From an uncultured Caulobacteraceae bacterium (GTDB lineage: Bacteria; Pseudomonadota; Alphaproteobacteria; Caulobacterales; Caulobacteraceae), in NCBI GenBank assembly GCA_903929535.1, contig CAIYVC010000147.1:1-55458 (forward strand): a DNA stretch of 55,458 nucleotides, in the 5' to 3' direction. The translations under genes and the position numbers were made by a program. Position 1 is the first letter of the stretch. Each line of letters starts with the position of its first letter. The notes below the pieces were generated by a model. It was not told where the DNA came from and made no database searches. It saw only the letters and a program-made list of their open reading frames with translations. Shown piece after piece: positions 1 through 55,458 of the stretch.

Positions 1-481
1 CATCCTCATACTCTCCGGTGCGGAGATAAAGCTTGTGCCCACCCACGATCGCCTTTTGAGTGTACCCCTTGCGCCGATGTGGCAACTTGATCCGATCGGC
101 GGGCACTGACCGCTCGATCACCCGTTCGACGATGCGTTCGACGCGGGCCTTGCGGGCGTAGGCGGGGGTGAGGCGGCGGGCGAGGTCCTGGCGCTCTTCG
201 TCAGCCAGGGTCTTGCCGGGTTCGAGGGCCTGGAGGGCTTCGATGCGTTTGGACTGGAGGGCGACGGTGAGGCGGACGGCGCGGGAGACGCGGGCGTAGG
301 CGAGGGACACGTCCGCCGCCACGGGCGGCTGGTCCTCGGCTCGTTGGCCGGTGGCCTGGCGTTCGACAGCCAGGGCGATCTCGAGGCCCGCCTCGGCGAG
401 GCGGCCAAGCAGGGCCAGCTGCCGCTCGATGAGCGGGCGGGCCCAGTCGGGGGCGGGGTCGGTGGAGGCTTCGGCGCGCAT
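1..481 (-). CDS. Hypothetical protein, C-terminus cut by window edge
   Basis: An open frame reads leftward from an ATG at 481 and has no stop before base 1, so at least 160 residues are present and the 3' end lies outside. The protein begins [20 protein letters not shown] and continues as a mostly helical, Arg/Ala/Glu-rich sequence without signal peptide or membrane segment. It becomes more basic near the edge (around [19 protein letters not shown]). Codon third positions are strongly G/C and the composition is that of a soluble protein, whereas the other two leftward frames give Pro/Arg/Ser-rich shadow sequence. There is no clear Shine-Dalgarno, so the start is the first sensible ATG rather than a proven one. 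I recall similar short hypotheticals in Caulobacter genomes but cannot name a domain. Function unknown. Confidence 0.55.
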
Positions 482-554
482 GGTGTGAACAAATCATGAA
501 CACCCAGCATCGATTTGTCAAGACCGAGCGGGCCCCTCCACCGCGGCGCCCAGC

Positions 555-2324
555 TCAGCTGGCGAGGATCACGAATCCGCCAGCGGGGGCGATGGTGTGC
601 ACGCCGATCAGTTCGACAATGTAACTGTCGGTGGCGCTCAAAGTGCCACTGTGGGACGCCATGATGTAGGTATTGCCGCCGATTGAACCGGACGCGAAGA
701 CGACGTCAGGCAGCCCGAAGTGATTTGCGAGGAAGGCGAAGGTGGTTAAAGAGTTGAAGCCTTCGTTGAAAACGTGGGGAGCTGCTATGCCGGTGAAGGC
801 GATCTTGTCCCCCACGGCGACGTTCTGGATGATCACGTTTGCCGCGAGCGCACCTGCGTTAAAGGCGACGTCGACGCCGATGGTCACTTTGCCGTTGCCG
901 TGACTTCCCAAGTCCACCGTGTTGTTGCCGGTGCCGAGGGTGAAGGTCACGCCGCCGCTCGCGCTGGCGTCCTTGACGGTGTTGGCGCCGTTGCCGAGGG
1001 TCACGGCCGCGGTGTTCTTGGACACGCTGATGTAGTTGGCGGAGTTGTCCGCGGCGCCGCTAACGGTGGAGACGTTGGCGCCGAAGGCCAGCAGGTGGGT
1101 GCTGTCGGTCCCCAGGGTAACAAAGTTGGTCAAGCTGACGCTCGTTATGGCCGTGCCGCTAATGGCCTTGACAGTATTCGCGCCGCCGCTGGCGGCGAAG
1201 TTAAGAGTGCTGAGATGATTGCTGGCGTCCGTGAAGCTCGTGAGCGTCGAATTAATGAGGATGAAGGTCAATGGTGTTGAACCGGTGGCATCCGTCAGTG
1301 TGACCGCCCCAGTCGCATTCTTCGTACCCATCTGAGTCGCTGTGGTGCTGATCATGTTGAAGGTGGAGAAGGCGCCACTGACCAAAACGCCCGCACCGGT
1401 GCCGTTGTAATTGGCGGTTACAGCCACGCCCGAACCGGTTGCGATGTAGTCACTGCTAGTTCCGGCGGTCGTAGTGGTTAGGCTCGTCAAGCCGGTGAAG
1501 CCGGAGACGTCGAACAAGGAGACAGTTGTGGCGCCAGCACTGGCCGAAGTATTGAGTGTAACGGTCGACACGCCGCTGATGACCAGGCCGCTTGGCAGGA
1601 GAAGCTGAACCGTCGACGCCGAGGTGTCGGTGATGGCCAGCTTGTTACTGCCGCTGCCGGTCAGCTTGTCGTTTGCGGTCAGGGTCGCGCCGGTTCCCAG
1701 GGTGGCGGCGATGATATCTGAACCGTACCCGGTGATGGTGTCGGTGCCGGTAGTGAAGCTGCCGGACGTGGGCGTGGAAGAGCCGGACGGCGGGCTGATG
1801 ATGTTCTGGATAAAGGACTCGCCGCCGTTCACCGAGGCGCCGGTGTAGCTGACGTTCTTCAGGGCGTCCTTCTGCTGCTGCAGAGTGCCGACGATGCCGG
1901 CTGCCGCCAGCTTGGTCTCGAAGTCCAGGGCCACCTGGGTCTTGTTGGTCAGGGTCGCGTAGTCGATGGCGTCGGCGGACCTGCTGATGCTGTCCTCGAA
2001 GGACAGGATGAACTGACCGGGGGTGATGTTTCCCGATTGCAGCAGGGCGATCCAGTAGGCGTAGCCCGCGATATCCGGGTCGCGGTTGGCGAGGTTGTGA
2101 TAGACGCCGCCGATGAAGAAGCTGAGGTCCGAGGTCGCGGTGTTGATCAGGTAGGGATAGAGGGCCTGGGCCTCGGGGGACCGGGCGAAGACGGCGGCGA
2201 TGCTTGTCAGGGACTGGCCGGCGTCCAGCGCCGCGCTCCAGTAGGTCAGGCCCGCGGCGTCCGGGGCGCGGCCGAAGTAGCCAACGAAAAGGAGGGTAAT
2301 TGTTTGCGCACTGGATAGGGCCAT
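555..2324 (-). CDS. S-layer/adhesin-like secreted protein with DUF4214 N-terminus
   Basis: This 589-residue protein has two parts. Residues about 5-165 contain DUF4214-type repeats (GYFGRAPDAAGLTYW; then SFFIGGVYHNLANRDPDIAG), a domain found on surface and type I secreted proteins. Residues about 185-500 are Thr/Ser/Gly/Ala-rich beta-repeat sequence with degenerate glycine turns such as GTGNNTVDLG. The last 90 residues (VGDKIAFTGIA... ending GGFVILAS) resemble the C-terminal secretion region of the Caulobacter S-layer protein RsaA. There is no N-terminal signal peptide and cysteine is absent, both as expected for type I secretion. The composition is richer in Thr/Ser than its neighbours. No HlyB/HlyD-type exporter genes are nearby. 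It probably forms or decorates the cell surface. A GGGAG element sits 9-10 bases upstream of the ATG. Family placement comes from memory of RsaA; ligand or assembly role unknown. Confidence 0.75.
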   Translation of the reverse strand: MALSSAQTITLLFVGYFGRAPDAAGLTYWSAALDAGQSLTSIAAVFARSPEAQALYPYLINTATSDLSFFIGGVYHNLANRDPDIAGYAYWIALLQSGNITPGQFILSFEDSISRSADAIDYATLTNKTQVALDFETKLAAAGIVGTLQQQKDALKNVSYTGASVNGGESFIQNIISPPSGSSTPTSGSFTTGTDTITGYGSDIIAATLGTGATLTANDKLTGSGSNKLAITDTSASTVQLLLPSGLVISGVSTVTLNTSASAGATTVSLFDVSGFTGLTSLTTTTAGTSSDYIATGSGVAVTANYNGTGAGVLVSGAFSTFNMISTTATQMGTKNATGAVTLTDATGSTPLTFILINSTLTSFTDASNHLSTLNFAASGGANTVKAISGTAITSVSLTNFVTLGTDSTHLLAFGANVSTVSGAADNSANYISVSKNTAAVTLGNGANTVKDASASGGVTFTLGTGNNTVDLGSHGNGKVTIGVDVAFNAGALAANVIIQNVAVGDKIAFTGIAAPHVFNEGFNSLTTFAFLANHFGLPDVVFASGSIGGNTYIMASHSGTLSATDSYIVELIGVHTIAPAGGFVILAS

Positions 2325-2700
2325 GACTCAAGTCTCCCGAATACCAACATCAACAACCAAGAACCGGGGGGTATTTCCAGTGCATGGGCGGCGGATCGGG
2401 AGTCTACTTGATTCGCCCGTGAGGTGATTTCATCGAAATTACAGCAATGCTTACCTATGATTGTGTATCTGCTTTTGATATCAACTTGTGATATATACGA
2501 TCGGTTTACGGTATATAAAGAGAGTATTTGAAGATCGTGCCGCTGCGTCCGCTGGCGACCTTGTAGACGTGGAAGCTCATCCGGCGGTTCAGCCATATGA
2601 TCTGGGTCCCGGCGTGCGCCGGGACGAGCGGTAGGGGTAGGAGGGCGGACCTCGGGCCCCTATCTTGTGAGACTGGCCGTTCCACAGGAGACCCCACGTC
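2325..2700. promoter_or_regulatory. AT-rich divergent intergenic region with a REP-like hairpin
   Basis: No gene is seen in these 376 bases between two divergently read genes. Positions about 2440-2530 are markedly AT-rich for this genome (TTTTGATATCAACTTGTGAT, then a TATATA-type tract). They are the best place for the promoter of the leftward S-layer-like gene. Positions 2606-2624 form a small palindrome (GTCCCGGC, 3-base loop, GCCGGGAC) of the kind scattered in Caulobacterales genomes, related in sequence to the larger inverted repeat after msrA. A GGAG Shine-Dalgarno lies about a dozen bases before the msrA ATG. No specific -35/-10 pair could be assigned with confidence. Confidence 0.4.
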
Positions 2701-3213
2701 ATGACCGCTGCGACTGAACGGGCCGTCCTGGCCGGGGGCTGTTTCTGGGGCGTGCAGGACCTGGTGCGGCGCCGGCCCGGCGTGATCTCGACGCGTGTCG
2801 GCTACACCGGCGGCGAGGTGGCCAACGCCACCTACCGCAATCACGGCAACCACGCCGAGGGGATCGAGATCGTGTTCGATCCGGCGGCGACCAGCTTCCG
2901 CGCCCTGCTGGAGTTCTTCTTCCAGATCCACGATCCGACGACCCTGAACCGCCAGGGCAACGACCGGGGGGCCAGCTACCGCTCGGCCATCTACTACACC
3001 TCCGAGGAACAGAAGCGGGTGGCGCTGGACACCATCGCCGACGTCGACGCCTCGGGCCTGTGGCCGGGCAAGGTGGTCACCGAGGTGACGCCGGTGGCGC
3101 CGTTCTGGGAGGCCGAGCCGGAGCACCAGGACTATCTGGAGCGGATTCCCGACGGCTATACCTGCCACTTCGTGCGGCCGGGCTGGAAGCTGCCGCGCCG
3201 GGCGGGGGTCTGA
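2701..3213 (+). CDS. msrA: Peptide methionine sulfoxide reductase MsrA
   Basis: This enzyme reduces methionine-S-sulfoxide in proteins and free methionine using thioredoxin, repairing oxidative damage in the cytoplasm. The 170-residue length is normal for the family. The catalytic motif GCFWG is at residues 13-17, with Cys14 as the nucleophile. Other family signatures are [20 protein letters not shown], which carries substrate-pocket residues, and the C-terminal block [16 protein letters not shown]. That block has one further cysteine (in YTCHF), a candidate resolving residue. There is no signal peptide. The ATG at 2701 follows an upstream GGAG. The gene stands alone and is followed by a large inverted repeat. 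Assignment is firm from motifs. Confidence 0.95.
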
Positions 3214-3230
3214 GGCAACATTCCCACGGT

Positions 3231-3364
3231 CGTCATCCCAAGGCTTGTCCTTGGGACCCAGCAAACGCCGACCTTGAAGCGGGGCGCCGGTGGCCGCCGC
3301 TGCGGCGTCGAGGTCTTCGCTGCTGGGTCCCAAGATCTCCGCTTCGCTGCGTCTTGGGATGACG
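3231..3364. repeat. Nested inverted repeat (REP/BIME-like)
   Basis: Outer arms CGTCATCCCAAG (3231-3242) and CTTGGGATGACG (3353-3364) are exact reverse complements. Inner arms CTTGGGACCCAGCA (3250-3263) and TGCTGGGTCCCAAG (3321-3334) are too. The intervening 57 bases are GC-rich. This nested-palindrome architecture, placed just after msrA, looks like a dispersed palindromic repeat of alphaproteobacteria and could also act as a transcription terminator or RNA stabiliser. The hairpin at 2606-2624 shares the GGGTCCC core. Confidence 0.7.
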
Positions 3365-3447
3365 ACAGGAAAGGAACGTGCGCGACCAACCGGCGTTTGA
3401 CCTTGGACTGGCGCCTCCGCGCGCCGCTTCAACCCATGAGGTCAGGC

Positions 3448-3528
3448 ATGCGCTCGGTTCTGCTCTATTTCATCGGTATCCCGATCCCCATCATTCTGCT
3501 GCTGGCCTTCTGCACCCACCATTTCTAG
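3448..3528 (+). CDS. 26-residue membrane peptide
   Basis: A very short gene encodes MRSVLLYFIGIPIPIILLLA followed by FCTHHF, essentially one hydrophobic segment with a Gly-Ile-Pro-Ile-Pro-Ile kink and a His-rich tail. The ATG at 3448 is chosen because GAGG at 3438-3441 sits six bases before it, an ideal Shine-Dalgarno. An in-frame ATG at 3436 would overlap that element. The open frame continues further upstream but that part is Arg-rich and overlaps the inverted repeat. A hairpin terminator follows directly. I recall near-identical IGIPIPIILLLALCTHHF-type peptides in many alphaproteobacteria, which suggests conservation, but no function is known to me. It probably sits in the inner membrane. 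The main uncertainty is expression. Confidence 0.65.
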   Translation: MRSVLLYFIGIPIPIILLLAFCTHHF

Positions 3529-3541
3529 GCCAGACACGACA

Positions 3542-3574
3542 AAGCCACGGCTGGCTGCCTGCCAACCGTGGCTT
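3542..3574 (+). terminator. Hairpin terminator after the 26-residue peptide gene
   Basis: AAGCCACGG (3542-3550) pairs with CCGTGGCTT (3566-3574). An inner CTGGC (3551-3555) pairs imperfectly with GCCAA. There is only a weak T tract downstream, so it may act in either direction, since the next gene converges from the right. Confidence 0.5.
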
Positions 3575-3629
3575 ACGCCGTACTGAGTGCTTAAGCGTCT
3601 AAGGCTCCATCCGAGGACGGAGCGTCAGA

Positions 3630-4013
3630 TCAGCCCTTGGGAGCGCCGACCGGGACGCCGTTCACGGTGGCCGAAACCAGGCCGCCGCCGGGGCCGCCAT
3701 CCTTCAGCGGGTGGACCATGATCACGGCCTTGTCGCCGGGCTTCAGCGAGGTGGGCTTCCAGCCGGTGCGGATCAGGCCATTGGGGCTGCCGCCTTCGAT
3801 GGACCATTCCACTTCCTTGCCGGAAGCGTCCTTCACCAGGATCTGGACCCAGCTATGCGGGTTGGTCCATTGGAATTCCTTGATGGTGCCGTCGAGGGCC
3901 ACAGTCTTGGCCGGATCGAACATCGCGCCCGAGTGGTGAGCGAAAGCAGGAGCGGCCGCCAGGGCCATAGCCGCAACGCCGGCCGCGGCCAGCATCTTCT
4001 TGGTCACTTGCAT
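3630..4013 (-). CDS. Exported DUF6152 family protein
   Basis: This is a 127-residue protein with a clear Sec signal peptide (MQVTKKMLAAAGVAAMALAA, cleavage after AFA). The mature part starts HHSGAMFD and continues with the family pattern T(I)KEFQWTNPHSWVQ, EWSIEGGSPNGLIRTGW and KPGD. These mark DUF6152, a small beta-rich periplasmic family of unknown function that I know as common in sphingomonads and Caulobacterales. The N-terminal HH pair could bind metal, but that is speculation. The gene is alone, converging on the small peptide gene, with a 208-base upstream region. A start at 4013 is supported by the intact signal peptide. The mature His-His motif and NPHSW are worth noting because the window also encodes three other exported orphan proteins. 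Confidence 0.8.
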   Translation of the reverse strand: MQVTKKMLAAAGVAAMALAAAPAFAHHSGAMFDPAKTVALDGTIKEFQWTNPHSWVQILVKDASGKEVEWSIEGGSPNGLIRTGWKPTSLKPGDKAVIMVHPLKDGGPGGGLVSATVNGVPVGAPKG

Positions 4014-4221
4014 CGGTCTTCCCTACATTTTTCTCAGCGGAGAAATCGCCGCTCCGGGCATTGCGCCTCGTGAGTCAATCTTAGCAAAATTCCCACCATA
4101 CGGAAAGAGACGCGGCGATTAACGGCCAATCCCTTACCCGGCTTGGGGATGCGGGCGCCACGATCATGCCGCAGGGGCGTGGTTTAGGTGGACGGGCTGG
4201 GGCCAGAGGTCAGCGTCCGAC

Positions 4222-5265
4222 ATGTCCGAACGCCCGAAAACTCCGAAGCGCGCCGTCGCCGTGGCGACCAGCCTGGCGGTGCACGGCGGGATTCTGGCCG
4301 CCCTGATCTGGGGCCACCGCGAACCGCCCCAGACCCCCGAGGCGCCGTTGATGATGGTGTCCGTTGTGGAGGGGATCAGCGTCGCGCCGGCGGTGACGCC
4401 GCCGACGCCCGAGCCAGTGCCGCCGACGCCGGTGATCAAGGCCTCCGCGCCCATGGACCCGATCCGGAGGCCTTCCCCCTTCTGCCTGCTCTCGACCGGA
4501 CACGGATCGCTGATCGTCAACCGCAACGACCAGCAGCTCTACGTTAAGGACGGCGAGCCTCACGGCTATGGCGTAGGCCTGCAGCTGTTCCAGAGCTCGC
4601 TGTTCGATCCGGACGAGGTGGAGATCGCCCTCAATCTGCTGGACCTGCGCCGGACCCATTTCGGCGACGGGGTGGTGGCGCTGGATTGCGGAGCCAATAT
4701 CGGCGTCCACACCATCGAATGGGCGCGCCGGATGACCGGATGGGGCACGGTGATCGGGTTCGAGGCGCAGGAGCGCGTCTACTACGCCCTGGCCGGCAAC
4801 GTCGCGCTCAACAACTGCTTCAACGCCCGGGTCCTGCACGCGGCGATCGGCGGGGAGGTGGGCGAGATCAATGTGCCCAACCTCGACTACAACCAGGAAA
4901 CCAGCTTCGGCTCGTTCGAGCTGCGCAAGCTGGCCAAGACCGAATACATCGGCCAGGCGGTGGATTACGAGGCCGGCCCCACGACCCCCGTGAACATGTT
5001 CACCATCGACGCCCTGCAGTGCAAACGGCTCGATTTCATCAAGCTCGATATCGAGGGCATGGAGATGGAGGCCCTAACGGGGGCCGCCGACTCGATCGCC
5101 GCGCACAGGCCGCAGATCATGGTGGAGTTCATCAAGTCCGATCGGGAAGCGATCCACGACTTCCTGCTGGAACGCGGCTATCTGTGTTTCGACCTGGGCA
5201 TCAATATCCTGGCCGTCCACCGCGACGATCCCTCGCACGCCTCCGTCCATTCCACAGCGCCCTGA
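4222..5265 (+). CDS. FkbM family methyltransferase carrying a TonB-like N-terminal leader
   Basis: From about residue 78 the 347-residue product is a SAM-dependent methyltransferase of the FkbM family: LDCGANIGVHTIEWA is the SAM-binding motif I, FEAQERVYYALAGN follows, and DFIKLDIEGMEMEALTGA is the signature acidic motif. FkbM enzymes O-methylate sugars or small molecules in the cytoplasm. The first 77 residues are different: a short basic tail, one hydrophobic helix (AVAVATSLAVHGGILAALIW) and a Pro-rich stretch (PPTPEPVPPTP). That is the layout of a TonB energy-transducer N-terminus. A weak internal start at ATG 4453 would give the methyltransferase alone. Translation from 4222 would predict a periplasmic catalytic domain, where SAM is absent, so either the internal start is used or the fusion is a recombination product. 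A GAGG lies about 13 bases before 4222. No sugar-biosynthesis neighbours. Confidence 0.8.
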   Translation: MSERPKTPKRAVAVATSLAVHGGILAALIWGHREPPQTPEAPLMMVSVVEGISVAPAVTPPTPEPVPPTPVIKASAPMDPIRRPSPFCLLSTGHGSLIVNRNDQQLYVKDGEPHGYGVGLQLFQSSLFDPDEVEIALNLLDLRRTHFGDGVVALDCGANIGVHTIEWARRMTGWGTVIGFEAQERVYYALAGNVALNNCFNARVLHAAIGGEVGEINVPNLDYNQETSFGSFELRKLAKTEYIGQAVDYEAGPTTPVNMFTIDALQCKRLDFIKLDIEGMEMEALTGAADSIAAHRPQIMVEFIKSDREAIHDFLLERGYLCFDLGINILAVHRDDPSHASVHSTAP

Positions 5266-5369
5266 CCGACGCGATATTTGAAATGAAATAATTCGCGCAA
5301 GTTCGTCTGGCAATTTCAGGAACCGGAGCGTCGGCGCGGACGCGGAATTCGTGATAATCGTCTGACGCC

Positions 5370-8300
5370 ATGAGTATCTCCAGCCCGTTCATCAAGCGCC
5401 CCGTCGCGACCTCGCTGATCGCGGCCGCCTTCCTGGTGGTCGGCCTGGTCTGCTATTTCCAGCTGCCGGTCTCGGCCCTGCCGCAGGTGGACTTCCCCAC
5501 CATCCAGGTCAGCGCCAGCCTGCCCGGCGCCAGCCCCGAGACCATGGCCTCCAACGTAGCGACACCGCTGGAGCGCCAGCTGTCGCTGATCCCGGGCGTG
5601 ACCCAGCTGACCTCATCGTCGGGGCTGGGCTCGACCCAGGTGGTGCTGCAGTTCGAACTCAGCCGTAGCCTCGACGCCGCCGCCCAGGACGTGCAGGCCG
5701 CCGTCACCGCCGCCGGCGGCCAGCTGCCCAACAACCTTCCCGCGCCGCCCAACATCCGCAAGGTCAACCCGGCCGACTCCTCGGTGTTCGTGCTGCAGAT
5801 GACCTCCGCCACCCTGCCGCTGTCGACGGTCAACGACTACGCCGACAACATCGTGGCGCAGCGGCTGTCGCGCATCGACGGCGTCGGTCAGGTCAATCTG
5901 TTCGGCCCGGTGAAACCGGCTATCCGCATCCAGATCGACCCGCGCAAGGCGGCGGCCCTGGGGCTGAACCTGGAGCAGATCCGCACCGCCATCGCCAGCA
6001 ACACGGTCAATGCGCCCAAGGGGCAGCTGGTCGGCAACGATCGCAACATGACCATCTACGCCAACGATCAGGTGCAGGACGCCGAGACCTGGAACCAGCT
6101 GATCATCGGCTACAGCAAAGGTGCGCCGATCCGGGTGAAGGATGTCGGGCGGGCGATCAAGGATGCGGAAAACGTCTTCCAGGGCGCCTTCAGCTATCCC
6201 GGCGCAGCCAACAAGAACCCCAACCTGAAGACCGGACCGACCGTGATGATCGGGGTCAACAAGGCGCCGGGAGCGAACGTCATCCGTACGGTGGAGGCGA
6301 TGAAGGCGGCCCTGCCCTCGCTGCGCGCCAACATCCCGTCGTCCATCAACATGGAGATCGCGGCCGACCGGACCCAGACCATCCGCGCCTCGGTCAAGGA
6401 CGTCCAGATCACGCTTCTGATCACCATCTCCCTGGTGGTCGGCGTGATCTTCCTGTTCCTGCGCAACGTCCGCGCGACCATCATTCCCAGCGCGGTGATC
6501 CCACTCTCGCTGCTGGCGACCGCCGCGATCATGCTGCCGGCGGGCTTCAGCCTGGACAACCTGTCGCTGATGGCGATGACCATCGCCGTGGGCTTCGTGG
6601 TCGACGACGCCATCGTCATGGTCGAGGCCATCTGGCGCAGGATCGAGCACGGCGAGAAGCCGTTCCAGGCCGCGCTCAACGGCGCCGGGGAAATCAGCTT
6701 CACCATCCTGACCATCGCCATCTCGCTGATCGCGGTGTTCACGCCCTTGATGTTCATGGGCGGCGTCGTCGGGCGGCTGATGCGCGAGTTCGCCCTGACG
6801 CTCAGCGCCGCCGTGGTGCTGTCGGTGACTCTGTCACTGACCTTCACGCCGATGCTCTGCGCCAAGTTCCTGAAGCCGCCCGAGCCGCTCAAGAACCCCT
6901 TCATGAAGGGCCTGGAGCGCGGCTTCCACGGCCTCGAGAAGAGCTATGCGCGCGGCCTGGAAGTGGTCATGCGGCACAAGCTGCTGACCGTGGCCGTGTT
7001 CGCCCTCACCGCTGTTCTGGCCGTCTACCTCTACGCCACCGCAAAGACCGGCTTCTTCCCGCAGCAGGACACCGGCTTCCTGGCGGGCTCGCTCAACGCC
7101 ACCCAGGATGCGGCCTATGGCGTGACCAAGGCCAAGGCCATCGAGGCGGGCAAGATCATCGCCGCCGACCCCGACATGGAAGAAGCCCATGTCACCATGA
7201 ACGGCAACAACACCACCCAGGCCAATCTGAACTTCGGCCTCCGCTCCAAGGAGAGCGGGCGCAAGGCCAGCTCCGAGGACGTCATCGCCCGCCTGCGGCC
7301 CCAGCTGGCCCGCATCATCGGCGCCCAGGTGTTCCTGCAGTCCCAGCCGGACATCGTCATCGGCAAGGGCGGACGGGCCCTCTATCAGTACACCCTGTCG
7401 GACGGCGATCTGGACGAGCTGAACACCTGGGCCCCGCGCCTGCTGGACGCCCTGGAGAAGATTCCCCAGATCAAGGACGTCTCATCCGACCAGCAGTCCA
7501 GCGCCTCGTCCGCCACCCTGACCATCGACCGCGACGCGGCGGGCCGCTTCGGCCTGTCTCCCGTCGACATCGACGCCGCCATCTACAACCAGGTGGGCCA
7601 GCGGCAGGTGGCGCAGTACTTCACCCAACTCAACAGCTACCGGGTGATCATGGAAGGTCCTCCGGGGCTGCAGGGCTCGCCGGACCTGTTCAACAACATC
7701 TTCATCAACTCGCCGCGCACCGGCAAACCCGTGCCCCTGTCGATGCTGATCAAGGTGGACACCTCCAAGACGCGTCAGGTGACCATCAGCCACCAGGGCC
7801 AGTTGCCCGCCGCGACCCTGTCGTTCAACCTCGCCCCCGGCATCGCGCTCGGGGAGGCGACCAAGCTGATCGAGGAGGCCAAGGCGGAGCTCGGCGCACC
7901 GGAAACCCTCGTCGGCTCTTTCCAGGGAACGGCCCAGGCCTTCCAGGAAAGCCTGTCGACCATGCCAATCCTGATCCTGGCGGCGTTGATGTCGGTCTAC
8001 ATCATCCTAGGCGTGCTCTATGAGAGCTACATCCACCCCCTGACGATCCTGTCCACCCTGCCCTCGGCGGGCGTCGGCGCTCTCCTGGCGCTGCGTTTGT
8101 CGGGTCAGGACCTGAACGTGATCGGCATCATCGCCATCATCCTGCTGATCGGGATCGTGAAGAAGAACGGCATCATGATTGTCGACGTCGCTCTGAAGCT
8201 GGAGCGCGAGGAAGGGATGGGGCCGGAGGAGGCCGTCGTCCAAGCCTCGCACCAGCGGCTGCGGCCGATCCTGATGACCACCGCCTGCGCCTTCCTGGGC

Positions 8301-8543
8301 GGGGTGCCGATGATCCTGGGCCAGGGCACGGGATCGGAATTCCGCCACCCGCTCGGCTGGGCGATCGTCGGCGGTCTGATCGTGTCCCAGGCCCTGACCC
8401 TGTTCTCGACCCCGGTGATCTACGTCTACCTCGACCGGATGCGCCGCCACTTCGGCGCCGAGGCCAAGCCCGTCCGGGCCCCGGCGGGACAGCGCGTGGA
8501 CTCGCCCGCCGCGGCGCGGGAAGTCACCATCGGCGACGGCTAG
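5370..8543 (+). CDS. RND multidrug efflux permease (MdtB/MdtC-like)
   Basis: A 1057-residue inner-membrane proton-drug antiporter of the AcrB/MdtC class, full length for the family. It starts with the typical SSPFIKRPVATSLIAAAFLV and the LPQVDFPTIQVSA loop. It carries the TM4 proton-relay aspartates (AVGFVVDDAIVMVE), and near TM10 the LIGIVKKNGIMIVD motif with the essential lysine. Two periplasmic porter regions lie between the twelve predicted helices. MdtBC-type pumps export bile salts, novobiocin or aromatic compounds through a periplasmic adaptor and an outer-membrane channel. Neither an adaptor nor a TolC-type gene is present next to it. The preceding gene is unrelated and ends 104 bases upstream, so partners must be encoded elsewhere or the permease works with shared ones. 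Key residues are intact, so it should be functional. Confidence 0.92.
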   Translation: MSISSPFIKRPVATSLIAAAFLVVGLVCYFQLPVSALPQVDFPTIQVSASLPGASPETMASNVATPLERQLSLIPGVTQLTSSSGLGSTQVVLQFELSRSLDAAAQDVQAAVTAAGGQLPNNLPAPPNIRKVNPADSSVFVLQMTSATLPLSTVNDYADNIVAQRLSRIDGVGQVNLFGPVKPAIRIQIDPRKAAALGLNLEQIRTAIASNTVNAPKGQLVGNDRNMTIYANDQVQDAETWNQLIIGYSKGAPIRVKDVGRAIKDAENVFQGAFSYPGAANKNPNLKTGPTVMIGVNKAPGANVIRTVEAMKAALPSLRANIPSSINMEIAADRTQTIRASVKDVQITLLITISLVVGVIFLFLRNVRATIIPSAVIPLSLLATAAIMLPAGFSLDNLSLMAMTIAVGFVVDDAIVMVEAIWRRIEHGEKPFQAALNGAGEISFTILTIAISLIAVFTPLMFMGGVVGRLMREFALTLSAAVVLSVTLSLTFTPMLCAKFLKPPEPLKNPFMKGLERGFHGLEKSYARGLEVVMRHKLLTVAVFALTAVLAVYLYATAKTGFFPQQDTGFLAGSLNATQDAAYGVTKAKAIEAGKIIAADPDMEEAHVTMNGNNTTQANLNFGLRSKESGRKASSEDVIARLRPQLARIIGAQVFLQSQPDIVIGKGGRALYQYTLSDGDLDELNTWAPRLLDALEKIPQIKDVSSDQQSSASSATLTIDRDAAGRFGLSPVDIDAAIYNQVGQRQVAQYFTQLNSYRVIMEGPPGLQGSPDLFNNIFINSPRTGKPVPLSMLIKVDTSKTRQVTISHQGQLPAATLSFNLAPGIALGEATKLIEEAKAELGAPETLVGSFQGTAQAFQESLSTMPILILAALMSVYIILGVLYESYIHPLTILSTLPSAGVGALLALRLSGQDLNVIGIIAIILLIGIVKKNGIMIVDVALKLEREEGMGPEEAVVQASHQRLRPILMTTACAFLGGVPMILGQGTGSEFRHPLGWAIVGGLIVSQALTLFSTPVIYVYLDRMRRHFGAEAKPVRAPAGQRVDSPAAAREVTIGDG

Positions 8544-8564
8544 TTCGGCAGACTCGTCCGGCCC

Positions 8565-9851
8565 CTACTTGGCGGCGGCCTCGACCTTGGCGTGGGCTTC
8601 CGAGCCGCCCACCGAATAGATAACCTGGCTGTTGCGGGTTTTCTGGAACTCGTCGAGCGTCTGGCCGCGCATGGCCGCATAGACGTGCAGGTTCGACACC
8701 CCTGACACCGCCGCCAGCTTCTCCAGCATGAAGAAGATGACGCCGTACTGCATCATCGCCCGCCAATCGAGGCGGCGGATCATGTCGCGCTCGTTCTCAG
8801 GCAGGCCGGCCTTGTCGAAGGCGGCTTCCGGATCGGCCTTGAAGGCGGCGCGATGCTCGGGCCTGACCAGATCGTGCAGGAAGCGGTTCAGCCGGTAGTA
8901 GGCGACGCTGCGGTCCAGATCGAAGGGATAGGTGCCCTCCAGCTTCTCGATGCCGCGCAGCTGCTCGTCCGCCTTGGCCCGCGCCGTCCTGGCCATCTCG
9001 GCCGACATGGGCTCGGCCTGGTTCTCGTAGATGGCGGTGCAGATCGCCGTCATCGAGGGCAGGTAGTAGGTCTTGTGAACGCAGTTGACCCCCGCGGACA
9101 GGGCGCCGCGGGCCAGCAGCCACATCACCACCTCGGAGCTTTCCATGCCGCCGAGGCGGGCGTGGTCGGCGTGGGTCAGGCGGGTCAGGGACACAGGATC
9201 GTTTTCCAGCAGCTCCAGGAATTCCTCGTCCCAGGCCGGGTTGTTGAAGCCGCAGCGCTCGCCCTGGACCTGGTGCGACAGGCCGCCGGTGGCGACCACC
9301 GCGACGTTGATGTCCTCGGGATAGCTCTCGATGGCGTTGCGCAGCGCCTGGCCCAGATTGTAGCAGCGGTTGGCGCTGGGCACGGGGAATTGCAGCACGC
9401 CCACCTGCAGCGGGATGATCGGGATCGGCCAGTCCGGCTCGTGCGGCATCAGCATCGACAGGGGCGAGAAGCAGCCGTGGTCCAGATCCCGGTTCTGGAA
9501 GAAGGACATGTCGAATTCGTCGGCCATCAGCGCCTTGCCGATGTGCCGGGCCAGCTTGCCGTGGCCCTTGATCGGCGGCAGATCGCGCCGCCCGCCGCCC
9601 TCGTCGGCCACGCGGTACTCCTCGCCGATGCCCAGGCAGAAGGCCGAGTAGTGGTCGAAGAAGAAGGAGCTCAGATGGTCGTTGTAGACCACGAACAGGG
9701 CGTCCGGCTTCTTCTCGCGCAGCCACTGCTGGATCGGCTCATAGGCCTGGAAGATCGGGGCCCAGACCGGATCGTCCTGCTTCTTGCCGTCGTAGGCGAA
9801 GCCGATGGTCGGGGTGTGGGACGTGGCGATCATGCCGAGGATGCGGGCCAC
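8565..9851 (-). CDS. desB: Gallate dioxygenase (fused LigB-LigA type extradiol dioxygenase)
   Basis: The predicted reaction is ring opening of gallate to 4-oxalomesaconate with Fe(II) and O2. The 428 residues match DesB/GalA in length and architecture: a LigB-like catalytic domain (about 1-285) fused to a LigA-like domain (about 310-410, with EAAFDKAGLPENERDMIRRLDW). Iron ligands are visible as His12 (MIATSH), His59 (VVYNDH) and a glutamate in GGMESSEVVMWL, probably Glu240. Active-site His125 (LDHGCF) and the base His193 (GGLSHQ) are present. A C-terminal extension rich in Ala follows. The gene ends an operon with two triple-SnoaL exported proteins, 70 bases downstream of the second. Substrate could be gallate, protocatechuate or a methoxygallate; fusion and length favour gallate. 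Other gallate-pathway enzymes (hydratase, aldolase) are not in the window, although a LigI-like amidohydrolase is 9 kb away. Confidence 0.85.
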   Translation of the reverse strand: MARILGMIATSHTPTIGFAYDGKKQDDPVWAPIFQAYEPIQQWLREKKPDALFVVYNDHLSSFFFDHYSAFCLGIGEEYRVADEGGGRRDLPPIKGHGKLARHIGKALMADEFDMSFFQNRDLDHGCFSPLSMLMPHEPDWPIPIIPLQVGVLQFPVPSANRCYNLGQALRNAIESYPEDINVAVVATGGLSHQVQGERCGFNNPAWDEEFLELLENDPVSLTRLTHADHARLGGMESSEVVMWLLARGALSAGVNCVHKTYYLPSMTAICTAIYENQAEPMSAEMARTARAKADEQLRGIEKLEGTYPFDLDRSVAYYRLNRFLHDLVRPEHRAAFKADPEAAFDKAGLPENERDMIRRLDWRAMMQYGVIFFMLEKLAAVSGVSNLHVYAAMRGQTLDEFQKTRNSQVIYSVGGSEAHAKVEAAAK

Positions 9852-9921
9852 TTAAGCCTCCTATCGAAGAGAACCGGCGGACCCGAAAGCCCGCCGCCGT
9901 TATACGCCTAAACGCTGCGCC

Positions 9922-12045
9922 TTAGCGCACCGGAACGTGGTGCTTGGCCTCCAGATCAGCCTCGCAGGTCTTGATGTCGGGGCAGTAGTTGGGCGGCTCC
10001 TTGCCGGTCACTGGGTTCTTGTAGTTGAACCACATCGGCTTGATGTTCGGCCAGATCACCGCGTTTTCCGGATCCCGGGAGTGGTCGTCGATACCGTAGA
10101 AGCGGATCTTCATCTTGGTGATCCGGTCATAGTCCGGGTCCGAGGCGCCGGGGGGCGGGATCTTGTGGGTGTCGGCGACGGTATCGCCCCACTTGGACCA
10201 GCCCTCCTTGTAGGTCTTGGAAGACCAATAGGGCTCCTCGATGGAGACGACATCAGCCTTCCAGACGCCGTTCACGACCTTGAACTGGTCGTTGTACATG
10301 GCCCCGGACAAGACGCCCGGCATGTCGGGATCGACGCTGAAGCTGTGCAGGCGGGTGTGCTCGACCGACGACTTGCCGTCCTCGGAGACCACGATCACCG
10401 GCTGGAACATCATCCGCCCGCCCCAGCTGAAGCGGGGGTGCGGCAGGGGCTCGTCGCCCCAGCTGGTCTCGCACTTGGCGATGTGTTCGGCGCCGATGCA
10501 GAAGCCCAGGGCCTGTTTCCCGCGCCAGCCGTCCTTGGTGTAGAGGCGGCCCTCGTTGAGGAAATCGTTGTCCACCAGGAAGAAGCCGAAGGCGTGGGTC
10601 ATGTTATCCGACGCGTCATAGCCGTAGGAGCGCGACAGGCGCCGCTTAGCGTCGGCGATGCCGGCGGTCATGTCCTTGGCCGCGGGCGCGGCGGACGCCG
10701 CGCCGCCCGAGGCAGGCAGCAGGGGCGAAGCCGCCGCCACCTTTGACCCGGCGGGCAGAACCACCGGCTTTCCGGTCACCGGATGGGTTTGGAAGAAGAC
10801 CGGGATCACGCCGTCGCCCATCTTGTCGCCGGCGGGCGCGGGCTTGTCTGGGGCGAAACCGGCGGCGGGGGCCGGGGTCTCGATGCGGCTCTTGTTCCAG
10901 CCCTCGTAGTAGTCGGTCATCTGGGTCGGGAAGACGCGCATCTCGCGGATGCGCCACTTGCCGTCGGCGCCCTTGACGAAGCTGTTGACGAAGGTCGCCA
11001 GGCCGAGCCGCGCCATCTGGGTGTCGTTGTCGCCCAGTTCACGCCATTCCACGCCGCGCATCTGGGCGGTCTTGCCGTCGGCGGAGATCGAGACGGTCAT
11101 GTCGAACTTGGGCCGCTCGTTGAGCTGGCCCTTCTTCAGGCCGGGCGGGCCCAGGCGCTCGAAGGAATGGCGGATGCTCTTGGCCCCGACATAGACCCCG
11201 ACGTCCGCATCCTCCAGAACCGCGTCGGCGGTGAACAGGTCGCCCGCGTCGTCCCACATCTTGCGGTCGGCGTAGTAGCCGAAGGCGTTGTTCAGGTTGC
11301 GGATGTTGTCTTCGTCGTTGAGCGCGGTGATGCGCCTGTTGAGGTCGGCCAGGGCGGCGGCGGGCGCGCCCTTCAGGGCCGGGATTTCCATCTTGGCCGG
11401 CACGGCGGGCACGGGGATCGAGGCGTTGAAGGCGGTGAAGTGGAAGGGCACGAACGGCACTTCCCCGGCGGTCGTCCAGCCGTCCTTGTAGGTCCCGGCG
11501 GCGTAGGGATAGTAGTGGAGCGTGCCGATCTTCCAGACACCGTTCTCCTTCACATACCGGTTCTCCATCACCCCGATGCCCCAGCCGGGCAGGCTGTCAG
11601 GGCCGCCGAACTGGCCGTTCATGGTGACTTCGGAATAGCGGCCCTTGGCCGACTGGCCGTCGGCGGACAGGTGCACGACCGGGGTGTCGATCAGCTCGGC
11701 GCGCACGCCGCCGGGGGCCAAGCCCTCGCGCTTGCTCCAGCGGCCCGACAGGTACTTGTCGATGGCGGCGGGGCCGCTGACTGTCTCCTTGCCCCAGATC
11801 AGCTGACCCTTGGCCGAGAACAGGGCGCTCATCTGGCTCCACAGGCCGTACTGCGCGTACTGGGCGTAGGTCATCTGCAGCTTCTTGACCGCGCGCAGGT
11901 CCTCCATGCGCTGCACGTCCAGGGACAGCCGGGCGACCTTGGCGGCATCGTCCTGCGGGGCGGCCGGAGCGGCGGCCAGCGCCGGGGCCGCGAAGGCCAG
12001 GGCCGCCGCACAGGCGCCCATCGTCAACAGGCGTTTCGAGATCAT
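9922..12045 (-). CDS. Exported protein with three SnoaL-like domains (copy 2)
   Basis: The 707-residue product has a Sec signal peptide (MISKRLLTMGACAAALAFAA, cleavage near ALAAA). It then carries three repeats that each look like SnoaL/NTF2-type cone folds, at roughly 45-190, 238-385 and 455-620. Each repeat opens with a helix plus a D/E-containing 'MW..A.LF..D' pattern (LWSQMSALFSAKG; KMWDDAGDLFTADAVLED; DNDFLNEGRLYTKDGW). Each closes with VWKI / KWRIREM / VWKADV strands. Pro/Ala linkers join repeats 2 and 3. The C-terminus has WPNIKPMWFNYKNP and two cysteines (YCPDIKTC), suggesting a periplasmic disulfide. It is a paralogue of the gene just upstream (32 bases away in the same operon). SnoaL-fold proteins include isomerases, dehydratases and ligand binders, so a role on aromatic esters or lactones is possible but unproven. 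Confidence 0.75.
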   Translation of the reverse strand: MISKRLLTMGACAAALAFAAPALAAAPAAPQDDAAKVARLSLDVQRMEDLRAVKKLQMTYAQYAQYGLWSQMSALFSAKGQLIWGKETVSGPAAIDKYLSGRWSKREGLAPGGVRAELIDTPVVHLSADGQSAKGRYSEVTMNGQFGGPDSLPGWGIGVMENRYVKENGVWKIGTLHYYPYAAGTYKDGWTTAGEVPFVPFHFTAFNASIPVPAVPAKMEIPALKGAPAAALADLNRRITALNDEDNIRNLNNAFGYYADRKMWDDAGDLFTADAVLEDADVGVYVGAKSIRHSFERLGPPGLKKGQLNERPKFDMTVSISADGKTAQMRGVEWRELGDNDTQMARLGLATFVNSFVKGADGKWRIREMRVFPTQMTDYYEGWNKSRIETPAPAAGFAPDKPAPAGDKMGDGVIPVFFQTHPVTGKPVVLPAGSKVAAASPLLPASGGAASAAPAAKDMTAGIADAKRRLSRSYGYDASDNMTHAFGFFLVDNDFLNEGRLYTKDGWRGKQALGFCIGAEHIAKCETSWGDEPLPHPRFSWGGRMMFQPVIVVSEDGKSSVEHTRLHSFSVDPDMPGVLSGAMYNDQFKVVNGVWKADVVSIEEPYWSSKTYKEGWSKWGDTVADTHKIPPPGASDPDYDRITKMKIRFYGIDDHSRDPENAVIWPNIKPMWFNYKNPVTGKEPPNYCPDIKTCEADLEAKHHVPVR

Positions 12046-12076
12046 GGGAGTTCCTCCGGTGATGGCCGTGTTCTGG

Positions 12077-14188
12077 TTATGGGATCTTGCCGGCTTCGAG
12101 CGCCGGTTCGCAGGTCTTCAGGTCGGGACAATAGAGGGGCGGCAGGCGACCGCTGACGGGGTTCTTGTAGGAGAACCATACGGGCTTGATGTCGGGCCAG
12201 CGGATCACGTCGTTCGGCGGGATCGAGCCGTGGTGGCGCAGCGCCAGGCCCGCGCGCGGGATGTCCGGCGGGAAGTTGCCGATCGGCGCGACCGCCTGCT
12301 TGATCGGGGGGATGGTCTTGGGCTCGCCGAACTTGCGCGACCAGCCCGCCGCATAGCTCCAGGACTCCAGGAAGGGTTGATCGGGGGCCGCCACATCGAA
12401 CTTCCAGACCCCGTCCACCCGCTTGGCGGCGTTGTTGGGATAGAGGCCGTCATAGACCCCGACGCCGTAGGCGGTGGAGGTGTCCAGGTGCAGCAGATAG
12501 TTTCGCATCCGCGCCGACTGGCCATCCCCGGCCACGTCGATCACCGACTGGATCAGCCAGTGGGTGGTGGAGAAGACCCGCGGCAGGGCGGCCACGCCGT
12601 CGTAGTTGGTCTCGCAGGCCTCGGTGTGCTCGGGCCCGATACAGAAGGCCACCGCCGCCTTGGAGCGCCAGCCGTCCTTGGCCATCAGTTGGCCCAGGTC
12701 ATGCCACTGCTGGTCGTCGATATCGTGGCCCAGCGCATGGCTGACGTTGTCGGCGCCGATATAGGCGGTCGTCAGGGACAGACGGCGGGCGGCTTCGGCG
12801 ATGGCGGCGTTGATCGCGGTCGGAAGCGGGCGGGCGGCGGCGCCCTTGGCGGGAGGCAACAGGGCGCCTGACCCCACGGTTCCGGCTCCGACAGGCACAA
12901 CCACCGCTTTGCCGGTGACGGGATTGGGTTCGTAGAAGACCGGGATTGCGCCCTCGGTCAGGGCGCCCTTGTCGGCGGCCGGCGTGGGCTTGCCGGGCGC
13001 GGCGGCGCCGGTGGCGGGGGGCGGGGCCAGGCGGTTCTTGTGCCAGCCTTGATAGTAGTCGGTGGCCATGATCGGGAAGCTGCGCATCTCGCGGATGCGC
13101 CACTTGCCGTCCGGTCCGCGCACGAAACGGTTCTCGAAGACGGCGAGGCCCCAGGAGGCGGTCGCCGCGTCGTAGTCGCCGAGCATGGCGAACTCGGTCC
13201 CCCGCACCCGCGCCGTGCGGCCATCAGGGGCCACCGTCACGCTCTCATTGAAGTAGAGGCGGTTGTTGAGCTGGCCGCGCTTCAGACCCTGCGGACCAAA
13301 CCGTTCATAGGACTGGCGGATCGCTTTGGAGCCGGTCCAGACGCCTGTGTCCGCCTCTTCCAGCACCGCGCCCGAAGCGAACAGGTCCGAGGCGTCGTCC
13401 CACATCTTGCGGTCGATGTAGTAGCCGTAGGCGTTCTGCAGGTTGAGGACCTTGTCCTCGTCGTTCAGCCGCTGGATGCGCCGGGCGAGCCCGGCCAGGG
13501 CGGCGGCGGGCGCGCCTTTCAAGGCGGGGATGGCCATGTCGGCAGGGATCGGCGGAATCGGCGTTCCGGCCTGCTCGGCCGTGAAGTGGTGCGGGAGGGT
13601 GGCCAGGGTCGGGCCGACGCTCTTCCAGCCGGTCTCGTACGACCCTTCGCTGAGCGGGCTGTAGCGCAGATTGGCAATCTTCCAGACGCCGCCAACCTTG
13701 ACGTAGTCGTTCTCCATCTGCCCTTCCGCCCAGCCGGCGGCGCCGCCGTACTGCCCGAGCAGCGAAAACTGGTACCAGCGGCCCTTGGCGGTCTTGCCGT
13801 CGACGGCGAGGTTGAGCACCGGGGCGTCCACCAGCTGGGTGTGCAGCTGACCGGCGATCAACCCCTCATGCCCGCCGCCCCACCTGGCCTTGTAGAAGGC
13901 GGCGATGGCCGCAGGGCCCTTGGATGTCTCAGCGCCGTAGGCCGCGACACCGTCTTCGGCGAATAGGGACGCCATCTGCGTCCACAGCGCAGCCTGGGAA
14001 TACTGGGCGTAGGCGGTCTGGAGCTTGCGGACGGCGCGGATGTCTTCGGTGCGCTGGACCTCAAGCGACAGGCGGGCGATGCGGGCGGAGGAGGCGTCGG
14101 CGGCGCGGGCGGGGGCCAGGCCGAGAGCGGCGAAGCACAGACCGACCACAGCGGCGGCGCGCCAGCTCTTCCACAGCCTCCCGACCAT
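12077..14188 (-). CDS. Exported protein with three SnoaL-like domains (copy 1)
   Basis: First gene of the gallate-dioxygenase operon. The product (about 703 residues) has a signal peptide ending APARA and the same plan as its downstream paralogue: SnoaL-like repeats near 40-185, 235-380 and 450-610, Pro/Ala linkers, and a shared C-terminus (IRWPDIKPVWFSYKNPVSG, then YCPDLKTC). Repeat 2 is the best conserved between the copies (EDK.LNLQNAYGYYIDRKMWDDASDLF). Two adjacent ATGs exist at 14191 and 14188. GGGGGA lies better spaced for the second, so 14188 is used. Transcription probably starts in the 201-base divergent region shared with the NHL protein, which contains a GTATAC palindrome at 14309. 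No characterised homologue comes to mind; the export signal plus operon link to a ring-cleaving dioxygenase suggests handling of an aromatic precursor outside the cytoplasm. Confidence 0.75.
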   Translation of the reverse strand: MVGRLWKSWRAAAVVGLCFAALGLAPARAADASSARIARLSLEVQRTEDIRAVRKLQTAYAQYSQAALWTQMASLFAEDGVAAYGAETSKGPAAIAAFYKARWGGGHEGLIAGQLHTQLVDAPVLNLAVDGKTAKGRWYQFSLLGQYGGAAGWAEGQMENDYVKVGGVWKIANLRYSPLSEGSYETGWKSVGPTLATLPHHFTAEQAGTPIPPIPADMAIPALKGAPAAALAGLARRIQRLNDEDKVLNLQNAYGYYIDRKMWDDASDLFASGAVLEEADTGVWTGSKAIRQSYERFGPQGLKRGQLNNRLYFNESVTVAPDGRTARVRGTEFAMLGDYDAATASWGLAVFENRFVRGPDGKWRIREMRSFPIMATDYYQGWHKNRLAPPPATGAAAPGKPTPAADKGALTEGAIPVFYEPNPVTGKAVVVPVGAGTVGSGALLPPAKGAAARPLPTAINAAIAEAARRLSLTTAYIGADNVSHALGHDIDDQQWHDLGQLMAKDGWRSKAAVAFCIGPEHTEACETNYDGVAALPRVFSTTHWLIQSVIDVAGDGQSARMRNYLLHLDTSTAYGVGVYDGLYPNNAAKRVDGVWKFDVAAPDQPFLESWSYAAGWSRKFGEPKTIPPIKQAVAPIGNFPPDIPRAGLALRHHGSIPPNDVIRWPDIKPVWFSYKNPVSGRLPPLYCPDLKTCEPALEAGKIP

Positions 14189-14308
14189 CATTTCCCCCGA
14201 CCTGACTGTTCTTTATCTCGCCGCTCTCCGTCGCCGGGGCCGCGTTGTAATCCGCTAGAAACAGAAACGCGCGAGGGCTGGCAATCCCTTTCGTGCGCTA
14301 ATCGCGCG

Positions 14309-14314
14309 GTATAC
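14309..14314. promoter_or_regulatory. Candidate GTATAC operator in divergent intergenic region
   Basis: GTATAC within CGCGGTATACATCCG lies between the leftward triple-SnoaL/gallate operon and the rightward NHL-protein gene. The same hexamer occurs at the middle of a 12-base palindrome at 32843-32854 and again at 48031-48036, each time between divergent catabolic operons. GTATAC-centred palindromes are typical of GntR-family (FadR/VanR group) regulators. Here the flanks are only partly symmetric, so this is a weak call. Confidence 0.3.
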
Positions 14315-14389
14315 ATCCGGCGATGATGGACACCGTTCTCCGATCGTGCATCAACGGGACAAAATGAAGTGTCCATGGAGGAGGACCGC

Positions 14390-15463
14390 GTGAAGAAAAC
14401 CCTGTTTGCACTGGCGGCGTTGCTGATGGCCGGACCGGCCTTCGGGCAAGGCACGACCGCCGCGGATATCCCGTTCACCTCGACCCCCGGTTGGCCCCAG
14501 GAACTGCCCAACGGGCAGAACTTCGGCGAGACCCCCGGCGTGGCGACGGATTCCAAGGGCAATGTCTATGTCGCCTCGCGCTCGAGCCCCAATGTGGCGG
14601 GCCCGGCCTTCGGCGCGGCGGCCGGTCAGCTCTTCGAGTTCACCAAGGAAGGCAAGTTCATCCGGGAGATCGGCAAGGGCCTCTACGGCTGGTCCGAGAT
14701 CCACAGCGTGCGCATCGACCGCTTCGACAACATCTGGGCCATCGACAAGGGCTCGGACATGGTCATCGAGTTCAACCAGGCCGGCCGGGTGGTCAAGGTA
14801 TTCGGGCGCAAGAAGGAGGCGGAGGAAGATCCGCACGCCTGGCAGAACCTGAACCCGCCGTTGCCGCCGCTGGAGTCCAGCTTCCGCGCCCCGACCGACA
14901 TCGCCTGGGACTCTAAGGACAACATCTACATCTCGGACGGCTACACCAACTCGCGCGTCGCCAAGTTCGACAAGGACGGCAACTTCGTGAAGATGTGGGG
15001 GACCCCCGGCGACAAGCCCGGTCAGTTCAACCTTCCCCACGCCATCGTCATCGACAAGAACGACAACGTCTACGTCGGCGACCGCACCAACCACCGGGTG
15101 CAGGTGTTCGACACCGACGGCAACTTCAAGCGCCTGTTCTCGGTTGACGTGCCGCCCGACCCCACCACCAAGGCGACGAACGGCTCCACGCCCACGGGCG
15201 CCCTGCTGAAGCAATGGATCGGCGCGCCCAACTCGCTGTGCATCCCGCCCGACAACCCCAACGTGCTGTTCCTGGGCGAGTCGACCTATCCGGGGCGCAT
15301 CTTCAAACTGCGTCTGGACGGAACCATCATCGGCACCTTCGGCAAGTCGGGCCGCATCCTGGGCACCTTCTCCGGCGCGCACGGTCTGGCCTGCCCGTCA
15401 GAGCACCTGCTCTATGTGGCCGAGACCTCCAACTGGCGCATCCAGCAGGTCCACCTGAAGTAG
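14390..15463 (+). CDS. Exported NHL-repeat beta-propeller protein
   Basis: A 357-residue secreted protein: signal peptide MKKTLFALAALLMAGPAFGQ, then NHL-type repeats forming a six-bladed beta-propeller. The repeats are visible as recurring G(V/I)A.D..GN(V/I)Y(V/I)(A/S/G)D...(H/S)RV..F...G.F blocks (DSKDNIYISDGYTNSRVAKF; DKNDNVYVGDRTNHRVQVFD). Such propellers include lactonases, peptidylglycine-amidating lyase-like enzymes and ligand-binding proteins. No catalytic set was recognised. The start is GTG at 14390 because GGAGGAGG ends five bases before it and translation from there begins exactly at the signal peptide. An upstream in-frame ATG (14375) overlaps that Shine-Dalgarno. The gene is monocistronic, ends in a bidirectional terminator, and is divergent from the gallate operon, so co-regulation is plausible. 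Confidence 0.8.
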   Translation: MKKTLFALAALLMAGPAFGQGTTAADIPFTSTPGWPQELPNGQNFGETPGVATDSKGNVYVASRSSPNVAGPAFGAAAGQLFEFTKEGKFIREIGKGLYGWSEIHSVRIDRFDNIWAIDKGSDMVIEFNQAGRVVKVFGRKKEAEEDPHAWQNLNPPLPPLESSFRAPTDIAWDSKDNIYISDGYTNSRVAKFDKDGNFVKMWGTPGDKPGQFNLPHAIVIDKNDNVYVGDRTNHRVQVFDTDGNFKRLFSVDVPPDPTTKATNGSTPTGALLKQWIGAPNSLCIPPDNPNVLFLGESTYPGRIFKLRLDGTIIGTFGKSGRILGTFSGAHGLACPSEHLLYVAETSNWRIQQVHLK

Positions 15464-15485
15464 GGCCAGCGTAGATTGAGACTTC

Positions 15486-15514
15486 AAAGGCCGGCGGGCG
15501 ACCGCCGGCCTTTT
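15486..15514. terminator. Bidirectional intrinsic terminator
   Basis: AAAGGCCGGCGG, a four-base loop and CCGCCGGCCTTTT make a perfect stem with A/T tails on both sides. It lies between the convergent NHL-protein gene and the 2-hydroxyacid dehydrogenase gene, so it can end both transcripts. Confidence 0.85.
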
Positions 15515-16471
15515 CTATTTGCCCGGCGACAGCACCCTGAGCGGCTTGCCGTCCATGAAGCCGAGGATGTCCTCTACAGCCTCTCGATAGAAGACCGCGT
15601 AGTTCTCCTGGGTCACATAGCCGATGTGGGGGGTCAGGACGGTGCGCGGCGCCGAGCGCAGGGGGTGATCCTTGGGCAGGGGTTCCTGGTCGAACACGTC
15701 CAGCCCGGCGCCGGCGATGGTTCCGGCCTTCAGCGCCGCCACTAGCGCCGCCTCATCGATGATCGGGCCGCGCGAGGTGTTGATCAGGTAGGCGGAGGGC
15801 TTCATGCGGGCCAGCTGCAGCGCGCCGATCAGGCCCTGGGTGCGGGCCGACAGCACAAGCTGGATGGTGATGAAATCCGAACGGGCCATCAGGTCGTCCA
15901 GCGAGGTGGCCAGTTCGGCGCCTTCCTCGGCGCAGCGCTCCGCCGTCAGGTTCTGGCTCCAGGCCAGGATCGGCATGTCGAAGGCGCGGCCGTAGCGGGC
16001 CATCATCGACCCCAGCCGCCCCAGCCCGACGACGCCGAGCGTGCGTCCTGAAAGACTGGCGCCGACCCCGAGTTGCCAACCGCCCTCGCGCACCGAGCGG
16101 TCCTCGACCGTCACATCCCGCGCCAGCGCCATCAGCAGAGCCCAGGCGATTTCCGGCGCGCCGTTGGTCAGGCTCTGGGTGCCGCAGACGGTGACGCCCC
16201 GCGCATTGGCGGCGGCGATGTCGACCGAGGCGTTGCGCATCCCGGTGGTGATGATCAGGCGCAGATTGGGCAGGGCGTCGATCAGGGCCTTGGGGAAGGG
16301 CGTACGCTCGCGCATCAGCAGCACGGCGTCGAACGGCGCCAGGGTTTCGGCCAGGGTTTCCGGCGCCAGAACCTCGCGGAACACCCCGATCTCGGCGCGC
16401 GCCTGCACGGCGCTCCAATCGGCGCTCGACAGGGCCACGCCCTGAAAGTCGTCCAGGATCGCGATGCGCAT
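15515..16471 (-). CDS. D-isomer-specific 2-hydroxyacid dehydrogenase
   Basis: A 318-residue NAD(P)-dependent reductase of 2-keto acids, of the glyoxylate/hydroxypyruvate/phosphoglycerate dehydrogenase superfamily. The nucleotide-binding motif is VVGLGRLGSMMARYG. The catalytic Arg is in the segment NTSRGPIIDEAAL, the acidic partner follows in AGAGLDVFDQEPLP, and the His base is in LTPHIGYVT. No signal peptide. The start at 16471 (MRIAILDDFQG) is preferred over an in-frame ATG 42 bases upstream because GGGGAA precedes it at good spacing and the family begins there. It is divergent from the dehydrogenase-MFS-amidohydrolase operon, and given the glycolate and glyoxylate genes elsewhere in the window it could act on glyoxylate or hydroxypyruvate. 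The substrate cannot be read from sequence. Confidence 0.85.
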   Translation of the reverse strand: MRIAILDDFQGVALSSADWSAVQARAEIGVFREVLAPETLAETLAPFDAVLLMRERTPFPKALIDALPNLRLIITTGMRNASVDIAAANARGVTVCGTQSLTNGAPEIAWALLMALARDVTVEDRSVREGGWQLGVGASLSGRTLGVVGLGRLGSMMARYGRAFDMPILAWSQNLTAERCAEEGAELATSLDDLMARSDFITIQLVLSARTQGLIGALQLARMKPSAYLINTSRGPIIDEAALVAALKAGTIAGAGLDVFDQEPLPKDHPLRSAPRTVLTPHIGYVTQENYAVFYREAVEDILGFMDGKPLRVLSPGK

Positions 16472-16582
16472 GGCGTTTCCCCGTTTCGCTGTGGCCCCGA
16501 TTTTCGCCGACAAGGGTGTATCGAATTTCGGATCGCCAACCTATGGTCCCGACCTTCTCGAAGCGGGATTTTTGAGGCGGCG

Positions 16583-17644
16583 ATGCGTTTATTGGTTCTT
16601 CCGGGCGACGGCATCGGTCCGGAAATCACGGCCGCCACGGTGGCGGTGCTCGAGGCGGCTTCGCAGCGCTTCGGCCTGGGCCTGGAGCTCACGCACGACA
16701 TCGTTGGCCACGCCAGCCTCAAGCAATACGGCGCCACCGTGCGGCCCGAACTGCTGACCATGGCCCGCGAGCGCGATGGGGTGGTGCTGGGGCCCGCCGC
16801 CACCTTCGACTTCAAGGACGAGGCCAAGGGCGAGATCAATCCGTCCATGTACCTGCGCAAGAACCTGGACCTGTTCGCCAACATCCGCCCGGCGCGCACC
16901 TATCCGGGCCTGCCGACACGCTTCCCACCCTTCGACCTGGTGGTCGTGCGCGAGAATACCGAAGGCTTCTACGCCGACCGCAACATGGCCCAGGGCAACG
17001 GCGAGATCCTGGTCACCGAGGACGTGTCTATCGCCATGCGCCGGATCACCCGGCAATGCTGTGCGCGGATTGCCCGCGCGGCCTTCGAGTTGGCGGAGCG
17101 GCGCGGCAAGCACGTGACCATCGTGCACAAGGCCAATGTGCTGAAGATCGGCGACGGCATGTTCATCGAGGAATGCCGCAAGGTCGCCGCCGAGCATCCG
17201 GGCGTGACGGTGGACGACATCATCGTCGACGCCATGATGGCCCATGTGGTGCGCGCGCCCGACCGCTTCGACGTGGTGGTGACCACCAACATGTTCGGCG
17301 ACATCCTGTCGGACCTGACCGCCGAGATGTCCGGCAGCCTCGGCTTGGGCGGCTCGGTCAACGCCGGGACCGACTACGCCATGGCGCAAGCCGCGCACGG
17401 CTCGGCGCCGGACATCGCCGGGCGTGATATCGCCAACCCCTTCTCCCTGATCCTGTCGGGCGCCCTGCTGCTGGACTGGCACGGACGGCGCAGGCATCTG
17501 CCGGCCTTTGAGCAGGCGGCGCGGGCGATCGAGACGGCGGTGGAGCAGGCGTTCGGCGCGGGCGAAGTCACGGCGGACGTCGGCGGCAAGCTCGGCACCC
17601 GCAAGACCGGGGAAGCCTTGGCGGCGCGGCTGCTGGCGGGCTAG
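16583..17644 (+). CDS. Isocitrate/isopropylmalate/tartrate-type dehydrogenase
   Basis: The 353-residue product belongs to the beta-decarboxylating dehydrogenase family, which oxidises and decarboxylates 2-hydroxy dicarboxylic acids with NAD(P)+ and a divalent metal. Family marks are LPGDGIGPEIT near the N-terminus, the substrate loop VVRENTEGFYADR, the metal/cofactor block VVVTTNMFGDILSDLTAEMS and the NAD-binding HGSAPDIAGRDIANP. The start ATG 16583 has GAGG five bases upstream. It begins an operon with an MFS carrier (47 bases on) and a LigI-like amidohydrolase. That context argues for a catabolic hydroxy-diacid such as tartrate, a malate homologue or an aromatic ring-cleavage product, and against leucine biosynthesis. 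It is cytoplasmic. Exact substrate unknown. Confidence 0.85.
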   Translation: MRLLVLPGDGIGPEITAATVAVLEAASQRFGLGLELTHDIVGHASLKQYGATVRPELLTMARERDGVVLGPAATFDFKDEAKGEINPSMYLRKNLDLFANIRPARTYPGLPTRFPPFDLVVVRENTEGFYADRNMAQGNGEILVTEDVSIAMRRITRQCCARIARAAFELAERRGKHVTIVHKANVLKIGDGMFIEECRKVAAEHPGVTVDDIIVDAMMAHVVRAPDRFDVVVTTNMFGDILSDLTAEMSGSLGLGGSVNAGTDYAMAQAAHGSAPDIAGRDIANPFSLILSGALLLDWHGRRRHLPAFEQAARAIETAVEQAFGAGEVTADVGGKLGTRKTGEALAARLLAG

Positions 17645-17691
17645 GGTCGGCCAAACGATAAGACGCGGGCCAAGCCCGTTAGGGACGAGAC

Positions 17692-18957
17692 ATGGAAACG
17701 GCTCTGAACAGCGCTGTTCGCAAGGTCGGCTGGCGCTTCATGCCCCTGCTGCTGACCGGCTTCGTGCTGAGCTACATGGACCGCAACAGCATCGGCTTCG
17801 CCGGGCTGACCATGAACAAGGACCTCGGCATGACCGCCTCCCAGTTCGGGCTGGCGGCGGGCATCTTCTTCATCAGCTACTCCCTGTGCGAAGTCCCCAG
17901 CAACGTCATCCAGTACCGGATCGGCGCGCGGCTGTGGCTGTCGCGGATCATGATCACCTGGGGCATCGCCTCGGCGGCCACCGCCTTCGTCGTCGGGCCC
18001 AAGAGCTTCTACGCCGCCCGCTTCATCCTCGGCATCGCCGAGGCGGGCTTCTTCCCCGGCGTGGCCTACTTCCTGGCCGCCTGGTTTCCCGAACGCCAGC
18101 GCACGCGGATGTACGGCTGGCTGCTGCTGGGCATCCCTTTGTCGTCGGTGATCGCCGGACCGATCTGCAGTCTGCTGCTGCAGCTTGACGGGCTGTTCGG
18201 CATCGCGGGCTGGAAGTGGATGTTCGTGTTCGTCAGCCTGCCCTGCTCGGTGCTCGGCCTCGTCGGGCTGAAGGTGCTGCGCGACAACCCCTCACAGGCT
18301 GACTTCCTGACCGACGAGGAGCGCGAGGCGCTGCAGGCGGAAATCCTGGCCGAGCAGAAGACGCGCGACAAAAAGAGTCTTCTGGGCGCCCTGAGGGACC
18401 CGCGTGTGCTGATCCTGGCGGCGACCCATTTCGGCTTCACCCTGGGCTCCTACGCCATCACCATCTGGCTGCCGCAGATCATCAAGGAATTCCACCTGAC
18501 CAATCTGGCGGTCGGGTTCACCTCGTCGGTCCCCTACATCGTCTCGTCCCTGGCTATGCTGGTCTGGTGCTGGTGGGTGGACCGCAAGGGCAAGACCATC
18601 CTCAACATCGTGGTCGGCTGCGCCCTGGCGGCGGGGGGCCTGTGGTGGGCGGTCGTCTCGACCCATTCGCTGGTGATGTCCCTGACAGCGATCACGGTGG
18701 GCCTGGTCGGGGTGGTCTCGGCGCGGGCGCTTCTGTGGTCGTTGCCCTCGAAGTTCCTGACGGGGCTGGCGGCCTCGGGCGGCATCGCCTTCATCAACAC
18801 CGTCGGCACCACCGGCGGCTTCGTCGGGCCCTACATGATGGGGGTGGTCAAGGACGCCACCGGATCGTTCCAGACGGGGATCGCGGTCCTGGCCTGCATC
18901 CTCATGTTCAGCGGTGTCTGCGCCCTGAGCCTCAAGCTCTTCATCAAGGACGATTGA
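17692..18957 (+). CDS. MFS transporter, ACS (anion:cation symporter) type
   Basis: A 421-residue, twelve-helix major facilitator permease. After a short cytoplasmic N-terminus, helix 1 is followed by the family's SYMDRNSIGFAGLTMNKDLG. The GIAEAGFFPGVAYFLAAWFP segment is characteristic of ACS members that carry organic anions such as phthalate, hexuronates, tartrate or aromatic acids. A long cytoplasmic loop (around TDEEREALQAEILAEQ) separates the two six-helix halves. It is the second gene of the dehydrogenase-carrier-amidohydrolase operon, only four bases before the amidohydrolase ATG, so it most likely imports the acid that these enzymes consume. A second ACS-type carrier is encoded at 22274-23521; they belong to different operons and probably have different substrates. 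Confidence 0.88.
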   Translation: METALNSAVRKVGWRFMPLLLTGFVLSYMDRNSIGFAGLTMNKDLGMTASQFGLAAGIFFISYSLCEVPSNVIQYRIGARLWLSRIMITWGIASAATAFVVGPKSFYAARFILGIAEAGFFPGVAYFLAAWFPERQRTRMYGWLLLGIPLSSVIAGPICSLLLQLDGLFGIAGWKWMFVFVSLPCSVLGLVGLKVLRDNPSQADFLTDEEREALQAEILAEQKTRDKKSLLGALRDPRVLILAATHFGFTLGSYAITIWLPQIIKEFHLTNLAVGFTSSVPYIVSSLAMLVWCWWVDRKGKTILNIVVGCALAAGGLWWAVVSTHSLVMSLTAITVGLVGVVSARALLWSLPSKFLTGLAASGGIAFINTVGTTGGFVGPYMMGVVKDATGSFQTGIAVLACILMFSGVCALSLKLFIKDD

Positions 18958-18961
18958 GGCG

Positions 18962-19912
18962 ATGATGACCCGGCGTGAACTCGGCCTGGCCGCCGGCGCC
19001 GCCACATTGGCGCTGGGCGATCACGCTTCGGCTCAAGACAAGACAAAAGGACGCCGCATGGCCACGCCGCCGCTGACCTGCGACTGCCACATCCACATCG
19101 TCGGCCCGCCCGCCAAATACCCCTTCATCGCCGACCGCCAATACACCCCGCCCGAGGCCTCGCTGGCCGACCTCGCCGCCCTGCGCGCCCGCACGGGGGT
19201 CCAGCGCAATGTGCTGGTGCAGCCCAGTTTCTACGGGACCGACAACCGCTGCATGCTGGATTCCCTGGCGCAGCTGGGCGCGAGCGCGCGCGGGATCTGC
19301 GTCGTGGAGCCCGACATCGCCGACGGCGCCCTGCGGGACATGGACAAGCGCGGCGTGCGTGGGGTGCGGCTCAATCTCGCCACCACCGGCTTCAGCAACC
19401 TCGGCACCGTGCAGCAGGAGATCGCGGCGCTCGGCGCGCGGCTGAAGCCGCTGAACTGGCACATCCAGATCTACACCTCGCTGGACAATGTCGTGGCCCT
19501 GGCTCCGGTGATCGCCAAGTCGCCCGTTCCGGTGGTGCTCGACCATTTCGCCATGGCCATGGGCGACAAGGGGACCGGGCAGAGCGGCTTCGATGCCTTG
19601 CTCAAACTGGTCAAGGACGGCCCGGCCCATGTGAAGCTGTCGGCGCCCTATCGCATCTCCGATCATCCGCCGGTCTATGCCGACGCGGCTCCCCTCGCTC
19701 GCGCCCTGATCGCCGCCAATCCGGCGCAGATGGTCTGGGGCAGCGACTGGCCGCACACGGTGAGGACCCAGGGCAAGGGGCCGCTGGATATCCACCCCTT
19801 CCTGGTGATGGACGAGCCGGGCACGCTGGACCTGATGGCCGACTGGGCGCCGGACGCCAGGGTCCGCCACGCCATCCTGGTGGACAATCCGGCGCGGCTC
19901 TACCGGTTCTAG
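18962..19912 (+). CDS. LigI-like amidohydrolase (2-pyrone-4,6-dicarboxylate hydrolase family)
   Basis: A 316-residue amidohydrolase-2 family enzyme. The metal-site HxH is in CDCHIHIVGP, with the family patterns YTPPEASLADL, VLDHFAM and WGSDWPHT. LigI opens the lactone ring of 2-pyrone-4,6-dicarboxylate, a gallate/protocatechuate 4,5-cleavage intermediate, which fits the gallate dioxygenase 9 kb away; other lactonases of the family are possible. Two starts compete. ATG 18962 adds a Tat/Sec-like leader (MTRRELGLAAGAATLALG, cleavage near ASAQ), following GAGGCG. ATG 19058 has AAGGA six bases ahead and begins exactly at the enzyme core (MATPPLTCDCHIHI). The two forms would be exported and cytoplasmic. 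It follows the MFS gene by four bases and ends overlapping a convergent gene by four. Confidence 0.8.
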   Translation: MMTRRELGLAAGAATLALGDHASAQDKTKGRRMATPPLTCDCHIHIVGPPAKYPFIADRQYTPPEASLADLAALRARTGVQRNVLVQPSFYGTDNRCMLDSLAQLGASARGICVVEPDIADGALRDMDKRGVRGVRLNLATTGFSNLGTVQQEIAALGARLKPLNWHIQIYTSLDNVVALAPVIAKSPVPVVLDHFAMAMGDKGTGQSGFDALLKLVKDGPAHVKLSAPYRISDHPPVYADAAPLARALIAANPAQMVWGSDWPHTVRTQGKGPLDIHPFLVMDEPGTLDLMADWAPDARVRHAILVDNPARLYRF

Positions 19913-20538
19913 CTCATCAGACGGCGCAGTTTGCGCACCGCGCTGTCGGGCGTGGTGAGCACCGGCTTGCCGCTGGCCGCAGCCGCCCTTCCGGCAAGAT
20001 GGCTCATGCTGAACTGGGCCAGGGCCACGACATCGCAGTCGGGCAGGGCCGAAGCGGCCTCCAGCACCAGCCGGTCATGGGTCGCGCCGTCGCCCGCGTC
20101 GAGCGCGGCCAACGCGCCCTGGATCAGGGTCGGCGTGACGGTCAGGGACGGCGGAAACTCCGGCAGCATGGACTCCACCGTCGGCGCGAAAGTGGCCAGC
20201 AGCGCCACCCGGTTTCCGTAGGCGGAGCATTCCTCGATCATCGCCTCGTTGGGCTTCAGCACCGGCATTCCCGGGAAGGCGGCGGCGCAGGCCTCGATGC
20301 AGGGGCCGAAGGCCGAGCAGCTGAACAGGATGGCTTCCGCGCCTGTGTCGACGGCATAGGCCGCCAGCCGCAGGAAGCGGTCGGTCATGGCCGGGGTCAG
20401 GGCGCCGTCGCAGGCCAGGTCCGAGGACAGGCTGTCGTCCAGGATGTTGACCAGGTTGGGCTCAGGCCACAGCCGGGCGAAGGCTTCCATGATCGGCGGG
20501 GGCGAGTGCCGCAGGGCGTGGATCAGGGCGATTCTCAT
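19909..20538 (-). CDS. Asp/Glu racemase-superfamily protein (arylmalonate decarboxylase-like)
   Basis: A 209-residue cytoplasmic protein of the Asp/Glu/hydantoin racemase superfamily, recognisable from the N-terminal MRIALIHALRHS, the region AILFSCSAFGPCIEA with the first catalytic cysteine at about residue 74, and PVLKPNEAMIEEC. Two-cysteine racemases have a second Cys near the C-terminus. Here that place reads VVALAQFSMSHLAG with no cysteine. One-cysteine members, such as arylmalonate decarboxylase and maleate isomerase relatives, do not racemise amino acids. A decarboxylase or cis-trans isomerase of a diacid would suit the ring-cleavage context. It overlaps the convergent amidohydrolase gene by four bases and is preceded by a permease remnant. 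Substrate unknown. Confidence 0.75.
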   Translation of the reverse strand: MRIALIHALRHSPPPIMEAFARLWPEPNLVNILDDSLSSDLACDGALTPAMTDRFLRLAAYAVDTGAEAILFSCSAFGPCIEACAAAFPGMPVLKPNEAMIEECSAYGNRVALLATFAPTVESMLPEFPPSLTVTPTLIQGALAALDAGDGATHDRLVLEAASALPDCDVVALAQFSMSHLAGRAAAASGKPVLTTPDSAVRKLRRLMS

Positions 20539-20590
20539 GCGGTCTCCCCGCCCCGATCCGGCGAGGCGCGGACACTTCCTACATCGCCGC

Positions 20591-20950
20591 CTAGACCGGT
20601 GTCTCGCCCGAAACCGGGATGTCCGACGCGCCGTTGAAGTAGAGGTTGAGCAAGACGGCGCAGAGCGTGGCCAGGACGATGCCCGATCCCACCAGCGGCT
20701 GAACCGGACCCGGCAGGGCCTTCAGCAGCGTCGGGGCCATCACCGGGACCATGCCGACACTGAGGGAGATGGCGATGACGAACAGGTTGTTGGGTTTGCC
20801 GGCCAGGTCGCTGTCCAGAATGATGCGGATGCCGGCGGCGGCGACCATGCCGAACATCACCATGCCGGCTCCGCCGAGCACATAGGTCGGAAGGGCGGCC
20901 ACGGCGGCGGACAGCTTGGGGCTGAGGGCCAGCAGCAGCATGATCAGCGC
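20591..20950 (-). pseudogene. Truncated xanthine/uracil permease (NCS2), C-terminal remnant
   Basis: About 120 residues from LIMLLLALSPKLSAAVAALP through VLGGAGMVMFGMVAAAGIRI to LVGSGIVLATLCAVLLNLYF match the C-terminal quarter of nucleobase:cation symporter-2 permeases, which normally have 430-480 residues and twelve to fourteen helices. The frame stays open upstream to 21316, but that part is Ala/Val/Thr/Gly-rich without permease motifs, so the first three quarters are missing. No alternative frame upstream shows the missing helices. I read it as a decayed gene left by deletion. A short protein from an internal ATG could still be made but would not transport. Confidence 0.65.
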
Positions 20951-21405
20951 GGCCGCGTTCACGCCGGTGACGACGGTGACCGTCAGCGTCACCACCCCGG
21001 CGACCACCGCGTCGGCCAGCGGCGCCGTCACGGCCCAGACCGTGGTGAGCACGACCTCGGCCGCGCCGGTTGTCGGGGGCGGATCGTCGCCGATCATTCC
21101 GGTGTCGACTGTGATGTTCGCGCCCGTCGGAGCCAGCACCTCGGGCGTGATCAATCTGCAGCCCGGCGGGGCGGCGGTCGTCTCGCCGCCGGTGTTCGCG
21201 CCTGCCGCTCCCGCCGCGGCGCCGGCTGCGCCTGTGACGCCCGCAACGGCTCTGGCGGCTGACCCCACGGCCGCCCTTGCGACGCCCGCCCAGACGCCCA
21301 CGACCTCAACGCCCACGCCTGGCGGGGGTGCGCCTGTTAATGCGGGAGCGGGCGGCGACGCGGACGAACGGCGGCAGGGCGAGGCGGCTGGCGGGGGCTA
21401 GGGCC
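20951..21405. other. Low-complexity junction region; possible fragment of a rightward gene
   Basis: These 455 bases contain no complete gene that I trust. Read rightward, one frame open from 20916 to a TAG at 21401 gives an Ala/Pro/Thr/Val-rich sequence (APAAPAAAPAAPVTPATALA and similar) that could be the C-terminal tail of an exported or FecR-like protein whose 5' end is gone. Read leftward, the same DNA extends the permease remnant without permease features. Third-position G/C is high in both frames, so composition does not decide. A deletion removing the 5' halves of two divergent genes would leave this pattern. Confidence 0.35.
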
Positions 21406-22281
21406 TTATTTGGCCTGGGTGATGCCGTTGACCGGCTTGTTGCGGTTGTTCTCTTCGCAGATGAACTCCTGGTTCCGCAGTTCCGGGCGCCAGTTGAACC
21501 AGATCGGCATCATCTGATAGGGCCGTTTCAGCGTCACCGGATCCTCGATGGTGTTGTCCATCTGCAGCTTGCGGCCGCCGTCGATCTTGCGGATGCGCTC
21601 GATCACATGCTGCTGAGTCGAGTGGCGGCTGCCCTCATCGTCGATCAGGGTGCGGTTGTTGAGCTTGGTGGTGTCGACCACCAGGGTGTCGCCTTCCCAG
21701 TGGCCGATGGACTCGCCCAGGAAGCTGGGGCCCATGCGTGGGTCGTGCTTGTCCGTCATGTAGATGCGGCGGATGTTGTGCATGGTTTCCAGCAGCAGGA
21801 TGTACTGCTCGGGCTCGCCGTGGGCGCCCGCCGGCGCATGCACGATCTCGATCGGATAGGGCGAATCCATCGCCCGCGGCGTGCCGTGCGGGAAGCACTG
21901 GGTCGAGGCGTCCGCGATCGGGATGCCCTTGTTCTTGGTGCGGATGTGCTCTTCCAGCAGCTTGACGTACTTGGGCTTCAGCGGCGGCGGCACGCCGAGC
22001 GCCGGGCCGAACAGCTTGTGCGTTCCCTCGATCCACCAGTGGCCTTCCAGATCGTGGGGATCGGGATTGGGCGGGGCCGAGCCGGCGGGGGCGGGGCCCG
22101 AGATCACCCCGTTGCCGGTCAGGGACAGGGTCGGATCGTCGCCGTTGTAGAGGTTGCGCGGCTTGTTCGCCCCGAACTGGGCCAGGGCGCCGGTCGCCAT
22201 CGCCGCCGCGCAGACCACGCCGAGGCCGCAAGCCAGGGCCCGGCGCCGGAAGGTCCTGGCGGAGGTTGCGGGACTAAGCAT
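21406..22281 (-). CDS. Exported protein of unknown function, WEGDTLVVDT family (copy 1)
   Basis: This 291-residue protein has a signal peptide (hydrophobic stretch ALACGLGVVCAAAMATGALA) and a mature part starting QFGANKPRNLYNGDD. Recognisable blocks are PHDLEGHWWIEG, KPKYVKLLEEHI, the cysteine/His motif ASTQCFPHGTPRAM, LLLETMHNIRRIYMTDKH, GHWEGDTLVVDTTKLNNRT and the terminal NQEFICEENNRN. The same blocks recur in the protein at 31653-32504 and partly at 30895-31656, so these are paralogues. Two conserved cysteines suggest a disulfide in the periplasm. I know this kind of protein as common and uncharacterised in sphingomonads and Caulobacterales. It is the last gene of a four-gene operon (esterase, aminotransferase, MFS carrier, this protein), overlapping the carrier by eight bases. 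Function unknown. Confidence 0.8.
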   Translation of the reverse strand: MLSPATSARTFRRRALACGLGVVCAAAMATGALAQFGANKPRNLYNGDDPTLSLTGNGVISGPAPAGSAPPNPDPHDLEGHWWIEGTHKLFGPALGVPPPLKPKYVKLLEEHIRTKNKGIPIADASTQCFPHGTPRAMDSPYPIEIVHAPAGAHGEPEQYILLLETMHNIRRIYMTDKHDPRMGPSFLGESIGHWEGDTLVVDTTKLNNRTLIDDEGSRHSTQQHVIERIRKIDGGRKLQMDNTIEDPVTLKRPYQMMPIWFNWRPELRNQEFICEENNRNKPVNGITQAK

Positions 22282-23521
22282 CGCTCGGGATCGGCTTCTT
22301 CAGCGGCATGGTGAAGGCGCAGGCCGCGCCGACGCCCATGATCACCATCGACACCAGGAAGGGCAGATACCAGTTACCGGTCAGGTCGATCAGATAGCCC
22401 CCGACCACCGGCGAGATGATCGCCGCCGAGGCTGAGCCGATGTTCATCAGCCCCGCCGCCGTGCCGGTGTGATCCGGCGCGATATCCATCGGCACAGACC
22501 ACATCGGCCCCACCACCAGCTCGGCGAAGAAGAAGCCGGCGGACAGGCAGATGGCGACTGCGGTCAGGTCGCGGACGTAGAACAGCGGCAGCAGCGACAG
22601 CAGCGCTCCGATAAAGCCGCCCACCACCACGATCAGGCGCGAGGCGCGCAGGTTGCCGGTGCGCTTCAGCAGCATGTCGGAGATCACACCGCCCAGGGTG
22701 TCGCCCACCACCCCGGCGAAGAAGACGCCCGAGGCGAAGATGGCCGACTTCTGGATGTCCATCTTATAGTTAGTTTTGAAGAACAGCGGCACCCAGGTGA
22801 GGTAGAGCCACAGGGCCCAGCCGTAGCAGAAGTAGGTCAGGGTCACCGGCCACATCCGGCCCACCAGCATCTTCCACGGGATCGGCGCGGTGCGCTTCTT
22901 CTCGGGCAGGGGCAGGGTCTTCAGCTCATCGGCGGTGACGCCCTTGTGGTCGCGCGGGTCGTCGCGGAAGTAGAGGCCCCACAGCACGATCCAGATCATG
23001 CTGATCACCCCGATCACCACGAAGGAGCCGCGCCAGGTGAAGGCCACGGTCAGGGCGGCCACCACCGGCGGGGTAATGGCGTTGCCCAGGCGCGAAAAGG
23101 AGTGAGTCACGCCCTGGGCGAAGCCGCGCTTTTCCACCGGAACCCAGCGCTGCATGGCCTGGGTCGCCGCCGGGAAGGTGGCGCCTTCGCCGAGGCCCAG
23201 CAGCAGCCGGGCGGCGAACAGGGAGATCAGGCCCATCGACAGGCCCGTCAGGATGGTGGCGCTCGCCCAGACCAGGCCGCAGACCACCAGGGTGCGCCGC
23301 GCGCCCCACTTGTCGGAGATCAGCCCGCCGACCACCTGGCATACCAGATAGGGATAGGCGAAGGCCGAGAAGGCCAGGCCCATCTGGAAGTTGGTCAGAT
23401 GGAACTGATCCTTGATCGGCCCCGCCGCCGACGAGATGTTCGTCCGGTCGACATAGGTGATGAAGTACATCAGGCACAGCAGCACCAGGACGACGTTGCT
23501 GGCCTTGAACAGTCTACGCAT
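22274..23521 (-). CDS. MFS transporter, ACS type
   Basis: The product is a 415-residue, twelve-helix major facilitator carrier. Helix 1 ends YFITYVDRTNISSAAGPIKD, a typical ACS (hexuronate/phthalate/organic anion) start, and the loop and helix containing RLLLGLGEGATFPAATQAMQ are the family signature. The cytoplasmic linker (PRDHKGVTADELKTLPLPEK) lies between halves. A GGGGCGAC precedes the ATG. It follows the aminotransferase gene by 15 bases and overlaps the next gene by eight, so it is translationally coupled in the operon with a secreted esterase upstream. The simplest reading is import of an acid released by that esterase. No substrate-specific residues are recognised. Confidence 0.88.
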   Translation of the reverse strand: MRRLFKASNVVLVLLCLMYFITYVDRTNISSAAGPIKDQFHLTNFQMGLAFSAFAYPYLVCQVVGGLISDKWGARRTLVVCGLVWASATILTGLSMGLISLFAARLLLGLGEGATFPAATQAMQRWVPVEKRGFAQGVTHSFSRLGNAITPPVVAALTVAFTWRGSFVVIGVISMIWIVLWGLYFRDDPRDHKGVTADELKTLPLPEKKRTAPIPWKMLVGRMWPVTLTYFCYGWALWLYLTWVPLFFKTNYKMDIQKSAIFASGVFFAGVVGDTLGGVISDMLLKRTGNLRASRLIVVVGGFIGALLSLLPLFYVRDLTAVAICLSAGFFFAELVVGPMWSVPMDIAPDHTGTAAGLMNIGSASAAIISPVVGGYLIDLTGNWYLPFLVSMVIMGVGAACAFTMPLKKPIPSDA

Positions 23522-23536
23522 GTCGCCCCGCCCGGT

Positions 23537-24733
23537 TCAGCTTGACGGCTTGGCCGTCTGGGCCAGGTAGGTCATCGCCGCCTGCACGCCGCCGGTCTTG
23601 TGCGGCACGCCGGCGAGGCCAAGGCTCATCTCCACGCCCGACAGCGCGCCCAGCAGGGTCAGGTCGTTGATGTCGCCGAGATGGCCGATGCGGAACAGCT
23701 TGTCCGCCACCTTGGACAGGCCCGAGCCCAGCGAGATGTCGAAATGCTTGAGCGCCACCGAGCGGAAGGCGTCGGCGCCCCCGTTCGGCATCATCACGGC
23801 GGTCAGCACCGGGGAGTGGTTCTCCTCCTGGCGGCACTGGATTTCCAGGCCCCAGGCGCGCACCGCGCGGCGGGTCGCTTCGCCGTGGCGGATGTGGCGG
23901 GCGAACACCCGGTCCAGACCCTCCTCGTGCAGCATGTCGACCGCCTCGACCAGGGCGTAGAGGGTGTTGGTGGCGGGGGTGGTGGGGAAGTAGCCGCGGG
24001 CATTAGCCGCCAGCATCTCGTCCCAGCCCCAGAACACCTTGGGCAGCTTGGAAACCTTGGAAGCGGCCAGGGCCTTGGCGCTGATGGCGTTGAAGGCGAT
24101 GCCGGGCGGCATCATCAGGCCCTTCTGCGAGCCGCTGACCGTGACGTCGGCGCCCCATTCGTCATGGCGGTATTCCGCCGAGCCCAGGGAGGACACCGCG
24201 TCGACCATCAACAGGGCCGGGTGGCCCGCCGCGTCGATCGCCTTGCGCACCTTCTGGATCGGCGACATGGCCCCGGTGGAGGTCTCGTTGTGCACAACGC
24301 AGACGGCCTTGATCTCGTGGCCCTTGTCCTCGCGCAACCGCTGCTCGATCAGGTCCGGATCGGCGCCCGAGCGCCAGTCCGAGGCGATGAACTCCGCTTG
24401 GACGCCCAGCTTCTCGGCCATGGCCTTCCACAGGCTGGCGAAGTGGCCGGTCTCGTACATCAGCACGCGGTCGCCCGGCGACAGGGTGTTGGCCAAAGAG
24501 GCTTCCCAGGCGCCCGAGCCGGACGACGGATAGATGATCACCGAGCCTTCGGTCTGGAAGATGGTCTTGATGCCGTTCAGCGCCCGGTAGCCCAGGGCCT
24601 GAAACTCTGGGCCCCGGTGGTCGATGATGGGCTTGGACATGGCGTGCAGGATGCGGTCCGGGATCGGGCTCGGGCCGGGGATCTGCAGGAAATGGCGGCC
24701 GGGAACGCGGGGCGCGGTATTGCTGAGGCTCAT
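23537..24733 (-). CDS. Class V aminotransferase, serine-glyoxylate/alanine-glyoxylate type
   Basis: A 398-residue PLP enzyme that transfers an amino group to glyoxylate (from serine, alanine or a related donor) forming glycine. Family marks: HFLQIPGPSPIPDRIL and MSKPIIDHRGPEF near the start, YPSSGSGAWEASLANTLSPG, VVHNETSTGAMSPI, the PLP-contacting Asp in LLMVDAVSSLG, and the Schiff-base lysine in VSGSQKGLMMPPG. No signal peptide. The ATG at 24733 (MSLSNTAPR) is chosen; TTG 24745 and GTG 24736 lie in frame just upstream with AGAG between. It is the second gene of an operon after a secreted esterase. Glyoxylate could come from the GlcDEF glycolate oxidase encoded at 38.6-42.5 kb, or from purine or ring-fragment breakdown. 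Confidence 0.88.
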   Translation of the reverse strand: MSLSNTAPRVPGRHFLQIPGPSPIPDRILHAMSKPIIDHRGPEFQALGYRALNGIKTIFQTEGSVIIYPSSGSGAWEASLANTLSPGDRVLMYETGHFASLWKAMAEKLGVQAEFIASDWRSGADPDLIEQRLREDKGHEIKAVCVVHNETSTGAMSPIQKVRKAIDAAGHPALLMVDAVSSLGSAEYRHDEWGADVTVSGSQKGLMMPPGIAFNAISAKALAASKVSKLPKVFWGWDEMLAANARGYFPTTPATNTLYALVEAVDMLHEEGLDRVFARHIRHGEATRRAVRAWGLEIQCRQEENHSPVLTAVMMPNGGADAFRSVALKHFDISLGSGLSKVADKLFRIGHLGDINDLTLLGALSGVEMSLGLAGVPHKTGGVQAAMTYLAQTAKPSS

Positions 24734-24788
24734 CACTCTATCCAATAGGGGAAACGGCGCGGAGCTTCATAGCCCAGCGCCGCCATAA

Positions 24789-25796
24789 CTAGTCGACCTT
24801 CTTGATCCAGGCGAACAGAGGCGTCTGCACCTCGGTGTCGTCGCTGTTGATCGAGGAGACCTCGGAGATGTGGCTTTCCATCTTGTTGATCTGGTAACGC
24901 GGGCAGCGGCCCTGCTTGCACATCACATCGCGCAGCATCTGGCCGGATTCCACCGCCCGTTCCGGATCTAGTTCCGCAGTGGTCACATAGAGCGGGATCT
25001 TCAGCGCCTTGAAGCCCGGCAGCTGGGAGCGTTGCAGCTGCACGGCGGCATCCACCGGCGGCGGAGCAGCGGCGGCAGGCGCTGTGGCGGCGCGGGCGAT
25101 GGCGGCGGCGCCGCCGTCCCCAGGACCCTGACGGGCGCTGTTGACCGCGTGGCCCTCCAGCGGCAGCAGATTATAGCCGCCCGACATCAGAACGGCGGCC
25201 TTCACGCCGAGACCTTCGGAGCCCCAGACATCCTTGTGGGTCAGGTAGTTGGACAGGGCGCCGGCGCCCGCCGACTGGCCCCAGATGACGATCCGCTTGG
25301 GGTCGCCGCCATAGTCTTGGATGTGGTCGTGGACCCATTTCACCACGTCGGAAACGTCATGCGCCCCGGCGTCCCAGTCGCGCGAAGCACGGCGTTCCAT
25401 ATTCACCGCGACCATGCCGTTGTGCAGGGCGACCAGCATGATGTTGTCGTAGAAGGGCCGCCCGTTGACGTAGTCGACCTGCTTGTTGCCGCCGCCGCCG
25501 GGCACATAGATCAGCACCGGCTTCAGCTTGGACGATTTGGCGGTGGGGGTGGCCACGTCGAGCTTGGCGCGGGGGTCGGTCCCGTAGGCGATGTCGCGGC
25601 TGAAATAGGCCCCGGCGTAGGACTGGTTGGCCAGGATCGGGCCATAGATGAAGGTGGTGCCGGGGGCGTCGACCACGCGGCCGATCTTGACTAGCTTATC
25701 GTAGACGTCGGCGGGCGGAACCGCCTGGGCCGCCGAACAGACAAGGCCGGCCGCCAGGGCCAGGCCGCACGCAGCCAATAGCTTCTGAATCTTCAT
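24789..25796 (-). CDS. Exported alpha/beta hydrolase (esterase/lipase-like)
   Basis: The 335-residue product has a Sec signal peptide (MKIQKLLAACGLALAAGLVC, cleavage near AQA). Its alpha/beta-hydrolase core has an oxyanion-hole region VLIYVPGGGGNKQ, the nucleophile elbow in IVIWGQSAGAGALSN, and a late acid (VTTAELDPE) and His (INKMESHISEVS). This is the carboxylesterase/HSL-like group, cleaving carboxylic esters in the periplasm or outside. An Ala/Pro-rich insert (around ARAATAPAAAAPPPVDA) lies before the acid region. A start at 25796 with GGAGGAG upstream begins precisely at the signal peptide; an upstream in-frame start adds eight residues only. First gene of the operon with aminotransferase, MFS carrier and WEGDTLVVDT protein. 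Substrate unknown. Confidence 0.82.
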   Translation of the reverse strand: MKIQKLLAACGLALAAGLVCSAAQAVPPADVYDKLVKIGRVVDAPGTTFIYGPILANQSYAGAYFSRDIAYGTDPRAKLDVATPTAKSSKLKPVLIYVPGGGGNKQVDYVNGRPFYDNIMLVALHNGMVAVNMERRASRDWDAGAHDVSDVVKWVHDHIQDYGGDPKRIVIWGQSAGAGALSNYLTHKDVWGSEGLGVKAAVLMSGGYNLLPLEGHAVNSARQGPGDGGAAAIARAATAPAAAAPPPVDAAVQLQRSQLPGFKALKIPLYVTTAELDPERAVESGQMLRDVMCKQGRCPRYQINKMESHISEVSSINSDDTEVQTPLFAWIKKVD

Positions 25797-25984
25797 CGGG
25801 GTCTCCTCCGGCTGTCCCACTCTGAGGGTGGATTGTCGTGAACGAGCACTGCCGTCCGCTATAGGGGCAAAGCGGCCCTGCGACTACCGCCGTTTACCGC
25901 CCGCTCTGGCGCGGCAAGCCTTTGTGGGAAAGGCGATGCTGGCGCGTATATGATAACGGGGCGCGCCAAGGCAGGAACAAGACA

Positions 25985-26863
25985 GTGATCGGATCGGGCG
26001 TAACGGGACGGCTCCTTGCGGCGGTCCTGGGATTATCGGGGGCCCTGAGCCTGGGCCTGGCGCCCGCCCAAGCGGCCAAGGCAAAGCATGCCAAGGTCCC
26101 AGCCAAACCCGCCTCCACGCACCCCGTCATCAAGGACTGCGCAGACTGTCCCGAGATGATCATGATCCCCGCCGGATCGTTCACCATGGGATCGCCGGCC
26201 ACCGAGAAGTTTCGCGGCAACGAGACCGCGCACAAGGTCACCATCGCAGCCTTCGCGGCCAGTGAGTTCGAGATCACCTTCGCCCAGTGGGACGCCTGCG
26301 TGAGAGGCGGCGGCTGCGACGGCTATCGCCCTGGTGACCAGGGCTGGGGCCGGGGCCGGCGCCCGGTGATCTTCGTCAACTGGGTCGACGCCACCGCCTA
26401 TGCCCAGTGGCTGAGCAAGAAGACCGGCAAGCACTACCGGCTGCTGTCGGAATCCGAATGGGAATACGCCGCTCGGGGGGGCACCCAGACCGCCTTCTCC
26501 TTCGGCCCCATCCTGTCGGCCAAGGACGCCAATTTCGACTCCAGCTCCAAGAGCGAGCTGAACCCCAAGGCCAAGGCGCTGAAACGCACCCTACCGGTCG
26601 GCAGCTTCGCCGCCAACGCCTTCGGGCTGCACGACATGCACGGCAATGTCTGGGAGTGGGTCGACGACTGCTGGAACGACGACTACGGCCCCAACACACC
26701 CTCGGACGGCAAGCCCGCGACGGGCGGCGACTGCGCCGGACGGATCGTCCGGGGCGGCTCCTGGGAGGACTATGCCGGCGATGTCCGGGCCGCGACCCGG
26801 ACCGGCAACGAGACCGAGGAACGCTCCTGGACCGACGGCATCCGGGTAGCGCGCGACCCCTAG
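25985..26863 (+). CDS. Exported FGE-sulfatase (formylglycine-generating enzyme fold) protein lacking catalytic cysteines
   Basis: The product (about 292 residues) has a signal peptide (GRLLAAVLGLSGALSLGLAP, cleavage near AQA) and a C-type-lectin-like FGE domain: MIMIPAGSFTMGSPATE, NWVDATAYAQWLSKKTG, YRLLSESEWEYAARGGT, GLHDMHGNVWEWVDDCW, RIVRGGSWEDYAGDVRAATR. True formylglycine-generating enzymes have two cysteines just after the RGGS motif. Here that stretch has none, so it should not oxidise sulfatase cysteines. Other paired cysteines (CADC; CVRGGGC; DDCW and GDCAG) fit periplasmic disulfides. No sulfatase gene is nearby. Start GTG 25985 is chosen because it begins the signal peptide with AGGAAC upstream; the open frame continues further left. 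It is divergent from the esterase operon. Likely a structural or binding FGE-fold protein. Confidence 0.78.
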   Translation: MIGSGVTGRLLAAVLGLSGALSLGLAPAQAAKAKHAKVPAKPASTHPVIKDCADCPEMIMIPAGSFTMGSPATEKFRGNETAHKVTIAAFAASEFEITFAQWDACVRGGGCDGYRPGDQGWGRGRRPVIFVNWVDATAYAQWLSKKTGKHYRLLSESEWEYAARGGTQTAFSFGPILSAKDANFDSSSKSELNPKAKALKRTLPVGSFAANAFGLHDMHGNVWEWVDDCWNDDYGPNTPSDGKPATGGDCAGRIVRGGSWEDYAGDVRAATRTGNETEERSWTDGIRVARDP

Positions 26864-26864
26864 G

Positions 26865-28343
26865 TCAGGCGCGCGCGAGCAGCCGTGTCAGGCCACGGAT
26901 GTCGGTCAACTTCTCCAGCCCTTCGACGGCGGCGATGATTGCCTGGGCGTTGGCGGCGGGCAGCCCCGCGTAGGCGGCGCAATCCAGGAACTTGTCCTTC
27001 TCGTCGTTGAACGACATCGGGATCTGCGGGCTGCCGCGAGCGTAGTCGACCACGGCGCCGTTGATGACCCGCCCATCCTCCATATGGACCTCGATCAGGC
27101 TGCGCATCTTGTCGGTGCCGGCGGCGTCGGCGGCGGGGTTGTTGTAAAAGTCGACCCGCTTCAGTAGCGCCTGGACGCCCGGCCGGTTGACCGCCTCGTC
27201 GGTGAATTCGCCCAGCCCCGCCTTACCCTCGGTCACCAGCACGGCCATGCAGTATTCCATGCTGAACTTGCCCTCGAGGCCGGTCTTGGGGTGATGCTGG
27301 ATCAGGGTGTTGAGCATCGGCTTGCTGGCCCCGACGCGGATCGAGGCTATGTCGTCCGCCTTCAGCCTGTTGGCCTTCACCAGCCGTCCCATCTCGTCCA
27401 TCGCCGGGTGGGTCAGGGAGCCTGAGGGATAGGGTTTGATCGAGACGCCCGGGTTCAGGAGGGACCAGGGTTTGCCCAGCTTGCCGGCGATCGCGCCCCG
27501 GTCAAAGCCGCCCCCGGCTGCGGCCCAAATGCCTCGCTGGGCTTCCAGAATGTTCTCCGCGGCAGTCCAGCCGATGGCGGCCAGGTCCGCGGCCATTACG
27601 CCGCCTTCCGCCGCGTGACCCGCCTGGAAGGGCTTGGTCATGGTGCCGAAGTTCTCGCGCACGCCCGACGCCTCGCCCCCGGCGATGCCGAGCGCATTGC
27701 GAATCTGCTTGGCGTCCAGGCCTCGGATCTTGGCCGCACCGACGGTGGCGCCGAACACCCCGAACAGGCCGGTGGAATGGAAGCCGCCGTCGTAGGCGCG
27801 AGGGTTCGAGGCCTCCGCCACCTTGGTCTCGATCTCGACCGCCAGGTGATAGGCCACAAGGAAGTCGCGCCCGGACTTGCCCCCTGCCTCGGCCATGGCC
27901 AGGCTCGCCGGCAGGGCAGTGACGCTGGGGTGGGTGAGCAGGCCGTAGACCCGGTCCTTGGCCACGGCCAGCTGAGTGTCGTCATAGTCGTCGGCATGGA
28001 TGGCCACGCCGTTGGCGAAGGCGGCGAAGCGGGGCGGGGCGCGCAAGTTCGTCCCCAGCACCGTGGCGGCCCCGGCCCCCGCTCCCATTTCGCCGAGATA
28101 GCGGCGCACGATCGGGCCGGTCTCGGCCTTCTCGCCGGCCAGGGCCAGGCCGAAGCAGTCCAGGATGTGCTTGCGGCTGAGTTCGATCAGTTCCGGCGGC
28201 AGGGTCTCGAACCGCGTCCCGACCACGAAGTCGGCGACCTCGGCGGTGATCCCTTCTTGAGTCTGTGCGGCCGCCCGGCGCGAGGCGATACCCGCCGCGC
28301 CCAGGGCGCCAAGGCCCGTCAGGAACTGCTTGCGATCCAGCAT
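26865..28343 (-). CDS. MmgE/PrpD family protein with export signal
   Basis: The 492-residue product belongs to MmgE/PrpD, which includes 2-methylcitrate dehydratase and iminodisuccinate epimerase, and possibly other diacid dehydratases. Family blocks are RKHILDCFGLALAGEK, FANGVAIHADDYDDTQ, LTHPSVTALPASLAMAE, TMTKPFQAGHAAEGGVMAAD and KPYPSGSLTHPAMDE. The N-terminus is unusual: MLDRKQFLTGLGALGAAGIA followed by SRRAAAQ resembles a Tat or Sec leader, while classical members are cytoplasmic. GGGGAG lies about seven bases before the ATG. It converges with the FGE-like gene by one base and is divergent from the DUF1932 dehydrogenase. Methylcitrate-cycle partners (prpB, prpC) are not seen, so a propionate role is unlikely. 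Substrate unknown. Confidence 0.8.
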   Translation of the reverse strand: MLDRKQFLTGLGALGAAGIASRRAAAQTQEGITAEVADFVVGTRFETLPPELIELSRKHILDCFGLALAGEKAETGPIVRRYLGEMGAGAGAATVLGTNLRAPPRFAAFANGVAIHADDYDDTQLAVAKDRVYGLLTHPSVTALPASLAMAEAGGKSGRDFLVAYHLAVEIETKVAEASNPRAYDGGFHSTGLFGVFGATVGAAKIRGLDAKQIRNALGIAGGEASGVRENFGTMTKPFQAGHAAEGGVMAADLAAIGWTAAENILEAQRGIWAAAGGGFDRGAIAGKLGKPWSLLNPGVSIKPYPSGSLTHPAMDEMGRLVKANRLKADDIASIRVGASKPMLNTLIQHHPKTGLEGKFSMEYCMAVLVTEGKAGLGEFTDEAVNRPGVQALLKRVDFYNNPAADAAGTDKMRSLIEVHMEDGRVINGAVVDYARGSPQIPMSFNDEKDKFLDCAAYAGLPAANAQAIIAAVEGLEKLTDIRGLTRLLARA

Positions 28344-28454
28344 ACTCTACTCCCCGATCCGCCTTTGGCCGGCGGCTTTGGCGCGACCATAGCCGCTTCG
28401 TCTTGGGCGCGGGAGCCCGGATCGCTATAGCTGCTGGACGACCAAGGAGGGCCC

Positions 28455-29309
28455 ATGGCCAAGCCGCCGCTGATCGCGATCATCGCTCCGGGCGAGATGG
28501 GTGCGGGCGTCGCCCGCCGCCTGACCGAACGCGGCGCGCGGGTCATCACCACCCTGGCTGGGCGTAGCGCCGCGAGCGCGCAGCGCGCCGCCAATGCGGG
28601 CATGACCGACGCCGCCGAGGGCGATCTGGCCGCCGCCGATATGATCCTGTCCATCGTCCCGCCGGGACAGGCGCTGGCCTTGGCGCAGCAGCTGGCGGCG
28701 GTGCTGGCGGCGGCGACGACCAAGCCCCTCTACGTCGACTGCAACGCCGTGGCGCCCGCGACCGTCCTGGCCATCGCCGCCGTCATCGAGGCCGCGGGGG
28801 CCCGCTTCGCCGACGCCGGCATTATCGGTAATCCGCCCCACTCGAGCGGTTACACGCCCGTCATCTACGCCAGCGGCGCCCACGCGGCGGCCTTCGCCGC
28901 GCTCAATGATCATGGCCTCGACATCCGGGCGATGGACGGCCCGGTCGGCCAAGCCTCCGCCCTGAAGATGTGCTACGCGGGCCTGACCAAGGGGCTGCAC
29001 GCGGTCGGCGTCTCGGTGATGCTGGGCGCGATTGAAGCCGGAATTGCAGAACCTTTCTTCGCGGAGATGGCCGCCAGCCAGCCGCAGCTGCTGGCCTATT
29101 TCACCGGCCGCACGCCGGGCATCTTCCCCAAGGCCTACCGCTGGGTGGCCGAAATGGAGGAGATCGGCGCCTTCCTCGGCGGCGGCGGGCAGCAGATCTA
29201 TGACGGCGCCGCGCGTCAGTTCGACCGGCTCGCTTCCGATCATGCCGGCGCCCAGATCGACGAAGCGGCCATCCGGGCCTTCCTGGGCCGCGCGGCCCAG
29301 CCTGATTGA
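28455..29309 (+). CDS. NAD(P)-dependent dehydrogenase with DUF1932 C-terminal domain
   Basis: This 284-residue cytoplasmic protein has an N-terminal Rossmann fold of the 6-phosphogluconate/3-hydroxyisobutyrate dehydrogenase type (IAIIAPGEMGAGVARRLTER; ADMILSIVPPG; YVDCNAVAP). Its C-terminal helical region, from about residue 175 (PVGQASALKMCYAGLTKGLH), is typical of DUF1932 proteins. The conserved lysine of the hydroxyacid dehydrogenase family is expected in ALKMCYAG. AGGAGGG precedes the ATG by four bases. It begins a rightward run with a small membrane protein and two exported GlcG-like proteins, although gaps of 78 and 182 bases leave it unclear whether these are one transcript. It may reduce or oxidise a small hydroxy acid. 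Confidence 0.8.
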   Translation: MAKPPLIAIIAPGEMGAGVARRLTERGARVITTLAGRSAASAQRAANAGMTDAAEGDLAAADMILSIVPPGQALALAQQLAAVLAAATTKPLYVDCNAVAPATVLAIAAVIEAAGARFADAGIIGNPPHSSGYTPVIYASGAHAAAFAALNDHGLDIRAMDGPVGQASALKMCYAGLTKGLHAVGVSVMLGAIEAGIAEPFFAEMAASQPQLLAYFTGRTPGIFPKAYRWVAEMEEIGAFLGGGGQQIYDGAARQFDRLASDHAGAQIDEAAIRAFLGRAAQPD

Positions 29310-29387
29310 GCCGGAACGGAACGCACTGGCCGCACATCTGTTTGAGTCTTTGGCCGAGCATCGACCAGAAGCATTCAGGAGAACACC

Positions 29388-29576
29388 ATGGCCATCACGC
29401 GCCGCCGCCCGACCTCCAAGATGATGGGGCTGATCGCCGCCGTCTTCGTGGTCCTCGTCCTGGGATATTTCGCCGTGCCGCACCTGCTGGGGCCGGTGAG
29501 CACCGCCACCGTCCACAACCCGTCGGCCGCCGCGGTCGAGACCCAGGCCAATCCGCCGGCCAAACAGCAGCCCTAG
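29388..29576 (+). CDS. Small single-pass membrane protein
   Basis: A 62-residue protein with a basic N-terminus (MAITRRRPTSK), one hydrophobic helix (MMGLIAAVFVVLVLGYFAVP) and a Thr/Ala/Pro-rich tail (to AKQQP) predicted to face the periplasm. The Shine-Dalgarno AGGAGAAC lies six bases before the ATG. I do not recognise a family. It lies between the DUF1932 dehydrogenase and two exported DUF336 proteins, possibly on the same transcript. Confidence 0.65.
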   Translation: MAITRRRPTSKMMGLIAAVFVVLVLGYFAVPHLLGPVSTATVHNPSAAAVETQANPPAKQQP

Positions 29577-29758
29577 ACTCCTCGGAGCGGGCGGCGGAGT
29601 TTGTTATCCGCGCTACCGCCTGACGGCTGCTTGAGCGCCTACCCGCTTGCCCTCCGGTCCTTCAAACCGTTGAGGCCGCACGCGTTGCCTTGATTTCCCT
29701 TCTGTACGAAGATCGCCCCGCAGACCGCGAACGGCGGCTGTATGGGAGGGACCTCTAG

Positions 29759-30202
29759 ATGAAAACGACCGCCTTCGCCGGCGCTCTTGCCGTGCTCGCT
29801 TTGATGACGAGCGGCGCGGCCTCTGCTCAATCCAGCGCCCCGTATGGCGCTCCAATCTCGCTGGAAAGCGCCAAGGCCGTGGGCGCCGCCGTCCATGCCG
29901 AAGCCGTCAAGCGCAAGGTCCCCGGCACCTTCGCGGTGGTCGATATCCTGGGTGAAATGGTGGTCGTGGACCGGGGCATGGACGCCTCCAACGGCGCCGT
30001 GGACATCGCCCTGGCCAAGGCCCGCTCGGCGATCAAGTACAAGAAGGCCAACCTGGCGTTGGAAGGCTTTCCCGCGGGTCTCGACGGCATGGGCGCCGGC
30101 GGCGCTCTGCTGATGTCCGGCGGCAAGATCGTCGGCGCCATCGGCGTCTCGGGCGGCGCCGAAGGCGCTCTGGCCCAGGCCGGCGCCGCGGCGTCGAAAT
30201 AA
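29759..30202 (+). CDS. Exported GlcG/DUF336 (HbpS-like) protein
   Basis: The 147-residue product has a Sec signal peptide (MKTTAFAGALAVLALMTSGA, cleavage after ASA). The rest is a DUF336/GlcG domain: PISLESAKAVGAAVHAEAVK, TFAVVDILGEMVVVDRGMD, ALAKARSAIKYKKAN, and the glycine-rich GGALLMSGGKIVGAIGVSGG. GlcG is encoded with glycolate oxidase in E. coli. Exported relatives bind haem (HbpS) or act in cobalamin/propanediol metabolism, but a catalytic role for this class is not settled. A GGAGGGA Shine-Dalgarno precedes the ATG. The second copy follows after 29 bases, so the two are co-expressed. The glycolate module itself lies 8 kb downstream. Confidence 0.82.
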   Translation: MKTTAFAGALAVLALMTSGAASAQSSAPYGAPISLESAKAVGAAVHAEAVKRKVPGTFAVVDILGEMVVVDRGMDASNGAVDIALAKARSAIKYKKANLALEGFPAGLDGMGAGGALLMSGGKIVGAIGVSGGAEGALAQAGAAASK

Positions 30203-30231
30203 TCGCATCAACCGATTCAAGGACCGCACAC

Positions 30232-30756
30232 ATGCTGAAGACCTTCGGACCGGCCGCGATCGCCGCCGTCCTCCTGATCGCCTCTCCCGCCCTGGCTCAG
30301 GCTCCGGCCCCCGCCGCCGGCGCGCCTGCCGCGGCCCCGGCCGCCCGGGCGCCGCCCTTCCCGGCGCCGATCCCGTACGGGCCGACCATCACCTACGAAC
30401 AGGCGCACAAGGTGCTCGACGCCGCCCTGGCCGAAGCGGCCAAGCGCAAGGTGGCGGCCACCATCGCCATCCTCGATAACGCGGGCGGCATCGTCTACTA
30501 CGAGAAGCCCAGCTCGGTGGCCTACAACGCCAAGGCCCTGGCCTATCAGAAGGGCTTCTCCTCGGCCCGCACCACCCGCCCCTCCAAGTTCGAGGCGGAC
30601 CGCTATCCCTTCAACGCGGGCATCCTGGCCATCGACGACGTCTTCCCCTTCGCGGGCGGCCAGGCGATCGTTGCTGACGGCAAGGCCATCGGCGCCATCG
30701 GCGTGACCGGTGGTGACGACCCCGTCGCCCTGGCCGGGGTCGCGGCGCTGAAGTAG
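30232..30756 (+). CDS. Exported GlcG/DUF336 protein (second copy)
   Basis: The 174-residue product is a paralogue of the previous gene: signal peptide MLKTFGPAAIAAVLLIASPA, an Ala/Pro linker, then a DUF336 domain with ITYEQAHKVLDAALAEAAKR, VAATIAILDNAGGIVYYEKP, YQKGFSSARTTRPS and GGQAIVADGKAIGAIGVTGG. Compared with copy one it has a longer linker and a PYGPTITYEQ start. AAGGA is eight bases before the ATG. A strong intrinsic terminator follows at 30782-30811. Role unknown; haem or small-ligand binding in the periplasm is the usual suggestion for exported members. Confidence 0.82.
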   Translation: MLKTFGPAAIAAVLLIASPALAQAPAPAAGAPAAAPAARAPPFPAPIPYGPTITYEQAHKVLDAALAEAAKRKVAATIAILDNAGGIVYYEKPSSVAYNAKALAYQKGFSSARTTRPSKFEADRYPFNAGILAIDDVFPFAGGQAIVADGKAIGAIGVTGGDDPVALAGVAALK

Positions 30757-30781
30757 AGCGCACGCCTCTTCCAAATTGCAG

Positions 30782-30815
30782 AACGGCGGGAGGCGCGATC
30801 CTCCCGCCGTTTTCT
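30782..30815 (+). terminator. Intrinsic terminator after the DUF336 pair
   Basis: AACGGCGGGAGG (30782-30793), loop CGCGAT, CCTCCCGCCGTT (30800-30811) form a perfect 12-base stem followed by TTCTTT. Confidence 0.9.
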
Positions 30816-30834
30816 TTGCGGCCTCAAAAGCAAA

Positions 30835-30862
30835 CGCCCGGCGGAGTCTCCTCCGCCGGGCG
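30835..30862 (-). terminator. Intrinsic terminator for the leftward exported-protein pair
   Basis: CGCCCGGCGGAG and CTCCGCCGGGCG form a perfect 12-base stem around a four-base loop. Read leftward it is followed by TTTGCTTTTG, a T-rich tail, so it serves the gene ending at 30895. Confidence 0.85.
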
Positions 30863-30894
30863 CGCTGTGGTTCGGCCTGTCTAAGCGACGGGTC

Positions 30895-31656
30895 TTATTT
30901 CTTTTCGGTCTTTTCAGCCTTGGCGGCAGGCGCGGCGGCGGCGGTCTTCTTGGCGCCGACGGTCGAGCTCTGCGTGAAGTGGGTGGAGCAGACTTCTTCC
31001 GGGATGTGGAAGTTGCCCGGCATGCGCTTGTAGTGCGCCACCGTGGTCCAGGACGAGGTGTAGAAGGCCGGATCGTCGATGGTCAGCTTGTCTTCCAGGA
31101 TTTCGCCCTTGATGCTGACACGCTCGATGACGTGGATGTCGGCGCTGTGCGGCAGGCCGGAGCGGTCCACCACGTTCTTGTCGTTCAGGCCGACGGTGTC
31201 GATGACGAGGGTGTCGCCTTCCCACTTGGCCGAGGCGTCGCCCATGTAGGTCGGGTCGATGTCGTCCTTGGCCGGGTGCGGCTGATCCACGTAGACCCAG
31301 CGCGGGATCCGGTTTTCCTGGTACAGGAAATAGACCTGCTTGGGCTTCTGCAGGATCTGGAACGGCTTGGCGATCAGCTGGACGTAGGGCAGGCCCGGAG
31401 GCAGGCATTCGGTCACGCCGTCGAAGGAGCGGTTGCCCTTCTTGGCCGAGGCCAGGTTCTTGTCATAGATGGCCTTGCCCTTGGCATTGAGCGGCGGGGT
31501 CTTGCCGTCTTCGGTCTTGGCGGTCGCGATCGGCGCCGTCAGGGTCCAGATGCCGGAGATGTCCGGGTGAGCCGGGTCCTGAGCGAAGGCGCTGGCGCCC
31601 ATCAGGGCGAAAGCGGCGGCGGGCAGGACGGCGAGAGTGCGGATTGAAGGTTTCAT
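30895..31656 (-). CDS. Exported protein of unknown function, WEGDTLVVDT family (copy 3, divergent member)
   Basis: A 253-residue exported protein (signal MKPSIRTLAVLPAAAFALMG, cleavage after AFA). The mature part starts QDPAHPDISGIWTLTAP. It shares with its upstream neighbour and with 21406-22281 the blocks KPFQILQKPKQVYFLYQENR (equivalent to the ETLHNIRRIYLTDKH region), KWEGDTLVIDTVGLNDKN, HSADIHVIERV and a late cysteine (EEVCSTHF). It ends in an Ala/Lys-rich tail (AAPAAKAEKTEKK). The ATG overlaps the stop of the upstream paralogue in an ATGA arrangement, so the two are translationally coupled and may form a complex. No enzymatic motif is recognised. Confidence 0.78.
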   Translation of the reverse strand: MKPSIRTLAVLPAAAFALMGASAFAQDPAHPDISGIWTLTAPIATAKTEDGKTPPLNAKGKAIYDKNLASAKKGNRSFDGVTECLPPGLPYVQLIAKPFQILQKPKQVYFLYQENRIPRWVYVDQPHPAKDDIDPTYMGDASAKWEGDTLVIDTVGLNDKNVVDRSGLPHSADIHVIERVSIKGEILEDKLTIDDPAFYTSSWTTVAHYKRMPGNFHIPEEVCSTHFTQSSTVGAKKTAAAAPAAKAEKTEKK

Positions 31657-32504
31657 TTTGCGGTCGTGATCCCGTTCTTGTCGACGCCGTTGCGGTTGTT
31701 CTCTTCGCAGATGAACTCCTGGTTCCGGATGTCCGGGCGCCAGTGGAGCACCGTGCGGGTGGTGTAGGGGTGGTAGAGGGTCACCGGGTCATAGACGGTG
31801 CTCAGCACTTCCAGCTTGGAGCCGTCGGCGCTCTTGTGGATGTGCTCGACCACGCGCTCCTTGGTGGAGTGGGATGAGCCCTCGTCGTCCAGATAGGTGC
31901 GGGTGTTCATCTTCTGAGTGTCGACCACCAGGGTGTCGCCTTCCCAGCGGGCGATGGACTCGCCCAGGAAGCTCTCGCCCATGTTGGGGAAGTGCTTATC
32001 CGTCAGATAGATGCGGCGGATGTTGTGCAGGGTCTCCATCAGGATGGTGACCTGAGCCGGGTGGCCGTGGCCGGCGGGGCTCATGATCACTTCCACCGGA
32101 TAAGGCGACTCGATGGCGCGCGGGGTGCCGTGTGGGAAGCACTGGGTCGAGGCGTCGCCCTCAGGAATGCCGCTGTTGGTGTCGCGCATGCGCTTTTCCA
32201 GCATCGCCATATACTTGGGCTTCAGCGGGGCGGGCACGCCGGCTTCCGGGCCAGCCAGATGCTTGATCCCGAAGTTGACCCAGTGACCGTTCAGGTCATG
32301 CGGATCGCTGTTGGGCGCCAGGGTCCCGGCGGGCGCAGGGCCCGAATCCGCGGACGGGGCGGTGATTTCAAGCGTGTGATCGGAGCCGTTGTAAAGATTG
32401 CGGCCTGAGTCCCGCTGCGCCAGCGCGCTGGACCCCATCAGCACTGCAATCGCGCCGAGCCCGCAGCCCAACGCCAAACGTCCCAGTTTTCTGGGATCTT
32501 TCAT
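31653..32504 (-). CDS. Exported protein of unknown function, WEGDTLVVDT family (copy 2)
   Basis: The 283-residue product has a signal peptide (hydrophobic LGRLALGCGLGAIAVLMGSS, cleavage near ALA) and the full block set of the family: RNLYNGSDHTLEI, PHDLNGHWVNFG, KPKYMAMLEKRM, DASTQCFPHGTPRAIE, METLHNIRRIYLTDKH, ARWEGDTLVVDTQKMNTRT, HSTKERVVEHI and NQEFICEENNRN. It is clearly closest to the protein at 21406-22281. The start at 32504 has GGGAGGTGG upstream and begins the signal peptide; the open frame extends 33 codons further but without features. First gene of a two-gene operon with the overlapping copy 3. It lies in a divergent arrangement with the LigA/LigB module across 420 bases. Confidence 0.8.
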   Translation of the reverse strand: MKDPRKLGRLALGCGLGAIAVLMGSSALAQRDSGRNLYNGSDHTLEITAPSADSGPAPAGTLAPNSDPHDLNGHWVNFGIKHLAGPEAGVPAPLKPKYMAMLEKRMRDTNSGIPEGDASTQCFPHGTPRAIESPYPVEVIMSPAGHGHPAQVTILMETLHNIRRIYLTDKHFPNMGESFLGESIARWEGDTLVVDTQKMNTRTYLDDEGSSHSTKERVVEHIHKSADGSKLEVLSTVYDPVTLYHPYTTRTVLHWRPDIRNQEFICEENNRNGVDKNGITTAK

Positions 32505-32924
32505 GGTTCCACCTCCCTGTATTCGTTCTAATCGGACGCGATCGAGCGCGCCCTTTTCGTTATCTGAAGCTTCTGCCCCCCGGGCGACCAGCGCCCGGAA
32601 CACGTTAGCGTCCCTGAAACCGAAGCGTCACGCTCTTTCTCTCACCACCCTGGCATAGCTTTCAAGCCCCGGCGCGAGGGTGCAGAGAAAAAATTGCGGA
32701 GCTTGAGCAAATCGGCCACGGGCGACGAGGAAAAGATTGCAGCACTGCAATGCTTCTGGCCGACAACTGTCGTGTCGTCGCTCCATCAAAAGAATAGCCG
32801 GGCCGTCATGAATTTGGTTGCTGTTCGGCGGCGCCGCGAAGACCTGTATACAGGCCCGCGATCGTGACGGCTGACACCCGGCATGACGGCAGGCTAGGGT
32901 GGCCGCAACGATGCGGGAGGTTCG
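32505..32924. promoter_or_regulatory. Divergent promoter region with a 12-base palindrome
   Basis: No gene is supported in these 420 bases. Positions 32843-32854 are the perfect palindrome CCTGTATACAGG, about 70 bases before the LigA-like ATG, a good operator position. Its GTATAC core matches elements at 14309 and 48031 in two other divergent regions. A run of AT-rich sequence around 32685-32745 (GAGAAAAAATTGCGGAGC) may hold promoter elements. GGGAGG precedes the LigA-like ATG and GGGAGGTGG precedes the leftward gene. Confidence 0.45.
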
Positions 32925-33182
32925 ATGCGCGACTACTGGCTCAGCCGCTTCTTCTTCGAGATGCAGCAGGCCGACGTGCGCCGCCGCTTCGCCGAAGATC
33001 CCCAGGCGGTGATGGACGCCTACCGCCTCGCGCCCCAGGTCCAGACCCTGGTGCGGGCCAACGACGTGACGGGCCTGGCCGAGCTCACCAACCCCTATCT
33101 GTTGCGTTTCTATTTCGGCTACGTCGGCATGCCCGAGGCTGAGTTCCTGCGCAGGATCCGCGGCGAGGCCGCCCATGGCTGA
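32925..33182 (+). CDS. LigA-like small subunit of an extradiol dioxygenase
   Basis: An 85-residue protein resembling the alpha (LigA) subunit of protocatechuate 4,5-dioxygenase: a compact all-helical protein with RFFFEMQQADVRRRFAEDPQ and AELTNPYLLRFYFGYVGMP. LigA subunits cover the active-site entrance of LigB and do not carry the iron. At 85 residues it is shorter than classical LigA (about 140) and lacks the N-terminal arm. GGGAGG is five bases before the ATG. It overlaps the LigB-like gene by eight bases, so the two are made together as subunits of one enzyme. Confidence 0.82.
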   Translation: MRDYWLSRFFFEMQQADVRRRFAEDPQAVMDAYRLAPQVQTLVRANDVTGLAELTNPYLLRFYFGYVGMPEAEFLRRIRGEAAHG

Positions 33183-34008
33183 GTTGGTAGGCGTATTCGC
33201 GGCCAGTCATGGCCCGGTCATCGTGCGCGACTGGGACAAGCTCGATCCCAAGATCCAGGGCGACCTCAACGCCGCCTTCGAGGAGACCGGCCGCCGCCTG
33301 ATGGCGAGCCGCCCCGATCTGATCGTGGTCATCTCGCCCGACCACTGGGTCAACTTTTTCATGAACAACCTGCCGGGCGTCTGCATCGGCGTGGGCGAGG
33401 AGCATGCCGGCCCGCCCGAACCCTTCATGAAGCCCTATCCCTATGCCGAGAGCATGCGCGGCGATCCGGCCTTCGCCGCCCACCTGGTCGAGACGGCCAT
33501 GCGCCGCGATTTCGAACCCGCCATCTCCCACCACCTGATCCTGGACCACGGCTTCTGCCTGCCCCTGTGGAAGATGAAGCTGGACTACCTGCCCCTGATC
33601 CTGCCGATCGCCGTCAACGATCTGGAGCCGCCGATGATCAGCATCCGCCGCTGCCTGCAGTGGGGACGGCTGCTGGCGCAGGCCATCGCCGACTATCCGC
33701 ATCCCCTGCGCGTGGCGGTGCTGGCCACCGGCGGTCTCAGCCATTCGATCGGGGAGAGCACCATGGGCCAGGTCGACGAGGCCTTCGACCGGCGCTGCAT
33801 CGCCGCCTTCCAGGCGGGCGACGACACCACCATCATCGAGGCGCTGGAGGATGGCCTGACCCGCACCGGCAACGGCGCCCAGGAGGTCCGCAACTGGGTG
33901 GTGGCGCACGGCGCCGCCGGCGGCGGCCGCTTCGACCTGATCGACTATCTGCCGACGCCCGAGGTCTATGTCGGCTGCGCCTTCGCCTCCTGGGAACCCG
34001 CCCGATGA
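33175..34008 (+). CDS. LigB-like catalytic subunit of an extradiol ring-cleavage dioxygenase
   Basis: The 277-residue product is a LigB-superfamily (type II) extradiol dioxygenase. Fe(II) ligands are seen as His12 (VFAASH), His57 (VISPDH) and Glu237 (NGAQEVRNWVVAHGA). Active-site His125 (ILDHGF) and the base His190 (ATGGLSH) are also present. It would cleave a catechol-type ring next to a hydroxyl with O2. The sequence is clearly different from the fused gallate dioxygenase in this window, for example in the PGVCIGVGEEHAGPPEPF loop that replaces the gallate enzyme's specificity loop, so a different substrate is expected. Its ATG lies inside the LigA-like gene and its stop overlaps the next ATG (ATGA) in the hydrolase gene. 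Confidence 0.88.
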   Translation: MAELVGVFAASHGPVIVRDWDKLDPKIQGDLNAAFEETGRRLMASRPDLIVVISPDHWVNFFMNNLPGVCIGVGEEHAGPPEPFMKPYPYAESMRGDPAFAAHLVETAMRRDFEPAISHHLILDHGFCLPLWKMKLDYLPLILPIAVNDLEPPMISIRRCLQWGRLLAQAIADYPHPLRVAVLATGGLSHSIGESTMGQVDEAFDRRCIAAFQAGDDTTIIEALEDGLTRTGNGAQEVRNWVVAHGAAGGGRFDLIDYLPTPEVYVGCAFASWEPAR

Positions 34009-34790
34009 AGACCACCGGCCTGCCCGACTATCTGGTCTCGGGAAACTCCGACACCACCGTCTTCCTGCTGCACGGCCTGTTCGGGGCCAAGGACTATTGG
34101 CGCTTCCACGCCCGTCGGCTGGTTGAGCAAGGCTACCGCGTGGTGGCCTGGGATGCGCCCGGCTACGGGACCAGTCCCCTGCCGGAGGGTCTGAGCCTGC
34201 CCGGCCTGGCCGAGGTGCAGGCGCGGCTGATCCAGGCCGTCGGCTCCAAGACCAACATCGTCCACGGCCACAGCATGGGCGGGCAGTTGACGCCCAAGAT
34301 CTACAGCCTGATCCCGGACCGCATCGCCGCCCTCGTGATCGTCGCCACCATCGGCTATTTCGGCAACCGCACGCCCGAGGAACAGGCCGCCTTCATCCGC
34401 GAGCGGGCCGACACCGGCGGCGGGGCGGGAACCGAGAAGGTGGTGCAGGACATGTTCGCGCCGGGCGCTTCGGGCGAAGAAGTCGAGCTGGTGCGCCGGA
34501 CGGCGGGACGCACGCCGCCACTCACGGTAAAGGCGGCCCTGGAAGCGATCCGAACCTATCCGGAAGACGAGGCCGTGGCCGCGATCCGGGGCGTCCGCGT
34601 CCCGACGCTGCTGGTGGCGGGCGGGGTCGACAAGGTGGGTCATGCCGAGGGCATGCGCCGGGTGCAGGCGATGATCGAGGGATCGGAGCTGGCTGTGGTC
34701 GAGGGCTCTGGTCACTACCCCTGGGCAGAGAAGCCGGCCGAATTCAACGCCCACCTGTCACGGTTCCTGGAGCGCAACGCCCCGGCGTGA
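34005..34790 (+). CDS. Alpha/beta hydrolase, probable meta-cleavage-product hydrolase
   Basis: A 261-residue cytoplasmic alpha/beta hydrolase. Oxyanion region VFLLHGLFGAKDYW, nucleophile elbow IVHGHSMGGQL (Ser90), acid in LLVAGGVDKVGH and catalytic His in VVEGSGHYPWAEKP. It overlaps the LigB-like gene by four bases. Enzymes in this position usually split the C-C bond of a ring-fission product (MhpC/BphD type) or hydrolyse an ester or lactone made by it. With the split dioxygenase it forms a tightly coupled three-gene unit for opening one aromatic ring and cutting the product. No decarboxylase or hydratase follows; the next gene converges. Confidence 0.8.
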   Translation: MKTTGLPDYLVSGNSDTTVFLLHGLFGAKDYWRFHARRLVEQGYRVVAWDAPGYGTSPLPEGLSLPGLAEVQARLIQAVGSKTNIVHGHSMGGQLTPKIYSLIPDRIAALVIVATIGYFGNRTPEEQAAFIRERADTGGGAGTEKVVQDMFAPGASGEEVELVRRTAGRTPPLTVKAALEAIRTYPEDEAVAAIRGVRVPTLLVAGGVDKVGHAEGMRRVQAMIEGSELAVVEGSGHYPWAEKPAEFNAHLSRFLERNAPA

Positions 34791-34799
34791 TCCCGCGGT

Positions 34800-35795
34800 C
34801 TAGCGGCGCCTGCGCAAGCGCCGCACGGCGCGCCGCAGAGGCGTGCTCAGCGCCTTGGCGACACCGCCCACGCCCGCGCGTCCCAGCCAGGCTAGAGCAA
34901 CGCGGTAGTGGCGGCGACGCAGAGCCTGACGCATGGCCTGATAGGCGGCATGGCCGCGCCAGACATTGGTCAGCTTGTTCAGATAGCGGCGGCTGGCGGG
35001 ATCCAGCGGCTGCAGCTGGAGATCGTCGGCCACTTCGCCCAGCCGGAAGTAGGACAGATCGTCCTCGTAGGTCAGGGAGTCGACGCGGCGGCGGTAAACA
35101 TATCCCGGCTCGTTGACGAAGATCATCGTGGCGCCCGCCATCAGGCAGCGCACCTGGAAGTGCAGGTCCTCGCCGTTGCGGAAGCGGACGTCGTGCTCCA
35201 GCTGGGCGCCGTCCAGGAAGCTCTTACGCACGAAAGGCTTGAGCTGACCGAACGAGCGGCGGATCGGCGGATTCTCGATGTGAGGATTGCCCTCGCGGGC
35301 CAGCCGCAGATAGTCGGCGAGGCTGACCGGCGCGGCCTCTTCGGGGCCCATGCCTGTGAAGGCCGGGATGCCGCCGGTGGCGGAGGGATAGATCGTCTCC
35401 ATCTGCTGGTCGGCGACGAAGTCGGCCTTGGAAGCCTCACCCAGCCGCGCCAGCCGCGCCAGCCGTCCGGGCAGCATCAGATCATCGGAATCGGCGAAGG
35501 CGATCCAGTCGCCGGTGGCCGCGGCCACGCCGAGATTGCGGGCCTGCGACGGCCCGCCGTTTATTTCAGTTTCCAGGACTTTGATCCGGCTGTCCGCCTT
35601 GGACATGGCCGCCAGCATCTGACGCGTGCCGTCGGTGGAGCCGTCGTCGACCAGAATCACCTCGACGCTCACGCCCGGCTGCTCCAGCGCCGCCATGACC
35701 GCCTCACGCACCCAGCCCGCCGCGTTCCAGCAAGGAATGACGACGCTGATCGTGGGGACCTGGGGGGCGGCTGCGATCTCAGGCGGCTGCGACAA
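34800..35795 (-). CDS. Family 2 glycosyltransferase
   Basis: The product (about 331 residues) is a GT-A fold glycosyltransferase: TISVVIPCWNAAGWVREAV at the N-terminus, VEVILVDDGSTDGTRQML for nucleotide-sugar binding, NGGPSQARNLGVAAATGDW, and the metal-binding FADSDDLMLPGRLARL. A basic C-terminal tail (TPLRRAVRRLRRRR) may hold it to the membrane or lipid acceptor. Start TTG 35795 is used because GAGAGAGG precedes it closely and the enzyme core begins just after; longer readings run antisense through the ATP-grasp gene. It converges with the hydrolase operon, and is divergent from the ATP-grasp gene. Probably transfers a sugar to a surface glycan; not linked to aromatics. Confidence 0.85.
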   Translation of the reverse strand: MSQPPEIAAAPQVPTISVVIPCWNAAGWVREAVMAALEQPGVSVEVILVDDGSTDGTRQMLAAMSKADSRIKVLETEINGGPSQARNLGVAAATGDWIAFADSDDLMLPGRLARLARLGEASKADFVADQQMETIYPSATGGIPAFTGMGPEEAAPVSLADYLRLAREGNPHIENPPIRRSFGQLKPFVRKSFLDGAQLEHDVRFRNGEDLHFQVRCLMAGATMIFVNEPGYVYRRRVDSLTYEDDLSYFRLGEVADDLQLQPLDPASRRYLNKLTNVWRGHAAYQAMRQALRRRHYRVALAWLGRAGVGGVAKALSTPLRRAVRRLRRRR

Positions 35796-36035
35796 TGGCC
35801 TCTCTCGGGTTTCGGACAATAGTAACAATGGACCCCGCCAGTCGCAGCAAAAACCCCATCGGGGGCCGACGCCTAGACGCCTTGCTTTGAGTAGACGGAA
35901 TCGCGGGACCGCTCCCCCCAGGCGGGAAGGGGTTGAGGCAAACGGTCGCGCGACAAACCAGCTAGTTGGCCATCTCTTAAGGCTAGTCCAGATATCAGAG
36001 AAGAAATCGGCATTCTGAAGGCTTGAGGAGCCGGC

Positions 36036-37328
36036 ATGCGTGCGAAAGTCCTGCTGTTTACCTGTGAAACTTGGCCGATGGCCGCCCTTTTCGCGGATTC
36101 CCTGGTCGGAGCGGGCCTGGAAGTAGGCGCGCTGAGCCCCAGCACCCACCCGCTGCGGTCGGTCAGCAGCGTGATCTTTCAACGCGACTACCAGCACCCC
36201 CTGCGCCATGCGCTTCTGGCCAAGGCGATCGGCGATATGCAGCCGAGCCTGATCATTCCCTGCGACGACACCGCCGTGGCGGTTCTGCACGAACATCACG
36301 CGGCCTGCGGCGCCGACCCCGCCGCCCGCGCCCGCAAGGCCCTGATCGAACAGTCGTTGGGCGATCCGGCCCATTTCGAGATCCTGCGCAAGAAGAGCGA
36401 CTTCATCGCTTTCGCCAAGGCTCAAGGCGTCCAAGTGCCGACCACTCTGGCGATCGAAGACAGCGCCGACCTCGCTGAGAAGCTGCGCCAAGGCTCCTGG
36501 CCCAAGGTGTTGAAGGCCGACGGCTGGTCGGGCGGACGCGGCACCCACGTGGTGCGCAGTCCGGACGAGGCCCAGGCCGCCTATGCCGAAATCGCCCGCG
36601 CACGCGGCATGGCTGCGATGGTCAAAGACTCTCTGCGCGCCGGCTCGCTGATGCCCCTCTACCGCACCCGCATCGCGCCCGACGCCAACGTGACCCTGCA
36701 GACCTTTGTCCCGGGCCGCCCGGTCAACCGCGCCGTGATCTGCTGGCGCGGCAAGGTCATCGCCGGCCGCACCTTCGAAGCGGTCCGCACCATGCCCAAC
36801 AACGGCAACGCCACGGTGGTGCGCCTGCGTGACATCCCGGCGGTCGACCAAGCGGTCGAACTGCTGGTTGAGCGGCTGGGCATCTCCGGCGTCGCAGGCT
36901 TCGACTTCATGCATGACGACGACACCGGCGCGACCCACCTGCTGGAGGTCAACCCGCGCGCCACCACCGCCTGCTACGCCGCGCCCAAGGACATGGCGCC
37001 CCTCGCCCACGCCTTCGCCGCCCTGTTCCCGAGCCTGGCGTCCCGCCGGGCGCCGGCGGCGGCGGTCCGCGCGCCGCGCACCCTGATCGCCCTGTTCCCG
37101 CAGGAGATCGAGCGCGATCCGGAAAGCGCCTATCTGGTGGACGGCGACCACACCGTGCCCTGGCACGAGCCCGCGCTGGTGGAAGCCTGCCTGCGCCAGG
37201 CCACCCAGGTCACACCGTACGAGCATTTCACCCGCCTGGTGAAGCGTGTCCTCTCGTCCGAACCCGTCGCGGTTCCCGCGCGCCGCGCGCCGCTCGACTG
37301 GATGGACGGGGCGCTGGGCCGGCGCTAG
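36036..37328 (+). CDS. ATP-grasp domain protein
   Basis: The 430-residue cytoplasmic product begins MRAKVLLFTCETWPM with a Rossmann-like PreATP-grasp part (about 1-120, including LIIPCDDTAVAVL). An ATP-grasp domain follows at about 125-330: PTTLAIEDSADLAEKL, KADGWSGGRGTHVV as nucleotide loop, FVPGRPVNRAVICWRGKVIA and the Mg-binding THLLEVNPRATT. Such enzymes ligate a carboxylate to an amine or hydroxyl through an acyl phosphate. Relatives act on amino-acid or peptide ligations and on surface-molecule modification. TGAGGAG is well spaced before the ATG. It is divergent from the glycosyltransferase by 240 bases, which suggests a shared envelope function. Substrate unknown. Confidence 0.82.
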   Translation: MRAKVLLFTCETWPMAALFADSLVGAGLEVGALSPSTHPLRSVSSVIFQRDYQHPLRHALLAKAIGDMQPSLIIPCDDTAVAVLHEHHAACGADPAARARKALIEQSLGDPAHFEILRKKSDFIAFAKAQGVQVPTTLAIEDSADLAEKLRQGSWPKVLKADGWSGGRGTHVVRSPDEAQAAYAEIARARGMAAMVKDSLRAGSLMPLYRTRIAPDANVTLQTFVPGRPVNRAVICWRGKVIAGRTFEAVRTMPNNGNATVVRLRDIPAVDQAVELLVERLGISGVAGFDFMHDDDTGATHLLEVNPRATTACYAAPKDMAPLAHAFAALFPSLASRRAPAAAVRAPRTLIALFPQEIERDPESAYLVDGDHTVPWHEPALVEACLRQATQVTPYEHFTRLVKRVLSSEPVAVPARRAPLDWMDGALGRR

Positions 37329-37331
37329 CCG

Positions 37332-38465
37332 TTAGAGGAAGGCGATCCCTACACCGTCGGTGATGGCCGCCGCCTGAGACATAGGCGTCAGCTTGGCCGT
37401 GGCGGGATCGACCTTGAACCGCCGCACGCTGGTGCGGGTGTTCAGACACAGCACGCCGTCCGCGGTCATCTGCGCTGTGCCCGCCTTCTTCTCCTCCGGA
37501 ATAGTCCAGCCCGCCGGGGTCAGCCGGCCACCCGCGTCGATGCGGAAGCCCGCGATCCCGCCCTGGCCCCGATTGACCGTGTAGAGCGCCAAGCCCGACG
37601 GATGGATGTCCAGGGTCGAGGGCGCGTTGTCGCCGACGAACGCGCGCGGCAGCGTCGGCAGGATGTCGATCAGCGACAGGGCTCCAGTGTCGGGCCGGTA
37701 GGCGAAGGTCATCAACGTGGAGTCCAGCTCGCCCGAGGCGTAGGCGAACGGCAGGCGGGGGTGGAAGGCCATGTGGCGCGGCCCCGCGCCCGAGCGGGTC
37801 TTGGCGATGGACAGCTGCTGCAGCTTGCCGCTCGCCGGGTCCAGCTTCAGCGTCACGATCCGGTCCAGCGCCTTATCCGGCATGCAGAAGAAGCGCCCGG
37901 CGGGATCGAACACCACCTTGTGCGGATGCGATGTCGCCTGTTCCACCCGGCCCGGCCCCAGCGGACCGGTGAAGACGATGTGGTCGGCGATCGGGCCCAG
38001 GTCGCCGTCCGCCAGGATCGGGAACACCGAGGCCGAGCCGCTCTCGTAGTTGGCGGTGATCAGGAAGCGCCCGCTGGGATCGACGGTCAGGTTGGTGGCG
38101 CTGACACCGTTCACTGGAAGCTGGCTCTTGGGTGTGAGACGTCCGCTGGCGCGGTCGATGCTGAACACCGAGACCATCTCGCCCTTGGAGTGACCGGCAT
38201 ACAGAACCGCCTTGGCCGGATTGACCGTCACCGCGTAGGGGTTGGGCAGATCGCCCACGGTCTGGATGTTGATCCAGTCGCCGCTGGCCGGATCGACGCG
38301 GCAAACCTCGATGCCCTTGCCGTTGGAGCCGTGGTCGCCGGTGAAGCAGCCGACATAGGCGAAGCGGGGTCCGGCCGGAGCAGCGGCGGCGGCAAGAGGC
38401 GTGGCGGCCAGAGCGGCGGCTCCGGCAAGCATGGTCCTGCGGGACGGTCCGTCCAGGGCGATCAT
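37332..38465 (-). CDS. Exported seven-bladed beta-propeller lactonase (6-phosphogluconolactonase-like)
   Basis: The 377-residue product carries a Tat-like leader (SRRTMLAGAAALAATPLAAA) and a lactonase family beta-propeller. Blades are visible as repeated V(N/D)P...(V/L)YA / VDPSGRFLITANYESGSASV / FDPAGRFFCMPDKALDRIVT / FHPRLPFAYASGELDSTLMT / IHPSGLALYTVNRGQGGIAG blocks. Family members include cytoplasmic Pgl/YbhE and muconate-lactonising enzymes. Here export makes the pentose-phosphate role unlikely and suggests a periplasmic lactone or a non-catalytic propeller. The start at 38465 has GGAGGAAG upstream and begins the leader. Divergent from glcD across 139 bases, so possibly co-regulated with glycolate oxidation. 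Confidence 0.82.
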   Translation of the reverse strand: MIALDGPSRRTMLAGAAALAATPLAAAAAPAGPRFAYVGCFTGDHGSNGKGIEVCRVDPASGDWINIQTVGDLPNPYAVTVNPAKAVLYAGHSKGEMVSVFSIDRASGRLTPKSQLPVNGVSATNLTVDPSGRFLITANYESGSASVFPILADGDLGPIADHIVFTGPLGPGRVEQATSHPHKVVFDPAGRFFCMPDKALDRIVTLKLDPASGKLQQLSIAKTRSGAGPRHMAFHPRLPFAYASGELDSTLMTFAYRPDTGALSLIDILPTLPRAFVGDNAPSTLDIHPSGLALYTVNRGQGGIAGFRIDAGGRLTPAGWTIPEEKKAGTAQMTADGVLCLNTRTSVRRFKVDPATAKLTPMSQAAAITDGVGIAFL

Positions 38466-38604
38466 CGTGCTTCCTCCACACCGTTCTTCTGCAAACATGC
38501 CGATGCTGCGGACCACGCTAGCCTCGGGGCGGCGCAAATAACAATCGGGGCGTTGGCCTTTGCCGTCCGGGCCGATATCAGAAGGCCATGATGAGGGCGC
38601 GCCC

Positions 38605-40101
38605 ATGTCGCTGAAGATGCCGCCGCTGGACGAGGCCGTCCTGGCCCGCCGGGGCCAGATCGCCGCGGCCCTGCGCGCCATCGTGCCGGGCGACGGCGGG
38701 GTGATCGACGACGCGGCGGCCCTGCGGGTCTACGAGTCCGACGGTCTGACCGCCTATCGCCAGCCACCCATGCTGGTGTGCCTGCCGCAAACCACCGAGC
38801 AGGTCTCGCGCGTGCTGAAGTGGTGCCACGGCCAGGGCGTGAAGGTGGTGCCGCGCGGATCGGGCACGTCCCTTTCCGGCGGAGCGCTCCCCCTGGGTGA
38901 TGCGGTGCTGCTGGGCATGGCCCGGTTCAACCAAGTGCTGCAGATCGACTACGAGGACCGACTGGCGGTCGTGCAGCCGGGCGTGACCAACCTGGCGGTG
39001 ACGCGGGCGGTGGAGGCAGAGGGCTTCTACTACGCGCCCGATCCCTCCAGCCAGATCGCCTGTTCCATCGGCGGAAACGTGGCGGAGAATTCCGGCGGGG
39101 TTCACTGCCTGAAGTACGGCCTGACCACCAACAATGTGCTGGGCGTCGAGCTGGTTTTGATGGACGGCGAGGTCGTGCGTCTGGGCGGGCGTTGCCTGGA
39201 TCCGGCGGGGCTCGATCTGCTGGGCCTGGTGGTGGGGTCCGAAGGGCTGCTGGGCGTGGTCACTGAAGTCACCGTGCGCATCCTGCCCCGGCCGCAGACC
39301 GCCCGCGCCGTCCTGATCGGCTTTCCCACCGTGGAGTCCGCCGGCCAGTGCGTGGCCGATGTGATCGCCGCCGGCATCATTCCCGCCGGCATGGAGATGA
39401 TGGACAGGCCCGCCATCCACGCCGCCGAAGCCTTTGTCCGCGCCGGCTATCCGCTCGATGTCGAGGCGCTGCTGATCGTCGAGCTGGACGGCCCATCCGC
39501 CGAATGCGACCACCTGATCGGCGAGGTCGAGGCCATCGCCCGGGCCAACGGCGCCGGCGCCTGCCGCGTCTCCACCAGCGAGGCGGAGCGGCTGAACTTC
39601 TGGGCCGGGCGCAAGGCCGCCTTCCCCGCCGTGGGCCGCATCTCGCCGGACTACTACTGCATGGACGGCACCATCCCGCGCCGCCGCCTGCCCGAGGTGC
39701 TGCGCCGCATGGAGGCGCTGGGCGCCAAGCATGGCCTGGCCTGCGCCAACGTCTTCCACGCGGGAGACGGCAACCTGCATCCGCTGATCCTGTACGACGC
39801 CAACAAGCCGGGCGAGCTGGACCGGGCCGAGGCCTTCGGCAGCGATATCCTGAGACTGTGCGTGGAGGTCGGCGGCGTGCTGACCGGCGAGCATGGCGTG
39901 GGCGTGGAGAAGCGCGATCTGATGCCGGTGATGTTCAGCGAGGACGACCTGAAGCATCAGCAGCGGGTCAAATGCGCCTTCGACCCGAAACAGCTGCTCA
40001 ATCCCGGCAAGGTGTTTCCCGTGCTGCACCGCTGCGCCGAGCTCGGCCGCATGCATATCCACGGCGGCAAGACGCCCTTCCCCGACCTGCCGCGCTTCTG
40101 A
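38605..40101 (+). CDS. glcD: Glycolate oxidase subunit GlcD (FAD-linked)
   Basis: The 498-residue product is the FAD-binding subunit of glycolate oxidase, which oxidises glycolate (or D-lactate) to glyoxylate and feeds electrons to quinone with GlcE and GlcF. Length equals E. coli GlcD. The FAD-binding PCMH domain is seen in VVPRGSGTSLSGGALPLGD, YYAPDPSSQIACSIGGNVAE and NSGGVHCLKYGLTTNNVLG. The C-terminal FAD-oxidase domain has ANVFHAGDGNLHPLILYD and GGVLTGEHGVGVEKR. Start ATG 38605 with GAGGGCG ahead; an upstream in-frame start would add 15 residues without family similarity. Stop overlaps the glcE start. The operon glcDEF is complete and followed by a convergent permease. Confidence 0.94.
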   Translation: MSLKMPPLDEAVLARRGQIAAALRAIVPGDGGVIDDAAALRVYESDGLTAYRQPPMLVCLPQTTEQVSRVLKWCHGQGVKVVPRGSGTSLSGGALPLGDAVLLGMARFNQVLQIDYEDRLAVVQPGVTNLAVTRAVEAEGFYYAPDPSSQIACSIGGNVAENSGGVHCLKYGLTTNNVLGVELVLMDGEVVRLGGRCLDPAGLDLLGLVVGSEGLLGVVTEVTVRILPRPQTARAVLIGFPTVESAGQCVADVIAAGIIPAGMEMMDRPAIHAAEAFVRAGYPLDVEALLIVELDGPSAECDHLIGEVEAIARANGAGACRVSTSEAERLNFWAGRKAAFPAVGRISPDYYCMDGTIPRRRLPEVLRRMEALGAKHGLACANVFHAGDGNLHPLILYDANKPGELDRAEAFGSDILRLCVEVGGVLTGEHGVGVEKRDLMPVMFSEDDLKHQQRVKCAFDPKQLLNPGKVFPVLHRCAELGRMHIHGGKTPFPDLPRF

Positions 40102-41261
40102 TGACCCTGCGCCCCACCTCCGTCGACGATCTCAGGGACGCCGTGGCCGACGCAGTGCGCTCGAGCTCGAAGCTGGAAATCCGCGGCGGAGACACCAAGG
40201 CCGACCTTGGGGCGCCGCGCGAGGCCGTGCTGCTGGACATGGGCGGCTTCAATCAGGTGATCGACTATGACCCCGCCGAGCTGGTGCTGACGGTCGGCTC
40301 CGGAACGCCCCTGGCGCAGATCGAGGCCCTGGTGGCCGGCGCGGGCCAGATGCTGGCCTTCGAGCCCTTCGACCACGGGCCCCTGTTCGGACGGCCTGCC
40401 GGCGCGGCGACCATCGGCGGGATCATGGCGGCGGGAGTCTCCGGATCGCGGCGGCTGTCAGGCGGCGCGGCGCGCGATCACCTGCTGGGCTTCCAAGGCG
40501 TCTCGGGGCGCGGCGAGGCCTTCGTTGGCGGCGCCAAGGTGGTCAAGAACGTCACTGGCTACGACCTGCCTAAGGTGATGGCTGGCAGCTGGGGCCGTCT
40601 GGTCGCTCTGACCGAGATCACATTGAAGGTCCTGCCCCGCCCGCGCGAAAGCCTGACCCTGGTGCTCGATACGCTCGACCCCCACGCTGCTCAGGCGGCC
40701 ATGTCCCTGGCCATGGGTTCGCAGGCCGAGGTGGCCGCCGCCGCCCACCTGCCCGGACCGCCCAGCGTCACGGCGGTGAGGCTCGAGGGCTTCGGTCCTT
40801 CGGTAGCCGCGCGGCGCATCATGCTGGACGACCTGCTGGCGGAAACCGGGCGGCTGCGGGCCCTGTCGCCGGGCGACGCCGAGGCCTTCTGGAATTCGAT
40901 CCGCACCCTGGCGCCCTTGGCCAACGGCCGCCCCCTGTGGCGGGTCAACACCCCGCCGAGCGCCGGGTGCGCGGTGGTCGCCGCCCTGCAACCGCTGGGC
41001 GCCCGATGGCTGTTCGACTGGGCCGGCGGCCTGACCTGGATGACCTTCGACGGCGACCCGGCCCTGGTGCGTCAGGCAGCCTTGGCGGCGGGCGGCCACG
41101 CGGCCCTGATCCGGGCGCCGGACGAGCTGCGCCGCTCCACCCCCGCCCTGCATCCCCAGCCCCGCGGCGTCGCGGCGCTGGAGGCCCGGGTGCGCGCCGC
41201 CTTCGACCCCACCGGCGTGTTCGAGACCGGCCGCTTCCTGGACCAGCCCGATGCAGACTAG
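40101..41261 (+). CDS. glcE: Glycolate oxidase subunit GlcE (FAD-binding)
   Basis: The second FAD-binding subunit, 386 residues (E. coli GlcE has about 350). The PCMH-type domain shows [55 protein letters not shown] and [19 protein letters not shown]. The latter two are hallmarks of GlcE. The C-terminus carries the short [15 protein letters not shown] typical of the family. Start overlaps the glcD stop by one base (TGATG), and its end overlaps glcF by 11 bases, so the three subunits are translationally coupled. Confidence 0.93.
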
Positions 41262-42540
41262 CTTCACCCCGCGCCAGCTGGCCGAGCCGGACATGGCCGC
41301 CTCCGAGGCGATCATCCGCAAGTGCGTCCACTGCGGCTTCTGCACCGCCACCTGTCCGACCTATGTGCTGCTGGGCGACGAGCTCGATAGCCCGCGCGGG
41401 CGCATCTATCTGATGAAGGAGATGCTGGAGAAGGAGCAGCAGCCCACCGCCGAGGTGGTCAAACATATCGACCGCTGCCTCTCCTGCCTGTCCTGCATGA
41501 CCACCTGCCCCTCCGACGTCACCTACATGCACCTGGTCGACCACGCCCGGGCCTATATCGAGGACCGCTACAAGAGGCCCTGGCGCGAGCGAATGTTGCG
41601 CACCGTGCTGGCCTGGGTGCTGCCTCATCCGGGCCGCTTCCGCCTAGCCCTAGCCCTGGCCCGGATCGCCAAGCCGATCATCCCGCTGGCCGACAGCCTC
41701 CCGGCTCTGAAGCCCGTCGCCGCCATGCTGAAGCTGGCGCCTCGGCGCGCCGCGCCTGCGCCGTCCACCGCCACCGCCCCGGTCGCCGCCCGCAAGGGCC
41801 GCATCGCCCTGCTGCAAGGCTGCGCCGAGCCGGTGCTGCGTCCGGAAATCCGCGAGGCGACGGTGCGCCTGCTGAACCGCTGCGGCCACGAGGTGGTGTT
41901 CGCCAAGGGCGAGGTCTGCTGCGGCTCGCTGGTGCACCACATGGGGCGCAAGGACGACGGGTTGGACGCGGCGCGGGCCAATGTCGACGCCTGGACCCGT
42001 GAGCTGGAGGGCGAAGGGCTGGACGCCATCGTCATCACCGCCTCGGGCTGCGGGACCACGATCAAGGACTACGGCTTCATGCTGCGCGACGATGCCGCCT
42101 ATGCGGCCAAGGCGGCCAAGGTCTCGGCCCTGGCGCGGGACGTCAGCGAACTTCTCACCGAGATCGAACTGCCGCCCGTGACCACGCCCCACGCTCTGAC
42201 CGTGGCCTATCACGCCGCCTGTTCGCTGCAGCACGGCCAGCGCGTCACCGAGACGCCCAAGCGGCTGTTGACCCAGGCCGGGTTCACCGTGCGCACGCCG
42301 GCGGAAGCGCACCTCTGCTGCGGCTCGGCGGGGGTCTATAACATCCTGCAGCCGGACATCGCCGCGCGGATCGGCGAGCGCAAGACCGCCAACCTGGAGC
42401 GGCTGTCGGCGGACGTGATCGCCACCGGCAACATCGGCTGCGCCATGCAGATCGGCCTGCGAACCAGCACGCCCGTGGCGCACACGGTCGAGCTGCTGGA
42501 CTGGGCCACCGGCGGAGCGGCGCCCAAATCTCTTACCTAA
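41251..42540 (+). CDS. glcF: Glycolate oxidase iron-sulfur subunit GlcF
   Basis: A 429-residue subunit carrying two [4Fe-4S] ferredoxin motifs, [12 protein letters not shown] (residues 25-35) and [12 protein letters not shown] (76-86), and two C-terminal CCG domains ([22 protein letters not shown]). It passes electrons from the flavin subunits to the respiratory quinone pool at the membrane. The order glcD-glcE-glcF and the overlaps are canonical. All cluster cysteines are present. A lactate/glycolate permease converges from the right 18 bases after the stop. Confidence 0.95.
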
Positions 42541-42558
42541 GACTGAGCCTCAGCTAGA

Positions 42559-44157
42559 TCAGGCCGGGATCATCCAGGGGAAGACGTACTGCTGCAGCAG
42601 GACGATCAGACCCAGAATGATGGTCAGGATGATGCTGTGCTTGAAGGTCTTGGCGAGCACGAGGCCCTCCTGCCCCTTCAGGTCGGTGACCGAGATGCCC
42701 GTGGCGATGTTCTGCGGCGAGATCATCTTGCCCATCACCCCGCCCGACGAGTTGCAGGCGGCGATCAGCACGGGGTTGAGGTTGAGCTGACGGGCGGCGA
42801 CCACCTGCAGGTTGCCGAACAGGGCGTTGCCGGAGGTGTCGCTGCCGGACAGGAACACCGCCACCCAGCCCAGGAAGGCCGACAGCATCGGGAAGGCCGG
42901 ACCGACGGAGGCCACGGTCAGACCCAGAGTGTAGGTCATGCCGGAGTAGTTCATCAGATAGGCCAGGCCGACGATCAGGGCCACGGTCAGCACCGCGATG
43001 CGGATCTGCCTCCAGCTGGTCACGACCGCCTTGAAGAAGCCCTTCACCCCGATGCGCAGGAAGCAGGCGGTGAGGATGGCGGAGAACAGGATGGCGGTGC
43101 CGGTGGCCAGGGGTTGGAAGTCCCAGATGGCCGCGTAGGGCTTGTTGTAGAGGGTGATGAAGACGGCCTTGTCCAGGCCCGGCCAGGCGATCTTCTGGTC
43201 GCCGATCAGGGCGATCTTGTAGGTGGTCCAGACGATCACGACCAGGGACAGGAAGGCCCAGGGCAGCCAGGCCTGCCAGCTGGGAACCTCCGCCTCACCG
43301 GCGACCGGGGCGGGCTTCTCGATGGCGAATTGGGGATCGTGGGCCGGCTTCCAGAGCTTCAGGAAGCCGATGGTGACGATCAGGGAGACGATCGAGGAGA
43401 GGACGTCGGTGAGGCTGTAATCCAGGTAGTTGGACACGCCGAACTGGGTCAGGGCGAAGGAGCCGCCGGCCACCACCAGCACGGGCCACAGGGCCTTGAT
43501 CGAGCGGAAGCCGCCGTAGATGCCGATCACGTAGAAGGGCAGCATGCCGGCGATGAAGGGCAGTTGGCGACCGATCATCTGGCCGAGCTGGACGGCGGGC
43601 AGGCCGGTGACCGCGGCCAGGGTCGTCACCGGCACGCCGAGCGCGCCGAAAGCCACCGGGGCGGTGTCGAAGATCAGGGTGAAGGTCAGGGCCTCAAGCG
43701 CCGGGAAGCCCAGCGCGATCAGCAGGGCGCTGCAGATGGCCACCGGGGTGCCGAAGCCGGCCACGCCTTCCAGAAGGGCGCCGAAGCAGTAGCCGATCAC
43801 GATCAGCACTACGCGGCGGTCCGCCGGCAGATTGCCGATCACCCAGCGGCGCAGGGCGTCGAAGCGCCCGGTCATGACGGTGATGTTGTAGGTGAGCAGC
43901 GAGTTGAAGGCGATCCACATGATCGGCCAGCAGGCGAACACCGCCCCCGCCGCCACGCTGTTGACCGCCATGCCCACGGGGAGCTTCCAGCCGAGGACGG
44001 CGATGACCAGGGCGCTCAGCACCCCCGCCAGGGAGGCCTGCCAGGCCGGCCGGCGCACCACGCCCAGCAGCACCAGCACCACCGCGACCGGGATGGCCGC
44101 CACCAGGAACGAGAGCGGCAGACTCCCGGCGATCGGGGTCAGCAACTGATGGAACAT
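42559..44157 (-). CDS. L-lactate/glycolate permease (LctP family)
   Basis: A 532-residue inner-membrane permease with about thirteen or fourteen helices of the LctP/LldP/GlcA family, which imports L-lactate, D-lactate and glycolate with protons. Marks are IVIGYCFGALLEGVAGFGTP near helix 4, FDTAPVAFGALGVPVTTLAA, FLSGSDTSGNALFGNLQVVA and AACNSSGGVMGKMISPQNIA. Convergent placement against glcDEF strongly suggests glycolate (GlcA role) as substrate, although lactate cannot be excluded. Between this gene and the next one leftward-read upstream (a hydrolase ending at 44276) lies a 118-base promoter region with a CATATTCGGGATATT element at 44214. Confidence 0.92.
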   Translation of the reverse strand: MFHQLLTPIAGSLPLSFLVAAIPVAVVLVLLGVVRRPAWQASLAGVLSALVIAVLGWKLPVGMAVNSVAAGAVFACWPIMWIAFNSLLTYNITVMTGRFDALRRWVIGNLPADRRVVLIVIGYCFGALLEGVAGFGTPVAICSALLIALGFPALEALTFTLIFDTAPVAFGALGVPVTTLAAVTGLPAVQLGQMIGRQLPFIAGMLPFYVIGIYGGFRSIKALWPVLVVAGGSFALTQFGVSNYLDYSLTDVLSSIVSLIVTIGFLKLWKPAHDPQFAIEKPAPVAGEAEVPSWQAWLPWAFLSLVVIVWTTYKIALIGDQKIAWPGLDKAVFITLYNKPYAAIWDFQPLATGTAILFSAILTACFLRIGVKGFFKAVVTSWRQIRIAVLTVALIVGLAYLMNYSGMTYTLGLTVASVGPAFPMLSAFLGWVAVFLSGSDTSGNALFGNLQVVAARQLNLNPVLIAACNSSGGVMGKMISPQNIATGISVTDLKGQEGLVLAKTFKHSIILTIILGLIVLLQQYVFPWMIPA

Positions 44158-44275
44158 GTTTCCTCCGGCGGGCCGATCTTTTGTGGTCGCGGACGGCGTC
44201 CGCGCCTTTGGCTCATATTCGGGATATTTCGGCTCTGGCCAAGCTGCAAGCGGAACCTCGCCGCGCCTTGTGTTG

Positions 44276-45193
44276 TCACCGCCCGCTTGAGGTCAGCGAC
44301 CGAAGCCAGCTGACCGCCGCGGCGACATAGGCCCGGTCGCGCAGCAGCGGCGATACATGGGTCGCGCCCATCGGCTCCAGCACCCAGGCGGTCCGCGCCC
44401 GCGCCGCCAGCGCCGCCCCCGCCGCACGCCAGCTCCTGGAGATGTCCAGACCCGGCGCCGTCCAGCCGACGATGATCGCGGTGGGCACATTGCGCGGCGA
44501 GCCGCCGAGATCGCGCACTAGGCTCAGGCTCGGGATCATCGCCCGATCTTCGTCGCGGGCCACGCGCAGCCGCGCGGCGTCGTTCAGTCCCTGCCGCTTG
44601 CGCTCGGCCGCCTGCCCCTTCAGCCCCAGCCCGTTGGTCAAGATGCCCGAGACCAGCGGCGCCAACCCAAGGCCGCCCACCGTCGCCGCCAGATCGGCCA
44701 GCCGCCGCTCGCTGGCCAGATCACCGACCAGTTCGGGGTAGTCCAGGTCGACGCTGTTGACGCCGTTGATATAGACCAGCCCCGCCGTGCGCTGAGGCCA
44801 TTTGGCGGCGAAGGCTTCGATGTAGAGGGCGCCGTTGGAATGCCCCACCAGGATCACCCGCCCGGTCTCGCCCAGGGTGTCGAGCAGGGCGGCCAGCTCG
44901 TCGGCGATGGCCACGGCGTCCTCGCTTCCGGCGCGCGGCGTCGAGGCGCCGACGCCGGCCCGGTCGTAGGCGCACACCCGCCCGCCCTTGGCCAGATCGT
45001 CCAGCACCAGGTCCCAGTCCGCCGCGACGCCGAAGGCGCCGGACTCCAGGATGACGGTGGGCGAAGCGGACCGCTCGCCCCGGCAGTCGGTGAACAGGGC
45101 GGCCGCTCCCGCCGGTCCCGCCACGGCGCATAGCGCCGCCGCCATCAACAGCGGGACAAGACGCGCGCGCGGGAGAGAGGGGAAGGAGGCCAC
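44276..45193 (-). CDS. Exported alpha/beta hydrolase
   Basis: A 305-residue protein with signal peptide (LVPLLMAAALCAVAGPAGAA) and an alpha/beta-hydrolase core: TVILESGAFGVAADWDLVLD, RVCAYDRAGVGASTPR, nucleophile elbow VILVGHSNGALYIEAFAAKW, GLVYINGVNSVDLDYPEL, and a late His in LEPMGATHVSPLLRD. The DRAGxGxS and GHSNGA patterns put it with epoxide-hydrolase/haloperoxidase-like alpha/beta hydrolases acting outside the cytoplasm. A 128-base divergent gap separates it from the cytochrome c gene. Not obviously in an operon. Substrate unknown. Confidence 0.8.
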   Translation of the reverse strand: MASFPSLPRARLVPLLMAAALCAVAGPAGAAALFTDCRGERSASPTVILESGAFGVAADWDLVLDDLAKGGRVCAYDRAGVGASTPRAGSEDAVAIADELAALLDTLGETGRVILVGHSNGALYIEAFAAKWPQRTAGLVYINGVNSVDLDYPELVGDLASERRLADLAATVGGLGLAPLVSGILTNGLGLKGQAAERKRQGLNDAARLRVARDEDRAMIPSLSLVRDLGGSPRNVPTAIIVGWTAPGLDISRSWRAAGAALAARARTAWVLEPMGATHVSPLLRDRAYVAAAVSWLRSLTSSGR

Positions 45194-45321
45194 GGGTCAG
45201 GTTGCCCCGACTTTGCCCCGCAAGTCCAATGCCTCACATCCGCCTTGGCCGTGGTGCAGACAAATGCACAGGAGGCTGCTAGCAAGCCGACGCCATACAG
45301 AACAACGAAAGGCCCAGTCCA

Positions 45322-45726
45322 TTGTCGCTCGCCCGCCGCTTGATCGTCCCGGCCGCTGCTCTGGCCATCACCGCCCTTAGCGCCTCCAGCGCCTTCGCCG
45401 CCGGCAGCGCCGCCAAGGGCTTCGAGGTGTTCAAGGGCACCTGCGGCGTCTGCCACCTCGCGCGCAACGACATGAGCAAGGCCGATGCGGCCACCAAGAT
45501 CGGTCCGAACCTCTATGGCGTGGTCGGGCGCACGTCCGGCACGCTCAAGGGCTTCCACTATTCCGCGGCCATGCGCGCGGCGGCGGTTGTCTGGACCCCT
45601 GACATGATCCGCCGCTACGCCCAGGCGCCGCAGAAGACCATCCCGTCGGTGCGCATGTCCTTCCCCGGCCTGACCAAGCCGCAGGACGCCGACGACGTGG
45701 TCGCCTATCTGATGACCCTGAAATAG
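45322..45726 (+). CDS. Class I cytochrome c, exported
   Basis: The 134-residue product has a Sec signal peptide (LIVPAAALAITALSASSAFA) and a single haem c motif CGVCH at residues 41-45. The axial Met is probably Met112 (PSVRMSFPGLTKP), and the family blocks IGPNLYGVVGRTSG and DADDVVAYLMTL are present. This is a cytochrome c550/c2-like periplasmic electron carrier. The start is TTG 45322 with AAAGG upstream at a longish spacing; translation from there gives the signal peptide at once. It ends in a bidirectional terminator against a three-gene membrane-protein operon, and might exchange electrons with it, although they are not co-transcribed. Confidence 0.88.
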   Translation: MSLARRLIVPAAALAITALSASSAFAAGSAAKGFEVFKGTCGVCHLARNDMSKADAATKIGPNLYGVVGRTSGTLKGFHYSAAMRAAAVVWTPDMIRRYAQAPQKTIPSVRMSFPGLTKPQDADDVVAYLMTLK

Positions 45727-45775
45727 CCCTCCGCTCCGGCGGAAGGCCCTGAAACGGAAAACGCGGGCCAAAAGA

Positions 45776-45809
45776 AAAACGCGGGACTGGATCGCTCCAG
45801 CCCCGCGTT
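45776..45809. terminator. Bidirectional intrinsic terminator between cytochrome c and membrane operon
   Basis: AAACGCGGGACTGGA (45776-45790) pairs with TCCAGCCCCGCGTTT (45795-45809) with one mismatch around a four-base loop. A/T-rich flanks on both sides suit both convergent transcripts. Confidence 0.8.
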
Positions 45810-45835
45810 TCTGTTTGTGCGTCTAACCGTTCGGT

Positions 45836-46318
45836 CTAGGCGATGTAGAGCGAGCCCAGGTAGGCGGTCAGGCGGCCCATCACGATCACGAAGGCCCAGA
45901 CGATGCAGGCGACCGCGGCCAGGCGGACACCCTTGGAGGTGACCTTGCCTTCGGCCTGCCAGGCGGCGGCGTCGCTCTTCAGCATCTTCTGGAAGTAGAC
46001 CAGCAGGACCAGGCCGATGATCACCAGGCTGAACTTGATGTCGAACACGCCGTCGCGGACGTAGCGGGGCGGCTTGGACATGAAGAGCGTGAAGCCCGAG
46101 AAGAACTGGAACAGGACCGCCACCCAGATGAAGGGGAACAGCTTGTTCAGCGACGTGTACGGGATCGTCTTGAAGAAGCCGAACAGGCGCATGCCCATGA
46201 TGAACATGAGGCCCACGACCGTGGCGTTACCAAAGGCGTGGATGGTGAGCGCGAAGGCCCAACCCCAGGATTCCCGGACCCATTCGGAATAATGAGTCGT
46301 CTGCAACCATTCGAGCAC
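45836..46318 (-). CDS. Four-helix membrane protein, DUF6644-like
   Basis: A 160-residue integral membrane protein with four predicted helices (about 17-45, 62-80, 93-110, 131-155) and no signal peptide. It starts GTG. Residues WAFALTIHAFGNATVVGLMF (His27), MRLFGFFKTIPYTSLNKLFP, a PRYVRDGVFDIKF loop and the last helix ending IVMGRLTAYLG align with the C-terminal module of the 470-residue protein encoded two genes upstream in the same operon. His27 within a helix and a second His at 9 are possible haem or metal ligands. I place it with DUF6644 from memory. Function unknown; a quinone or haem-binding subunit is a guess. Confidence 0.75.
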   Translation of the reverse strand: MLEWLQTTHYSEWVRESWGWAFALTIHAFGNATVVGLMFIMGMRLFGFFKTIPYTSLNKLFPFIWVAVLFQFFSGFTLFMSKPPRYVRDGVFDIKFSLVIIGLVLLVYFQKMLKSDAAAWQAEGKVTSKGVRLAAVACIVWAFVIVMGRLTAYLGSLYIA

Positions 46319-46358
46319 TGCTCGTCCCCCTCTTATCTTTTGTCTGGCTGGAGGCGGA

Positions 46359-46475
46359 CTAGCGCCGCTCGCTCGCGTCTACGTTCTGGTTCAGGCGGTA
46401 CAGCGCGAGTGTGGCGATAAGGCTGACCACGGACACGACGGCGACCGTCATGAGAAACAATTTGATGGCGACCAT
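46359..46475 (-). CDS. 38-residue single-helix membrane peptide
   Basis: MVAIKLFLMTVAVVSVVSLI followed by ATLALYRLNQNVDASERR: one transmembrane helix and a short charged tail. GGAGGG precedes the ATG by about seven bases, and the gene lies 17 bases after the 470-residue membrane protein gene and 40 bases before the 160-residue one, in the same direction. Open frame extends further upstream but only through the neighbour's coding end. Position between two multi-helix membrane proteins suggests an accessory subunit of a membrane complex, like small subunits of respiratory oxidases. Confidence 0.7.
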   Translation of the reverse strand: MVAIKLFLMTVAVVSVVSLIATLALYRLNQNVDASERR

Positions 46476-46492
46476 GGGTGATCCCTCCGGAA

Positions 46493-47905
46493 CTAGACGA
46501 ACAGGTAGGGCAGAAGACGCCCGCCCATGATGACGATGGTCCAGGAGAACAGGACCAGGGCGGCAACCCACTTGGCGCTCATCGGCGCATCGTCACCCGC
46601 CTTCACCGCCCACAGCTTGTCGGACAGCGAGAAGTAGAGGACGGCGATGACGCCGATCGGCAGGAAGAACATCTTGGGCCAGAAGGCGGACTCGTTCACG
46701 TAGCGGTTGGTGTCGGCCATCAGCATCAGCATGCCGGTGAAGACGTTGGCGAACACACCGAAGGCGCCCAGGGGCAGGATGCGGTGGACCGCCGAGAACG
46801 GCATCTGCTTCCAGTAGCCGAAGATGCGCAGGGACACCGCCAGCACCGTGGCGAACACCACCGTGTAGCCGAAGAAGTGCACGGTCTGCCAAGGCACGAA
46901 CCAGATGATGTTGTTGATCAGCAGTTCGATCTGCGGGCTCCAGTAGGAAGCCGCGTTGGTGTCGAACACGTCGGTCGGCAGGCGGATTTCCGGGTGGTTG
47001 ATCTGACCGCCGCGGTGGCCGGTCTCAGCCATCAGGGCCAGGGTGATCACGGCCAGGACCAGGACGAGGTTTAGCATCGCCTTGGAGAAGACCGCTTGCG
47101 AGCGGTAGCGCCAGATCTGGACGTAGGAGATGACGCCGGTGAGGCCGAGGCCGAACAGGGACATCAGGGCCCAGTCGCGGTGCGCGTTGATGCGGGCCTG
47201 AGTCACGTCGGCGTAGGGCTTGGGATCGGTCAGGGCCCACATGGCCGAGGCGCCGGTGACGTAGGTGGAGGCGCCGAGGATGCCGCAGATCACGAACACG
47301 GCCAGACCGGCCCGCTTCATGACGTCGTTGTTGAGGAGCAGGCCGCCGGAGAAGAAGAACAGGGCGAACACGAACCCGACGGTCGGGAAATGGTTCAGGA
47401 TGATGTGGATGTGCGACCAGACCTGGGAGGTCATGCCGAAGTCGGTGTGGAGCTTCAGCTCTTGGTGGTCGATTTCCCAGCCCATCTCGCCGACCACGAT
47501 CATGTTCAGCAGGGTGAACAGGGCGAAGCCGAGCACCAGATGCAGCATGCCGTCGCTCGGGGCGGGCAGTTTCCACTGACGCCAGAGGACCAGAAGGGCG
47601 GTGATGCCGGTGAGGGCAAGGAAGAAGATCGCGCCCCAGCCCCAGAAGGCGTGGGTGTCCGCGACGCCCTCAGGCAGGTTCCGGCTGGCCATTGTCAGGG
47701 CCGTCATCGAGCCCAGGCCGCTCAGGAATGTGGGGACGCCCAGGACGGCGAGGCCGCCGAACACGAACAAGCCGATGCGTTGCATGGCCGCGTTCTTGTT
47801 CATGAGAGCGGTGACGAAGAACCCGATCGCGAAGATCAAGCCCACCGACGGGAACACGCTCACGAGCAGATGGAAGTGCGACCAACTCGCCGGAATCAGA
47901 TGCAT
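46493..47905 (-). CDS. Multi-helix membrane protein with duplicated His-rich module and DUF6644-like C-terminus
   Basis: The 470-residue integral membrane protein has about ten to twelve helices in three modules. Modules 1 (about 8-150) and 2 (163-306) are an internal duplication. SHFHLLVSVFPSVGLIFAIG matches SHIHIILNHFPTVGFVFALF. HAFWGWGAIFFLALTGITAL matches HRDWALMSLFGLGLTGVISY. GEMGWEIDHQE matches AETGHRGGQINHPE. Module 3 (about 330-470) matches the 160-residue protein of the same operon (WQTVHFFGYTVVFATVLAVS; final MGGRLLPYL). Histidines conserved between copies (H10/H12, H165/H167, H85/H242, H147/H304, H343) are candidate haem or metal ligands. Modules 1-2 recall DUF2231-type membrane proteins. 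First gene of the operon. No known enzyme matches; a membrane electron-transfer role is inferred from the His pattern and the nearby cytochrome c. Confidence 0.75.
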   Translation of the reverse strand: MHLIPASWSHFHLLVSVFPSVGLIFAIGFFVTALMNKNAAMQRIGLFVFGGLAVLGVPTFLSGLGSMTALTMASRNLPEGVADTHAFWGWGAIFFLALTGITALLVLWRQWKLPAPSDGMLHLVLGFALFTLLNMIVVGEMGWEIDHQELKLHTDFGMTSQVWSHIHIILNHFPTVGFVFALFFFSGGLLLNNDVMKRAGLAVFVICGILGASTYVTGASAMWALTDPKPYADVTQARINAHRDWALMSLFGLGLTGVISYVQIWRYRSQAVFSKAMLNLVLVLAVITLALMAETGHRGGQINHPEIRLPTDVFDTNAASYWSPQIELLINNIIWFVPWQTVHFFGYTVVFATVLAVSLRIFGYWKQMPFSAVHRILPLGAFGVFANVFTGMLMLMADTNRYVNESAFWPKMFFLPIGVIAVLYFSLSDKLWAVKAGDDAPMSAKWVAALVLFSWTIVIMGGRLLPYLFV

Positions 47906-48030
47906 TTAGGCCCCCCACTCCGGCCTGAAAATGGCCGGGATGTTATTATGCGCCGGATAAAATCTGGATTTTCCCGCGCCGTCAAACCCGTTTGGCCAAT
48001 CCAAGCGCCTGCTGTCAACGGGTTACAGTT

Positions 48031-48036
48031 GTATAC
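48031..48036. promoter_or_regulatory. Candidate GTATAC operator upstream of the esterase operon
   Basis: The 260-base divergent region 47906-48165 contains GTATAC in CAGTTGTATACGGTC at 48031-48036, and further right the direct repeat ATATTAT (48083-48089 and 48093-48099) within CATATTATGGGATATTATAG. GGAGGG precedes the esterase ATG. The GTATAC hexamer is shared with two other divergent regions (14309, 32846). The direct repeat resembles CATATTCGGGATATT at 44214 before the permease gene. Confidence 0.3.
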
Positions 48037-48165
48037 GGTCGCCTAAGGTCGCTTCCCTCACGCCGCTGTGACCGGTTGTTCCATATTATGGGATATTATA
48101 GCGTCTCCCTGGCCGCGTCCTAGGACGTGAAGCTCCCGCAGCGGAGCGGTCGGAGGGAAACGCCG

Positions 48166-49710
48166 ATGGACGCCCGCCTTGCGGCAATCTGTTTTGCGGT
48201 AAGCCTTTGCGGCTTGTCCGCCGCCAACGCCGCGACCTCGGCCAAGGTGCAGACCGACGCCGGCTGGGTCCAGGGCGCCGCGAGCGCCGACAACAGCCTC
48301 TATATGTTCAAGGGTGTTCCCTTCGCTAAGCCCCCGGTGGGCGATCTGCGCTGGCGCGCGCCGCAGAAACCGCAGTCCTGGTCCGGTGTGCGCAAGGCCG
48401 ACGCCTTCAGCCCGTCGTGCATGCAGCCCACGCCGCCGCGCGGCGAGACCACCGCGCCCAGCGAGGACTGCCTCTATCTGAATATCTGGGAGCCCACGAG
48501 GACCGCCGCCCGCCTGCCGGTGATGGTGTGGATATACGGCGGCGGGTTCCGCAACGGGGCCGGGTCCATGCCGGTGTTCGACGGCTCGGCCCTGGCGCGC
48601 AAGGGCGTGATCCTGGTCACCATCAACTACCGCCTCGGCAAATTCGGCTTCATGGCCCACCCCGAACTGTCCGCCGAATCGGGCCACGGCGCCTCGGGCA
48701 ACTACGGCCTGATGGACCAATTGGCCGCCCTGCAATGGGTGCAGCGGAACATCACGGCGTTCGGCGGCGACCCCAAGGCAGTGACCATCTTCGGCCAGTC
48801 GGCCGGCTCCCACAGCATCAACTATCTGATCGCTTCGCCGCTGGGCAAAGGCCTGTTCAGCCGCGCAATCGCCGAAAGCGGTTCGGCCTTCACGCCCGAT
48901 CACACCAATGTCTTCGGCCATCCCTTGCTGACTCTGAAACAGGCCGAGCGGAACGGACTGAAGGTGCAGGCGGCCCTGCACGCCAATTCCATCGCCGACT
49001 TGCGCAAGGTTTCCGCCAAGGACCTGCAGGCCGCGCCCACAGCGGGCGGCGACGACAGCGCCTGGGGCATGCTGGACGGCTGGGTCCTGCCCGACACCGT
49101 CAACGCCGTGTTCGCCCGCGGCGAGCAGAACGATGTGCCTCTGCTGATCGGGTTCAATTCCAACGAGGCCGCCACCTTCGTCCACGACAAGACCCAGGCC
49201 ACGCTCAGCCAGACCACGGCGCGCAACTTCGGGGCCCGGGCGGCCGATTACGCCAGGCTCTATCCGTCCAGCGATGACGCCTCGGCCGAGCGGGCCAGCG
49301 AGCAATCCGAACGCGACAATCATTTCGGTTGGCAGAGCTGGACCTGGCTGAAGCGGCAGGCCCAGACCGGCAAGTCGCGCGCCTGGTACTATTTCTTCGA
49401 CGTCCAGGCCCCGCCCGGCAACGGCGCCGCGATCGCCAACGACTGGGGCGCGCACCACGAGGGCGAAATCCCCTATGTGTTCGGCACCGGGGTGAACTGG
49501 TCCGAACGCGACCGGCGGGTGTCCGGGCGGATGCAGGACTATTGGGTCAACTTCGCCAGGACCGGCGATCCCAACGGCGTGGGCCTCCCGCCCTGGGCGC
49601 CGTTCGACGCGGCCCGCCCCGTCCATATGGTGTTCGACGACGCTCCCTCGGGTCGCCCCCTGGCCAGCCAGGACCGCCTCGCCTTCTGGGAAGCCCAGTC
49701 CAAGCAATGA
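48166..49710 (+). CDS. Exported type B carboxylesterase (copy 1)
   Basis: A 514-residue secreted carboxylesterase. Signal peptide MDARLAAICFAVSLCGLSAA (cleavage near ANA), then the type B fold: FKGVPFAKPPVGDLRWRAPQ, EDCLYLNIWEP, the oxyanion-hole YGGGFRNGAG, nucleophile elbow TIFGQSAGSHSINY, the acid in GFNSNEAATF and the catalytic His in WGAHHEGEIPYVFG. Cys pairs around SCMQ and EDCL form the family's first disulfide. It hydrolyses carboxylic esters outside the cytoplasm; tannase- or feruloyl-esterase-like action is possible but not shown. GGAGGG precedes ATG 48166. First gene of an operon of exported hydrolases; the stop overlaps a start of its paralogue. Confidence 0.92.
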   Translation: MDARLAAICFAVSLCGLSAANAATSAKVQTDAGWVQGAASADNSLYMFKGVPFAKPPVGDLRWRAPQKPQSWSGVRKADAFSPSCMQPTPPRGETTAPSEDCLYLNIWEPTRTAARLPVMVWIYGGGFRNGAGSMPVFDGSALARKGVILVTINYRLGKFGFMAHPELSAESGHGASGNYGLMDQLAALQWVQRNITAFGGDPKAVTIFGQSAGSHSINYLIASPLGKGLFSRAIAESGSAFTPDHTNVFGHPLLTLKQAERNGLKVQAALHANSIADLRKVSAKDLQAAPTAGGDDSAWGMLDGWVLPDTVNAVFARGEQNDVPLLIGFNSNEAATFVHDKTQATLSQTTARNFGARAADYARLYPSSDDASAERASEQSERDNHFGWQSWTWLKRQAQTGKSRAWYYFFDVQAPPGNGAAIANDWGAHHEGEIPYVFGTGVNWSERDRRVSGRMQDYWVNFARTGDPNGVGLPPWAPFDAARPVHMVFDDAPSGRPLASQDRLAFWEAQSKQ

Positions 49711-49718
49711 GAACTCCG

Positions 49719-51281
49719 ATGCGCACCGCCCTGATGGCTCTCGCCGTCCTCGCCGCCACGGCGACGGCCCAAGCTGCTTCCGCTCCAGGCCCCAAGGTCC
49801 ATACCGACGCCGGCTGGGTGCAGGGCGTCTCCGACAAGACCCTCGATGAGTTCAAGGGCATCCCCTTCGCCAAGCCGCCGGTCGGCGACCTTCGCTGGCG
49901 CGCGCCGCAGAAGCCGCAGGCCTGGAAGGGCGTGCGCCAAGCCGCCGACTACGGCGCCTCCTGCATGCAGCCGGAGCCCCGCAGCACCGCGCCGCTCAGC
50001 GAGGACTGCCTGTATCTGAACGTCTGGAAGCCCAAGACCGCGACCCCGGCCCACAAACTGCCTGTCATGGTCTGGATCTACGGCGGCGGCTTTCGCGCGG
50101 GGACCGCTTCGGAGCCCACCTACGACGGCGCCAACTTCGCCCGTCAGGGCGTGGTCATGGTCACCATCAACTATCGCCTCGGCAAGTTCGGCTTCATGGC
50201 CCACCCCGACCTGACCGCCGAGTCCGAGCATCATTCCTCGGGCAACTACGGCCTGCTCGACCAGATCGCGGCCCTGCAATGGGTCCAGCGGAACATCTCA
50301 GCGTTCGGCGGCGATCCCAAGGCGGTGACCATCTTCGGCCAATCCGCCGGCGGTCACGCGGTGAACTTCCTGGTGGCCTCGCCCGTGACCAAGGGCCTGT
50401 TCGCCCGCGCCATCGGCGAGAGCGCCGGCGGCTTCGCCCCCGCCTCCGCCAAGACCTACTTCGGCCACACCCTGCGCTCGCTGCAGCAATCCGAGCAGAG
50501 CGGGCTGCGCCTACAGGCGGACCTGAAGGCCAGCTCCATCGCCGACCTGCGCAAACTGCCCGCCAAGGCCATCCAGGAAGCCGCGACCCTGGACGACGAC
50601 GACATGGGCTGGGTGACGCAGGACGGCTACATCCTGCCCGACAGCGTCGATCACATCTTCGCCGCCGGGCGGCAGAACGACGTGCCGGTGATGATGGGCT
50701 TCAACTCCAACGAGGGCGCTTCCTTCGCTCACGAGCGCACCTTGCGGGCCTTCCACGCCGTCACCGCCAAAGAAATGGGCGACCGCGCCGCCGAATACGC
50801 CAAGCTCTATCCGGCCACCGACGACGTCTCCGCCACCCGCTCCAGCGAGATGGCCTCGCGCGACAATCATTTCGCCTGGCAGACCTGGACTTGGGCGCGG
50901 CTGCAGACCGCCACCGGCAAGTCGCCGATCTACTATTACAACTTCGCCCTGCGCCCGCCGATCCCGGCCAACGACCCGGCGGTGGAGCGTGAACCGGTCG
51001 ACTGGGGCGCCCATCACAGCGCCGAGATCCCCTATGTGTTCGGCAACTTCGTGCCGGATACCTGGCGTTGGCGCGATCAGGACCGAGGTCTGTCGCGGAT
51101 CATGTCCGCCTACTGGGTCAACTTCGCCAAGACCGGAAACCCCAACGGCAAGGGCCTGCCCTCCTGGAAGTCCTACGATCCCGCCCAGCCGTCCCGCATG
51201 ATCTTCGACGAGGCGCCGTCGCAGCGGCCTATCGCCGACCTCGATCATCTGGCCTTCTGGGACAGCCTGGCCAAACAATGA
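49719..51281 (+). CDS. Exported type B carboxylesterase (copy 2)
   Basis: The 520-residue product is a close paralogue of the gene just upstream: signal peptide MRTALMALAVLAATATAQAA, FKGIPFAKPPVGDLRWRAPQ, EDCLYLNVWKP, YGGGFRAGTA, nucleophile elbow TIFGQSAGGHAVNF, acid in GFNSNEGASF, His in WGAHHSAEIPYVFG. Two in-frame ATGs compete: 49707, overlapping the upstream stop, and 49719 with GAGAA ahead, preferred here because it begins the signal peptide. Compared with copy 1 it has shifts in the substrate-gorge loops (ALRPPIPANDPAVEREPV), so the two esterases probably have different acyl or alcohol preferences. The next gene starts within 21 bases of its stop. Confidence 0.92.
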   Translation: MRTALMALAVLAATATAQAASAPGPKVHTDAGWVQGVSDKTLDEFKGIPFAKPPVGDLRWRAPQKPQAWKGVRQAADYGASCMQPEPRSTAPLSEDCLYLNVWKPKTATPAHKLPVMVWIYGGGFRAGTASEPTYDGANFARQGVVMVTINYRLGKFGFMAHPDLTAESEHHSSGNYGLLDQIAALQWVQRNISAFGGDPKAVTIFGQSAGGHAVNFLVASPVTKGLFARAIGESAGGFAPASAKTYFGHTLRSLQQSEQSGLRLQADLKASSIADLRKLPAKAIQEAATLDDDDMGWVTQDGYILPDSVDHIFAAGRQNDVPVMMGFNSNEGASFAHERTLRAFHAVTAKEMGDRAAEYAKLYPATDDVSATRSSEMASRDNHFAWQTWTWARLQTATGKSPIYYYNFALRPPIPANDPAVEREPVDWGAHHSAEIPYVFGNFVPDTWRWRDQDRGLSRIMSAYWVNFAKTGNPNGKGLPSWKSYDPAQPSRMIFDEAPSQRPIADLDHLAFWDSLAKQ

Positions 51282-51301
51282 CGACAGCAGCGAGACACCC
51301 C

Positions 51302-52351
51302 ATGCGCACTACCTTCAAGGGCCTGATGGCCGCCGCCGCCCTGACTGTTCTGGGCGCTCCCGCCCTGGCTCAGGACAGCGCCTCGCCCCTGCTGGGCGAC
51401 CTGAAGCAGCATGTCGCCGCCGCGCACCAGGCGGCGGGCAAGGACTTCGGTTGGGCCGCCGACATGCTCTGCCTCAACGCCGAATACGGCGGCGACGTGA
51501 TCGGCGAATTCTACGCCGGCAAGCGGATGAGCGACATCGACGGCGACTTCGAGCCGGTCCAGGTGTTCGACGGAGTCTACTACGTCGGCCTGCGTGAGAT
51601 CGGTGTCTACGCCATCAAGACCTCGGCGGGGGTGGTGCTGATCGACAGCCTGCTGCCCGGCCAGGCCGAGACCCTGCTGATCCCACACCTGAAGAAGGTC
51701 GGCATCGACCCGGCTCAGGTGAAGTACGTCATCGTCACCCACGGCCACGTCGACCACATGGGCGGCGCCAGCTATTTCCAGGATCACTACAAGGCCAAGG
51801 TCGCTATGACCGGGCAGGACTGGGACTTCATCGAGAAGGCCCCTGCCGCCGAGCCCGGCGCCCAGCCTAAGCGCGATCAGGTGGTCAAGGACGGCGACAA
51901 GATCACCGTCGGCGACCGCACCTTCACCATCCTGTTCACTCCCGGCCACACGCCCGGCTCGCTGTCGGTGCTGATGGACGTCAAGGATCATGGGGTGGCG
52001 CACAAGGCGCTGCTGTTCGGCGGCGCCGGGTGGGGCCTGGCGGCCATGCCGATGCCGATGCGGCCGATCTACGCCAACTCCCTGAACCATCTGGAGACCG
52101 AGGCGGCGGCCAACCACGTCGATGTGGCGCTGGAGGGCCATCCCTTCCTCAGCAACTCCCTGCTGCGCATCGCCCAGCTGCGCAACCGCAAGGAGGGCGC
52201 GCCCAATCCGCTGGTGATCGGCGAGGACGGCTACAAGCGTTACATCTCGGTGTTCAAGGAGTGCCACGCGGCCTCCACCGACCGCTATCAGATGCTGGCC
52301 GCCAAATACGGGACCGACCCGAAAAAATGGCCCGGTCAATTTGTGGAATAG
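51302..52351 (+). CDS. Exported metallo-beta-lactamase-fold hydrolase (subclass B3-like)
   Basis: The 349-residue product has signal peptide MRTTFKGLMAAAALTVLGAP (cleavage near ALA) and a metallo-beta-lactamase fold. Zinc ligands are seen in THGHVDHMGG (HxHxDH), TPGHTPGSL and LEGHPF, the pattern of B3-type enzymes and related lactonases. An in-frame ATG at 51278 overlaps the upstream stop; 51302 is chosen because it begins the leader. The N-terminal segment (LLGDLKQHVAAAHQAAGKDF) and C-terminal segment are longer than in classic B3 lactamases (about 270-290 residues). It belongs to an operon of secreted esterases, so a lactone or ester substrate is at least as likely as beta-lactams. Confidence 0.88.
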   Translation: MRTTFKGLMAAAALTVLGAPALAQDSASPLLGDLKQHVAAAHQAAGKDFGWAADMLCLNAEYGGDVIGEFYAGKRMSDIDGDFEPVQVFDGVYYVGLREIGVYAIKTSAGVVLIDSLLPGQAETLLIPHLKKVGIDPAQVKYVIVTHGHVDHMGGASYFQDHYKAKVAMTGQDWDFIEKAPAAEPGAQPKRDQVVKDGDKITVGDRTFTILFTPGHTPGSLSVLMDVKDHGVAHKALLFGGAGWGLAAMPMPMRPIYANSLNHLETEAAANHVDVALEGHPFLSNSLLRIAQLRNRKEGAPNPLVIGEDGYKRYISVFKECHAASTDRYQMLAAKYGTDPKKWPGQFVE

Positions 52352-52401
52352 GGCAATTCGTCGAATAGGCGCTATCGTCTGAGCAACATCAGGAGGAAGC
52401 C

Positions 52402-53505
52402 ATGAGCGGAAACATGTTCAGGCGTGGATTGCTGGCGGCCGCCGCGGTGGCCGCCCTCGGATTGGCTGTGGCCCCGGGCTCGGCCTCGGTCACGCCGGGG
52501 CTCAGTTCCGGCAAGGGCCCCGCCCCGGTCTCCATCGACCAGCTGACCTTCAGTCCGGACGGCGAGCTGTTCGTCGCCGACAACCAGGGCGCATCCATCT
52601 ACGCTGTGGACATCGACCGGTCCGGCGACGCCCCCAAGGGCCTCAAGGCGGTGCCCGACATCGGCAAGCAGGTGGCGGCCATGATGGGCTCCAGCGGCGA
52701 GGTCTATCTGACCTCCCTGGCCGTCGATCCCAAGACCGGCAACGGCTATCTGGGCGCCCTGAACACAGCCGGGGGCGGCGCGCTGTTCCGCATCGACGGC
52801 GAGGGCCAGGTCAAACCCGTGGCCCTGCAGACTCTGAACTACACCGCCATCGCCCTGCCCAACGCCCCGCCGTTGGTGCCCGGCTATCGCGCCACCCGCG
52901 ACACTACCGTCACCTCGATGGCCTATAACGACGGGCGCCTCTATGTGGCGGGCCTGTCGAACGAGGAGTTCTCCTCCAAGCTACGCTCCATCCCCTACCC
53001 CTTCCGCGCCGAGACCCGGGGGGCCGGGATCGAGATCTTCCACACCAGCCACGGCCAGTATGAGACCCGCTCGCCGGTCTACACCCTGCTGCCGATGACC
53101 TTTGCCGGCCGGCCTGAACTGCTGGCCGCCTACCTCTGCACCCCGCTGGTGCGGCTGCCGGTGGAGGCGCTGAAGGACGGGGCCGAGGTGCGCGGGACCA
53201 CCATCGCCGAGATGGGCCGCCACAACCGCCCGATCGACATGGTCCGCTACACCAAGGACGGCGCCGATTACCTGCTGATGGCCAACAGCCGGCGCGGCCT
53301 GCTCAAGGTGCCGGTGGCGGCGGTGCAGTCTGCTCAGGCCATTCCCGAGACCACCAGCATCGACACCCACGACCTGGGCGCCAAGCGGATCAAGGACTTC
53401 CCCATCGAGGTCGACCGCCTAGCCCTGGCCAGTCCGCAGACCTTCGCGGCCCTGACCCGCAACGACAAGCACGGGGTGGACCTCCAGGTCGTCGCCCTGC
53501 CTTGA
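52402..53505 (+). CDS. Exported beta-propeller-like protein of unknown function
   Basis: A 367-residue exported protein. The leader is MSGNMFRRGLLAAAAVAALG (cleavage near GSAS). The rest contains repeated strand blocks typical of propellers (IDQLTFSPDGELFVADNQGA; SLAVDPKTGNGYLGAL; TSMAYNDGRLYVAGLSN; FAALTRNDKHGVDL). No catalytic set is identified. A conserved-looking region is RGAGIEIFHTSHGQYETRSP and YLCTPLVRLPVEAL with a single cysteine. AGGAGG lies before ATG 52402 and 51 bases separate it from the metallo-hydrolase. Its end overlaps the following lipoprotein gene by four bases, so the two are coupled and may act together at the cell envelope. Not recognised beyond the fold. Confidence 0.72.
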   Translation: MSGNMFRRGLLAAAAVAALGLAVAPGSASVTPGLSSGKGPAPVSIDQLTFSPDGELFVADNQGASIYAVDIDRSGDAPKGLKAVPDIGKQVAAMMGSSGEVYLTSLAVDPKTGNGYLGALNTAGGGALFRIDGEGQVKPVALQTLNYTAIALPNAPPLVPGYRATRDTTVTSMAYNDGRLYVAGLSNEEFSSKLRSIPYPFRAETRGAGIEIFHTSHGQYETRSPVYTLLPMTFAGRPELLAAYLCTPLVRLPVEALKDGAEVRGTTIAEMGRHNRPIDMVRYTKDGADYLLMANSRRGLLKVPVAAVQSAQAIPETTSIDTHDLGAKRIKDFPIEVDRLALASPQTFAALTRNDKHGVDLQVVALP

Positions 53506-54599
53506 CCGCAAGGCGCGCGGCGCTCGGCCTGCTGCTGTTGCTGGCCGCCTGCGGCCGGAAGCCTGCGGCGCCCGCTCTGGTGCTGGATCGGCCATCGGGA
53601 AAGCCAGCCACGCTGGAAGCCGTTGGCCTGGATAGTGCGGCGCTGAAGACCCTGCGCGCCTTGCCGGGCAACCCTGACGCCTGGACGCCCGTCCTGTCGT
53701 TGTCGGTTGGCCCCGGCCTGCCGCCGGTGATGGGCCGCTATGCGGTGACGGGCGGCGCGGTCCGCTTCACCCCCGCCTTTCCGCTGGAGCCCGGCAGGAC
53801 CTACATCGCCCGCCTCGATCTGGGCGACGGCAAGCCCCTGACCACGCAGGTGACTGCGGCGGGCGCCCCGGCTGAAGCCCAGACGGCGCTGACCGCCGTC
53901 TATCCCTCCGGGCCCGTGGTCCCGCAGAACCTGCTGCGCCTCTATCTGCAGTTCTCCGCCCCGATGGCGCAGGGACGCCCGGGATCGCTGGGTCTGCTGG
54001 ACGAAGCGGGCAAGCCGGTGGACACGCCCTTCCTGCCGCTCGGCATCGAGTTCTGGAGTCCGGACCACACTCGCCTGACGGTGCTGATCGATCCGGGCCG
54101 CGTGAAGCGGGGCATCCTGCCGGGGTCGGTGCTGATGGCAAATGGCCGCTACACCCTGACCGCCGGGTCCGACTGGCGCGACGCGCGCGGCGCTCCGGTG
54201 CGGATGGATCTGCACTACGGCTTCAGCGTGGGCCCAGCGCAACGCACGGCGCTCGATCTGAAGGCTTGGCGCATAGCGGCCCCGCCCAAAGGGTCACGCA
54301 CGCCCCTGCGGGTCCAGTTTGACCGGCCGCTGGATCATGGGTTGCTGCTGTCGGGGCTGGGCGTGGCCGATGCGGACGGCGAGCGGCTGGCGGGCAAGGC
54401 CGACGCCGAACCGGGCGAGACCGCCTGGTCCTTCACGCCCGACAAACCCTGGCGCGCGGGCGGCTACCGCCTGCTGGTGCAGCCCTGGATCGAGGACCCC
54501 GCCGGCAACCGCCCGGGAGTCGCGTTCGAGCGTACGGCCGGAGCGCCGGCCGCCGCCACCAAGCTGATCGAGATGCCGTTCAGGCCGACTGGAAACTAG
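53502..54599 (+). CDS. Lipoprotein with Ig-like beta domains, unknown function
   Basis: The 365-residue product begins with a lipoprotein signal: hydrophobic ALGLLLLLAACGRKP, with lipobox LAAC and the lipidated Cys after about 16 residues. The remainder is beta-rich and Pro/Gly-rich with Ig-like features (AVTGGAVRFTPAFPLEPGRT; VYPSGPVVPQNLLRLYLQFS; WSFTPDKPWRAGGYRLLVQP). That is reminiscent of bacterial Ig-like 'Big' domains that mediate binding. Start TTG 53502 overlaps the propeller protein's stop. It probably anchors or chaperones its coupled neighbour at the outer membrane. Its stop overlaps the stop of the convergent hydrolase gene by four bases. Confidence 0.72.
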   Translation: MTARRAALGLLLLLAACGRKPAAPALVLDRPSGKPATLEAVGLDSAALKTLRALPGNPDAWTPVLSLSVGPGLPPVMGRYAVTGGAVRFTPAFPLEPGRTYIARLDLGDGKPLTTQVTAAGAPAEAQTALTAVYPSGPVVPQNLLRLYLQFSAPMAQGRPGSLGLLDEAGKPVDTPFLPLGIEFWSPDHTRLTVLIDPGRVKRGILPGSVLMANGRYTLTAGSDWRDARGAPVRMDLHYGFSVGPAQRTALDLKAWRIAAPPKGSRTPLRVQFDRPLDHGLLLSGLGVADADGERLAGKADAEPGETAWSFTPDKPWRAGGYRLLVQPWIEDPAGNRPGVAFERTAGAPAAATKLIEMPFRPTGN

Positions 54600-55458
54600 A
54601 AGCGCTTGTCGAGCCAATCGGCGGAATAGTTGAAGATGTGGCCCACGGGGTCGCCGAACTGGCCCGGGGTCTTCTCGCAGGGCACGCAGGGCGTGAAGCC
54701 GTGCACCGCACCCTCGGCATAGGCAATGGTCTTGTCCTTGGAGCCGGCCAGATTGTAGCCCATCTCGGCGGACACCAGCCAATAGTGGCCCGTATTGGCG
54801 ATCAGCAGCATGGGCACGGTGATGCCTGGCGCCGCGCCCGGCAGGTTGTTGTAGTTGGACGACCAGTCGATCCCGGTGACGGAATCCTCGGTCACCGCAT
54901 AGTTCGGCAGGGCGCGGGTGGCGAAGGTGTGCAGGAAGCGGTTGACACTGGTCTCCAGCGCCCCGTCCTTCAGCTTCTGGCTGACCGGCTCATTACCCGA
55001 GGGTACGCGCACCGAATGGATCACCTCGGTCACTTGCGAGCCATCGCCCTTCATCAGCATGTGCGCCGTCTTGGTGTGCTGGAGCAGGCTCAGGTCAGGG
55101 CGGTAGATCTTTCCGTAGCGGGTGCCGCCCGGGATCAGGAAGGGTTCGTCATCGGCGAACTTGCCCTTGCCGGCCTTGATCGCCGCCTCACGCTCCAGGG
55201 CCCGCTGGACGACCGCGTTGTTGCGGGCTGCCTGGGCGGCGAAGAACTTCTTCTTGAAGGCTTCCGAATAGTGGGCGCCGGTCTTGGCGAAGCCGTTGGC
55301 GGCGCTGAAGCTGTCCAGCGACGGGTCAATCTTCTGCGGGTTATTCTCGTCGGTGACCGACGGATCGATGGAATTCAGGAAGACAGCCGCGACGCCCCAG
55401 ATGGGGTCCAGGAGCACGATGCCGTCGGCCTTGGGAAAGCCGGCGAAGTCGTCGGGGC
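54596..55458 (-). CDS. Alpha/beta hydrolase-like protein, N-terminus beyond right edge
   Basis: A frame open from the window edge (55458) leftward to a TAG at 54596 encodes at least 287 residues, so the start is outside. Visible parts are a DDFAGFPKADGIVLLDPIWG strand region, a charged helical insert (FKKKFFAAQAARNNAVVQRA), MLMKGDGSQVTEV, VPMLLIANTGHYWL and a C-terminal block EGAVHGFTPCVPCEKTPGQF followed by FNYSADWLDKRF. The late VHGF histidine and preceding strand pattern suggest an alpha/beta-hydrolase C-terminal half; a CVPC pair may be a disulfide or metal site. It converges on the lipoprotein gene. Assignment rests on a partial sequence and is tentative. Confidence 0.65.
   Translation of the reverse strand, partial: PDDFAGFPKADGIVLLDPIWGVAAVFLNSIDPSVTDENNPQKIDPSLDSFSAANGFAKTGAHYSEAFKKKFFAAQAARNNAVVQRALEREAAIKAGKGKFADDEPFLIPGGTRYGKIYRPDLSLLQHTKTAHMLMKGDGSQVTEVIHSVRVPSGNEPVSQKLKDGALETSVNRFLHTFATRALPNYAVTEDSVTGIDWSSNYNNLPGAAPGITVPMLLIANTGHYWLVSAEMGYNLAGSKDKTIAYAEGAVHGFTPCVPCEKTPGQFGDPVGHIFNYSADWLDKRF

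Follow-up and report, generated by a model that had tools for sequence, protein, structure and literature searches.

What would two adjacent genes, each encoding an apparently exported protein with three SnoaL-like domains, contribute to a bacterium that keeps a gallate dioxygenase beside them? The question arises from a contig of an uncultured Caulobacteraceae bacterium, analysed here as a stretch of 55,458 nucleotides (the window). The original prediction envisaged a periplasmic pair that binds, isomerises or de-esterifies a polyphenol before import and ring opening. At even chances, we would read the first protein (C1) as a single-chain, three-domain periplasmic aromatic lyase and the second (C2) as a partner lacking the catalytic dyad. 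The observations behind this reading of sequences and models are the predicted fold, the three repeats and their residues, the fused and split forms of the genes, their neighbourhoods and their co-occurrence with other genes.

C1 occupies positions 12077 to 14191 and C2 positions 9922 to 12045, both on the reverse strand, encoding 704 and 707 residues, respectively. Pfam places SnoaL_4 (PF13577) on three stretches of each protein (C1: 179 bits, 3.4e-53; C2: 142 bits, 1.3e-41; cut-off 24), and the AlphaFold models contain three helix-sheet NTF2-like units apiece (C1: pLDDT 81.2, pTM 0.87; C2: pLDDT 78.8, pTM 0.85), so that the predicted architecture was borne out, including by the structural check proposed with it. 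The repeats of C1 cover residues ~36–195 (13607 to 14086), ~233–390 (13022 to 13495) and ~465–612 (12356 to 12799), all on the reverse strand. As predicted, both N-termini carry a Sec-like signal peptide (signal-peptide calls for C1, C2, the dioxygenase and an NHL protein were made by eye, not with SignalP), and the Pro/Ala linker and cysteine-paired tail are present, the latter as C-x5-C. The genes are adjacent on one strand, as foreseen, with a gap of 31 rather than 32 bases; a congener (locus L009) keeps their order with a gap of 30 bases, so C1 and C2 likely form one unit. A plasmid search returned one record, covering 22% of C1.

By sequence, the best solved relative of both proteins is LdpA (3.1e-21 for C1, 2.4e-17 for C2), at an identity of only 24–28%, and LdpA also takes the first Foldseek ranks for both models. 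It superposes on repeat 2 of the C1 model with VIA Z 15.7 and 2.5 Å over 207 residues, the match spanning residues 226–434; the first row other than LdpA reaches VIA Z 10.6. LdpA and its homologue PcfL are cofactor-free gamma-formaldehyde lyases of lignin dimers (PMC12997858, in the part consulted, and PDB titles). PDB entry 8abu is, by its title, the substrate-bound H97Q mutant of LdpA, and the Q is visible in our alignment.

The original prediction proposed inspecting the pockets for shared Asp/His dyads. An LdpA-type dyad is present in C1 repeat 3, where D492 and H544 correspond to the partner Asp and His97, and in no other repeat of the pair. C1 repeat 2 has Y255, D260 and R311, with Arg at the His97 column, and C1 repeat 1 has Y61, Q66 and Q119, without an LdpA-type dyad. 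In C2 the same column reads E, R and R in repeats 1–3 and the triplet of repeat 3 reads F/V/R, so that repeat 2 carries Arg for His in both proteins. Judged from these residues, equal roles for C1 and C2 are doubtful, because the LdpA-type His has gone from all three C2 repeats. Across an alignment of 51 fused proteins, the His column of repeat 3 is H in 47 and the partner Asp is D in 44. Overall, unit 1 mostly lacks the LdpA-type His and the dyad is largely retained in later units.

From these features we infer export (from the sequence), the type of reaction, the class of substrate and the role of C2. C1 would be an exported member of the NTF2-like lyase group of LdpA and PcfL; LinA, scytalone dehydratase, bile-acid 7-alpha dehydratase and gallate decarboxylase also belong among its relatives. 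Its periplasmic substrate would be an aromatic of plant origin, dehydrated or cleaved at a C-C bond through a quinone-methide-like intermediate, with Asp and His acting as acid and base. Repeat 3 (D492/H544), and possibly repeat 2 (D260/R311), would carry out this catalysis, while repeat 1 may be a structural or binding unit. C2, a dyad-less paralogue, would most likely bind or present substrate or pair with C1. The product would then be imported and reduced to gallate-type rings for opening by the dioxygenase. Several observations speak against this reading: the low identity to LdpA and its single-domain chains, Arg for His in repeat 2 of both proteins, the missing dyad of C2 and the changing neighbours of the fused genes. 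De-esterification, one of the reactions first suggested, is unlikely because the fold and the dyad are those of lyases and dehydratases, and gallate decarboxylation was not adopted since the Arxula gallic acid decarboxylase scores VIA Z 9.3, far below LdpA.

The dioxygenase itself (8565 to 9851, reverse strand; 428 residues, GTG start, no signal peptide by eye) is a LigB-LigA fusion (Pfam LigB at residues 7–273, LigA at 321–407) that passes the NF009904 gallate dioxygenase model with 737 bits against a cut-off of 412 and matches PDB 3wku at 1.4e-170; it is a clear, ordinary member of the DesB type. It follows C2 on the same strand after 70 bases. A terminator-like hairpin in that gap (9875 to 9896, reverse strand) is not above chance, since positions 8400 to 14600 hold two such sites against 3.0 expected by shuffling. 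Strand, order and spacing agree with the single operon first proposed, but in the congener C1-C2 is kept and the dioxygenase lies about 8.5 kb away, beyond the NHL gene, and the operon link is weak.

The idea that C1-C2 serve another class of compound, with the dioxygenase a chance neighbour, gains from that displacement. It gains further from the wider counts: of the 33 loci with a triple-domain gene, 4 have a LigB gene within 10 kb, where 1.15 would be expected, and we found neither the anticipated recurrent linkage with LigAB-type dioxygenases nor tight linkage as a general rule. Besides the window, these loci are L009 (LigB at 8.5 kb), L103 (adjacent, convergent LigA-like and LigB genes) and L092 (a LigB-like gene, with two small genes in between); clustering places LigB in 3 of 40 fused-triple stretches. 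Nor did we find a SnoaL relative in the regions retrieved with the dioxygenases of three genomes, G009, G019 and G014 (9.9 kb for G014, to the contig end). Against a chance neighbour stands a strong association at genome level. In f17, a family other than the window's, gallate dioxygenase occurs in 24 of 25 SnoaL-positive genomes versus 9 of 322 negative ones, and in family f1 in 5 of 8 versus 6 of 241 (genus-level p of 3e-6 and 0.054, respectively). This co-occurrence may mirror nothing more than common descent and a life style of degrading aromatics; overall, we regard a chance neighbour as possible, though on the unlikely side.

Other neighbours vary. An NHL beta-propeller gene (14375 to 15463, forward strand; signal peptide by eye) diverges from C1, recurs next to C1 in the congener at 91% and has relatives (40–44%) directly downstream of the triple gene at loci L011, L013 and L016. 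As a general partner we rejected it: in f1 an NHL match at 1e-40 occurs in 14 of 249 genomes, only three of which (G000, G002 and G644) are SnoaL-positive, with the two genes on different contigs in G644, and NHL clusters appear in 5 of 40 fused stretches. An MFS transporter (17692 to 18957, forward strand), HpaX-like and below the HpaX family cut-off, is a candidate for the uptake step. The Amidohydro_2 protein that follows (18962 to 19912, forward strand), whose nearest solved relative is the LigI-type 2-pyrone-4,6-dicarboxylate hydrolase, is consistent with gallate/protocatechuate 4,5-cleavage. We did not treat it as orthologous to the recurrent amidohydrolase, as the one at locus L099 finds no counterpart in genome G000 at 1e-25, and Iso_dh, at an identity of only 38%, does not count as a neighbour that the congener conserves.

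Among the 40 fused-gene stretches the commonest partners are Amidohydro_2 (17, a single-linkage cluster that mixes subfamilies), an AraC regulator (14) and a TonB receptor (13, one cluster member scanned). A second cluster of large proteins, candidate TonB by label, occurs in seven. BKACE (NF053538) occurs in six, over the cut-off in the one member scanned, and gives a phloroglucinol reading as a hint only. Neighbours called bicupin and DUF8021-like by eye had no match in PDB, in Pfam at 1e-5 or in NCBIfam at 1e-3.

The TonB receptors would suit periplasmic binding proteins rather than enzymes, with three pockets taking a TonB-delivered aromatic ligand and passing it to a dehydrogenase or transporter. 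So would C2, which lacks the dyad yet is under purifying selection (dN/dS 0.24) and is better conserved than C1 (82% vs 73%). However, Asp and His are mostly retained in later units across the 51 fused proteins and 18 single-domain arrays, at the dyad positions of LinA, scytalone dehydratase and AGDC1 (consulted part of PMC7862292; LdpA H97 column match), and we consider pure binding proteins unlikely.

These arrays are tandem genes, in related genomes, for single SnoaL domains that appear exported by sequence; at the G019 locus the fused protein is split into three genes. Unit 1 bears the triplet FDW in 16 of 18 stretches (otherwise FDF or YDH), unit 2 YDH or FDH in 17 of 17 and unit 3 YDH in 17 of 17. 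With one to three members of each neighbour cluster scanned, 16 of 20 arrays run straight into a same-strand quinohaemoprotein alcohol dehydrogenase gene (nearest solved relative the type II enzyme 1kv9, 2.2e-195), six include a Mo dehydrogenase and four a tannase-family gene. That adjacency might mark accessory subunits that stabilise this periplasmic PQQ enzyme or hand on its product. Yet clustering finds its gene in only 6 of 40 fused-triple stretches, the window not among them; three genomes with fused triples (G542, G589 and G644) lack a dehydrogenase match at 1e-60, and both matches in G000 lie on other contigs, making an accessory role improbable. Least credible of all is a tautomerase or isomerase of ring-cleavage products, for which the dioxygenase gene beside C2 speaks and MgaD of Pseudomonas sp. 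NGC7 (pfam13577, a predicted tautomerase of the 3-O-methylgallate cleavage pathway in syringate catabolism, in the portion of PMC12314914 seen) offers precedent, but which, with signal peptides on C1 and C2 and none by eye on the dioxygenase, would put substrate and enzyme in different compartments, MgaD being compared by description only.

The lyase reading can be extended, more tentatively and with the balance of probability against it. The three-domain proteins might be a fused, obligate three-subunit periplasmic NTF2-like lyase—a covalent pseudo-trimer of one degenerate and two catalytic domains—that partners the quinohaemoprotein alcohol dehydrogenase. The two would belong to a so far undescribed pathway outside the cytoplasm that leads from oligomers of the lignin or tannin type to rings of the gallate type, and C2 of the window would be an extra copy, pseudo-enzymatic throughout. 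The separate genes for the three parts, beside predicted oxidising enzymes, hint at an undescribed early step in plant-aromatic breakdown. The predicted place in aromatic catabolism found support in the LdpA match, the co-occurrence with gallate dioxygenase and the array neighbours. Signal peptides, frequent dehydrogenase neighbours and concentration in gallate-dioxygenase genomes single out this multi-unit set, whether fused or split, as a tangible candidate for a step in the periplasm, with D492 and H544 as specific residues of interest. A review counts 62 NTF2-superfamily homologues in strain SYK-6 and anticipates that lignin-associated pathways are still to be discovered (PMC12997858, same part).

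How does the pair compare with known systems? The literature searched, which covered few subscription papers, yielded, among the papers listed, no recognised description of a three-SnoaL protein; one 'three SnoaL' match (PMC9890505) concerns fungal products. MgaD shares SnoaL_4 and a gallate/methylgallate cleavage pathway but has a single SnoaL-like domain. AGDC1/PPP2 (gallic acid decarboxylase), LinA, scytalone dehydratase and bile-acid 7-alpha dehydratase have the same fold and an Asp-His dyad, catalytic in LinA, scytalone dehydratase and AGDC1, but only one domain per chain, low identity and VIA Z 9–10.6; AGDC1, PPP2 and LinA each assemble as a trimer of a single domain (PMC7862292, same part). 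Closest is LdpA, the lignin erythro-DGPD C-gamma-formaldehyde lyase (PDB 8abt-8abw) of aromatic-degrading bacteria; the known deformylation of lignin dimers by NTF2-like enzymes relies on LdpA and PcfL. The LdpA His is absent from C1 repeats 1 and 2 and from all of C2, and any lyase activity of the pair is putative. C1 and C2 share the NTF2-like fold of LdpA, and C1 repeat 3 the active-site D and H, but LdpA chains are single domains of 251–263 residues, whereas C1 and C2 join three domains behind a signal peptide in about 700.

Two adjacent window genes on the reverse strand, C1 (12077-14191) and then C2 (9922-12045) in transcription order, are followed on that strand by a gallate dioxygenase gene (8565-9851), which encodes an ordinary DesB-type fused LigB-LigA enzyme with no signal peptide discernible by eye. 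By Pfam, C1 and C2 both carry three SnoaL_4 stretches, and their N-termini look by eye like typical Sec-type signal peptides, as the original prediction had claimed; its account of the three genes, their order and their triple domains was also correct, except for one base in one gap. The window's genome is a 3.02 Mb draft (91% complete). The nearest named locus that we found, L009, with 73% identity to C1, lies in a Caulobacteraceae MAG (G002) of the same genus.

Near the pair lie a divergent NHL propeller gene, retained in this congener at 91%, and genes for an MFS transporter and a LigI-type hydrolase. Further along, on the forward strand, a second LigB-type dioxygenase gene and, after it, an alpha/beta hydrolase-like gene recognised by eye (33175-34790) form a possible separate meta-cleavage pair, and two neighbouring genes of one cluster (48214-49710, a carboxylesterase by Pfam, and 49719-51281) possibly encode esterases of aromatic esters. 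All these genes fit a catabolic region for aromatic acids. The window also encodes three related, apparently exported proteins on the reverse strand (21406-22200, 30895-31656 and 31653-32444) with no Pfam match at 1e-5, whose cluster has further members in L090, L093, L111 and L120, and, on the forward strand, two adjoining small, apparently exported proteins (29759-30202 and 30232-30756), which we take to resemble the GlcG/HbpS type.

A 16-row profile searched at E 1e-50 matched 2 of 385 genomes in the class and 8 of 249 in the window's own family, f1 (own genome included in both), together with 25 of 347 in a second family, f17, which, judging by named loci (L010 and L015 among them), we guess to be sphingomonads. 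By our reading of the table, 16 of these 25 carry a full fused gene, with three domains in one gene, and shorter genes account for the other nine. One f1 genome, G019, holds many triple- and single-SnoaL copies on contigs C4, C8, C13 and C19 (loci L021, L025, L027, L028, L030-L036, L090, L092 and L093), some with in-frame stops, and represents a local expansion with decay.

Recurrent linkage with LigAB-type dioxygenases, implied by the operon originally described, did not emerge: among 33 hand-listed triple loci from 24 genomes (fragments in G009 counted once), a LigB gene lay within 10 kb of four, against 1.15 expected (p 0.03; p = 0.11 with the window and congener counted once), a weak physical link. 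At genome level, the link of SnoaL proteins with gallate dioxygenase (presence threshold 1e-100) is strong. The enzyme occurs in 24/25 profile-positive versus 9/322 negative f17 genomes (p 1e-28), or 6/7 positive versus 5/89 negative genera (p 3e-6), and in 5/8 positive versus 6/241 negative f1 genomes (p 3e-6; by genus, p 0.054). Part of this co-occurrence may stem from shared ancestry and from a life style of degrading aromatics in general. The dioxygenase is a companion at genome level more than an operon partner.

Clustering of 40 fused-gene stretches (window included, one to three members scanned per cluster), whose counts are not independent because sister species contribute several stretches and some clusters combine more than one subfamily, placed near the fused genes Amidohydro_2 (17/40), an AraC regulator (14/40), a TonB receptor (13/40), an aldehyde dehydrogenase (10/40), an iron alcohol dehydrogenase (9/40), a bicupin-like protein recognised by eye (9/40), a PQQ alcohol dehydrogenase (6/40), an NHL propeller (5/40) and LigB (3/40). 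Amidohydrolases sharing 66% identity or more with the one from the fused-gene locus L099 were present in 8 of 24 genomes searched (source genome included); in seven of the eight the gene stood no more than 8 kb from a fused gene, the query having been picked for adjoining one. The NHL gene was rejected as a general partner, since just 3 of the 14 f1 genomes (out of 249) matching it at 1e-40 were SnoaL-positive. A beta-keto acid cleavage enzyme also lies near fused genes in L099, L102, L091, L015, L111 and L116; its 3,5-dioxohexanoate (triacetate) type, assigned from the L099 member alone (NF053538), is known in anaerobic phloroglucinol degradation (PMC10470551).

Single-domain genes were sampled in 20 stretches, from the nine shorter-gene f17 genomes and eleven fused-gene genomes (ten of f17, plus G019). 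At least two stand in tandem in 19 of the 20, L134 being cut by a contig end, and L126 and L127 have an additional two-domain gene (445 aa). Most single-domain genes have their own signal peptide (by eye). A quinohaemoprotein alcohol dehydrogenase gene, encoding PQQ and cytochrome c domains (nearest solved relative 1kv9), is present in 17/20 stretches and follows the last array gene on the same strand in 16/20 (opposite strand in L134; none in L126, L127 and L145); most split forms adjoin a predicted periplasmic dehydrogenase. Clustering, with one member of each cluster scanned, gave a strictosidine-synthase-like propeller gene in 10/20, a Mo-cofactor dehydrogenase in 6/20 and a tannase-family gene in 4/20. 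In G019, at L122:5040-9771, a gallate dioxygenase gene stands one gene from a PQQ alcohol dehydrogenase cluster member.

In a domain tree of 18 fused proteins, chosen from 51, with G019 single genes and f17 array units, the repeat 1 rows all fell in a single branch and those of repeat 2 all in another, each including one G019 single gene (98/94, 95/75), and 16/18 repeat 3 rows formed one branch (86/98), the two outliers (L090, L092) both coming from G019. Three adjoining single-domain genes of G019 (L025/L145), each with a signal peptide, have domains that lie inside the repeat 1, 2 and 3 branches (support 98/88, 98/95, 96/51); f17 array units are close to, yet outside, these branches, with unit 1 sister to repeat 1 (96/77). 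The separation of the three units is therefore older than that of most of the proteins, and one unit set exists in both a split and a fused form, a classical sign of parts that work together. AGDC1 and LinA each form trimers of this domain (PMC7862292), which would make a single-chain pseudo-trimer an attractive model of the fused protein.

AlphaFold models, built with 13 aligned sequences, bear out the proposed three NTF2-like folds per protein, with three units in C1 (pLDDT 81.2, pTM 0.87) and in C2 (pLDDT 78.8, pTM 0.85). Foldseek ranked LdpA (8abt-8abw), a lignin gamma-formaldehyde lyase, top for both; VIA-align of the C1 model gave LdpA a Z of 15.7 on residues 226-434 (next row LinA, 10.6), and phmmer concurs that LdpA is nearest. 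Acting on lignin dimers, LdpA and PcfL yield stilbenes and release formaldehyde (PMC11323797, PMC12997858). C1 and C2 are multi-domain, apparently exported and, in their predicted fold, LdpA-like.

PDB 8abu is a substrate-bound LdpA H97Q mutant, and the dyad His column was fixed because the mutated residue corresponds in LdpA alignments to the His of LDHFQLQ. Across 51 fused proteins no shorter than 550 aa, a set that includes close relatives and counts one contig under two names (L009/L120), Asp and His occur in 2/51 and 4/51 at repeat 1 and in 44/51 and 47/51 at repeat 3; repeat 2 has Asp in 50/51, with His in 23/51 and Arg in 24/51. Array units were read in 18 stretches (L128-L145; L126 and L127, of more complex gene order, omitted): unit 1 is FDW in 16/18, FDF in L134 and YDH in L145, and the dyad is present in units 2 (17/17) and 3 (17/17). 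This asymmetry, a degenerate first unit and later dyads, appears common to most split and fused forms.

At the Tyr-Asp-His positions, repeats 1 to 3 read YQQ, YDR and LDH in C1 and YQE, FDR and FVR in C2; of the pockets to be checked for Asp/His dyads, C1 repeat 3 has one, and C1 repeats 1 and 2 and all of C2 have none. The C2 loss is not a sequencing error, because C2 repeat 3 of the congener is also FVR; C1 repeat 2 there is YHR, with His in place of Asp. Between the two genomes C2 (dN/dS 0.24, identity 82%) is under purifying selection and better conserved than C1 (dN/dS 0.29, identity 73%). Judged by its catalytic residues, C2 does not pass as an LdpA-type enzyme.
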